A DNA stretch of 30,101 nucleotides, taken from a virus. A program made the position numbers and the translations under genes. The stretch is from the IMG/VR virus record IMGVR_UViG_3300009093_000103, positions 1 to 30,101 of that record. The stretch is one strand, 5' to 3'. Shown in pieces: positions 1 through 30,101 of this stretch. The notes beneath the pieces are model-generated. The model did no database searches. It had not been told where the DNA came from and saw only the letters and a program-made list of their open reading frames with translations. Position 1 is the stretch's first letter; every line of letters starts with the position of its first letter.

Positions 1-431
1 GCCAGCTCTAACACGTCGTCTATGTCCTGATTGCCCAGGCCGAAGACCGGGCGCGCCGGCATCCGCGTAGTTCCGGTCTGCAGATAGGACGGGTAAGGCT
101 CGCCTAGCAGTGACGCGATTTCTGCGAACTGCTGGCCGTAGGTCGCCGGACCGATCGAGTTAAAGAACGTGTCCATTACCCGCAATTTGTGCGCGGACCC
201 GCGCGGGCTGCCGTTGTATACCTTTTTGCGTTGTGTACTTTCCGCCAGCTCTGGCCACTCGATACCATCCGGCGCGGCTTCGTCACGGAAGACGCGCGCC
301 TTGATGCCGTCGAGCATTTGCGCAATCTGCGCCATGAGCGGCGACAGGTCGCTAGATTTTTGAATCAGCTCCGCGAAAACGGCGTCGACGCGCGACGTGT
401 CTAGCTCGACCTCTACAAAAATGTCGGCCAT
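1..431 (-). CDS. Phage virion morphogenesis protein (Mu gpG-like), 3' end outside window
   Basis: The reading frame opens at the ATG at 431-429 and runs off the left edge, giving about 143 codons. It begins MADIFVEVELDTSRVDAVF and contains LMAQIAQMLDGI, 'DGIEWPEL', 'KLRVMDTFFNSIGPATYG' and 'PYPSYLQTGTTRMPARP'. This is the layout of the phage virion morphogenesis family (Mu gpG), which takes part in head-tail completion. It starts four bases after the portal stop codon, so translation is probably coupled; no strong Shine-Dalgarno sequence is visible. In Mu a gene F (minor head protein) lies between portal and gpG; here it does not. The family call is by eye and fairly secure; the C-terminus cannot be judged. 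Confidence 0.85.
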   Translation of the reverse strand, partial: MADIFVEVELDTSRVDAVFAELIQKSSDLSPLMAQIAQMLDGIKARVFRDEAAPDGIEWPELAESTQRKKVYNGSPRGSAHKLRVMDTFFNSIGPATYGQQFAEIASLLGEPYPSYLQTGTTRMPARPVFGLGNQDIDDVLEL

Positions 432-435
432 GGGG

Positions 436-1749
436 TTAGCTGGCGCCCTTGCCGCTCGACACGGGCACGCCCGGCAGGTTTTGCGCGTCACTCTGTTGCA
501 CGGGCTGCACGCCCCGCTGCATTTCGCCCGGCGGGATTTTCTCGTAGCCCTCGCCGTACGTCGCCTGCACCTGCTCGATTGTCGGGCGATAGCCGACAGA
601 CGTAAGCCGCTGGTCGCGCTCGGACAACAGGTTAAGGTCGGTCGGTTCCTCGACCACGCGTGCAAGGCGCGGCAACGCGGCGGTCGGGAAGTTGACGCCG
701 ATCAGCCACGCTACCGGGCCGCTGTTGAACTGGTCGCAAAACCCGTTCGCGTCATCCTCGACGATATCCTGTCGCACGGCGAAGTGCACTTGACCCTGGG
801 CGCGGCTGCTGCCCTGCTGCGTCGTGAGCGATTGCCCAATGATCGCCTTCGCTATGCCTTCGTCAAAGTACGTTTCGAGCGCTTTGTAATCGCCGGACCC
901 GCTACGCGTCGCCTGCAACAGCTCGACTTTCATGGAGTCGGGTACGGTGATTCCCGCATCGGTCGACACGGCACCAACCGCTGCGAGCAGGTTTGCGCGA
1001 TCCGCGTCCGTGGCGCCTGCCGCGGGAAACGTGCCGATCGCCGTAGGCGCTCCAAACTTCTCCGCGAAAATCATCCAATACTTGATCGCGTTGCGCTTGA
1101 GCTTGACGAGCCAGTAGCACCAGTGCGCCAAACCCTTGCCGTAGGGCTGGTCGTCGAACTCGGCGCCGTGCGAGTAGGCCCAAAAGTACGGCGCGTCGGC
1201 CGGCTCGCCCTTCGACATAGATTGCATGGTGCGCAGGCGCAAGCTACCGTCCGCCAGGAACAGGAAGCGGCGCGGATTGCGTACCTTCATGTCTTTCCAT
1301 TCGAGGTACTTTTTGCCGGGCTCGTACATGACCTCGCACGCCATGAATCCGTAGAACACGGCGAGCAGCATTTGCTTTGTAAATTTGTTGATGCCGATTT
1401 TTTCGAGCTGACCGTGCAGAAATTCGGCCGCGAGCTTGTCGATTGCTCGATCGCCGCCCGGCTCGACGGTCCACGGCGACGACACGACGGCGCTTATGCG
1501 CTGCTCCAAGCACGCTTTTACCTGCTCGTCGCGCAGGATTTCCGTGTAAGTGCGCAGGTCGTTGCCGCCCTGGTACAGCAAAATAAAGTCGTCCGTATAC
1601 GCGGGCTGGTCTTCGAGCAAGTAGCCGCGCGTAACGTCCTTGATGCCGTACGAAACGGCAATTTCAGGACCGGGCCGCGGTTTCGGCACGTCATCGCCAA
1701 CCGTATCCGTCGCCGGCAGTGCTTTTGCGTCTTGGTTCGTTGTGTTCAT
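436..1749 (-). CDS. Portal protein, Mu gp29-like (DUF935 family)
   Basis: This 437-residue protein is the dodecameric head portal through which DNA is packaged. Evidence is the pattern typical of Mu gp29/DUF935: 'YTEILRDEQVKACLEQRISAV' near residue 65, 'PWTVEPGG', 'LLAVFYGFMACEVMYEP', 'YKALETYFDEGIAKAIIGQS' and a late 'LLSERDQRLTSVGYRPTIEQV'. I chose the ATG at 1749 because it overlaps the terL stop codon as ATGA (1746-1749), a sign of translational coupling. An upstream in-frame start at 1794 would sit inside terL. Gene order terL-portal-gpG supports the call. Confidence 0.92.
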   Translation of the reverse strand: MNTTNQDAKALPATDTVGDDVPKPRPGPEIAVSYGIKDVTRGYLLEDQPAYTDDFILLYQGGNDLRTYTEILRDEQVKACLEQRISAVVSSPWTVEPGGDRAIDKLAAEFLHGQLEKIGINKFTKQMLLAVFYGFMACEVMYEPGKKYLEWKDMKVRNPRRFLFLADGSLRLRTMQSMSKGEPADAPYFWAYSHGAEFDDQPYGKGLAHWCYWLVKLKRNAIKYWMIFAEKFGAPTAIGTFPAAGATDADRANLLAAVGAVSTDAGITVPDSMKVELLQATRSGSGDYKALETYFDEGIAKAIIGQSLTTQQGSSRAQGQVHFAVRQDIVEDDANGFCDQFNSGPVAWLIGVNFPTAALPRLARVVEEPTDLNLLSERDQRLTSVGYRPTIEQVQATYGEGYEKIPPGEMQRGVQPVQQSDAQNLPGVPVSSGKGAS

Positions 1750-3110
1750 TGTGCGAAACCGCCCATTGTGGAATTGTTGCGAACAGTGCCCCATCCCGAA
1801 GCGCTAACAAGGATGGCTGCGGATTTTTCTGGCGCCGAGTCGCGCGCGCCGGTTGTGCCGATGATTGCCGGCGCTGCGTTCGGCAACAGGCTATGTGCGA
1901 TCTGCTCGGCGTCTACCATGTCGTCATGGCCTTTGCCGTCGCCGTTGAACGCGAGCAATTCGTCTTCAAACACCGAGTATTTCAACTCGTGCGCGTGGTA
2001 AATGACGGCGTGCTCATAGCGCACGGATATCGACGTGAAGCGCGTCACCTTGTCTTTGTCGGGCGTCACGGGGCGCACGGGCAGCGACGTAGTGACAAGC
2101 GCGTACTCGACCGCGGCCGCCTGGAACTGCACGGCCTCGATACCGATAATCTGCGGCGCCCACTTCTCTGCCATGGACTGCCACAGCTCGACGCCCTTAA
2201 AGAACCCGCCGCGGCATCGCGAGTAGTCGAGCACGCACGTGCGCTGCTGCCCGAAGCGCTCGCGGCCGATCACGACGCAGGCCGTGTAGTCGGCCGTCGT
2301 CTTTTTGCTTATGGCGAGGTCGACGCCCATTGTGATAATCCAATCACGGGCGAGCGCGGCCTTGTCCTCGTGATCCGGCCGCGCCATGTAGCGCAGGTGT
2401 TCGCGCTTCACCAGCTCGCCGCCGGGCTCTACAAACTGGCCGCCGATTTCCTGCGGGCGCTCAAGGTCCGAAATCTGCGCGGCCAGTGCTTCGACCGTCG
2501 ACCGCCGCAAAAACGGGTTGTCGTAGGTCGTGAAGCGGTGCATATGGTGATCCGGCTCGCCGCGCTCGGCCTTGTCGCACAGCTCTTTGAACAAGCGGCC
2601 GACGCCTTGCCGTAGCTTCGGCGTGCCGGCGGCGATAAGCTGGCTGTCGGCAAAGTCCATGAGCATTGGCAAGACGGCATTTGTATACAAATACTCGTCG
2701 TCAAGGATTATGCCGGCCTCGTTCAAGAAAATGACGCGATAGCCGAACCCTTCCCAATTCTCCGGCCGGTCGGCGCTGCGGAAGTCCGTATAGCCGCCCT
2801 TGTCGCCGACCTTCAAGCACGAGTCCTGCGCGTTCCACGAGTACCAAATGCGGTTTTTCTTGAGCGCCGGAATAAAGTACCGCTCGACGTAGCGCTTAAT
2901 GTTCGCGTGCGTTGTGTCGCCCCACAAACACGGCCAGCCTTCGAGCATGAACTCTATAAACGCGTGCGCGCCGCCGCGTGTCGCGCCCAGGCGGCGGCCC
3001 TTCGGAAAGAACCGGAAGCGCCCGAGCGCTGCGCTTTCAAAGAAAATATGCGACTGCGCAGCGCTGTAGGTGAAAAGTACGGTTGTGCTATTCGGCGTCG
3101 GCGTTGACAT
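1746..3110 (-). CDS. Terminase large subunit
   Basis: 454-residue packaging motor: ATPase plus nuclease. The N-terminal ATPase has 'KGRRLGATRGG' (residues 37-47) where the Walker A loop is expected; it lacks the usual Lys before Thr, so the lysine/arginine function must come from the preceding KGRR. Walker B is 'VIFLNEAG', with Asn in place of the first acidic residue. The C-terminal RNase H-type nuclease shows 'MGVDLAISKKTTADYT', 'IIGIEAVQFQ' and 'GHDDMVDAEQIAHS', which carry the metal-binding acidic residues. The ATG at 3110 was chosen over a TTG at 3116. It overlaps terS by 23 bp and the portal by 4 bp. Confidence 0.93.
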   Translation of the reverse strand: MSTPTPNSTTVLFTYSAAQSHIFFESAALGRFRFFPKGRRLGATRGGAHAFIEFMLEGWPCLWGDTTHANIKRYVERYFIPALKKNRIWYSWNAQDSCLKVGDKGGYTDFRSADRPENWEGFGYRVIFLNEAGIILDDEYLYTNAVLPMLMDFADSQLIAAGTPKLRQGVGRLFKELCDKAERGEPDHHMHRFTTYDNPFLRRSTVEALAAQISDLERPQEIGGQFVEPGGELVKREHLRYMARPDHEDKAALARDWIITMGVDLAISKKTTADYTACVVIGRERFGQQRTCVLDYSRCRGGFFKGVELWQSMAEKWAPQIIGIEAVQFQAAAVEYALVTTSLPVRPVTPDKDKVTRFTSISVRYEHAVIYHAHELKYSVFEDELLAFNGDGKGHDDMVDAEQIAHSLLPNAAPAIIGTTGARDSAPEKSAAILVSASGWGTVRNNSTMGGFAQ

Positions 3111-3630
3111 GGACAATCCGCCGCTCTATGACGATCTTGCGCACTTCCTCGTGCCGCTCCGTGTGCTCTGATACGGTCTTGTCGATCATGCCGCCGAGTG
3201 ACTTCGCGAGCGCTTCGGCCGCGCGCAGGCGGTCCGATGCGTCAGGCGTCAGGAAGCCTTGCACGGCCTTGCCGTCGTCGTCGACGCGCACGTACGGCAC
3301 GGCGCCGCGTATGTAGTGCGTCCACAGCTCGCGCACTTCCTGCAGCGTCGCGATTTTGTCGCTTTCCAGCTTTTCGCGAAGCTCGGCGATGTACGCCGCG
3401 ACCTTCGGATGCTTGAGCAGTTTGTTGGCCCACTGCCCAGGGTATTTGTTCGAGTAGCCGGCGTCGCGCACAGCTTGCGCGCCGTTGCCGTGCGTTGCGA
3501 TTGCGATGCAGAACAGGCGCAGCTTTGTGGGCGTGTTCTTTGCGCGGTTGCGGCGCAGAACGTCGAGCCCTTTTGCGCGTGCGGCCGCCATGTGGGCGGC
3601 TTGATCGAAAACGACGGGCAAGTTATCCAT
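3088..3630 (-). CDS. Terminase small subunit
   Basis: 180-residue DNA-recognition subunit that brings the packaging motor to the phage genome. The segment 'KLRLFCIAIATHGNGAQAVRDAGYSNKYPGQWANKLLKHPKVAAYI' (about residues 37-83; quoted in parts elsewhere as TH-G-N-G-A-Q-A-V-R-D-A-G-Y) is the classic terminase small subunit (PF03592-type) helix-turn-helix region. A basic C-terminal tail, 'KIVIERRIVHVNADAE', follows. It overlaps the terL start by 23 bp. Its ATG at 3630 lies directly after an intrinsic terminator (3633-3665) and has no Shine-Dalgarno sequence, which is odd. A downstream Met at residue 14 (3591) is an alternative start but also lacks a clear ribosome-binding site. Confidence 0.9.
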   Translation of the reverse strand: MDNLPVVFDQAAHMAAARAKGLDVLRRNRAKNTPTKLRLFCIAIATHGNGAQAVRDAGYSNKYPGQWANKLLKHPKVAAYIAELREKLESDKIATLQEVRELWTHYIRGAVPYVRVDDDGKAVQGFLTPDASDRLRAAEALAKSLGGMIDKTVSEHTERHEEVRKIVIERRIVHVNADAE

Positions 3631-3632
3631 AG

Positions 3633-3665
3633 GAAAAAGAGACGCCGCCGCTAAACGGCGTCTCT
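3633..3665 (-). terminator. Intrinsic terminator in front of terS
   Basis: 3638-3647 (AGAGACGCCG) pairs perfectly with 3656-3665 (CGGCGTCTCT): a 10-bp stem with an 8-nt loop. On the minus strand the stem is followed at once by TTTTTCC, so it should end leftward transcription coming from the lysis genes. The T-run ends 2 nt before the terS ATG. Confidence 0.85.
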
Positions 3666-3692
3666 CGCTTCATGCTCGTGCTGTCCGTGGCC

Positions 3693-3980
3693 TTAGCTGG
3701 TCGCAGTCGTCGTGCCTTTCTTCACGGCATTGATTGCCGCGACGATCGTGTTGACGATGCTCGTGATTGCCGGCGAGACTTCCGCCCAGGTGGCGACGGC
3801 GGCCTGCTCGGTCGCGTAGACGGTCTGCAAGGTGGCCTGCACCAGCGCCAGCTTTGCAGCACCCGTGCCCGGACCGAGCGCGGCCTCGGCGCCCTGCACG
3901 GCCTGAATCGCGACCGGGAACAGGGAAGCGACGGCCGATGCGATCGCCGCGAGCTTGGACAGTGAACCAAAGATATTCAT
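3693..3980 (-). CDS. Small Ala-rich hydrophobic protein, unknown function
   Basis: 95 residues with no family that I recognise. It starts MNIFGSLSKLAAIASAVASL and is made mostly of Ala, Val, Ile and Thr: two long weakly hydrophobic stretches (residues 8-35 and 60-88) separated by 'GPGTGAAKLALVQATLQTVYATEQ'. It could be membrane-associated or form amphipathic helices. The ATG at 3980 was chosen because it has the strong signal GGAGAAGTATACAA just before it; the longer frame to 4016 has none. It is the last gene of the lysis block, followed by the terminator at 3633-3665. A lysis accessory role is a guess from position only. Confidence 0.75.
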   Translation of the reverse strand: MNIFGSLSKLAAIASAVASLFPVAIQAVQGAEAALGPGTGAAKLALVQATLQTVYATEQAAVATWAEVSPAITSIVNTIVAAINAVKKGTTTATS

Positions 3981-3999
3981 TTGTATACTTCTCCAGAAG

Positions 4000-4224
4000 T
4001 TAAGGGGTTTGAACACACTCGACGGTAAAAACGGCGCCGTCGATCGCTCTTTCAGTACTTCCCGAAGCCTGGCCGGACGGGTTTGGGCTCGTCGGCCGGT
4101 CGAACACTAGGCCGATTCCCGGCTTGCAAATCAGCCCCGGAAGATCCATTTCCGGGCGCCGCAGGTGCGGGTTCGCGCACGCTGTCAGCGCTGCCGCCAG
4201 AATCAGCGGGCTTGCCGTGCTCAT
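4000..4224 (-). CDS. Candidate outer-membrane spanin (Rz1-like lipoprotein), overlapping the membrane protein at 4052-4405
   Basis: 74 residues in a different frame from the gene it overlaps. It begins MSTASPLILAAALTACANPH: a short hydrophobic segment ended by LTAC, which fits the lipobox rule [L][T][A]C with cleavage before Cys16. The rest is short and Pro-rich, as in Rz1-type o-spanins, which sit in the outer membrane and fuse it to the inner membrane at lysis. Rz1 genes are typically embedded in another frame of a neighbour, as here. Against it: no positive charge before the hydrophobic segment, no good Shine-Dalgarno, and no coiled-coil i-spanin partner that I can find. Confidence 0.5.
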   Translation of the reverse strand: MSTASPLILAAALTACANPHLRRPEMDLPGLICKPGIGLVFDRPTSPNPSGQASGSTERAIDGAVFTVECVQTP

Positions 4225-4405
4225 TGATCGCCACGAACAACGCGGTAACAATCGCGGCGAAAACGCTGTCGATTGCCGTTTGCAGCTCGGGAGAAATGTT
4301 GACGTGAACCGCTGCACCAATCGCCGCAACAATGGGAATCCACGTTGACGGCTCTTTGTACTTGCGCAGCGCCAGATTGATAAGACCGCGAAACACCGCA
4401 TTCAT
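4052..4405 (-). CDS. Holin-like small membrane protein
   Basis: 117 residues. The first half has two likely membrane segments, around residues 19-36 ('STWIPIVAAIGAAVHV') and 44-60 ('SVFAAIVTALFVAI'), with 'ISPELQTAID' between them; that arrangement is common in phage holin-like proteins. The second half is a soluble, low-complexity tail rich in Gly, Ser, Pro and Ala. That tail is exactly the part read in another frame by the o-spanin candidate, so its composition may be a by-product. The start at 4405 has AAAGGAG eight bases upstream and overlaps the endolysin stop as ATGA. An i-spanin role is unlikely because no coiled coil is seen. Confidence 0.7.
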   Translation of the reverse strand: MNAVFRGLINLALRKYKEPSTWIPIVAAIGAAVHVNISPELQTAIDSVFAAIVTALFVAINEHGKPADSGGSADSVREPAPAAPGNGSSGADLQAGNRPSVRPADEPKPVRPGFGKY

Positions 4406-4878
4406 GTTTGCTCCTTTGTGATATCGCGCAAGCACAGCTCGCGCTCCGATTCGCGCCGCTTGACGAGGCCGGGCAAGACCTTGCCGCCCGCGTGTGTCCA
4501 TCGCGACAGTTCATTGCATGCGCCGACTCGATCGCCGGCAGCGAGCTTGCGCACGAGCGTCGACCCGCAGAACGCGGAGCCGCCGACGTTGAAAACGAAA
4601 TCCACGTACGCCGCGCGCTCGCCCACTGTCAGCGGCACACGCACGCACGCGTCTACAGCGTCGCTGGCGTCGGCGAGGTCCGCGGCCTTGTACTCGGCGC
4701 ACTGCTCGGGCGTCGCCGTGTCGCCGGGCTTGACGCCCTTCGTGTGGCCCTCGCAGATGGTGTACACGCCCGCCGTGTCTTGGTAGGCGGTCGGTACGTC
4801 GCCCTCGTAGTGCGCAGCCAGGGCGCCCGCGAGTGTGACCGCGAGCGCGAGTGCGCCTGTTACGACGCGGCCGTTCAT
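4402..4878 (-). CDS. SAR endolysin (lysozyme, glycoside hydrolase family 24, R21-type)
   Basis: 158-residue muramidase that cuts the peptidoglycan of the host. The N-terminus MNGRVVTGALALAVTLAGAL is a weakly hydrophobic signal-arrest-release segment with many Ala/Gly and no cleavage site. The catalytic triad is in the canonical spacing: Glu25, eight residues, Asp34, five residues, Thr40. 'AYVDFVFNVGGSAFCGSTLVRKLAAGD' and 'WTHAGGKVLPGLVKRRESER' are standard for the family. SAR endolysins are exported in an inactive membrane-tethered form and released when the membrane is depolarised. The start overlaps the holin stop as ATGA (4875-4878). Confidence 0.93.
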   Translation of the reverse strand: MNGRVVTGALALAVTLAGALAAHYEGDVPTAYQDTAGVYTICEGHTKGVKPGDTATPEQCAEYKAADLADASDAVDACVRVPLTVGERAAYVDFVFNVGGSAFCGSTLVRKLAAGDRVGACNELSRWTHAGGKVLPGLVKRRESERELCLRDITKEQT

Positions 4879-5111
4879 TGGTCGCCCCAAGGGTAGCGGT
4901 CGCGGTACTTGCGGCGGCCCCACCAACGGCGCTCATCGCGGCCAAACTTGTAGAAGCGCCAGCCTATTTGCGTGAGCAGGCAGAGCAGGTAGACGAACGT
5001 CAGCCAGTTGAGCAGTTCCGGCAAGGTCATGCCGAACACGTGCGAGGCAGCGTAAACACCTACCGGCGGCGCGGCCTTCGCTGTGTCAACGACTATTTGA
5101 TGCTGGTCCAT
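4875..5111 (-). CDS. Holin / pinholin-type membrane protein
   Basis: 78 residues: a polar start (MDQHQIVVDTAKAAPPVGVY), one moderately hydrophobic stretch 'ASHVFGMTLPELLN', a strong membrane helix 'WLTFVYLLCLLTQIGWRFY' (about residues 40-58), and a basic tail ending 'RRKYRDRYPWGDQ'. 'AAPPVGVYAASHVFGM-LPELLNWLTFVYLL' is the pattern of holins paired with R-type endolysins in many proteobacterial phages. The endolysin follows with a 4-bp overlap. Because the partner is a SAR endolysin, a membrane-depolarising pinholin role is possible. Confidence 0.82.
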   Translation of the reverse strand: MDQHQIVVDTAKAAPPVGVYAASHVFGMTLPELLNWLTFVYLLCLLTQIGWRFYKFGRDERRWWGRRKYRDRYPWGDQ

Positions 5112-5322
5112 GCTTCGTTTTTCCCCTGCGTAGGTTTGCTGTCGCTTTCGTGTCGCGCCACATTTGGACACTTAGCCGTCCGTTGGTAACGCGAAAATTC
5201 ATCTTGTGCACAAGGCCGCAGTCGCAACACGCGAGCTTGACGTTGCGGCGCGGCTCCAATACGTACCAAGTGCCGCCTTCGACGTGCGTGTATCGCCGGC
5301 CGTTGGCGCTCCTGGGCTTCAT
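5086..5322 (-). CDS. Small conserved phage protein with CxxC motif
   Basis: 78 residues, strongly basic. 'VEGGTWYVLEPRRNVKLACCDCGLVHKMNFRV' contains a Cys-Cys-Asp-Cys-Gly knuckle followed by His, as in half of a zinc ribbon. The rest is 'LSVQMWRDTKATANLRRGK'. I have seen this shape in many phage small genes but know no function. It begins with ATG at 5322, which overlaps the preceding stop as ATGA, and its end runs 26 bp into the holin gene. Confidence 0.8.
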   Translation of the reverse strand: MKPRSANGRRYTHVEGGTWYVLEPRRNVKLACCDCGLVHKMNFRVTNGRLSVQMWRDTKATANLRRGKTKHGPASNSR

Positions 5323-5540
5323 GCAACCTTCCGCTGCGCCTGTTCGAGCGGCGGCGTCGGCTGCGGGTGCGCCGGGTGCCGATTGCCAACGTCCGGCGTG
5401 CAGAGCGTCGCGTAACCGTCCGCGTCGAACACGACGGCGAATTGCCGGCGCTGCTCTGCGATCAAGCGCACCTGAAAAAGCAAGTCCTGCAGGCCCGTTG
5501 GGCTGCGTGCGTCAATGTATACTTTGCGCTCGGCGCTCAT
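5319..5540 (-). CDS. Small phage protein, unknown
   Basis: 73 residues, MSAERKVYIDARSPTGLQDL at the N-terminus, then 'LFQVRLIAEQRRQFAVVFDADGYATLCTPDVG' and a Pro-rich tail. No family is recognised. It is supported as a real gene by ATGA overlaps at both ends (5537-5540 with the metallophosphoesterase, 5319-5322 with the next gene) and by a smooth alternating hydrophobic/charged pattern. Confidence 0.75.
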   Translation of the reverse strand: MSAERKVYIDARSPTGLQDLLFQVRLIAEQRRQFAVVFDADGYATLCTPDVGNRHPAHPQPTPPLEQAQRKVA

Positions 5541-6697
5541 GCGGCCGCCTTCGGCTGCGTCGGCATGCCGAACATTTGCGCGTTGACCGTGTGGCGCGAA
5601 ACCTCGCCGTGCTCGCGATGCAGAACTATGCACTTCATGTTCTGGCGCGCGCGCCAACCGCCGGCCGTGGCGTAGGCGTCTTTCGCCGCCAGCGTGTTGA
5701 ACGACTCGACCGTTACGCCTGGGTATTCCTTGACGGTCTGTGTGTGAATGTGCCCGAGCCACCAGTAACGATGCTCGGTGCGGCCCCAGGCTTGGGCCAT
5801 GTCTGCGGCCATGACGCCCGGCAGCGATTCGGTTTTGCACTTGTCGCCGTGATGCACGCCGACGAGGTTTTTGCCAAACTCGAAGTAATGAAACGGCGAA
5901 GCCTTGCACTCGATCGTGACGCGCGGCTCGCGCTCGTAGGTGTTGCGCAGCGCTTCGGCAAGCCAGAACGCGCCGGTTTCATCGTGATTGCCGCGCGCGC
6001 AGATAACGCGCACGTTCTTGTGTTTTGTAAGCGCCGACTCGACGCACTGCCGCATGACCTTGACGGCCACGCGCACCATTTTCATGTAGCGGCCGTCTAC
6101 GTCGAGCACGTTACCGCTGCGCTCCGTGATTCCCTGCATGTTGTCGTAGTGCAGGAAGTCGCCCAGGTTGACGATAACCGCCGACTCGCACAGCGGCGCG
6201 GATTGGACAAGTGCGTTTATCGCCTCGCAGTGAGTGCGTTCCGCGATACGCAAATCCCAATCCGCGCCGCATTCCTCGGCCCAGGCAAGCATGCCGATAT
6301 GTGCATCGCCGATCGGATAGCACGCAATCAAGTCATTGCGCAGGCTGCCGCCGTGCCAGCGCTTGCGCTTGAGTCGCGGCAGGTCCGCAACCATGGCGGC
6401 GGTTGCCTGCTCGAATATCTCGCGCGCGCGCTCGTGGTCCTGCTGCGTCTTGACCCACTGCGCCGCAACGCTGCCGTCAGGACGGTACAGCGTCGAGACG
6501 CCGCGTACGCTCATACCATCCGGCGCGGTCTGCACCATGTCGTGTTCCGGCGCGTAGCCCTGCAGGGCAAGCACCTTGCGGTTGAAGCTGTGATTGCAGC
6601 CCCGGAACACGACGCGCCCGCCGCCGTTACCGATGGCGCGCGACTGCTGCCCGCAACGCGGACAGCTCGGCAGACCTTTGACGGCGGCGGCGGTCAC
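5537..6697 (-). CDS. Metallophosphoesterase with N-terminal zinc knuckle
   Basis: 386 residues. An N-terminal 'SCPRCGQQSRA' with a later Cys-His pair is a likely small zinc finger. From residue 122 on, the calcineurin-like fold is complete: D131-x-H133 (GDAHIG), 'VNLGDFLHYDN' (Asp180), 'CARGNHDE' (Asn237-His238-Asp239), 'VHHGD' (His283) and 'WLGHIHTQ'. These residues hold two metal ions and hydrolyse phosphodiesters or phosphomonoesters; the substrate is unknown. The start is a GTG at 6697, three bases after the stop of the gene upstream. Phage genomes often carry this enzyme close to structural genes. Confidence 0.9.
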   Translation of the reverse strand: MTAAAVKGLPSCPRCGQQSRAIGNGGGRVVFRGCNHSFNRKVLALQGYAPEHDMVQTAPDGMSVRGVSTLYRPDGSVAAQWVKTQQDHERAREIFEQATAAMVADLPRLKRKRWHGGSLRNDLIACYPIGDAHIGMLAWAEECGADWDLRIAERTHCEAINALVQSAPLCESAVIVNLGDFLHYDNMQGITERSGNVLDVDGRYMKMVRVAVKVMRQCVESALTKHKNVRVICARGNHDETGAFWLAEALRNTYEREPRVTIECKASPFHYFEFGKNLVGVHHGDKCKTESLPGVMAADMAQAWGRTEHRYWWLGHIHTQTVKEYPGVTVESFNTLAAKDAYATAGGWRARQNMKCIVLHREHGEVSRHTVNAQMFGMPTQPKAAA

Positions 6698-6700
6698 GTG

Positions 6701-7273
6701 TTACTTCGCGCCGACAGCGACGCAACGCATATCGTTTGGACCGAAGTCGACGGCCGGGCACTGGAAACACTCGCCCGCGTTCGTCTGAATCAGCGGCACA
6801 AGCTCGAAGTGCTGCGGCGTCACTCCCTCGAACGGCGAGCCCGGATCGAAAGCGATATCGGCAGCGAGCGAGCTACACGTCTTGCCGTCCGTGTGGAACG
6901 TGATCGAGCCGACCTTGACCGGCGGACCGGAATCGCCCGAGTCGCCGAACGCTCGCGAACTGAGGTACAGGCTGCCGCTGGTCGGCGCGTCGCCGTGCCA
7001 CGCGACTTGCGTTGCGAACCATACCGGCAGACCGTTGGCCGGCGCGCCCGCGTAGTACGTCACGAATGCGCCAAAGTCGCCGCCGTCATGCGTGTACGGC
7101 AGAACGTCGAAGCCGGCGCCGGACTGCGACGGGTCGAACCAGTTACCGCCGTGCGCCGCCTGGAAGGGCGCGAAATCGCCTTCGGCCGAGTGTACGGGCG
7201 TTGCGAACAGAGCGCAGGCGACGTACAGCGCCGTTGCGACGAAAAAAGCGAGGAAACCGTAGCCGCGTTTCAT
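6701..7273 (-). CDS. Exported protein with 'W-F-x-P-x-x-S-G-x-G-F' motif
   Basis: 190 residues. MKRGYGFLAFFVATALYVAC and the following residues to 'TPVHSA' form a standard Sec signal peptide, with cleavage probably after HSA. The mature part contains 'GGNWFDPSQSGAGFDVLPY' and 'FGAFVTYYAGAPANGLPVWF', a beta-rich pattern I associate with repeat modules in secreted proteins of Xanthomonadales. At the end are paired cysteines ('GECFQCPAVDF...DMRCVAV'). The ATG at 7273 was chosen because AAAGGAG lies upstream of it. It has a long structured leader (7311-7385). An exported host-modifying or cell-surface protein inserted among late genes is plausible; function is unknown. Confidence 0.8.
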   Translation of the reverse strand: MKRGYGFLAFFVATALYVACALFATPVHSAEGDFAPFQAAHGGNWFDPSQSGAGFDVLPYTHDGGDFGAFVTYYAGAPANGLPVWFATQVAWHGDAPTSGSLYLSSRAFGDSGDSGPPVKVGSITFHTDGKTCSSLAADIAFDPGSPFEGVTPQHFELVPLIQTNAGECFQCPAVDFGPNDMRCVAVGAK

Positions 7274-7310
7274 GGTATACAATGCTCCTTTGTGGGCGTT
7301 GTGGATAAAG

Positions 7311-7385
7311 CCGCGGCGCCGTGGCCTTCGCTGCGTCGTGTGGAGACGGGCACGCCGGGCGATAGCGCCGAGTGCGGCGCCGCGG
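7311..7385 (-). promoter_or_regulatory. Structured leader RNA (three-way junction fold)
   Basis: Arms 7311-7320 (CCGCGGCGCC) and 7376-7385 (GGCGCCGCGG) are perfectly complementary over 10 bp. On the minus-strand transcript the loop can form a second hairpin, GCAC-TC-GGCG-CTAT-CGCC-CG-GCGTGC, and a third, CGTC-TCCACAC-GACG. It ends 38 nt before the ATG at 7273. Seen directly; the pairing is by hand and untested. Confidence 0.5.
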
Positions 7386-7401
7386 ACAGGACCGAAGGGA
7401 A

Positions 7402-7419
7402 TTAGCTGGTGCGCTTCAT
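7402..7419 (-). other. Five-codon leader mini-ORF (MKRTS)
   Basis: ATG AAG CGC ACC AGC TAA, preceded by GGGAGATTCGCACC, a well-spaced Shine-Dalgarno. It lies in the leader upstream of the structured element and the exported-protein gene. It may be a translated leader peptide or chance. Confidence 0.3.
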
Positions 7420-7489
7420 GGTGCGAATCTCCCGACGCGCCGCCCGGATCGGAGCGGCCACTATTCGGAATGCACCTTGCCTGCGAACT

Positions 7490-7523
7490 GTCCCGTATTT
7501 AATGCAAAACACGGGACTGTTAA
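7490..7523 (-). promoter_or_regulatory. Inverted repeat with weak promoter match upstream of the lysis/late operon
   Basis: 7490-7496 (GTCCCGT) and 7511-7517 (ACGGGAC) form perfect 7-bp arms around an AT-rich 14-nt centre. On the minus strand TTAACA (7518-7523) followed 15 nt later by TTAAAT could be a weak -35/-10 pair. The site comes just after a terminator on the same strand, where a new transcription unit should begin. Confidence 0.35.
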
Positions 7524-7529
7524 GGCATG

Positions 7530-7553
7530 AAAAACCCCGCAAGGTGCGGGGTT
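7530..7553 (-). terminator. Intrinsic terminator
   Basis: 7533-7540 (AACCCCGC) pairs with 7546-7553 (GCGGGGTT) around a 5-nt loop; on the minus strand TTT follows the stem directly, extending the TT of the stem to a run of five T. It ends leftward transcription coming from the small-gene train (7707-11363). Confidence 0.85.
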
Positions 7554-7706
7554 CGCCGATCTTTCCCGGCCGTCACGTCTCCGCACACGCTGCGGTACTG
7601 CCTTACGCCTTGCGGCGCGTCGCGGCTGTCGGCCGCGTCCCTCACCTGACCTCGACGAGCGAGCGGGAATCGAACCCGCCTGACCGTGCGGCGCCTGGGC
7701 GCCGAG
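7554..7706 (-). ncRNA. Candidate structured RNA with tRNA T-arm-like hairpin
   Basis: There is no reading frame here, but a chain of hairpins lies between the stop codon at 7707 and the terminator. These are CGGCGC-CTGG-GCGCCG (7689-7704), GCGGG-AATCGAA-CCCGC (7663-7679) and GCGGC-TGTCG-GCCGC (7622-7636). The middle one, on the minus strand, reads GCGGG-TTCGATT-CCCGC, a perfect tRNA T-arm with the conserved TTCGATT loop. No matching acceptor or anticodon arm was found, so it is not a normal tRNA. It may be a phage ncRNA, a tRNA relic, or only a structured 3' UTR. Confidence 0.35.
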
Positions 7707-7982
7707 TTACTTGCGCCGCGAGTGCCGGCGCTGTGGAAAGCATGCGGCCAGCTCACGCGCAGCCTGGGCGGCGTTGTCGCACGCGTCGGCACTGCGCAGA
7801 CACGCGCAAATCACGTCCTTGGCGCTCGACTGCATGCGATCCATAAGCCGCTGCAACATCGCCGTGTGATCCGCGTCGAGCAGCACGTACAGCGCTTTGC
7901 CGCCAGAGTCGAGCACGGCCTCGCGCGCGGCTGCAGCGGTAGCGCGACGCGTGATCTGCGTTTGTGTTGGTGCCTTGTTCAT
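7707..7982 (-). CDS. Small phage protein, unknown
   Basis: 91 residues. MNKAPTQTQITRRATAAAAR, then 'VLDSGGKALYVLLDADHTAMLQRLMDRMQSSAKDVICACLRSADA' and a basic tail. The middle segment looks like a compact helical domain able to bind or sense a small partner, but I recognise no family. The start overlaps the preceding stop as ATGA (7979-7982). It is the last gene of its transcription unit before the structured region and terminator. Confidence 0.72.
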   Translation of the reverse strand: MNKAPTQTQITRRATAAAAREAVLDSGGKALYVLLDADHTAMLQRLMDRMQSSAKDVICACLRSADACDNAAQAARELAACFPQRRHSRRK

Positions 7983-8503
7983 GTCGTCGCCTTAGTCGGG
8001 AATTCTTTTTGCCAGCGCGCGCGAGCTTTCGTTACATCATTCTTGTCTGCCCAATGCGACCGGCCGAACGTATCCCACACGCCTATGTGCGTGAACGCGT
8101 GGCGCAAAATGCAGTCTTCGGTAAACGGATAAGCGAACGTTGCCTTCTGTCCTACCTCGACGATTCTCGGCGACTGACTCGTTAGCGGACAATTCCAATC
8201 GGGCATAGGAATCGCGCGCTTAACTCTGCGCACAAGCCGCCGCCACAACGTCGCCTCTTTGGTCTGCGGAAATTCGATAGTTACTGACCCAGGACCAAGG
8301 TTTATAACTGTCACCAAAAAGAATTGTGTACGGTCCGGTATGCCTGGAATGTTTAACACGCTCATGATTCCGCAAGACACGCGGACACGAGCGCGAAAAA
8401 CTACGTCGCGGTATATGTTCCAGCCGAGCGAAAACGCGGACAGCACAGCAGACAAAATACTGACGGCCAGTGCGCTGAACGCAATTATCGTTTCGACCTT
8501 CAT
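7979..8503 (-). CDS. Membrane-anchored protein, unknown
   Basis: 174 residues. One N-terminal membrane helix, about residues 5-30 (starting MKVETIIAFSALAVSILSAV), then a predicted periplasmic or cytoplasmic beta-rich domain: 'RVRVSCGIMSVLN', 'TQFFLVTVINLGPGSVTIEF', 'PRIVEVGQKATFAYPF'. The phrase 'VTVINLGPGSVTI' resembles domains of phage and bacterial envelope proteins that are otherwise unknown. Its base composition is a little lower in GC than its neighbours, suggesting a later insertion. The ATG at 8503 follows the stop of the next upstream gene by 12 nt. Confidence 0.75.
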   Translation of the reverse strand: MKVETIIAFSALAVSILSAVLSAFSLGWNIYRDVVFRARVRVSCGIMSVLNIPGIPDRTQFFLVTVINLGPGSVTIEFPQTKEATLWRRLVRRVKRAIPMPDWNCPLTSQSPRIVEVGQKATFAYPFTEDCILRHAFTHIGVWDTFGRSHWADKNDVTKARARWQKEFPTKATT

Positions 8504-8515
8504 GTTAATTCCCCG

Positions 8516-8887
8516 TCACTCAAAGCCGCTAGTGTATACAAAGTCGCCGCATCGGTACTCGTAACCTATCGTCGTGTCGTCGGTCGGCGTCGCATTGATG
8601 AAAACGCAATCGCCGCTCTTGTCGATCAAGCCGAACGAACCATCGAAGCTAAACACAACGAGGTCAGACGGCAGGCCCGTCGCCGGCTGCGCTGTCGGCT
8701 TCCCGCCGAGCTGTATGTATTGATCGTAGCAGTACGTGCCGAAGTAGTCGGGGTCGTTCACTACAACCCAACAGCCGAAGTAGAACACTACGCGGTCCGG
8801 CATGTCGACGCGAATTGAATCTTGGTACACCTGGGCGCGCGCGATCGAGCAGCACGCGAGCAGCAGCACGCACAAAATCCGTTTCAT
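8516..8887 (-). CDS. Exported protein ending in 'SGFE'
   Basis: 123 residues. MKRILCVLLLACCSIARA is a clear Sec signal peptide with AxA cleavage before QVYQ. The mature part has three paired cysteines ('YFGCWVVV', 'FGTYCYDQY', 'GDCVFIN', 'YRCGDF') and ends 'FVYTSGFE'. A C-terminal '(D/N/S)GFE' tail is something I associate with many secreted proteins of Xanthomonadales. The gene starts at an ATG overlapping the previous stop (ATGA, 8884-8887). Function unknown; a secreted or surface conversion factor is possible. Confidence 0.78.
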   Translation of the reverse strand: MKRILCVLLLACCSIARAQVYQDSIRVDMPDRVVFYFGCWVVVNDPDYFGTYCYDQYIQLGGKPTAQPATGLPSDLVVFSFDGSFGLIDKSGDCVFINATPTDDTTIGYEYRCGDFVYTSGFE

Positions 8888-9375
8888 GGTTTCGCCCCCT
8901 TGGCTTTCAAAACCTCGTGCAGCTTCCCCATTGCGTTGAACATCACAGCGCAAAGCGCCGTTTCCTCGTCTTCGGAAGCCGGCAGCCCGCGGTGTAGTTT
9001 CCACACGTCGAACGCATGGCGCAATAGGCTCTTTACGTAGGACTCGTGCGGGATTCCCTTTTGCCAGTTGTCGCCTGCACGGACCGAGCCATCGGCCATG
9101 CGTTGCTTGCCGTGCATGTACTGCGCGAACCGATCCAGAACCGCGGGCGAAAAATACGCCTCGTAGTCTAGTTTGCTGTCGTCGAGGTCGCGTGTTGCGC
9201 CAGTGCCAAACGTGCGCACCAGCGGACGAACAGCGCCCGGCGCGACATTGGCGGATGCGTCAGGCGCAAGCGCGCCGTCGCGACGCTGCGGCCAGTTTGG
9301 GCACGCTCCGCAGCCGGCGCCATCGGTCGCGGCGCAATTTGGACAATACCAATCTTCCTGTAAACGTGCGTTCAT
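8884..9375 (-). CDS. dATP/dGTP diphosphohydrolase N-terminal-domain protein (DUF5664-like)
   Basis: 163 residues. An N-terminal zinc knuckle 'WYCPNCAATDGAGCGACPN' is followed by 'GATRDLDDSKLDYEAYFSP', 'RFAQYMHGKQRMADGSVRAG', 'DNWQKGIPHESYVKSLLRHA' and 'DVWKLHRG...ALCAVMFNAMGKLHE'. This is the pattern of the phage family PF18909 (DUF5664), whose best-known members hydrolyse dATP or dGTP; MazZ of Z-genome cyanophage S-2L belongs to the same group. Most members have no proven activity. ATGA overlap with the exported protein. No purZ or DNA polymerase is seen in this window. Confidence 0.82.
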   Translation of the reverse strand: MNARLQEDWYCPNCAATDGAGCGACPNWPQRRDGALAPDASANVAPGAVRPLVRTFGTGATRDLDDSKLDYEAYFSPAVLDRFAQYMHGKQRMADGSVRAGDNWQKGIPHESYVKSLLRHAFDVWKLHRGLPASEDEETALCAVMFNAMGKLHEVLKAKGAKP

Positions 9376-9575
9376 TCTCTGCCCTCGTGCAGTCGTTGAA
9401 TTTCTCGCCACTGCCAGCGCGATTGCTCGCGGCGGCCGGCTACGTCTTTCCATGACCCATACGCCTGCGCCTGGGTCGAGCCCATGCCGACCGAGTGCCC
9501 GTGCACGCAGTACCAGCGCGAGCCGATCCGCGCTAGGTGCGGCACGTCACGACGGCCGCGCAGGCGCGAACGCAT
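9372..9575 (-). CDS. Small basic phage protein, unknown
   Basis: 67 residues, starting MRSRLRGRRDVPHLARIG, then 'SRWYCVHGHSVGMGSTQAQA' and 'YGSWKDVAGRREQSRWQWRE'. The 'W-Y-C-V-H-G-H-S-V-G-M-G-S-T' core is shared by many small phage genes of unknown role. The ATG at 9575 overlaps the previous TGA as TGATG; a GTG at 9578 is less likely. It ends overlapping the next start by 4 bp. Confidence 0.75.
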   Translation of the reverse strand: MRSRLRGRRDVPHLARIGSRWYCVHGHSVGMGSTQAQAYGSWKDVAGRREQSRWQWREIQRLHEGRE

Positions 9576-9724
9576 CACGCGGCGCGCTTGAACAGCGCAC
9601 GCGCTCGTGCGAGCAGGCCCGGCGCCGGTCGCGTCGCAGGTGCCGGCTTCGGCAGCGGCGTTGCGTAGCGCGGGTCCGTGAGCAGCGCGTGACGAATTGC
9701 GCGGTTGAGTGCGTCTTGTTTCAT
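9575..9724 (-). CDS. 49-residue small protein
   Basis: Too short for routine gene calls, but it is framed at both ends: the ATG at 9724 overlaps the preceding stop as ATGA, and its stop overlaps the next ATG as TGATG. Sequence begins MKQDALNRAIRHALLTDPRY, then a Pro/Ala linker and a basic amphipathic tail 'LLARARALFKRAA'. The tail could bind membrane or nucleic acid. No family is recognised. Confidence 0.65.
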   Translation of the reverse strand: MKQDALNRAIRHALLTDPRYATPLPKPAPATRPAPGLLARARALFKRAA

Positions 9725-9918
9725 AGTCCCGAGTCCCGAAACGTGTTTATTTTGTGGACGTACGGCACGTAGATGTTTTCCGGCGGCCGCTCGCTGAACA
9801 CCTGGGCGCCGTCAATCGGCGCTTGCACGCCGCGATATACATACATGCGCACGTCCGCAACCATGGTGTAGCGGCCGGTGTACTCCGCGGCCGCGCCGTC
9901 GTAAAAAATTCCGATCAC
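9721..9918 (-). CDS. 65-residue small protein, unknown
   Basis: Starts at a GTG (9918) that overlaps the preceding stop as GTGA; a longer frame to 9936 is possible. Sequence begins MIGIFYDGAAAEYTGRYTMV, then 'DVRMYVYRGVQAPIDGAQVF', and ends 'IYVPYVHKINTFRDSGL'. It is rich in Tyr and beta-forming residues. No family is recognised. Confidence 0.68.
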   Translation of the reverse strand: MIGIFYDGAAAEYTGRYTMVADVRMYVYRGVQAPIDGAQVFSERPPENIYVPYVHKINTFRDSGL

Positions 9919-10226
9919 GACGCGCGAGCCCCGCACGAGTACACAACGTCGCCCGTATCGTCGTCTTGCTGCGCATTGATGCTCGCTTGCAAGCCTTGGC
10001 GCGCCAGCTCGATCGAGCGACGACGGATGCGCAGGCGGCCGTGATTGCTATGGATCGCGCACCAAAACGTCACCTGCTGATTGCCTAGCAGCTCGTCTCG
10101 CTGCGTAACTGCAGCGCTCAGCGTGTCAACGTCGCGCAACAGCGATGCTTGTTGCTCGCGTAGCTGGCGAATCGTGCGCCATGGGCGCAGGAAGGTTGCG
10201 GCGCGGCGCAAGTGTTTGCGGATCAT
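9915..10226 (-). CDS. Small coiled-coil protein, unknown
   Basis: 103 residues. The N-terminal half (residues 8-48; 'WRTIRQLREQQASLLRDVD', 'TLSAAVTQRDELLGNQQ') is a heptad-rich helix likely to form a coiled coil. The C-terminal half is basic, 'GRLRIRRRSIELARQGLQA', then acidic. ATG at 10226 overlaps the preceding stop (ATGA). Function unknown. Confidence 0.72.
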   Translation of the reverse strand: MIRKHLRRAATFLRPWRTIRQLREQQASLLRDVDTLSAAVTQRDELLGNQQVTFWCAIHSNHGRLRIRRRSIELARQGLQASINAQQDDDTGDVVYSCGARAS

Positions 10227-10474
10227 GCTGGCTCCGATTGTTGGATCGTTACAAAGAATTCGGACGCGGACGCGAGCACGTGCCCGCTGTAGCCGCAGTC
10301 AATGCGCGAGTGCTTGCCCGGCGTTCCGGGTTTCCAGCACCAGCGCCACATAAGGCCGTAGACAGCCGGGCCGCCTGGGAACGTGCCGGCGCTCGTGACG
10401 GTGCGCCAGCCGTGCGAAGTCTCGACGACGTGACCCGGACGCAGGTCCGTGCACGGAATGCGGCGCGTGTTCAC
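10223..10474 (-). CDS. Small beta-rich protein, unknown
   Basis: 83 residues. I choose the GTG at 10474 because it overlaps the preceding stop as GTGA, the rule of this gene train; the longer frame to 10492 would overlap the small upstream gene. Sequence: MNTRRIPCTDLRPGHVVETS, then 'HGWRTVTSAGTFPGGPAVYG', 'WCWKPGTPGKHSRIDCGYSG' and 'HVLASASEFFVTI'. The pattern 'DLRPGHVV...GWRTVTS' resembles small SH3-like or KOW-like beta barrels found in phage proteins. Confidence 0.7.
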   Translation of the reverse strand: MNTRRIPCTDLRPGHVVETSHGWRTVTSAGTFPGGPAVYGLMWRWCWKPGTPGKHSRIDCGYSGHVLASASEFFVTIQQSEPA

Positions 10475-10563
10475 GGCGGCGACTGCATGCACGCGCAGAC
10501 GACGAGCGTCAGCAGGCTAAGGCCGACGCCAACCCAAAAGGCTCGATCGCGTAGTAACGTCAT
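10471..10563 (-). CDS. 30-residue membrane or lipoprotein-like micro-protein
   Basis: ATG at 10563 with AAGG eleven bases upstream; the stop overlaps the next GTG as GTGA. Residues 9-25 are hydrophobic ('FWVGVGLSLLTLVVCAC') after a charged start MTLLRDRA, and the protein ends MQSPP. The end of the helix, V-C-A-C, is a borderline lipobox. It is the first gene after the palindromic promoter at 10573-10600. Too small for a family call. Confidence 0.55.
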   Translation of the reverse strand: MTLLRDRAFWVGVGLSLLTLVVCACMQSPP

Positions 10564-10572
10564 GTAGTCGAC

Positions 10573-10600
10573 CTTATATCTAGATATAACGCCGCGTCAA
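10573..10600 (-). promoter_or_regulatory. Sigma70-type promoter with palindromic operator, copy 1
   Basis: On the minus strand TTGACG (10595-10600), 16-nt spacer, TATAAG (10573-10578). The spacer and -10 are covered by the perfect 16-bp palindrome TTATATCTAGATATAA (10574-10589). The -35 contains the TGA stop codon of the gene at 10597-10776. It directs leftward transcription into the 10563 gene and the train beyond. Confidence 0.75.
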
Positions 10601-10776
10601 GTGCCGGCAACCCATTGCGCCGTATGGTTCCGCCAGTTGTGGCGAATCAGGCGCACCATGCGGGCGCGCTGCTCGGGCGTCGAGTCGTCCCAACACGCGC
10701 GAGCGTCACGCAGAAACGCGCCGACCTTGTACATGGTCCGCACGCGGTGCAACGCGGTTGTGCGCGTCGCCTTCAC
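10597..10776 (-). CDS. 59-residue small protein, unknown
   Basis: GTG start at 10776 overlapping the preceding stop as GTGA. Sequence starts MKATRTTALHRVRTMYKVGA, then 'FLRDARACWDDSTPEQRARM' and 'VRLIRHNWRNHTAQWVAGT'. It is basic and probably all-helical, with the 'S-T-P-E-Q-R-A-R-M' turn common in small DNA-binding phage proteins. Its stop codon is built into the -35 of the promoter at 10573-10600. Confidence 0.68.
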   Translation of the reverse strand: MKATRTTALHRVRTMYKVGAFLRDARACWDDSTPEQRARMVRLIRHNWRNHTAQWVAGT

Positions 10777-11363
10777 GCGTGCGCCTCGTGCGCGAACGAC
10801 GACCGCAGCGGGTCATGCGGGTCCGTGCTGCCCAGGTGGATAACGGCCGCGGCCGTGTTGCTGTGCTTTGTGAGCCGGTCGCTACGCTTGCGCGCGGTCT
10901 GGTAAATCAGGTCGCGCAGGTCGCAGCCTTGAATGACAGCGGACCACGCCACGCCGTTGCAGCGGCCGGCCTTGAAGTCGTCCGCGGTCGGGCGTTCTAT
11001 ACCCTGCAAGCCAACCCAATTGCGAGCCCACAAAGCGGCGATGGCGCGCTCGATCAGCGCGGGCGAGTAGTCGCGTTCGCAGAAAATGTACTTGGCGCCG
11101 AACGAAACCGGCTTGCCGTTGTACATGCTGCGATTGTAGTGCGTGCTGTCCGTCATGCCGTCGAACGTCGCACCCTCGAAGCGGCTCGCGACTTCCTCGA
11201 CCTGGGCCGCGTTCGGGCCATCGGTCCAGCGTACGTTTACGGATGCGCCGCCGCTGTAGACGTGCGAGCGAACGCCAAACTTCACGCCGGGAAACGCTTC
11301 CTTGAGCGCTTGGCGGATCAGCTTGGCGGTTTCTGCGCAGGTGAGGTAGTCGCGGGTCGTCAT
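10773..11363 (-). CDS. Protein with LPD29-type (large polyvalent protein-associated) domain
   Basis: 196 residues. 'DYLTCAETAKLIRQALKEAF', 'PGVKFGVRSHVYSGGASVNV', 'RWTDGPNAAQVEEVASRFEG', 'FDGMTDSTHYN' and 'GAKYIFCERDYS' together form the pattern of LPD29, a domain found in large polyvalent proteins and as stand-alone phage or plasmid genes. Its biochemical role is not known to me. SD AGGACG precedes the ATG at 11363, and the second palindromic promoter lies 35-63 bp upstream. It is the first gene of that transcription unit. Confidence 0.78.
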   Translation of the reverse strand: MTTRDYLTCAETAKLIRQALKEAFPGVKFGVRSHVYSGGASVNVRWTDGPNAAQVEEVASRFEGATFDGMTDSTHYNRSMYNGKPVSFGAKYIFCERDYSPALIERAIAALWARNWVGLQGIERPTADDFKAGRCNGVAWSAVIQGCDLRDLIYQTARKRSDRLTKHSNTAAAVIHLGSTDPHDPLRSSFAHEAHA

Positions 11364-11397
11364 GGCGTTTCGTCCTAGTCGGTTGACTGTGACGCTA

Positions 11398-11426
11398 GTT
11401 TATATCTAGATATAAACGTATGTCAA
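11398..11426 (-). promoter_or_regulatory. Sigma70-type promoter with palindromic operator, copy 2
   Basis: On the minus strand a perfect TTGACA (11421-11426), 16-nt spacer and TATAAA (11399-11404). GTTTATATCTAGATATAAAC (11398-11417) is a perfect 20-bp palindrome covering spacer and -10, in the same register as copy 1 at 10573-10600. The -35 contains the stop codon of the Mor-like gene. Confidence 0.85.
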
Positions 11427-11761
11427 GGGTTTTTGTGTAAACGATTGGCAAGTGCCTGCGTTTCAAAATCTAGCCGCATTTTGGCGATAATCCGCTGACC
11501 CTGGGTCTTGGACAGCCCGAGCCGCGCCGACGCCTGACGGATTGGCACGTCGCCGAACACTACCGCAGCGTATAAACGTTCGTTGCGGTCCTTGATCTTG
11601 GACCGATCGCCCGGAAAGTAGATATGTTCGCCGCGGAACGTGTCGCAGAGAATCTTAACGGCATCGTTTGCAGACTGTAGCGCCTGCTCGTGCGTTAGAC
11701 CCATGCTCACGTTTACACCAAAAAGCACGTTAGCAAACTCCTGTAATACTTTAGACTTCAT
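11423..11761 (-). CDS. Mor/C-family transcription activator
   Basis: 112 residues. The C-terminal part 'RNERLYAAVVFGDVPIRQASARLGLSKTQGQRIIAKMRL' (about residues 60-100) is the helix-turn-helix of the Mor family (Mu Mor and C activators of middle and late promoters). The N-terminal 'GLTHEQALQSANDAVKILCDTFRGEHIYFP' fits the Mor dimerisation domain. The ATG at 11761 overlaps the gene upstream by 11 bp. The palindromic promoter starts at its own stop codon, so this protein could control, or be unrelated to, that site. A role in switching on late leftward transcription is the natural guess. Confidence 0.82.
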   Translation of the reverse strand: MKSKVLQEFANVLFGVNVSMGLTHEQALQSANDAVKILCDTFRGEHIYFPGDRSKIKDRNERLYAAVVFGDVPIRQASARLGLSKTQGQRIIAKMRLDFETQALANRLHKNP

Positions 11762-12008
11762 GTGCAATCCCCGTAGCTAATGTCAAAGCCGCTTCAAAAT
11801 TTATACGTGCGCCGTCCCTGAACTGCTCTGCGGCAGTTTCAAAGGCGAACGCTTCATGCAGGTTCCCCGACGCGCGTAACGCTGTCACGATTTCATCGCA
11901 CGCGGCGGCTTGCGTGACGTGACAGTCAGCGACGAGTTTCACAAAAGGCGCAATGCGTCTTTGCGTACTGGTTGGCAAAGCACGAGGAACAATTACAGGA
12001 ATTTTCAT
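11751..12008 (-). CDS. Small helical protein, unknown
   Basis: 85 residues. MKIPVIVPRALPTSTQRRIA, then 'PFVKLVADCHVTQAAACDEIVTALRA' and 'AFETAAEQFRDGARINFEAALTLATG'. Mostly helical; no family recognised. It lies between RusA (3-nt gap) and the Mor-like gene (11-bp overlap), clearly in one operon. Confidence 0.7.
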   Translation of the reverse strand: MKIPVIVPRALPTSTQRRIAPFVKLVADCHVTQAAACDEIVTALRASGNLHEAFAFETAAEQFRDGARINFEAALTLATGIAHEV

Positions 12009-12011
12009 ACG

Positions 12012-12413
12012 TTAATTCAGAAACGTGAATGTTATTGACGTTTTTTCTAACTTTTCGACGAACAGCGTCACGCTGCCGCCCTCGATAGACTCGGCAACCT
12101 CGTTGAGCTGCGCGCGTATCTGCCTGTCGTCGTGCCACACGCCGGCATGCGTGAGCGCGTCGAGCAGAGCCTTGTTGCCGTTGTCTTGGTCCGGGTCGAC
12201 GCCGCCGCGCTTGCGCTCTGGCGGGTTGAGGATCACGCGCACGGCCAGGGCGCCCGCCTGGAACGGCGCGAACGTCCGCCCGTCGAGCTGCGCGAGCGCG
12301 TTAGCCACGGCGCGCCGGTAAGCCTTGCCCTTCGGCTTGAGGTACACGTGATGCCCGGTCCGGCCGTAGTAGTCGTTAACTGATGGCGGGTAAGGTAGGG
12401 TCAGTGCGAGCAT
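12012..12413 (-). CDS. rusA: RusA-type Holliday junction resolvase
   Basis: 133 residues, normal length. The signature is complete: 'LTLPYPPSVNDYYGRTG' at residues 4-20, then 'PDQDNGNKALLDALTHAGVWHDDRQI' with Asp75, Asp77, Lys81 and Asp95/96 as the catalytic metal-binding set. RusA dimers resolve Holliday junctions or branched phage DNA before packaging. It follows an AT-rich gap after the primase gene. ATG at 12413. Confidence 0.95.
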   Translation of the reverse strand: MLALTLPYPPSVNDYYGRTGHHVYLKPKGKAYRRAVANALAQLDGRTFAPFQAGALAVRVILNPPERKRGGVDPDQDNGNKALLDALTHAGVWHDDRQIRAQLNEVAESIEGGSVTLFVEKLEKTSITFTFLN

Positions 12414-12569
12414 TGAATATCGCCTACATTCTTGGTCAATTAGCTGACGGGTTGTCTTCGTTTATAACCGTTGTAGCACTAGGGCTGCAGCATTTTTAGA
12501 TACATAAATATATATGTGTATATCTATAATACTTCCAGAGCTTCCCGGCCTACCCTACCCTAGTCCGAT
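12414..12569. other. AT-rich intergenic segment
   Basis: This 156-bp gap holds no convincing gene. It contains a very AT-rich stretch (12496-12532), including TACATAAATATATATGTGTA and GTATATCTATAATAC (12518-12532). The latter shares TATATCTA with the palindromic operators. TACCCTACCCTAG (12551-12563) resembles TACCCTACTCTAG at 16281-16293. It could hold a promoter for rusA or a replication origin; neither is shown. Confidence 0.35.
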
Positions 12570-12677
12570 TTACACACACATGCCGTTTTGTCTGCGAATT
12601 GCCTCTAGCCCTACTGCCACAAGGGTTATATTCGCGTTTCGCAATTCATTTCCTGTCGGCGCATTAGCCGCCCTCAT
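12570..12677 (-). CDS. Possible 35-residue small protein
   Basis: ATG at 12677 lies inside the last codons of the primase gene (14-bp overlap). Sequence MRAANAPTGNELRNANITLV, then 'AVGLEAIRRQNGMCV'. The 'TG-x-E-L-R-x-A' start resembles the beginning of small phage replication-module proteins, but this one is very short, so it may be a truncated remnant. Alternatives in other frames are shorter still. Confidence 0.35.
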   Translation of the reverse strand: MRAANAPTGNELRNANITLVAVGLEAIRRQNGMCV

Positions 12678-14970
12678 GGTCGACCACGAGCACGAACGCG
12701 TCGCGCTTCCGCCCGCGCTTCCCGTCTGACGGCGGAAGCCGTGCCACGAGGTCACGCGCGAGCAGCGAATCAAGCACGCTCACCCATTCCCGCGGGCTCA
12801 AGTCGCGCAGCACGCGGGATACGTCGCACAGCTCTTTGATTGTCATACCGCGCTCGGCAGCGAGCGCGCCTTTGCGGGCGTTGTTCGTCAGAGCTGCAAC
12901 AACGATGCCGCACCAGCGGCTAAACTTGCCGGTGCTCATGTGCTCACGTACGGCCGCGATGGTCTGCGCTGTATAGAACCGCACGTAGTCAATCGCCCAT
13001 TCAGCATGCCGGGCCTGCACGCCGGGTTCTAATGGGTTATCCGATCCGGCCAGGATCAGCGCGAGCCGTAGCGCCTTCTCCCTACTCCGTCCCTGCAGCT
13101 CGGCTAGTCCCTCACGCTCTAGAGTGTTCGCGGCCGCGATTAGTTCGCGCTCGTACGCTTTGAACAGCGCGAGCGCGTCGGGTGCGATCGTGACCGGCAG
13201 CGCGTCGGGTATCAGGTCCGCGCCTAACTCGACGCCGGCCAGATTGCCGCGGCCCTGTCGCGTCGCCTTGCACCAATCCAGAACCGTTGCCGGCGTTTCA
13301 AAAATTGCCGCGGTGTCGTTCGACTCCATTCGTCCTAGATTTGTTTCGACGATCAGCAACCGCGACAGAAAACCGCCCTCTATGGCGTCTTCGGTTAGCG
13401 ACTCGTAAAAACTCTTAGGCGTGCTCATGCCTAGAATTGAAAGCGCCGGCCGATACACGATTTTCTGCGCAGTGTTGCTTTTCCTGCTCGCGGGTAGCCC
13501 GAGTGTCGACCGTGCAAGCGGACGCATTGCGCCGTCGAGCTGGCCCCATGCGCTCTTTAACTGCTCGATCGCCTGCCGCTTGTGGAAATTGCCGGCGGCC
13601 TGCGAGTTTTTCAGCATGGAGCCGAATTCGTCGATAATCGCAATGTGCGCCGGCTTGTCGAGCAGTTCGGAAAATATCGCGCTGTCGCTGGTGTAACCGC
13701 TCGGCCCGAGCAATTGCGACATGCCGCAGTGCTCTAACGCTCGCTCTACAACCTTGCGGCCGTATTCCTTGCCGCAGCCGGCTTGCCCGACCGCGAGGAA
13801 GTACAGCGATGTATAATTGTTCAATTGTGTAACGTAGCGCCGGCCCATGACGACGGAGCCGAACGCGAGCGCCGTTTGTACGGCGAACTGCGGCTGACAC
13901 TTCGGCGCCGTCTTGTTCGTCTCGTCGACAAGATCGCCCAGGGCGCCCGATAGCTTGAGCAGGTGCGACGGCACATTGCCGAACGTGACCGCCTTCGGCT
14001 TCGCGATCCGCTCGACTGCGATCGGCTCGGGCGGCGGCAGCGCGGCGTCGCCTTTCCATCCGCGATCCTTGGCCCATGCGAAAATGCTTTCGACGTTCAA
14101 CCCGCCCGCGCTGCGAAACGTCGGCCATTTTCGCTCGCAGTCTCCGTGCTTATACTTCGCGCTCGATTGCGCCCAGGTGTCCCACAGCTCGAACGCCTCG
14201 GGCGCGTCGGTCGAGTGCAACGCCTGCCCTACTGCGATCCATGTTGCATAGTCGTCGGCGTCGAGCGCTGCCAGTGCTCCGCGCAGGTCCGCAACACGCG
14301 CCGGGTCGAGATAGCCAACCGCTGCAGGCGCCGGCACGAGGATGCCTACAAGGTTGCCTCGCCTGGGCGCGATCGGATCGAGCAGCCATGGCGGCGGGTC
14401 CGCGATCGGTGCACCGTTCAAAGGATCGGCGACGCCTTCCCACGCGTACGCCTTGCCGCTGCTGTGCATGGATGGCTCGACCACGATCAGCTTACCGTTA
14501 CTGAGCGCGTCGAGCCCTTTACCCGGCGATTTGATCCGCTGGCCTACGTCGCGAAATACGTAGTGCGTTCCGCCGCCGCCAGTGATCGCGCTCGCTGTTT
14601 CCGGCAGCGGCCCGTATCGTTGTATAATTTGCTGCAATGTATCGTCGCCGCCGTTGCGCGGGTCGACGTCGAGCACAACAACGCCGGACGCTTCGCCCAG
14701 GGCGATGCCGATATTTAGCCGCGGCTCCCGTTCGTACCAGCTCCGCACCGTCGCACCGTCTTTGCTCGCCGAGTGCGTGCCGTTCGGTGCGAAGTGATGC
14801 GGATGCTTGCCGGGCGTGCGGCAATCGCCAGCGGCGCCGCACGAGCAGCGGCCCTGGTCGATCCAATGCAACGGAACGACGGACCAGCCGAGCCCGACGT
14901 ACTTTAACGCGGCGTCTAAACGCGCGTTAGCCGCGGTCTGCGACTTCGAGGTTAACCAAACTGGCTGCAT
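12664..14970 (-). CDS. Bifunctional primase-polymerase / helicase replication protein
   Basis: 768 residues. Residues 15-200 are a Prim-Pol domain (PF09250-type): 'ALKYVGLGWSVVPLHWIDQG', 'GKHPHHFAPNGTH', catalytic 'VVVLDVDP' (Asp101, Asp103) and 'GGGGTHYVFR'. Residues 230-305 fit a PriCT linker ('DADDYATWIAVGQALHS', 'ELWDTWAQSS'). Residues 350-600 form a P-loop ATPase with 'GQAGCGKE' (395-402) and 'IAIIDEFGS' (Walker B 445-448). A basic C-terminus ending in a winged-helix-like part follows. It primes and unwinds phage DNA, and is probably the key replication initiator. It starts 3 nt after the DksA-like stop. Confidence 0.92.
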   Translation of the reverse strand: MQPVWLTSKSQTAANARLDAALKYVGLGWSVVPLHWIDQGRCSCGAAGDCRTPGKHPHHFAPNGTHSASKDGATVRSWYEREPRLNIGIALGEASGVVVLDVDPRNGGDDTLQQIIQRYGPLPETASAITGGGGTHYVFRDVGQRIKSPGKGLDALSNGKLIVVEPSMHSSGKAYAWEGVADPLNGAPIADPPPWLLDPIAPRRGNLVGILVPAPAAVGYLDPARVADLRGALAALDADDYATWIAVGQALHSTDAPEAFELWDTWAQSSAKYKHGDCERKWPTFRSAGGLNVESIFAWAKDRGWKGDAALPPPEPIAVERIAKPKAVTFGNVPSHLLKLSGALGDLVDETNKTAPKCQPQFAVQTALAFGSVVMGRRYVTQLNNYTSLYFLAVGQAGCGKEYGRKVVERALEHCGMSQLLGPSGYTSDSAIFSELLDKPAHIAIIDEFGSMLKNSQAAGNFHKRQAIEQLKSAWGQLDGAMRPLARSTLGLPASRKSNTAQKIVYRPALSILGMSTPKSFYESLTEDAIEGGFLSRLLIVETNLGRMESNDTAAIFETPATVLDWCKATRQGRGNLAGVELGADLIPDALPVTIAPDALALFKAYERELIAAANTLEREGLAELQGRSREKALRLALILAGSDNPLEPGVQARHAEWAIDYVRFYTAQTIAAVREHMSTGKFSRWCGIVVAALTNNARKGALAAERGMTIKELCDVSRVLRDLSPREWVSVLDSLLARDLVARLPPSDGKRGRKRDAFVLVVDHEGG

Positions 14971-14973
14971 GCG

Positions 14974-15186
14974 TCAGACTGGCCGACGCATCATGCGTTC
15001 GCGCGCTTCCCGTTGCTCGGCGTGAGGTATGCACTCGCGTGCGCCGTAGAGCTGGCGCAGTTCAGTAATAGCAACGCCGCACACTTCGCAGTGCGCGGCG
15101 CCTCGTGGCCGTTGCAGGGCATTGCGGATTGCGGCGTCGCGGTGCCGCTGTTCCAGCTCTTGCGCCCGGTCGATTTCGTCACTCAT
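14974..15186 (-). CDS. DksA/TraR-like zinc-finger protein
   Basis: 70 residues. 'MSDEIDRAQELEQRHRDAAI' is the helical start seen in TraR-type proteins; 'CEVCGVAITELRQLYGARECIPHAEQRE' gives Cys-x-x-Cys, 17 residues, Cys-x-x-His, a zinc site. TraR-like proteins bind the secondary channel of RNA polymerase and change promoter choice without ppGpp. Strong SD AAGGGGAG. A palindrome-like CTTTGGTATACAAAG (15216-15230) lies upstream. Second gene of the left early operon. Confidence 0.85.
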   Translation of the reverse strand: MSDEIDRAQELEQRHRDAAIRNALQRPRGAAHCEVCGVAITELRQLYGARECIPHAEQREARERMMRRPV

Positions 15187-15258
15187 TGCGACTCCCCTTG
15201 CAAACTTCTACAAACTTTGGTATACAAAGCGGCCCTACCTTTTGGGCGCACGCAAGTG

Positions 15259-15474
15259 TTAGGACGAACCCAACAGACTGCGCAAGGAAACGCGCTTACC
15301 GGCAGCCAGCCAGACGGCGCGGGCCTTTCCGCGCGGTACTCCATGGCGCACCCAATAGCTAAGGTTTTGCTGGCTAAACGCACCGTTACTGCGGCGCGAA
15401 AGCTCGGATTGACCGCCGGCCCGAGCAACGGCTCGGCGAATAGCGGCACGGCTGCGGATAGCTCGGAACAGCAT
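15259..15474 (-). CDS. Cro/YdaS-like helix-turn-helix regulator
   Basis: 71 residues. 'IRRAVARAGGQSELSRRSNG', 'FSQQNLSYWVRHGVPRGKAR' and 'AVWLAAGKRVSLRSL' together match the YdaS/Cro pattern (helix, G-G-Q-x-x-L, recognition helix, W-V-x-x-G-V-P). It is divergent from the CI gene with the perfect operator at 15498-15520 between them, so it occupies the cro position. SD AAGGGGAG nine bases before the ATG at 15474. It should repress the repressor and commit the phage to lysis. Confidence 0.85.
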   Translation of the reverse strand: MLFRAIRSRAAIRRAVARAGGQSELSRRSNGAFSQQNLSYWVRHGVPRGKARAVWLAAGKRVSLRSLLGSS

Positions 15475-15497
15475 GCGGTTGACTCCCCTTGTGGGTT

Positions 15498-15520
15498 GGT
15501 TACAAATTTAACTTGTAACC
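15498..15520. promoter_or_regulatory. CI/Cro operator, left site (perfect 8-bp arms)
   Basis: GGTTACAA - ATTTAAC - TTGTAACC. It lies between the divergent cro-like and cI-like starts, 24 bp upstream of the former. Shares TACAA-N7-TTGTA with the sites at 16639 and 16697. Confidence 0.85.
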
Positions 15521-15548
15521 CTACAGCAAAGACATTTGCGGCGCAAGC

Positions 15549-15565
15549 TGCAAAACTTGTTTGTA
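15549..15565. promoter_or_regulatory. CI/Cro operator, second left site
   Basis: TGCAA - AACTTGT - TTGTA: nine of ten arm bases fit the TACAA-N7-TTGTA rule. Its last base is the A of the repressor's ATG, so the site overlaps the translation (and perhaps transcription) start. Confidence 0.6.
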
Positions 15566-16293
15566 TGCAAACGCTTGGCGAAGCCGTGAAGGAATTGCGC
15601 GAACAGCACGGCTGGAACCAGTCGGAGCTTGCGCGCCGGTCTAGCCGGCCTGGGCACAAAGTGCACCCGCAGAATATCCAGCAGCTAGAAGCCGGCGACG
15701 TTCAGCACCCGCGCTACCTGGGCAACCTCGCCGAAGCCTTCGGCATGACGATTGACGAGCTTTTCGCCTACCCGCGCCTAAGCGTGACGGCGCGCAAGGA
15801 ACGGCCGCGCGGTCCGTCGTCGGCGCTGCGCCCTATTCTCGTGTGGGAAAACGCAGCCGATTTGCCGCCCGAGGCATTTGTAGAGCTGCCGCGCATTTCG
15901 TTGCGGCTGTCAGGCGGCAAGGGCGGACCTGATCGCGAAGACGCCGAGCGCCACGATATAGGGCAAGCGTTTCGCGCTGACTTCGCCGCGCGCATGAAAT
16001 GGAAACCAAACACGCACTACAGCATGGTATGCGAGGGTCACTCTATGGAACCGACCATTAGCCACCGTGCGCCCGTCGTGATCGACATAACGCAAAAGCA
16101 CATAAAGAGCGGGCAGATTTACGCAATCATTATCGACAACGAGCCCATGCTAAAGCGCGTCGACAAACTGCCCGGCAACAAGTTTCGCATTCGCAGCGAT
16201 AACACGTCGAGCCGTGAATATGATGCGTACGAGCTGCCGGCGGATCAGGTCGACGTGATCGGCCGCGCTGTGTGGACCGCTACCCTACTCTAG
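15565..16293 (+). CDS. CI-type repressor (XRE helix-turn-helix + S24/LexA-like peptidase domain)
   Basis: 242 residues. Residues 4-68 are the XRE DNA-binding domain ('LGEAVKELREQHGWNQSELA', 'NIQQLEAGDVQHP'). Residues 145-240 are the LexA-like domain with Ser160 ('CEGHSMEPTI') and Lys197 ('EPMLKRVDKL'), 37 residues apart as in LexA. I see no Ala-Gly or Cys-Gly pair in the linker, so self-cleavage is not certain. It maintains lysogeny by binding the TACAA-N7-TTGTA operators. The ATG at 15565 has no Shine-Dalgarno and sits in an operator, suggesting a leaderless message. It ends 4 bp into the lipoprotein gene (tail to tail). Confidence 0.93.
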   Translation: MQTLGEAVKELREQHGWNQSELARRSSRPGHKVHPQNIQQLEAGDVQHPRYLGNLAEAFGMTIDELFAYPRLSVTARKERPRGPSSALRPILVWENAADLPPEAFVELPRISLRLSGGKGGPDREDAERHDIGQAFRADFAARMKWKPNTHYSMVCEGHSMEPTISHRAPVVIDITQKHIKSGQIYAIIIDNEPMLKRVDKLPGNKFRIRSDNTSSREYDAYELPADQVDVIGRAVWTATLL

Positions 16294-16592
16294 CCGCATG
16301 CACCGATTAGCGCGCCAGTCGTGCGCGCTCGCTCGATCGCATTGGCCTGCGGATCATCTATAACCACGACAGTGCCCGACACGATGAACGCTCGCGGCCC
16401 CGTGTAGCCGCCTAGTTCGTTCTTAGCGTTCACAAAGCCGCAAAGTATACCTTTCTCGTCGCGCACGTTCGTAAACTGCGCGCTCGCCGGGTCTTTGAGC
16501 TTCGCCCGCACCAGCTCTAGCCGCCCGTCGTACTCGCTGCACCCGGCTAGCAGCACACAGGCGGCCGCCGTCACTACTCCCCAAAGGCGCAT
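16290..16592 (-). CDS. Small lipoprotein, probable lysogenic-conversion factor
   Basis: 100 residues. MRLWGVVTAAACVLLAGCSE is a lipoprotein signal with lipobox L-A-G-C and Cys18 as the modified residue. The mature part contains 'YDGRLELVRAKLKDPASAQF', 'TNVRDEKGILCGFVNAKNEL' and 'GGYTGPRAFIVSG', a conserved small-lipoprotein pattern in which 'KDP-x-S-A-x-F' is typical. It is transcribed against the repressor gene and away from the right early operon, a location typical of genes expressed in the lysogen, such as superinfection exclusion proteins. Function unproven. Confidence 0.82.
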   Translation of the reverse strand: MRLWGVVTAAACVLLAGCSEYDGRLELVRAKLKDPASAQFTNVRDEKGILCGFVNAKNELGGYTGPRAFIVSGTVVVIDDPQANAIERARTTGALIGACG

Positions 16593-16638
16593 TGCTTCGC
16601 ATCCTGCTAGGTCGAGGCCCGTAGCCTAACGCGGCGAC

Positions 16639-16657
16639 CTACAAAAAAACCTTGTAG
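16639..16657. promoter_or_regulatory. CI operator, right site 1
   Basis: CTACAA - AAAAACC - TTGTAG: perfect 6-bp arms in the same TACAA-N7-TTGTA form. It lies between the divergent lipoprotein gene and the right early operon. Confidence 0.8.
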
Positions 16658-16689
16658 AACTGGCACTTACGACCTACGCAAAAAACTTG

Positions 16690-16718
16690 TTGACAGTTAC
16701 AAACTTTACTTGTAATTT
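16690..16718 (+). promoter_or_regulatory. Right early promoter overlapping CI operator (16697-16715)
   Basis: TTGACA (16690-16695) is a perfect -35. A -10 may be TGTAAT at 16711-16716 (15-nt spacer) or TAATTT at 16713-16718 (17-nt spacer). The operator TTACAA - ACTTTAC - TTGTAA (16697-16715) fills the spacer, so repressor binding would block RNA polymerase directly. It drives the plus-strand operon from 16762. Confidence 0.8.
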
Positions 16719-16728
16719 CGCTCCCGTA

Positions 16729-16751
16729 CCAACACAACACAACACCCGGAG
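16729..16751 (+). repeat. CA-rich leader repeat, copy 1
   Basis: CCAACACAACACAACAC followed by CCGGAG, the ribosome-binding site of the gene at 16762. Similar leaders occur at 18899-18921, 19831-19855 and 20675-20711. Confidence 0.75.
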
Positions 16752-16761
16752 CGAACTACAA

Positions 16762-17118
16762 ATGAACCGCAGCGAAGTCCAGAAAGCCAGACACGACGCG
16801 CGCCGCTACAACCGCGATCACGCCCACGTCGCCTACATGCAGCACAGCATTAACGACTACGGCGACTTTGCTCCGCGCCCGAGGTTTTACGGGTTCGCGT
16901 CGAGCCTGACTCGTTGCGTTGACCCGATGTTGCGCGCCAAGCGCGACCGCGAGGAAAAGGCCAAGCGCATCCGCGAGGATCGCCACTACCGCGCCGAGCG
17001 TGCAGCCAAGAACGCCGCCGCCCGCGCCGCACAGAGTCCCGCAACCCGCGCTTTGTTTGACCGTGTAGACGCAGCTCTGAACGCTACGGCCGTTGGCGGC
17101 TCATGGGTGCGGGCATGA
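16762..17118 (+). CDS. First gene of right early operon, unknown basic protein
   Basis: 118 residues. MNRSEVQKARHDARRYNRDH, then 'FAPRPRFYGFASSLTRCVDP' and a highly charged helix 'RAKRDREEKAKRIREDRHYR' near residues 63-82, followed by an Ala-rich tail. The charged region would form a single helix or coiled coil. Start chosen for its CCGGAG leader. Nothing in it points to a known family; as the first gene after the repressed promoter it is expressed earliest, a place where phages often put host-takeover or anti-defence proteins. Confidence 0.75.
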   Translation: MNRSEVQKARHDARRYNRDHAHVAYMQHSINDYGDFAPRPRFYGFASSLTRCVDPMLRAKRDREEKAKRIREDRHYRAERAAKNAAARAAQSPATRALFDRVDAALNATAVGGSWVRA

Positions 17119-17297
17119 TCGCCGCCGCGCTTCTCTCGCTCGCCGCGATTGCCACGACCGAGGCCGACTACTTCGACGCGCAGGCCGACGCCCGCGCCGA
17201 CAACCCGAGCAGCGCCGAGTTTGCGCGCCGTCTCGCCGCCGACTCACGCAGCGAAGCCGAGCGCTACGCCGCAGCCGCCCTGCAGGTGCAGCCATGA
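17115..17297 (+). CDS. Small exported or membrane-associated protein
   Basis: 60 residues starting at the ATG overlapping the preceding stop (ATGA, 17115-17118). 'MIAAALLSLAAIATTEADYF' is a short hydrophobic start like a signal peptide, then 'AQADARADNPSSAEFARRLA' and an acidic/basic helix. No family recognised. Confidence 0.65.
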   Translation: MIAAALLSLAAIATTEADYFDAQADARADNPSSAEFARRLAADSRSEAERYAAAALQVQP

Positions 17298-17761
17298 GCC
17301 AGGGCCAGCCGCACGACCTCTACAAGACTGGCGACGCAGACGCGCCGGAATCCATTCGCGACCGCAACGGCGAAGTAGCGCTTGCGCTGTGCCGGCGCTG
17401 CGGCAAAGGCGAGCGCGACCTTGATCCGCGCGGCTGCCCCGACGCGCCCCCTGATCCTTTCTTGGCGTTCTACGGTAACAAGATGGTCGGCATACCTGCC
17501 GCACCAACGCCGGCAAATGCAGTCGCGCTCGCGATAGCGGACCACATTGGACACAACCGCGGCGGTCAGGTTTGGAAATTCACGCAAGCGTTACGCAAAG
17601 CCCAGGCGCAACTTTCGGCATATGACGCGATCGTTACGGCGCTGCGTGAAATCGAGACGATTTGCACGGAAAGCGCTGGCGCCTGCCGCAAGCGTATGGG
17701 CACACGCGCTGGTAACGCACTCTCTATTGCGCGCGCAGCGCTGCACAAGGTGCAGTCATGA
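17294..17761 (+). CDS. Phage protein with CxxC knuckle, unknown
   Basis: 155 residues, ATGA-coupled at both ends. 'LALCRRCGKGERDLDPRGCP' (residues 32-51) is a half zinc-ribbon motif that I know from many small phage early proteins. The C-terminal 'AQLSAYDAIVTALREIETICTESAGACRKRMGTRAGNALSIARAAL' is an all-helical region with three cysteines. No activity can be stated. Confidence 0.72.
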   Translation: MSQGQPHDLYKTGDADAPESIRDRNGEVALALCRRCGKGERDLDPRGCPDAPPDPFLAFYGNKMVGIPAAPTPANAVALAIADHIGHNRGGQVWKFTQALRKAQAQLSAYDAIVTALREIETICTESAGACRKRMGTRAGNALSIARAALHKVQS

Positions 17762-18027
17762 GCGCCATAGGCAACGGCCCAGGCCCGCTGTTCAACGGCT
17801 CCGCTCGTGCGGTCGCGTTGACGGCCGAGCTGACCGCAAACCCCGTGCGCTTCGCCGAGCTGTACGGCTGCCACAGCGACGACGCGCGCGACCCGCTCGC
17901 CCTGTTGTGCGCGATCGTGCTCCGCAGCGGCGACGCGCAACGCGAGTCGTTCCTCGAAGCGCGCGCCCTAGTCGGCCGGATCATCCGCGCCGAGTGCGAG
18001 TTTCGCCCACTGGCGGAAAAGCTATGA
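17758..18027 (+). CDS. Small helical protein, unknown
   Basis: 89 residues. MSAIGNGPGPLFNGSARAVA, 'ELTANPVRFAELYGCHSDDA', 'DPLALLCAIVLRSGDAQRES'. Coupled by ATGA overlaps on both sides (17758-17761, 18024-18027). No family recognised. Confidence 0.68.
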   Translation: MSAIGNGPGPLFNGSARAVALTAELTANPVRFAELYGCHSDDARDPLALLCAIVLRSGDAQRESFLEARALVGRIIRAECEFRPLAEKL

Positions 18028-18242
18028 GCGCCGTACTTGCCGCGCCGAGCTTCGCGCCGCCGCTGAATCGCTGCGCTGCCATTTCCTACCGCGTGCGCGA
18101 GGCCGCGCGCGCTTTGAACGCGCACGTCGACGTGACGGTTAATGCCGTCTCGCTCGCGCTCGATCACTACGCCCACGGCGCAAGCGCTTATCGCGCGATC
18201 AAGCAAGGCGAAACCCACATACGTGAGCAGGTGAGCCAATGA
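18024..18242 (+). CDS. Small protein, unknown
   Basis: 72 residues. Starts MSAVLAAPSFAPPLNRCAAI, then 'SYRVREAARALNAHVDVTVN', 'AVSLALDHYAHGASAYRAIK'. Helical with an 'A-L-D-H-Y-x-x-G' turn. ATGA overlap with both neighbours. Function unknown. Confidence 0.68.
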   Translation: MSAVLAAPSFAPPLNRCAAISYRVREAARALNAHVDVTVNAVSLALDHYAHGASAYRAIKQGETHIREQVSQ

Positions 18243-18898
18243 GAGACAACCGAAACGACGAGACGCCCTACGCAGTGATTTGCCAGGGCAGCGATATACC
18301 CGGCACGTTGCCGTGCGGTCGCGTGTTTTTGACCGAGGAACAGCACGACCAGCAGCTAGCCCGCTCTAACGCCGGCTGGCACTGCCCGAAGTGCGGCGGC
18401 TCCGCGGAATGGGACGACTCGTGCCAGTTGACCGACCCGAACGACGGCGCCGATGAGTACGAGCCGGCAACGTCGCTGCAATTCTGCGTCGTGAGTCCCG
18501 CTGACGTGTTGCGCCTGCTCGGCGCGCACGCAACCGCTATGTGCAAGGCAATGCACGCGGTAGGTAGCCGCGTTACCTGCGATCCGCCGCCGACCGACAC
18601 GGACGCCGACTACCTCGTACTTGTCGACCGCGACGCGTTTCAAGACTTCGGCGACGCGCTCGAAATCGACGCCGGCTACGAAATGGGCGGATCGGGCGAC
18701 GCGCCGGCATGGATCGAGGACGAGCACTTTCGCTCGTACCGACTCGGCGACGTGAACGTGATCGTTACCGACAGCACGGAATTCCACAAGCGCTTTCTCG
18801 CCGCGTCGTCTGTCGCGCGGAAATTCAACCTGCTGCAAAAGCCTGACCGCGTGGCGCTGTTTCAAGCCGTGCTCTATGGCAACGCGGCAAACGCATAA
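18239..18898 (+). CDS. Zinc-knuckle plus nucleotidyltransferase-like phage protein
   Basis: 219 residues. N-terminal part (residues 10-65) has 'GTLPCGRVFLTEEQ' and 'WHCPKCGGSAEWDDSC', a zinc ribbon. The C-terminal half, 'TDADYLVLVDRDAFQDFGDA', 'FRSYRLGDVNVIVTDSTEFH' and 'KFNLLQKPDRVALFQAVLYG', resembles phage proteins related to minimal nucleotidyltransferases, with an 'R-x-G-D-V-N-V-I-V' strand. The usual G-S-x10-D-x-D core is not clearly present, so activity is doubtful. Last of the coupled early block; a CA-rich leader follows its stop. Confidence 0.55.
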   Translation: MRDNRNDETPYAVICQGSDIPGTLPCGRVFLTEEQHDQQLARSNAGWHCPKCGGSAEWDDSCQLTDPNDGADEYEPATSLQFCVVSPADVLRLLGAHATAMCKAMHAVGSRVTCDPPPTDTDADYLVLVDRDAFQDFGDALEIDAGYEMGGSGDAPAWIEDEHFRSYRLGDVNVIVTDSTEFHKRFLAASSVARKFNLLQKPDRVALFQAVLYGNAANA

Positions 18899-18921
18899 CC
18901 CAACCCAACACAACCCGGGAG
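18899..18921 (+). repeat. CA-rich leader repeat, copy 2
   Basis: Directly after the TAA of the previous gene: CCCAACCCAACACAACC then CGGGAG, the ribosome-binding site of the 18930 gene. Confidence 0.7.
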
Positions 18922-18929
18922 CATTGCAA

Positions 18930-19376
18930 ATGTATACCGACGCAAAAGTAGTTGTTGCCGATGCAATCGCGAACGCGCGCCGCGCGATCGACTACAGCGA
19001 CCGCGACGAGGCCGCGCAGCGCTGGCACGACGCGAAACGCCGCGAGGAACAGGCGAAGGCCGAACGCCTCGCCGCCGAGGCCGACATTGTGCGGCTGTTC
19101 GGCGCCAAGGACAAAGGCGCGCAGACCGCGAAAACCGACCTGTTCAAAGTCAAGACGACAGGCAACGTAAATCACAAGGTCGACGAGGCCGCCTACAAAG
19201 CCGCCAAATCCGAAATTCCCAAAGCCGTGCGCGATTCCGTCGTGCGCGTCAAGTACGAGGTTTCCGTTTCCGGCTTCAACGCGCTGCAGGCAGCGGACCC
19301 GGAAATGTACTTGAAGGTCTGCCGTTTCGTTTCGATCGAGCCGGCGAAAACGTCGGTCGAAGTCGAAAAGCTGTAA
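18930..19376 (+). CDS. Conserved protein of Sak4-type recombination modules
   Basis: 148 residues. A charged helix (residues 25-50, 'WHDAKRREEQAKAERLAAEA') precedes 'LFGAKDKGAQTAKTDLFKVK', 'TTGNVNHKVDEAAYKAAKSE' and a beta part 'VRVKYEVSVSGFNALQAADP' ending 'FVSIEPAKTSVEVEKL'. Proteins of this shape stand next to the ATPase and DUF669 genes in many phage recombination cassettes. Activity unknown. ATG at 18930 with SD GGGAG. Confidence 0.75.
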   Translation: MYTDAKVVVADAIANARRAIDYSDRDEAAQRWHDAKRREEQAKAERLAAEADIVRLFGAKDKGAQTAKTDLFKVKTTGNVNHKVDEAAYKAAKSEIPKAVRDSVVRVKYEVSVSGFNALQAADPEMYLKVCRFVSIEPAKTSVEVEKL

Positions 19377-19407
19377 CCCCAACCGCCACAAAGGAGATAC
19401 GCGCGAC

Positions 19408-19737
19408 ATGAATACCCGTCTGTACAAGTTTTTCCGCAAGGACGACGCCGGCAACCCCGTGCCCGGCAGCGAACGCTTGATCGAGGCCGCGAGCGATGCA
19501 ATCGCGATCAAGTACGGCACAAAGAACACGCACGGCTGCGTCGTTGCCACGAGCAGCGAGGCCGTGAAGCTCGGCAAGTCCGGCGTCGAGGTCGAGGTAG
19601 TGCCGGTCAAGGAGAAGCCGACCAAGACGCCGGAAACGCCGCCCGCGGCCGGCAGCGAGGCCCAGGGCGACAGCGGCAGCGAGACGCCGCAGGGCGACAC
19701 CAAGCCAAACGGCAAGAAAGGTGGCGGCAAGAAGTAG
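19408..19737 (+). CDS. Small protein with low-complexity charged tail
   Basis: 109 residues. Folded part MNTRLYKFFRKDDAGNPVPG to about residue 68 ('RLIEAASDAIAIKYGTKNTH', 'VVATSSEAVKLGKSGVEVEV'), then a tail of Thr, Pro, Gly, Ser and Lys ending in KKGGGKK. SD AAAGGAG at the usual distance. It lies between the 18930 gene and the Sak4-like ATPase and is probably co-transcribed with them. No family recognised. Confidence 0.72.
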   Translation: MNTRLYKFFRKDDAGNPVPGSERLIEAASDAIAIKYGTKNTHGCVVATSSEAVKLGKSGVEVEVVPVKEKPTKTPETPPAAGSEAQGDSGSETPQGDTKPNGKKGGGKK

Positions 19738-19747
19738 CCAGTTAACC

Positions 19748-19826
19748 CGGCGAGTGCGGAGCGCCGACACCGGAGCCCGCCTCAGACGACGCGACGCAAC
19801 GCCGCAGAACGCTTGCGCATTCGCCG
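19748..19826 (+). promoter_or_regulatory. Structured leader RNA upstream of Sak4-like gene
   Basis: 19748-19758 (CGGCGAGTGCG) pairs with 19816-19826 (CGCATTCGCCG): 11 bp with one G-U pair, closing a 57-nt GC-rich loop with further short hairpins (e.g. CCG-ACAC-CGG). Immediately before the CA-rich leader. Hand-folded only. Confidence 0.4.
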
Positions 19827-19830
19827 ACCT

Positions 19831-19855
19831 AACCCAACGCAACACAACACCGGAG
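19831..19855 (+). repeat. CA-rich leader repeat, copy 3
   Basis: AACCCAACGCAACACAACAC followed by CGGAG, the ribosome-binding site for the gene at 19866. Confidence 0.75.
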
Positions 19856-19865
19856 AAAAAACCTC

Positions 19866-20666
19866 ATGGCAATGTCACTTGAAAATCTGCGCCGCGGTAA
19901 ACAAATGCGACCGCCGCGCATGGTGATTTACGGCGAGCACAAAATCGGCAAGTCGACATTTGCCGCGAGCTTCCCGAACACGGTCTTTATCGCGACCGAG
20001 GAAGGGCTCGACCATATCGACGCGCAGAGCTTCCCGCTGTGCACGAGTTACGCCGACGTGCTCGCGTGTATCAGCGAGCTTTTCAGCAAGCCGCACGACT
20101 TCTCGACCGTCGCAATCGACTCGCTCGACTGGCTCGAAACGTTGATCTTTTCCCAGGCGTGCAAGGACTCGGGAAAGAACTACACGAGCATCGAGGATTT
20201 CGGCTACGGCAAGGGTTACGTCGAAGCGCTCAAATATTGGCACGAAATCCTGGGCGGCCTCAACGCGCTGCGTGACAAGCGCGGCATGGCCGTGGTCTGC
20301 ATCGCGCATCACGCAATCAAACGCTTTGACGCGCCGGACACGGAAAGCTACGACCAATACCGGATCAAGCTGCACGACAAGGCCGGCGCGCTCGTGCAGG
20401 AATGGGCCGACGTGATCGGGTTTTGTGCCGAAGAAACGCACACGAAAAAATCCGAAGCCGGATTCAACAAGGAAGTCGTGCGCGCGATCGGCACCGGCCG
20501 CCGCCTGTTGCACCTGCGCGGCAAGCCGAGCTTTCAGGCCGGCAACCGCTACAACCTGCCGCCCGCCGTCGAACTCAATGCGAACGCTTTCTTTTCCGCG
20601 TTCAACGCCGCCAACGCGCCGCCAGCGCCCGCAGTCACGACGGAGCCCGCAGCCGCCGCGGCCTAG
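19866..20666 (+). CDS. Sak4-like RecA-fold ATPase
   Basis: 266 residues. Walker A 'GEHKIGKST' at residues 23-31, then 'FPNTVFIATEEGLDHIDAQS', 'FSTVAIDSLDWLETLIF' (Walker B region) and 'MAVVCIAHHAIKRFDAPD'. The core is complete for the phage AAA/RecA-type family (PF13479) that includes Sak4, a single-strand annealing helper. Ala/Pro-rich tail. Neighbours 20720 (DUF669) and 21375 (nuclease) are the standard partners: nuclease makes single strands, the ssDNA-binding-type protein coats them and the ATPase anneals. ATG at 19866; a second ATG two codons later is also possible. Confidence 0.88.
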   Translation: MAMSLENLRRGKQMRPPRMVIYGEHKIGKSTFAASFPNTVFIATEEGLDHIDAQSFPLCTSYADVLACISELFSKPHDFSTVAIDSLDWLETLIFSQACKDSGKNYTSIEDFGYGKGYVEALKYWHEILGGLNALRDKRGMAVVCIAHHAIKRFDAPDTESYDQYRIKLHDKAGALVQEWADVIGFCAEETHTKKSEAGFNKEVVRAIGTGRRLLHLRGKPSFQAGNRYNLPPAVELNANAFFSAFNAANAPPAPAVTTEPAAAAA

Positions 20667-20674
20667 CACGCCAG

Positions 20675-20711
20675 CCCGCAACACAACACAAACCCTCACA
20701 CAGCACAGGAG
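20675..20711 (+). repeat. CA-rich leader repeat, copy 4
   Basis: CCGCAACACAACACAAACC, then CTCACACAGCACAGGAG leading into TTTATACA and the ATG at 20720. Confidence 0.65.
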
Positions 20712-20719
20712 TTTATACA

Positions 20720-21268
20720 ATGGGAAATCTGCAAAGCATGTTCAGCGCTGGCGGCTTCGACGCAAACACGGTCGAGCCCGCCCAGGACTTCGCTGCAATT
20801 CCGTCCGGCGAGTATCCGGCAATTATCAATGATTCCGCGATCAAGCCGACCAAGAACAAGACCGGCGAGTACGCCGAGCTGACGCACCAAATCATCGACG
20901 GCCCCTACAAAGGCCGGCTCGTGTGGGCGCGCCTCAATCTCGTGAACAGCAACGCCCAGGCGCAGGAAATCGCGCGCCGCCAGTTTTCCTCGATCTGCCA
21001 TGCGGCCGGCAAGCTGCAGGTGCAGGACACGGCCGAGCTGCACAACATCCCGCTCGTGATCCGCGTCGAATTCGTGCCGGCTGGCGCCGATGGCAATAGC
21101 AAGGACACGAACGAGGTCAAGGCGTGGAAGTCGATCAAGGACGCGCCGCCGGGCGGCACCGTTGCCGCGCAGCCGGGAGCCGTCGCCACGCCCGCCCAGG
21201 GCGCTGCGAACGGTGCGACCGCGCAGCCCGCAAAGCCGGTTTGGCTGCAGCCGGGCGCCGCGCAGTAA
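20720..21268 (+). CDS. DUF669-family ssDNA-binding-type protein
   Basis: 182 residues. 'FDANTVEPAQDFAAIPSGEY', 'IINDSAIKPTKNKTGEYAEL', 'DGPYKGRLVWARLNLVNSNA', 'ARRQFSSICHAAGKLQVQDT' and 'NEVKAWKSIKDA' are all standard for DUF669 (PF05037), an OB-fold-like phage protein considered a single-stranded DNA-binding partner of Sak4-like ATPases. The C-terminus is a low-complexity Ala/Pro/Gly tail ending GAAQ. SD GGAG, then TTTATACAATG. Confidence 0.88.
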   Translation: MGNLQSMFSAGGFDANTVEPAQDFAAIPSGEYPAIINDSAIKPTKNKTGEYAELTHQIIDGPYKGRLVWARLNLVNSNAQAQEIARRQFSSICHAAGKLQVQDTAELHNIPLVIRVEFVPAGADGNSKDTNEVKAWKSIKDAPPGGTVAAQPGAVATPAQGAANGATAQPAKPVWLQPGAAQ

Positions 21269-21277
21269 TCGACCGTT

Positions 21278-21347
21278 GAGCCGGGCCTAAGCGCGTCCGC
21301 GTATTGCCCCGCGGCGCGCCTCGTCGGAGACACGGGCGGCCCGGCTC
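21278..21347 (+). promoter_or_regulatory. Structured leader RNA (three-way junction) upstream of nuclease gene
   Basis: 21278-21287 (GAGCCGGGCC) pairs perfectly with 21338-21347 (GGCCCGGCTC). Inside, 21291-21301 pairs with 21310-21319 (10 bp with one bulged T), loop TATTGCCC; a small third hairpin GTC-GGA-GAC lies at 21323-21331. CCTTTT follows the closing stem, so it could also act as a terminator/attenuator. It ends 27 nt before the ATG at 21375. Confidence 0.6.
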
Positions 21348-21374
21348 CCTTTTCACAACTATAGGTTTATACAA

Positions 21375-22535
21375 ATGGCGAAGCTGCCAGTGATGCACAA
21401 AGACCCGACCATAGACGCCATGCGCGAGGTTGCGCTAGGCGACGCGCATGCGGCAGAACAACCGCGGCGCTATTTAGGCATGTCGTCTATAGGCGAAAGG
21501 TGCGAGCGCAAACTTTGGTACTCGTTCCGCTGGTCTTTCACTGTTTCGCCGTGGCTCGCGCAAGACGAATCGCAAAAGCTGATTGCAACTTGGGCCGCAG
21601 ACGACGGGCACCGCACGGAAGCGCTCATGGCTGCACGCTTGCGCAAGGTTAAGGGTATCGAGCTGCACACGCTCGACCCGCGAACCGGCCGGCAAATCGA
21701 ATTCAGCTACCTGGGCGGGCATTTTTGCGGGCATGCGGATGGCGTCGTGCGCGGCGTCCTGCAGGCGCCTAAGACGTGGCATGTGTGGGAACACAAGGCG
21801 AGGGACGAGGAATACACGCGGCTGCTACAAAAAGCGATTAACGAAAAGGGAGAAAAGAACGCCCTGCAGGAATGGGAACCGATCTACTACGCCCAAGCCG
21901 TCATGTACATGGATTCAATCGACATGACGCGCCACTACATGACGGTTAGCGGCCCAGGCGGGCGCGTGCCGGCGATAGGGCTGCGCACCGATGCCAACCC
22001 GGACTTTGCGCGAGCGCTTCGCGCGAAAGCCGAGCGCATCATCCGCGCGCAAGAGCCGCCGCCGCGAATCAGCGACCAACCCGCTTGGCATGAGTGCAAG
22101 ATTTGCCCGGCCTGGAACGTTTGCCACGGGAACCGCGCGCCGCCAGTGAGTTGCCGTACGTGCGTCCATGCGACGCCGGAAATCGAGGGCGAGGGCGGCC
22201 GCTGGTCGTGCGCCTTTCACAAAATCGATATACCCGAGCACGGGCAGCGCGTCGGCTGCGACTCGCACCGATTTATTCCGGCGCTGATTCCATACGCAAA
22301 GCCGGTCGACGCCGATCCTGCAGAAAATTGGATCGAGTACGAGCTTGCAAACGGCGTGCGCTTCCGCAACGGCGTGCACGGCCCCGACAGCTACGAAAGT
22401 ACGGAGCTGCACCACGCACAGCCCTGGGTGTTTACCGACGAGAGTTTCCGTATTGCTCGGCGCGAATTCGGCGGCCGTGTTGCCGGCGCCGAGTCTGCCG
22501 AGTCGCAGCAACAGCCAGCCGAGGAGACAGCATGA
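21375..22535 (+). CDS. PD-(D/E)XK exonuclease, Cas4/AddB-like, with probable Fe-S cluster
   Basis: 386 residues. Nuclease core: 'FCGHADGVVRG' (Asp122), 'WHVWEHKARDE' (Glu139-x-Lys141) and 'YYAQAVMYM'. Four cysteines fit the Cas4/AddB iron-sulphur rule: Cys43 ('IGERCERKLWYSFRW') and, some 200 residues later, Cys-x2-Cys-x5-Cys ('CKICPAWNVC'). A second cysteine set follows ('SCRTCVHA...SCAF...GCDSH'), a probable zinc ribbon. It likely resects phage DNA ends for annealing by the Sak4-like and DUF669 partners. Leader structure and 'GGTTTATACAAATG' start. Confidence 0.88.
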   Translation: MAKLPVMHKDPTIDAMREVALGDAHAAEQPRRYLGMSSIGERCERKLWYSFRWSFTVSPWLAQDESQKLIATWAADDGHRTEALMAARLRKVKGIELHTLDPRTGRQIEFSYLGGHFCGHADGVVRGVLQAPKTWHVWEHKARDEEYTRLLQKAINEKGEKNALQEWEPIYYAQAVMYMDSIDMTRHYMTVSGPGGRVPAIGLRTDANPDFARALRAKAERIIRAQEPPPRISDQPAWHECKICPAWNVCHGNRAPPVSCRTCVHATPEIEGEGGRWSCAFHKIDIPEHGQRVGCDSHRFIPALIPYAKPVDADPAENWIEYELANGVRFRNGVHGPDSYESTELHHAQPWVFTDESFRIARREFGGRVAGAESAESQQQPAEETA

Positions 22536-22828
22536 GAGCCCGCTACCGCACGAACGTTGCGCCCAAGTATCGCAGCGACGCAGAGCTTGCCGTCATCGCG
22601 CGGCACACACAGCAAGAGGCCGAGAGGATCGGCGCGCCCGTGCACGTGAGCATGGCGGAAAGCGGCAAAGTGTACTTTTGGAATCCCGACAAGCTGCAAC
22701 CGGGCTCGGCCGCAGTCCACACGTCGCCGGGCTGGCTCGTTGGCGTCTTCACGGCCGATTGCCCGCGCATCGTGATTTTTGACTCGCTGCGCTCGCGCTG
22801 CGACGAAATCGAGAGGGCCGCGGCATGA
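22532..22828 (+). CDS. Small phage protein, unknown
   Basis: 98 residues. MRARYRTNVAPKYRSDAELA, then 'ERIGAPVHVSMAESGKVYFW' and 'SPGWLVGVFTADCPRIVIFD'. Alpha-beta pattern; no family recognised. ATGA overlap at both ends, so translated with the nuclease and the MazG-like protein. Confidence 0.72.
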   Translation: MRARYRTNVAPKYRSDAELAVIARHTQQEAERIGAPVHVSMAESGKVYFWNPDKLQPGSAAVHTSPGWLVGVFTADCPRIVIFDSLRSRCDEIERAAA

Positions 22829-23166
22829 GCAAAGACCTTACATTGCGCGAGCTGCAGACGCAGCTACCTTGGACGGTGCATTACCACCGCGACTTTCGCG
22901 CGGCGCCGATGACACACAAGGATTTTGGTCACGCGCTGCTGCACGTCTTGAAGGCGGCCGGGAAGCTCGCAACTGTCGTGAACGATGCCGAGCACGGCGG
23001 GAGCGAATTCAAGCCCGAGGAAGTCGACAAGTACGTTGCGGATTTTGTCGTGTGCGCTCTGCGCATGGCGAACACCTGCCCAGGGCGAACGATCGACCTA
23101 CAGCGCGCCGTCGAGGATCGCATAGAAGTCAAGAATCAAGCCGAGCTGCGCCGGGAGAAGCAATGA
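22825..23166 (+). CDS. MazG-like nucleotide pyrophosphohydrolase-fold protein
   Basis: 113 residues. 'DFGHALLHVLKAAGKLATVV', 'EEVDKYVADFVVCALRMANT' and 'GRTIDLQRAVEDRIEVKNQA' match the four-helix MazG-like pattern (E/D-rich helix, 'D-x-V-A-D-x-V-x-C-A-L-R-x-A-N', 'R-I-x-x-K-N'). Such proteins hydrolyse NTPs or dNTPs to monophosphates. The first EExxE helix is replaced by a weaker set (His-rich), so activity is uncertain. Pairs in theme with the dATP/dGTP diphosphohydrolase-like gene at 8884. Confidence 0.65.
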   Translation: MSKDLTLRELQTQLPWTVHYHRDFRAAPMTHKDFGHALLHVLKAAGKLATVVNDAEHGGSEFKPEEVDKYVADFVVCALRMANTCPGRTIDLQRAVEDRIEVKNQAELRREKQ

Positions 23167-23699
23167 GAATCCCTCAGTTCCTTTGCGCTTTGATCCTGGG
23201 CGCTGTCGATCGCGTCGCCGAGTCGCGGCCGCCCGATCAATTCATCGGCGGAAAGGTCAACACGTACTTGCGCCGCTGGTGGCTGAACGCGTGGCGCTTC
23301 TACACAAACGAGTCGCCGCATTGGTGGCAGCGGTTGCTTGTCGTCTTCCCGCACGCGTACCTGCACCATTTCCTGCGCAGCGACGACGACAGGGCGTTGC
23401 ATGACCATCCTTGGTGCAACGTGTCGGTGCTGCTGCGCGGCGAGTATACGGAGCACTCCATTGCGGCCGGCGGCATCCATGTGCGGCGCATTCGCCGGGC
23501 TGGTGACGTTGTTTTCAGGCGCGCCAAGTCCGCGCACCGGATCGAGCTGCACGCCGGTAGGTGCACGACGCTGTTTCTAACCGGCTTCCGCGTGCGCGAT
23601 TGGGGTTTCCATTGCCCGCAGCGCGGTTGGGTTCACTGGCGCCGCTTCGGCAATCCCGACGACGGCGGCGAGACAGTCGGCGCAGGGTGCGAAGGATGA
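23163..23699 (+). CDS. Cupin-like phage protein
   Basis: 178 residues. 'FLRSDDDRALHDHPWCNVSV', 'LLRGEYTEHSIAAGGIHVRR', 'IRRAGDVVFRRAKSAHRIEL' and 'FLTGFRVRDWGFHCPQRGWV' make a single cupin barrel; His residues of 'LHDHPW' and 'SAHRIEL' could bind a metal. The family is widespread in phage early regions with unknown substrate. An N-terminal hydrophobic stretch 'IPQFLCALILGAVDR' is present. ATGA overlaps at both ends. Confidence 0.8.
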   Translation: MRIPQFLCALILGAVDRVAESRPPDQFIGGKVNTYLRRWWLNAWRFYTNESPHWWQRLLVVFPHAYLHHFLRSDDDRALHDHPWCNVSVLLRGEYTEHSIAAGGIHVRRIRRAGDVVFRRAKSAHRIELHAGRCTTLFLTGFRVRDWGFHCPQRGWVHWRRFGNPDDGGETVGAGCEG

Positions 23700-23947
23700 C
23701 CACGTTTCGCACGCTAGACGTGATCGAGCTTAACGGCACAAAGCTGCCGATGCGGCTAAAGAACGTGCTCGCGAAATTCGACGCGCTCGCTACGGCGCTG
23801 GGCAAGGATCGCGCGCCGCGCTCTGTGAAAATGTTCGATCGCGACTACCGCGACCTACACGCGCACGTCCGCAGCAAGCACGGCGCGCAGTACGGCGCAG
23901 AGTCCGCGCGCTGGCATGGCCTGCCCTTCGAGCGCGTCAAGCAATGA
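23696..23947 (+). CDS. Small basic protein, unknown
   Basis: 83 residues. MTTFRTLDVIELNGTKLPMR, 'LKNVLAKFDALATALGKDRA', then 'KMFDRDYRDLHAHVRSKHGA'. The 'D-R-D-Y-x-D-L-H' segment is a strand-helix turn. ATGA overlaps with cupin and helicase genes. Basic, so may bind nucleic acid; no family recognised. Confidence 0.7.
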   Translation: MTTFRTLDVIELNGTKLPMRLKNVLAKFDALATALGKDRAPRSVKMFDRDYRDLHAHVRSKHGAQYGAESARWHGLPFERVKQ

Positions 23948-25617
23948 CGGCCGGCACGATCGTGCAGCGGCCTTACGGCCGCGCTGCAATCGACGCGACC
24001 TACAAATTCCTAGACGATCGGAAGGACAACCCGTGCGTTGTCGTGCCGACCGGCGGCGGGAAGTCCGTCATTATGGGCGGCTTCGCGCAAGAGCTGGTGA
24101 CGACGTACGACAACACGCGCGTGTGCGTGCTCGCGCATGTAAAGGAACTCGTCGGCCAGAACGCGGACAAGCTCAAAAAGATTTGGCCTAACGCGCCGAT
24201 CGGCGTCTACTCGGCCGGCTTGAAGCGGCGCGACAGGTTCGAGCCGATCATTTTCGCAAGCATCCAAAGCGTTTACGACAAAGCGCCGTACCTGGGCCGC
24301 TTCGACGTACTCAAGGTCGACGAGTGCCACCGTATACCGCTCAAGGCGGAAGGAACCTATCGGCGTTTCATCGGCGACGCGCTGCGGATCAATCCGAAGC
24401 TCCGCGTGGTCGGTTACACGGCGTCGCCGTGGCGCCTAGGCGGCGGTCCGATCTGCGCACCTGAAAACGTGCTCAACGAGGTTGCCTACGACGTACCGCT
24501 AACGCACCTGATTGACGAGGGCTACTTAGTACGCCCGATCAGCAAGAACGGCGTCGCGCGCCCGGACCTTTCGGACGTGCACATACGCGGCAACGAGTAC
24601 ATAGAGGGCGAAGCGGCAAACGCGATGATGCGCGGCAACCTTGTTGCCCGCGCGTGCGACGAAATCGTGCAGCTCTGCGCGGACCGGCGCGCGTGGATTC
24701 TGTTCGCCTGCAATGTCGCGCACGCCGAGCGCATCCGCGACGAGTTGACCAAGCGCGGGCACCACGGCGCGATCGTGTCGGGCGAGACGCCCTCGACCGT
24801 GCGCGATGCCTATATTGCCGATTTCGCCGCCGGCAAGCTGCGCTATCTCGTCACTGTGAACGTGCTCGCCGAAGGCTACGACGAGCCGCGCATTGATGCC
24901 GTTATCATGCTGCGGCCCACAAAAAGCCCGGTTGTATACACGCAGCAAGTCGGCCGCGGCACGCGCGTAAATTCGAGCCCTGACTTTCACTATCTCGCGA
25001 CGCGCGAGGAACGGCTCGCGGCCATTGCTGGCAGCGTCAAGCCTAACTTTCTCGTGCTCGACTTCGCCGGCAACATCCTTGAGCACGGCCCCGTCGACTG
25101 CATCGTTGTCGAGAAGCCGAAAAAGCGCGGCGACAAGGCGGCGCTCCGCAAGCAACCTGCGAAGGAATGCCCGAAGTGTCACAAGGTGCACGCCGTGCAG
25201 GTCCGCACGTGCGACGAGTGCGGATACGAATGGCCGGCGGCCGAAGCGCGCCACGACGACACGGCAACCGATGCACCGATTTTGTCGACCGAGTTAGCTA
25301 CGCGGCACATAGAGCACAACGTCACGGCCGTGAGCTACGGCAAGTACGAGAAGGAAGGCCGGCCGCCGTCCATGCTCGTGACGTACACGTGCGGGTTCCG
25401 CTGGTTTCGCGAATGGGTCACGTTCGAGCACGGCGGCGAAGCGCGAGCCCGCGCCGTGCAATGGTGGAACGAGCGCAACACGACGCGCGACCTACTCGTG
25501 CCGCGAACCGTCGACGATGCGCTAGAGCAGGCGCAGGACCGCTTGCGCTCGCCTGTTGCGCTCACGGTTAACCACGTCGGCAAGCACGACACAATCGTTG
25601 CGTTTCGCTTCCAATGA
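23944..25617 (+). CDS. DEAD/DEAH-box (SF2) helicase with C-terminal zinc finger
   Basis: 557 residues. Motif I 'VVPTGGGKS' (Lys40), motif II 'VDECH' (126-129), motif III 'GYTASPWR', motif V 'VNVLAEGYDEPRID', motif VI 'QQVGRGTR'. Both RecA-like lobes are complete. After residue 400 comes a four-cysteine zinc finger 'CPKCHKVHAVQVRTCDECG' and a C-terminal alpha-beta domain ending 'HDTIVAFRFQ'. Likely unwinds phage DNA during replication or recombination. It lies on the opposite side of the repressor from the primase-helicase. Confidence 0.93.
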   Translation: MTAGTIVQRPYGRAAIDATYKFLDDRKDNPCVVVPTGGGKSVIMGGFAQELVTTYDNTRVCVLAHVKELVGQNADKLKKIWPNAPIGVYSAGLKRRDRFEPIIFASIQSVYDKAPYLGRFDVLKVDECHRIPLKAEGTYRRFIGDALRINPKLRVVGYTASPWRLGGGPICAPENVLNEVAYDVPLTHLIDEGYLVRPISKNGVARPDLSDVHIRGNEYIEGEAANAMMRGNLVARACDEIVQLCADRRAWILFACNVAHAERIRDELTKRGHHGAIVSGETPSTVRDAYIADFAAGKLRYLVTVNVLAEGYDEPRIDAVIMLRPTKSPVVYTQQVGRGTRVNSSPDFHYLATREERLAAIAGSVKPNFLVLDFAGNILEHGPVDCIVVEKPKKRGDKAALRKQPAKECPKCHKVHAVQVRTCDECGYEWPAAEARHDDTATDAPILSTELATRHIEHNVTAVSYGKYEKEGRPPSMLVTYTCGFRWFREWVTFEHGGEARARAVQWWNERNTTRDLLVPRTVDDALEQAQDRLRSPVALTVNHVGKHDTIVAFRFQ

Positions 25618-26117
25618 CCCGGCGCTACCTACTCGGACTGTTCGCGATCCTCGCCGCCGGCCTCGACATAGCCGAGCCGGCCGAGCTTACCGCCCGCGCG
25701 TGCTTGGCGTTCGAGGGCTACGCCGAAGCGCGTAGCGAGGGCGACGCCGGCATGCGTGCCGTCATGGGCGTAGCGGTCGAGCGCTCGCGCGATCCGCTGC
25801 AGCGCTGGCCTCGTGACGTGTGCGCCGTCGTGCTGCAGCCGCACCAGTTTGCCGGCGTCTTGCGCTGGCGGTCGCTGCCCATGCCGGCGCCGGCCGATCG
25901 GCGAGCCTGGGCGCGCGCCTGGGCCATTGCCGGCGACGTGATCGACCGGCGGCGCGTGTCGCTTTGCGACAGAGCAACCAGTTTTGACCGCGGCGGCCGC
26001 GCTCGCGGGCTCGTACCAGTGTGCAAGCGCGGCGCTCATACCTTCTATATAGAACCGCCCGTGACGGGCTCACAACGTGGAGAAATATACAATGCAATCA
26101 GCGCTCGCACTAAGTAG
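25614..26117 (+). CDS. SleB-type cell-wall hydrolase
   Basis: 167 residues. 'TRRYLLGLFAILAAGLDIAE' is a signal peptide or anchor. The body matches the SleB/Hydrolase_2 family (PF07486): 'EGYAEARSEGDAGMRAVMGV', 'AVERSRDPLQRWPRDVCAVV', 'LQPHQFAGVLRW', 'AWAIAGDVIDRR' and 'FDRGGRARGLVPVCKRGAHT FY' in parts. Glu38 in 'YAEAR' is the expected catalytic residue. It cuts peptidoglycan. Its place inside an early replication operon, far from the lysis cassette, is unusual. ATGA overlap with the helicase gene. Confidence 0.85.
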   Translation: MTRRYLLGLFAILAAGLDIAEPAELTARACLAFEGYAEARSEGDAGMRAVMGVAVERSRDPLQRWPRDVCAVVLQPHQFAGVLRWRSLPMPAPADRRAWARAWAIAGDVIDRRRVSLCDRATSFDRGGRARGLVPVCKRGAHTFYIEPPVTGSQRGEIYNAISARTK

Positions 26118-26859
26118 CTTCAAAGGTGATCCGGTCGACTTGATCGGCGTCGCCGAACGCGTGCCGAATCCGAACGGCGTCGAGGCATTCATAAAACAGG
26201 CGTCGCGTGACATGGGCGCCGTGTTCGTTCGCTTGGCAACGCGGCTGCGCACCGCGGAACTCAAGGGCGACGAGCTGCGGTTTCAGGTCGGTGCGTTGAG
26301 CCTTGCGCGCGACGCCGACGCCGAAACGATTCGCAACCTTCGGCGCGAGCTGTCAACGCCGCACATTCGCGTCGCCGTCGACGTGCGCAATACGAAAGCC
26401 TACGACGATTTGTCGTTTGAGTGCTTCGAGCTGCGCACGCAGCGCAACACGCTGCAACAGCGCAACGAGGCCCAGGCGGCAACGATCGGTAACTATCAGC
26501 GTCGCGACGACGAGAATAACCATAAGCTCGCGCGGCTCGGCGTGCTCATGTCGCAGGCCACGCAAGAGCTGTCGCGGCGCCAGGAGATAATTAACCGCGC
26601 CCACGAGTGCGACCGGATCAATCGCGAGCAGTTCGAGAAGCGCGGAGTTTTGTTGCAGGCCGTGAACGCGCAGTGCGAAAAGGGCGCCGCGCTGCTGCAG
26701 GCGTGCAACGAGGTCAACACGCGGCTTCGTGGCGACGTGGCGGCGCGCGACGAGGAAGTAGCCCGGCTGTCGAAGCTGGTCGACTCGCTCCGTGCATCCA
26801 ACAGGCGGCTGCGTACGACCACGCTTGCGGCCGCACCGAAGGCGAAGGCCCGCAAGTGA
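26092..26859 (+). CDS. Coiled-coil protein, unknown
   Basis: 255 residues. Apart from an N-terminal 30 residues ('QSALALSSFKGDPVDLIGVA') nearly all of it is heptad-rich helix (about 55-240; e.g. 'ECFELRTQRNTLQQRNEAQA', 'EVARLSKLVDSLRASNRRLR') with a basic end 'AAPKAKARK'. The start has GGAG and ATATACA before ATG at 26092, overlapping the SleB gene by 26 bp. It could be a structural or DNA-organising protein; nothing more can be said. Confidence 0.75.
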   Translation: MQSALALSSFKGDPVDLIGVAERVPNPNGVEAFIKQASRDMGAVFVRLATRLRTAELKGDELRFQVGALSLARDADAETIRNLRRELSTPHIRVAVDVRNTKAYDDLSFECFELRTQRNTLQQRNEAQAATIGNYQRRDDENNHKLARLGVLMSQATQELSRRQEIINRAHECDRINREQFEKRGVLLQAVNAQCEKGAALLQACNEVNTRLRGDVAARDEEVARLSKLVDSLRASNRRLRTTTLAAAPKAKARK

Positions 26860-27137
26860 TCGAGGTTGCCGCAATCGTCGACAAGCTCGACGAGCTGCTA
26901 CAGGCGACGCGCGCGGGTGCAATCCCCGTGCGCGAGCGCTGGCTCGACGCTGCCGGCGTCGGTGCGATCCTGGGGCGCGAGCCGCGCTACGTGCTCGAAC
27001 GCCTCGCCTGCCGGCCGGACTTTCCCAAGCCGTTCCCTGACGGGCAACCGCGCTGGCTCGCTGGCGAGGTCATGGATTGGGCATTGGAGTACCGGCGCGA
27101 ATTCGAGAAGACCGGCCGCAAAAGGCGCGCTGCTTAG
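26856..27137 (+). CDS. AlpA/excisionase-like regulator
   Basis: 93 residues. GTG start overlapping the preceding stop as GTGA (26856-26859). 'VRERWLDAAGVGAILGREPR', 'YVLERLACRPDFPKPFPDGQ' and 'PRWLAGEVMDWALEYRREFE' form the winged-helix of the AlpA/MerR-like excisionase group. These proteins bend att DNA and direct the integrase towards excision, or switch integrase on. It is the last gene of the right early operon and the nearest regulator to the integrase; it meets the cargo operon tail to tail with 4 bp overlap. Confidence 0.82.
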   Translation: MIEVAAIVDKLDELLQATRAGAIPVRERWLDAAGVGAILGREPRYVLERLACRPDFPKPFPDGQPRWLAGEVMDWALEYRREFEKTGRKRRAA

Positions 27138-27604
27138 TCTGGCTGCGAGCGACGCTGCACTACAGTCTTGTTTGTTATTCGCCTGTTTATCTTCTCTTTC
27201 CAAGCCTTCTGCTTTGTCGAGAGTTTTCTTTTGAATCTAGTTTCCATTAAAAACTTGTACTCGCTTTCGTAGATGTAACCGAACCTGTAAGAGTGCTCTA
27301 TTAAATCCTCGTTGGCATTCGCTGAGCTATCTTTAGCGATTCGCTTTAGCCCGTCGAATAACGCGCCAGTTTCTATGCCAATAAACCTATTTATGCAGAC
27401 GTTGCCGACAAACGTCCTGTTGCCATTAAGACGATTTTCTATATAGCAGTGTTCTTTGATTTCCTGACTACACGGGCAGTTATCGAATTCCTCGCTAATC
27501 TCTACACCGATCAAGTGCCATTCCTTGCGCGCAACTTCAAAATTCTTCGCTACCGAAAGCGGAAGGATATGGGCTTTAAGTTGCTCCAAGTTGTGCTCTG
27601 ACAT
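27134..27604 (-). CDS. Cargo gene 4: cysteine-motif protein, unknown
   Basis: 156 residues. 'NFEVARKEWHLIGVEISEEF', then Cys43-x-Cys45-x7-Cys53 ('NCPCSQEIKEHCYIENRLNG'), 'VGNVCINRFIGIE' (Cys70), and a basic C-terminus 'RRITNKTVVQRRSQPD'. The Cys-x-Cys...Cys...'V-G-N-V-C-I-N-R-F' pattern recurs in uncharacterised bacterial and mobile-element proteins and looks like a treble-clef-type zinc finger; that is my recollection, not a search. The AT-rich block has 38% GC in two 60-base samples (27241-27300, 28441-28500), against 75% at 26941-27000. Last gene of the four. Confidence 0.75.
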   Translation of the reverse strand: MSEHNLEQLKAHILPLSVAKNFEVARKEWHLIGVEISEEFDNCPCSQEIKEHCYIENRLNGNRTFVGNVCINRFIGIETGALFDGLKRIAKDSSANANEDLIEHSYRFGYIYESEYKFLMETRFKRKLSTKQKAWKEKINRRITNKTVVQRRSQPD

Positions 27605-27627
27605 AGCACCCGAGCCTGTAGAAACGA

Positions 27628-28059
27628 TCAATGCGAAATGTTTACAACATCCTTAACGACATTCAGCGCCTGGAAAGCAACACCGTCCAGCTCGCCTTGC
27701 ATGTCGCCGATAAAGCAAATTTTTGACTCTGCCGGCGCCCGCATCACGGCCGCGCGAACCTTGTCACGTATCGGTGTCGCCCCTACTTTCAACTCCTGAA
27801 ATATCAAGGCGGTTTGATCGCCCATCGGTAGGTTACTAAGGGCTTCCAGTGCGCCGCGGCCGACGAGTGTTAAATGCGGTTCGCCGTCAACTATTGCGCC
27901 GCCGGACAGACAGCAGTATACTTTTTTATCTTTGAACTTTGTTTCAAAGACCATTAAGTTAATTTGTTTGTCTGTCGGCAATCTCGCTGTCCGCTGAATC
28001 TCTGCGAGCGTACCAGCCTCGGGCTTCGTGCCGTGGATCATCTTTGACGAAAGCGACAT
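27628..28059 (-). CDS. Cargo gene 3: unknown
   Basis: 143 residues. MSLSSKMIHGTKPEAGTLAE (Met7 is an alternative start), 'KQINLMVFETKFKDKKVYCC', 'LSGGAIVDGEPHLTLVGRGA', 'MGDQTALIFQELKVG' and 'SKICFIGDMQGELDG'. An alpha-beta fold is likely; two adjacent Cys. I do not recognise a family. It starts 5 nt after the stop of cargo gene 2, so the two are surely co-translated. AT-rich codon choice unlike the phage core. Confidence 0.72.
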   Translation of the reverse strand: MSLSSKMIHGTKPEAGTLAEIQRTARLPTDKQINLMVFETKFKDKKVYCCLSGGAIVDGEPHLTLVGRGALEALSNLPMGDQTALIFQELKVGATPIRDKVRAAVMRAPAESKICFIGDMQGELDGVAFQALNVVKDVVNISH

Positions 28060-28064
28060 AACGA

Positions 28065-28439
28065 TTAGGTCCGCTTGTCTTTCCTGGGGAACAGTATCAG
28101 ATTCGGAGCCTTATGCTCGATCGGCTGATGCTTGCGGCGCGTTAACTTGCGTCGCGTTAATAACTCGAAGCCCACCAACCTAGACCAAGGAATGCGATAA
28201 ACGCTGTCAACCTCGTCCGTATGATGCCAAAGTATCAGCATGCCGGGCGAATTGAAATTTATTTGTAGTGCCTCACGGTCTCCGGCGATCCTAAAACCGC
28301 CCTCGAATAAAAAAGCTATACCAAGATGTTCACGAGGTACAAAAACCTCGCCAGCGCCTTCGTAGTCGCCCGTGTCGAACTCTATAAAGTGCTTGAGGTG
28401 TCCTCGCCAATACTTCTCTTGCGCTGACTGTTTCATCAT
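28065..28439 (-). CDS. Cargo gene 2: unknown
   Basis: 124 residues. 'MMKQSAQEKYWRGHLKHFIE', 'VFVPREHLGIAFLFEGGFRI', 'SPGMLILWHHTDEVDSVYRI' and a very basic end 'FELLTRRKLTRRKHQPIEHK'. Beta-rich core with His-His; a basic tail that may touch nucleic acid. No family recognised. Four-base gap to cargo gene 1. Confidence 0.72.
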   Translation of the reverse strand: MMKQSAQEKYWRGHLKHFIEFDTGDYEGAGEVFVPREHLGIAFLFEGGFRIAGDREALQINFNSPGMLILWHHTDEVDSVYRIPWSRLVGFELLTRRKLTRRKHQPIEHKAPNLILFPRKDKRT

Positions 28440-28443
28440 CTTG

Positions 28444-28890
28444 TCAATATTTCTTTGGATATTCCGCGATGATACGCTTTAGCACGTCTGGAATATAAGG
28501 ATAGTATTCGTTCGCGTCGCCGAAATTCTCTTGCAAATCTGAATCGCCAAATAAGCGCCGCGCTTCCTCGTAGTATGGAACCTGACACCTGCGAAAGAAG
28601 TCTACGAATTCGTCTATGTCAGTAACTTTGCAGTAGGGGTTTTCCGGGTTGTGTTTTAATGGCCCAACACTGAGAAAAGAAAGCAAATACGTTGCGCCCT
28701 TTTCGCCAACAAATTCCTTAAGCGCATTTGACGCGACGTAGCCCTTGATATCGCATTTTCTTTGGTGGATTATCTTGAAGCCGTGATATTTAAGAATATC
28801 GTGAGACTGCCAAATAACGTAGGCTTCGTCTATGTCGTCAATGACATTCCCGCAAACGTCGCAGTACCATTTAGTAAGCGGCTTATCCAT
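28444..28890 (-). CDS. Cargo gene 1: zinc-finger-start protein, unknown
   Basis: 148 residues. Zinc-binding set at the start: Cys10-x-x-Cys13 ('WYCDVCGNVI') with His42 and Cys46 ('IIHQRKCDIKG'). Then 'ATYLLSFLSVGPLKHNPENP', 'DIDEFVDFFRRCQVPYYEEA' and 'DVLKRIIAEYPKKY'. It resembles unnamed proteins with an N-terminal zinc ribbon and an acidic helical end. SD AAGGGACG precedes the ATG at 28890. It starts 17 nt after the integrase stop, so it may be co-transcribed with the integrase. Confidence 0.74.
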   Translation of the reverse strand: MDKPLTKWYCDVCGNVIDDIDEAYVIWQSHDILKYHGFKIIHQRKCDIKGYVASNALKEFVGEKGATYLLSFLSVGPLKHNPENPYCKVTDIDEFVDFFRRCQVPYYEEARRLFGDSDLQENFGDANEYYPYIPDVLKRIIAEYPKKY

Positions 28891-28907
28891 GAGCGTCCCT
28901 TGTGTGA

Positions 28908-29876
28908 TTAGTCCAGCCGTCCGGCGATTTCTGTAGCTGTCGCGTTGTAGTAAATCATTAGCGACTTCAAGTCACGATGCCCGACCATTCGCGCGAGGTC
29001 AAGTACGTCCACCTTGCGCGCCAGTCGCGTTATTCCCTCGTGCCTCGTATCGTGAAAATGCATATCGACTATTCCGGCGCGGTCGCGAGCCTTGCGGAAA
29101 AGAGTGCTGATTGAATCCGCCGACACGTTAAAAACTCGCTCGTCATCCTGCGGCAACAGCTTGAGCAAACGAATCGCCTCGCGCGACAGCGCAACGTCGC
29201 GCGCGTCTCCGTTTTTCGATTTCGGTATGTGAGCGCAGCGGGCGTCAAGGTCCGTGTGCGCCCAGGTGAGGGCCGCAATCTCGCCCTCGCGCATGGCTGT
29301 CTCGATCGCGAACCGGAAGGCCACGGCGACGCGCTGTCCGGGCCGCTGCGGCGGTCCGCCGTCGAACCCGAGCGCGAGGCAAACCCGGCGCGCCTCGTCG
29401 TCTGACACGCGGCGCGTGCGCGGCTTGGCGCCCTTCGGTCTGTCGACGCCGGCAAGCGGGTTGACCTTGAGCCAGCGCCACGGCTTTACGCACGCCTTGA
29501 GCACGGATTGCAGCAGGTTCATTTCGCGCCGCACGGTCGAGTCGGCAACTTCCTTGCGTCGACGGTCCCGCCACTGCTCAAGGTCCGCGTCGGTCAGGTT
29601 GGCGAGACGACGCGCGCCGATAGGATCGCGCGCGAGCGCGGCGAGTCGTAGCTTCTCCCAATGGGCGCCGCCCTTGCTCGGCGAAATCTCGATCGCGTAC
29701 GTGTCGCACGCGTCCTTAAGCGTCTTGTCTGGCAGCTTGTCGCCGCGTAGAACGGACTCGCGTTCGAGCGCCCAGGTTGCCGCGGCCGCGCGCGTTGCGA
29801 AGCTGTCAGACTCGCGCACGCCGTTGCGCTCGACTTCCGCCCGCCACCTGCTACCGCGTTTACGTATGTACGCCAT
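28908..29876 (-). CDS. int: Tyrosine-type site-specific integrase
   Basis: 322 residues. Catalytic set: Arg196 ('AMREGEIAALTW'), Lys221 ('PKSKNGDARDVAL'), His275-x-x-Arg278 ('HFHDTRHEGI'), His300 ('MVGHRDLKSLMIYY') and Tyr309/310. N-terminal arm-binding domain: 'MAYIRKRGSRWRAEVERNGV', followed by a SAM-like core-binding domain. I use the ATG at 29876 because a longer frame to 30050 would run through the terminator and tRNA. It integrates the phage at the 3' end of the tRNA-Thr gene 142 bp away. No Shine-Dalgarno is clear. Confidence 0.95.
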   Translation of the reverse strand: MAYIRKRGSRWRAEVERNGVRESDSFATRAAAATWALERESVLRGDKLPDKTLKDACDTYAIEISPSKGGAHWEKLRLAALARDPIGARRLANLTDADLEQWRDRRRKEVADSTVRREMNLLQSVLKACVKPWRWLKVNPLAGVDRPKGAKPRTRRVSDDEARRVCLALGFDGGPPQRPGQRVAVAFRFAIETAMREGEIAALTWAHTDLDARCAHIPKSKNGDARDVALSREAIRLLKLLPQDDERVFNVSADSISTLFRKARDRAGIVDMHFHDTRHEGITRLARKVDVLDLARMVGHRDLKSLMIYYNATATEIAGRLD

Positions 29877-29945
29877 TGGCGGGATTTTGGCGGGCGATAT
29901 GCGGGAAAGCAAGGCGAATTGAGGGAAGCCGCGCCGATCGCAGGC

Positions 29946-29980
29946 AACAAAAAACGCGCTATGCGCGCGTTTTGTAAAGG
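29946..29980. terminator. Bidirectional terminator between tRNA-Thr and integrase
   Basis: 29951-29959 (AAAACGCGC) pairs with 29965-29973 (GCGCGTTTT), 5-nt loop, with A-run and T-run on both sides. On the minus strand it ends the tRNA transcript. Confidence 0.85.
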
Positions 29981-30018
29981 AAAAGCTATTTTGTGGTTTT
30001 CCGCGGTTTTTGTTGGAA

Positions 30019-30062
30019 TGCCGGAGAAGGGAATCGAACCCCCGACCCACGCATTACGAATG
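30019..30062 (-). other. Putative attachment site (att core) in 3' half of tRNA-Thr
   Basis: The integrase gene lies 3' to the tRNA, the usual place when the crossover is in the tRNA's 3' half. The second copy, expected at the far left end of the prophage, is outside the window, so the length of the core is not known. Confidence 0.6.
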
Positions 30063-30091
30063 CGTTGCTCTACCAGCTGAGCTACCCCGGC
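30019..30091 (-). tRNA. tRNA-Thr (anticodon CGU)
   Basis: 73 nt on the minus strand. Acceptor GCCGGGG pairs with CTCCGGC (one G-U pair). The anticodon arm is ACGCA-TTCGTAA-TGCGT, with CGT as anticodon. The T-arm carries GGTTCGATTCC and the discriminator is A at 30019. The CCA end is not encoded: after the discriminator comes TTCC. It is the attachment site of the prophage. Confidence 0.93.
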
Positions 30092-30101
30092 GCGGGCGCG
30101 C

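Follow-up and report, generated by a model that had tools for sequence, protein, structure and literature searches.

Twin palindromic dyads in predicted promoters around an LPD29 gene block of a soil temperate phage

Why does a GC-rich phage carry the same perfect palindrome twice, each time inside a predicted promoter, and which regulator would read it? The question is raised by a 30.1-kb IMG/VR virus fragment of a soil temperate phage with a GC content of 62% (hereafter the window, meaning the whole stretch of DNA analysed). Leftward from the immunity region, the gene order is Cro-like (YdaS-type), DksA-like, Prim-Pol primase, RusA, an 85-aa ORF (11751-12008), Mor-like, the predicted promoter P2, LPD29, a 59-aa ORF, the predicted promoter P1, small ORFs, a dATP/dGTP diphosphohydrolase-like gene, a DNA-repair-exonuclease-like metallophosphatase, holin, lysozyme, terminase and a Mu-type portal. 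On the rightward side, the gene of the CI-like S24 repressor is followed by a recombination/helicase block; the integrase lies at the far end and is encoded on the opposite strand.

Some further features of the fragment were observed. Holin and lysozyme genes are located upstream of the terminase genes (4402-5114), an uncommon position for a lysis module, and a perfect stem, AGAGACGCCG/CGGCGTCTCT, directly before the small terminase gene (3638-3665) may be an early/late terminator. The AT-rich gap between RusA and Prim-Pol (12453-12650) is a possible replication origin; an imperfect palindrome spans 12494-12529, and an element of about 30 bp is present, as judged by eye, in two inverted copies (CGTTTATAACCGTTGTAGCACTAGGG / CGAATATAACCCTTGTGGCAGTAGGG). 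This AT-rich imperfect palindrome has only TATATCTA in common with the dyad of P1 and P2 and was not counted as a third site. Adjoining the integrase, a block with 48-50% GC (27000-29000) stands out from the 62% GC phage and is likely recent cargo; it carries small ORFs on the minus strand, most of which match no family.

Twin dyads and the predicted promoters P1 and P2

According to a whole-window scan, the 16-mer TTATATCTAGATATAA, a perfect palindrome, is present in exact form at 10574-10589 and 11400-11415, and these two copies exhaust the matches in the window, even when three mismatches are allowed. At the second site, the dyad grows to the 20-bp GTTTATATCTAGATATAAAC; no other perfect palindrome of the window is as long. 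Both dyads are on the minus strand, TTGAC precedes each 16-mer by exactly 6 nt, and the dyads occupy the intergenic gaps before the LPD29 gene and directly after its two-gene block (Table 1). The TGA within TTGAC is the stop codon of the 112-codon Mor-like ORF at P2 and of the 59-codon ORF at P1. By simple estimates, the 16-mer would be expected 2.7e-7 times, and two sites would have TTGAC at equal distance and on the same side with a chance of about 5e-5; none of 100 dinucleotide shuffles contained the 16-mer. The first-pass annotation had described twin promoters sharing one palindromic operator in identical register, a second dyad extending to 20 bp, -35 elements that include the stop codon of the upstream gene, and an arrangement very unlikely to arise by chance, and this description is confirmed here at the level of the sequence.

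Table 1. Coordinates of the dyads, predicted promoter elements, genes and resident operators discussed in the text
Feature	Position	Strand	Remarks
P2 -35, TTGACA	11421..11426	-	Includes the Mor-like TGA stop (11423-11425)
P2 -10, TATAAA	11399..11404	-	16-nt spacer; alternative TAAACT at 11397-11402 with 18-nt spacer
Operator 2 (putative), GTTTATATCTAGATATAAAC	11398..11417	-	20-bp perfect palindrome over spacer and -10
P1 -35, TTGACG	10595..10600	-	Includes the stop of the 59-aa ORF
P1 -10, TATAAG	10573..10578	-	16-nt spacer
Operator 1 (putative), TTATATCTAGATATAA	10574..10589	-	16-bp perfect palindrome over spacer and -10
Mor-like protein, 112 aa	11423..11761	-	Directly upstream of P2; candidate reader
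LPD29-domain protein, 196 aa	10773..11363	-	First gene after P2; PF18847, E=4.4e-25; Shine-Dalgarno AGGACG
59-aa ORF	10597..10776	-	Second gene after P2; TGA stop inside P1 -35
30-aa hydrophobic ORF	10471..10563	-	First ORF after P1; stop overlaps next start
Small ORF, function not assigned	10223..10480	-	Follows the 30-aa ORF
91-aa protein	7707..7982	-	Ribbon-helix-helix-like pattern; further down the same train; weak candidate reader
Cro-like (YdaS-type) protein	15259..15474	-	PF15943, E=0.0018 (below cut-off); PHROG 35, E=2.5e-4
CI/Cro-type operator, TTACAAATTTAACTTGTAA	15500..15518	.	Between cro-like and cI genes; motif unlike the dyad
CI-like repressor	15566..16293	+	HTH_3 and S24 peptidase
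CI/Cro-type operator, CTACAAAAAAACCTTGTAG	16639..16657	.	TTACAA-N7-TTGTAA type
PL-type promoter, TTGACA-17-TAATTT	16690..16718	+	Nested operator TTACAAACTTTACTTGTAA (16697-16715)

Both P1 and P2 display near-consensus -35 and -10 elements at 16-18 nt, and at both the dyad lies over spacer and -10 with its centre near -14, that is, as a nested operator, a placement which, judged by sequence, fits repression. The -10 hexamers agree with the consensus at five of six positions, the important final T missing at both, and the spacers are 16 nt (alternatively 18 nt for P2), not 17; promoter scans favoured TTGACA-18-TAAACT for P2 over the 16-nt reading. With a predicted start near 11392, the P2 transcript would begin with an ordinary leader, about 29 nt long, in which the AGGACG Shine-Dalgarno precedes LPD29. 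The predicted P1 start, at about 10566, lies only about 3 nt ahead of the ATG at 10563, and the mRNA would be nearly leaderless; since the AAGG Shine-Dalgarno would then fall outside the transcript, it would be useful only to read-through RNA. This makes P1 the less secure of the two promoter predictions. Family searches with the 59-aa ORF in front of P1 gave no convincing match.

The resident CI/Cro-type operators of this phage have the form TTACAA-N7-TTGTAA, 19 bp in length, and are located at 15500, 16639 and 16697. The last of them is nested between the -35 and -10 of the PL-type promoter with the same geometry as at P1 and P2, but its sequence is different; upstream of this promoter, two more operator-like copies were observed, one at 16639-16657 and a degenerate one near 16674-16692. 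Agreement between the dyad and the resident operator is limited to the outer TTA/TAA letters, and the P1/P2 dyad does not have the motif of the sites flanking cI. This means that CI and Cro are poor candidate readers and that the dyad implies either a second regulator or an operator taken from a different immunity.

We consider it likely that P1 and P2 are a pair of repressible sigma-70 promoters around the LPD29 block, with one common operator and a phage-type reader, the twin dyads most likely serving a putative repressor as an on/off switch for both. The exact duplication of a perfect palindrome in 62% GC DNA, its identical register to TTGAC, the intergenic placement and the same nested geometry of the resident PL with its own operator all argue for this reading, as do the unrelated nested dyads in the promoters of unrelated LPD29 phages (see below); repressors are known to use operators placed within the core promoter (PMC9410906). 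The sequences themselves show the palindromes, their register, the distinct immunity operators and the recurrence in other phages, and from these we infer promoter activity, repression, timing and the kind of repressor. Within the long leftward early operon, P2 would drive the LPD29 gene and its partner, and P1 the small genes downstream; a dimeric repressor on the dyad would exclude RNA polymerase at each promoter, and because the same dyad covers spacer and -10 at both, they would be shut off together. This regulator is probably of phage type and differs in specificity from resident CI/Cro, so that P1 and P2 would be active without the main early promoter, from the moment the DNA enters the cell, or even in the prophage state, for as long as the regulator has not built up.

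Several points stand against this reading, among them the nearly leaderless P1 transcript and the -10 and spacer deviations given above. No cognate regulator was found, and no recognised repressor gene begins at either site; the part of the phage genome beyond this fragment could encode the regulator or contain additional sites. Among the train ORFs searched, none matched an HTH family, and the one weak RHH-like lead is the 91-aa protein: RHH-like by eye, it ranks first among 319 ORFs with a small RHH profile, though at E=0.55. It is at most a weak candidate for an RHH repressor, having no Pfam RHH family, PDB or fold support and a low-confidence model. The first-pass annotation had seen in the two sites a two-promoter regulon for the small-gene train; two promoters with one operator are supported by the statistics and by the unrelated LPD29 phages, and P1 and P2 are better described as flanking the LPD29 block than as such a general regulon.

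LPD29 loci in other phages

Homologues of LPD29 were found on 21 other viral contigs and on 20 genome contigs, the latter including Acidovorax, Caballeronia, Burkholderia, Pseudomonas and Cupriavidus, and the dyad of the window is present in none of these loci. Instead, many of them have the same anatomy with a different dyad; strong promoters of their own with unrelated nested dyads precede LPD29 in L042 (GTTGAGATAATCTCAAC, behind TTGACA), L046 (given as AGCCCGCGTCAAGCGGGCT, also as TTGACAGCCCGCGTCAAGCGGGCTTACAAT), L048 (TTTAGATTTACGCTAATCTAAA) and L070 (GTAGCAATTGCTAC). When core promoters are tested for inverted repeats, the combined P over the 22 promoter-bearing loci, several of which are related, is 3e-6; taken locus by locus, most LPD29 loci are not individually significant for the nested dyad, which counts against the preferred explanation.

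In L042, L045/L050/L051/L057, L047 and L049, a promoter with a dyad recurs in the same orientation just after LPD29, and the window, L042, L045, L047, L049, L050, L051 and L057 thus each have the same kind of promoter with its dyad before and after the gene. L042 also displays the overlap of a TGA stop with the -35 at both copies, the second being LPD29's own stop. In five phages (L042, L045, L047, L049 and L050), a copy of the phage's own repressor-type promoter was observed on either side of LPD29, and in L050 a third promoter copy is located at about +1000.

Copies of the respective dyad are also present at the repressor locus of L042, L050 and L070; in L070, they are found between cro and cI and ahead of LPD29, while L050 has five copies (at most one mismatch) around a YdaS-like gene and two downstream promoters, and one weaker copy elsewhere in the contig. 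In these three phages, the LPD29 operators thus appear, from their sequences, to be the phage's own immunity operators. Taken together, L042, L049, L050 and L070 have in common a nested-dyad promoter before LPD29, and in most also after it, but differ in the dyad sequences, which match the own repressor locus where this can be checked. The LPD29 domain itself is conserved, with 39-62% identity, while the dyads are unrelated across phages; LPD29 is therefore not the reader, and its role as its own repressor is ruled out. What appears new and noteworthy at the sequence level is that the bracketing of LPD29 by twin operators recurs in unrelated phages with unrelated dyads.

Candidate readers and comparable systems

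Relatives that carry the dyad itself are scarce. No near DNA match to 7000-16500 was found among 50,697 phage records, cloned relatives are lacking, and terminase and primase searches returned no close relatives offering a comparable copy of the P1/P2 region. The exact 16-mer is present in 33 stretches of viral contigs, most of them AT-rich, the sole in-register carrier being a near-identical contig (one mismatch in 13,220 bp); relaxed in-register scans yielded that contig and one AT-rich match which looks like chance. Across the viral and GTDB collections, no relative with the dyad was found beyond the near-identical contig. The search for the 16-mer in related phages, which the first-pass annotation had proposed, thus provided a near-identical carrier but no diverged relative to show selection on the dyad, a further point against the preferred explanation.

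Among the alternatives, a variant of the preferred explanation survives best and is possible, though on balance doubtful: the LPD29 cassette and its promoters would derive from a phage with this immunity operator, or the resident immunity region would have been swapped, the reader being the other phage's repressor and the promoters free of resident CI. It is consistent with the LPD29 operators of L042, L050 and L070, which equal the own immunity operator there, whereas those of the window differ from the resident one. No donor phage with the dyad was found in viral contigs or GTDB, however, and both copies are undecayed perfect palindromes, by which a current reader is slightly favoured.

Less likely is a role of the Mor-like protein, which would bind the dyad and either activate both promoters as in Mu or repress them. 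Its gene is adjacent, and its assignment to the Mor family relies on PF08765 (E=3.7e-5, just under the cut-off), on PHROG 532, late activator (1.3e-5), and on a predicted model whose nearest neighbours are Mu C and Mor (E 0.04-0.06). As in the Mu Mor/C promoters, a Mor-family protein is encoded next door and the element is a 16-bp dyad (PMC4390567). The Mor activator element is centred at -43.5 in place of a -35 (PMC4390567, PMC4287176), whereas P1 and P2 have a consensus -35 and a dyad centred near -14, over the -10; Mor-type activation is therefore disfavoured, and of the Mor-like binder considered in the first-pass annotation a repressor role is what is left. Moreover, a dyad at -43.5 would put the starts at about 11364, the LPD29 start codon, and about 10538, inside the 30-aa ORF. 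Searches for relatives of the Mor-like protein found none in phages, in plasmids or in 399 genomes from the order to which the Caballeronia match belongs, and among viral contigs none but the near-identical one.

That resident CI or the Cro-like protein binds the dyad as an ordinary immunity operator is improbable: the corresponding sites in L042, L050 and L070 fit, as far as can be told, but the resident operators described above do not, and this part of the earlier proposal is disfavoured. Accessory phage genes are often under host-read promoters, and a host factor had also been named as a possible binder. A host regulator reading P1 and P2 is nevertheless also improbable, as the full promoter TTGAC-N6-16-mer is absent in exact form from all 84,980 species genomes of the GTDB collection, and none was found at spacings of 5-7 in the 399 genomes of one order; these scans sought exact matches only and argue against a widespread host regulon using such promoters. 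Recombination, replication or packaging signals, roles which perfect palindromes can have, and mere chance are the least credible readings, given the fixed register to TTGAC, the placement before genes and the recurrence in other phages.

Several known systems resemble the preferred arrangement of two repressible promoters. The KorA operators of RP4 are short GTTTA...TAAAC palindromes at the -10 of several promoters, as is the P1/P2 palindrome; the dyad of the window is longer, with a central ATCTAGAT, no KorA homologue has been shown, and the Mor-like model has only weak local fold similarity to KorA. The C1 operators of phage P1 and the conserved inverted repeats of phiC31 are dispersed repressor operators of temperate phages. 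Likewise, in L5-type phages the sites of one repressor are repeated across the genome, most stoperators being outside promoters (PMC6550527). Several sites of one regulator over early genes, in LPD29 relatives including the immunity region, would be common to both, but the window has two sites only, both in promoters, palindromic and unlike the resident operator. In Aca-repressed anti-CRISPR promoters, one inverted repeat is always within the core promoter (PMC9410906), and by this definition P1 and P2, sigma-70 core promoters of small phage accessory genes with an internal inverted repeat, have the acr-aca layout; they differ in that no Aca/HTH gene was identified in the train, no known Acr is present and two promoters share one dyad. 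By analogy, P1 and P2 may work like the Aca- and L5-type layouts, but membership in either class is not claimed, since no cognate repressor was found.

Implications for LPD29 and its phages

LPD29 is a widespread protein with no assigned function, and solo domains of its class have been proposed to help in early phases of invasion (PMC5512222). That unrelated phages bracket it with operators of unrelated sequence suggests selection for early expression that is both strong and tightly regulated. The anatomy of LPD29 loci offers a sequence-only handle on each phage's repressor specificity, and in the case of the window it leads one to expect either another regulator or a mismatch of immunities. 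Rather speculatively, LPD29 might be a mobile cassette bounded by two operator-controlled promoters, here answering to a foreign immunity. If so, LPD29 would be on in its own lysogen and silenced in cells with another prophage, and through its operators an accessory gene, perhaps one with an anti-defence role, would be controlled by another phage.

Follow-up and report, generated by a model that had tools for sequence, protein, structure and literature searches.

It has been described for the Staphylococcus aureus prophage 80alpha that an opposing gene, once annotated as xis, shuts off a defence gene at induction (the Tha/Ith pair, PMC11087260). In CapH/CapP-controlled immune operons, CapP is reportedly activated by single-stranded DNA and then cleaves the repressor CapH (PMC13373217, citing Lau et al. 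2022). The locus described here lies in a window of 30,101 nucleotides, which is the whole stretch of viral DNA that was analysed, and consists of four open minus-strand frames, A, B, C and D (28890-27134), between an integrase gene (int) and a convergent xis-like gene. Its arrangement is no more than similar to that of Tha/Ith, and membership is not claimed: both have an accessory gene among the lysogeny genes of a prophage together with a small opposing xis-type gene, but Tha is an RNase of the HEPN type, none of which was recognised in the block, and ith lies antisense inside the Tha operon (PMC11087260), whereas in the window no inhibitor gene has this position and the xis-like gene overlaps D by 4 nt only, tail to tail. 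The P2/P4 phage hotspots of antiviral genes, as far as the account in PMC9122126 goes, likewise hold accessory genes at a fixed spot of temperate phages, but these are different phages and the spot is different from that in the window. Homologues of D often stand directly behind CapH- and CapP-like genes, whereas D of the window has no adjacent CapH or CapP. Similarly, D homologues adjoin GajA, KwaB, E1-E2 or ThiF genes in the Gabija, Kiwa and E1-E2/ThiF loci represented in PADLOC, but none of the core proteins of these systems is in the block, and D is a companion rather than a core part of them.

There is no known defence system in the block. The products of A-D have no match among the known anti-phage core proteins of PADLOC-DB 2.0.0 at E up to 1, and the pairs GajA and GajB, KwaA and KwaB, and a CD-NTase plus effector are absent among A-D and the adjacent genes at 26077-27137. 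Pfam, NCBIfam and PADLOC gave nothing credible for any of the four, PHROGs matches A alone, and a sequence search of the PDB with A, B, C and D returned no credible match.

The integrase on one side of the block is a tyrosine integrase of 323 aa from an ATG at 29879 (28908-29879, minus strand; Pfam Phage_integrase, 1e-21; phrog_1, 2e-60), with a longer GTG open reading frame reaching 30050 as an alternative. A tRNA-Thr(CGT) called by ARAGORN beside int (30019-30091, minus strand) is, from its position, the probable attachment site. On the other side, the small helix-turn-helix gene at 26856-27137 (plus strand; phrog_4996, 3e-7) has relatives of 24-35% identity that adjoin int in related prophages, which bears out its earlier assignment as xis-like. 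Two further features of the window may be mentioned here. A tRNA-Leu also called by ARAGORN (26848-26939) lies inside coding sequence and is probably a false call, and a 557-aa DEAD/ResIII-like helicase (23944-25617), which partially matches type IV restriction models (PADLOC, 5.7e-24), is probably an ordinary phage helicase.

The description of A-D as four packed minus-strand genes holds, since all are open reading frames; the gaps A/B and B/C are 4 and 5 nt as the earlier note gave them, and the gap C/D is 23 nt instead of 24. A recount of the G+C values that had been obtained by hand (23, 23 and 45 of 60) gave identical numbers. The claim that the composition of the block is far under that of the phage core is also sustained, with a G+C of 0.472 in the block as against a minimum of 0.562 among stretches of equal length (1757 bp) taken from window positions 1 to about 27050. 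The GC3 of the block genes is 0.52-0.58, which is lower than that of int (0.76) and than the mean of 14 other open reading frames (0.70). Thus, the block has the foreign base composition expected of a prophage cargo (moron) cassette. A second contig carries the block in identical sequence and therefore adds no independent evidence for it.

The int-xis junction itself indicates an insertion. Among 148 genomes of one genus, reached via a Paraburkholderia locus, 11 have an integrase relative of 42-49% identity, and in seven of these 11 a xis-like gene, matched by weak similarity to that of the window (E 4e-10 to 0.003), adjoins int on the opposite strand, six of them having no room for cargo. The two genes overlap by 4 nt in L096/L133, the xis-like similarity begins 6 nt from int in L089, about 15 nt in L095/L134 and about 57 nt in L091 and L092, while in L098 it overlaps int and in L094 it lies about 247 nt away. 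The junction is therefore empty in L089, L095 and L096 and nearly empty in L091, L092 and L098, and the earlier proposal of cargo at this place agrees with what is seen in the related prophages. In the window the stops of D and the xis-like gene overlap by 4 nt, tail to tail, in the same manner as int and xis of the relatives. Because the int and xis genes of the relatives adjoin tail to tail with almost no gap, the block is best seen as a foreign insert of 1.76 kb at a natural junction, and its reading as a cargo cassette is well supported.

Gene A (28444-28890, minus strand, 148 aa) starts 17 nt past the int stop behind an SD-like AAGGGA, and belongs to the phrog_35745 family, for which PHROGs gives no function; the match covers residues 8-140, that is 133 residues and most of the protein (8e-21). 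The residues of its CxxC...H...C zinc-type site, C10, C13, H42 and C46, are at the positions previously reported and do not vary among the four diverged family members that were aligned. Homologues occur in Gordonia phages near int (39% identity), on plasmids of Rhodococcus and Paenibacillus, and in further phage contigs, where, read by eye, they apparently precede terminase genes. Gene B (28065-28439, minus strand, 124 aa) is an orphan: no homologue was found in phages, plasmids or viral contigs, save the identical second contig, nor in 399 + 198 genomes or the family libraries, and it has no similarity to the gene of equal length that follows A in L086. Gene C (27628-28059, minus strand, 143 aa) belongs to a phage/plasmid accessory family with SGG and ICFxGDMxGELDG motifs, with homologues of 45-52% identity in three phage contigs (L005, L083, L084) and in Pseudomonas and Pantoea plasmids, and relatives also in Aeromonas plasmids; its structure model (pLDDT 81) found no fold match in the PDB. 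A and C are thus genes scattered among phages and plasmids, and A, B and C may be unrelated to defence.

Gene D (27134-27604, minus strand) encodes 156 aa from an ATG, a TTG at 27631 being an alternative start that would overlap C. It belongs to a CPC...C...C family in which C44, C46 and C54, the Cys-x-Cys...Cys pattern noticed earlier, are invariant in all 56 sequences, and C71 is kept in 55, the exception being an Arg in L032:4419-4889. D of the window has all four cysteines and the conserved core residues, and is 75% identical to its homologue in L019. The C-terminal region is basic, with 14 K+R against 5 D+E in the last 49 residues. The family is absent from Pfam, NCBIfam, PHROGs and PADLOC, and keyword literature searches, which cannot prove absence, retrieved no paper on it. 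The model of D, a confident one (pLDDT 91.8), has three strands followed by helices, and a fold search gave no PDB match at E below 1, solved zinc proteins included. Against viral models there were two matches below 0.001, to iridescent virus and pithovirus proteins of unknown function, which we regard as a lead only because their TM-scores are just 0.21-0.42. D is rare and patchy: of 398 genomes drawn evenly from the phylum three have it, one of these three being the centre chosen for holding D, and among plasmids it is found on 90 records, most of them conjugative.

A search with D retrieved 54 loci in genomes and nine in viruses, and in the genomes D often lies in defence islands, alongside CapH/CapP regulators or genes of the Gabija, Kiwa, ThiF/DUF6527 or E1-E2 kind. 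CapH/CapP-type genes are directly upstream of D in 11 of the 54, plus one locus with a gene between, and six of the CapH/CapP-D loci adjoin a CBASS-like nucleotidyltransferase/HNH set, whose homologue in L011 is a SAVED-HNH effector (3.5e-162). We know of no description of D as a component of CapH/CapP operons. GajA adjoins D in L034 (6.5e-241), L061 (6.2e-188) and L026, KwaB lies 26 nt upstream of the D match in L055 (3.1e-117), and ThiF/DUF6527 genes (L027, L031, L042) or E1-E2 genes (L050/L071) stand beside it elsewhere. Altogether one of these genes is next to D in at least 22 of the 54 loci, and about half have no recognised defence gene immediately adjacent among those tested for. This context is common but not universal in the family, and D of the window does not share it.

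Matches to PADLOC families, counted at 1e-5 and inflated by redundant models such as those of GajA, fell from 476 near D (150 genes within 1.3 kb) to 208 at 5-8 kb (150 genes) and 47 at distant sites of the same genomes (134 genes), where only one member per cluster was kept in the near and middle sets, the distant control was unthinned, and this control consists of ordinary chromosomal or plasmid DNA and not of other accessory regions. The gradient indicates an island and no function. In the tree of D, which has many weak branches, the CapHP context needs five changes and eight contexts need 12, which suggests repeated joining of D to its contexts. The proximity of D to defence genes can also be hitchhiking, and D is linked to no single partner. 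Nevertheless, its neighbourhood supports D as a candidate new defence-associated family.

The phage loci are of another kind. D begins right behind int in L008 and L080, the latter continuing with a primase-helicase and a DNA polymerase. In L077 the genes after D encode thymidylate synthase, a helicase and a polymerase, and in L074 it lies downstream of NinG and an endonuclease. L008, L077 and L080, which appear from gene content to be marine phage contigs, have D close behind int, with replication genes after it if the contig extends that far. It is mainly because of these replication and recombination neighbourhoods that D may be supposed to act on nucleic acid.

The earlier note proposed that the four genes form one candidate defence or conversion system. 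Their tight packing, common low G+C and same strand would agree with an obligate four-component system of a new type, but homologues of A, B and C are beside D in none of the 54 genome loci or the viral loci, the identical second contig excepted, and the relatives of A, C and D are in unrelated elements and never together. A conserved four-gene module is thereby rejected, and since A, C and D occur without one another and none of the others adjoins D, the four-gene system is unsupported and we consider it very improbable; this is not a new four-part defence system. The neighbourhood comparison that had been suggested as a check shows that the four do not travel together. The relatives are unlinked, one half of what had been named as speaking against the proposal, but they are not housekeeping genes, which was the other half. 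What survives of the defence idea is circumstantial and concerns D alone, through its relatives beside CapH/CapP, Gabija, Kiwa, ThiF/DUF6527 and E1-E2 genes. The block could also be passive low-GC DNA caught at the int-xis junction, decaying and of no benefit. Its composition, which is unlike the phage core, and the orphan B would be consistent with this, but the four frames are all open and packed end to end, A keeps CxxC...H...C, C keeps ICFIGDMQGELDG, and D keeps four cysteines and other invariant residues, and we find junk an improbable explanation.

It could also be argued that D, and the block with it, serves the DNA metabolism or counter-defence of the phage itself, as a replication or recombination accessory that defence islands have acquired too. 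The marine phage contigs, which place D between int and primase-helicase or DNA polymerase genes, beside thymidylate synthase, or behind NinG and an endonuclease, speak for this; however, bacterial genomes show D beside many defence systems, and D of the window is placed with int, away from the replication genes. On balance such a role seems rather unlikely. The reading that we lean towards, and hold to be somewhat probable, is a lysogenic-conversion cassette of separately acquired genes in which D would be a zinc-dependent, nucleic-acid-binding accessory of defence. As a whole, the block is probably carried for protection and does not make up one machine of four parts.

In the cassette reading, four separately acquired mobile genes would have settled where int meets the convergent xis-like gene in a temperate phage. 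As the block is downstream of int on the same strand, with a gap of 17 nt, A-D are probably made together with int in the lysogen; a scan for promoters and terminators, in which promoter-like sites were no more numerous than in shuffled sequence, gave nothing exceeding shuffles and no minus-strand promoter ahead of A. On induction, opposing transcription from xis would tend to switch the block off. D may recognise DNA made during phage replication and support, prime or widen defence, and phages that keep D in their replication modules may use the same binding for their own DNA. The position of D behind CapP-like genes as well as in phage replication modules would fit a binder of DNA made by infection.

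A bolder version, tentative and in our view somewhat unlikely, is that D, the founder of an undescribed family with a fold unseen in the PDB, is a plug-in helper common to unrelated defence systems (Gabija, Kiwa, CBASS with CapH/CapP, ubiquitin-like operons) and to phage replication modules, and that the prophage has it as a protective gene acting on its own. A small protein recurring beside many unrelated defence systems and missing from the searched libraries would indicate a shared step, for instance the handling of phage DNA, and the clean single-gene contexts of D make this idea testable. In the prophage D is found away from bacterial islands, at the int-xis position that is empty in related phages.

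Some other contexts of D can be added. In a rhizobial set (L011:772-5483, L025, L033, L037, L040, L047 and L057) a CBASS-like nucleotidyltransferase, a 163-aa gene and an HNH effector (SAVED-HNH in L011) are divergent from HTH-ImmA/IrrE-D, with D as the third gene of the CapHP operon. On two plasmids (L013:2524-6896 and L014:1552-5887, the latter IncT) a distant relative of D is placed between 1130-aa and 150-aa genes of unknown function. Finally, in L039 and L056 D immediately follows a DUF6119 gene (Pfam PF19614, 5e-91 in L056).
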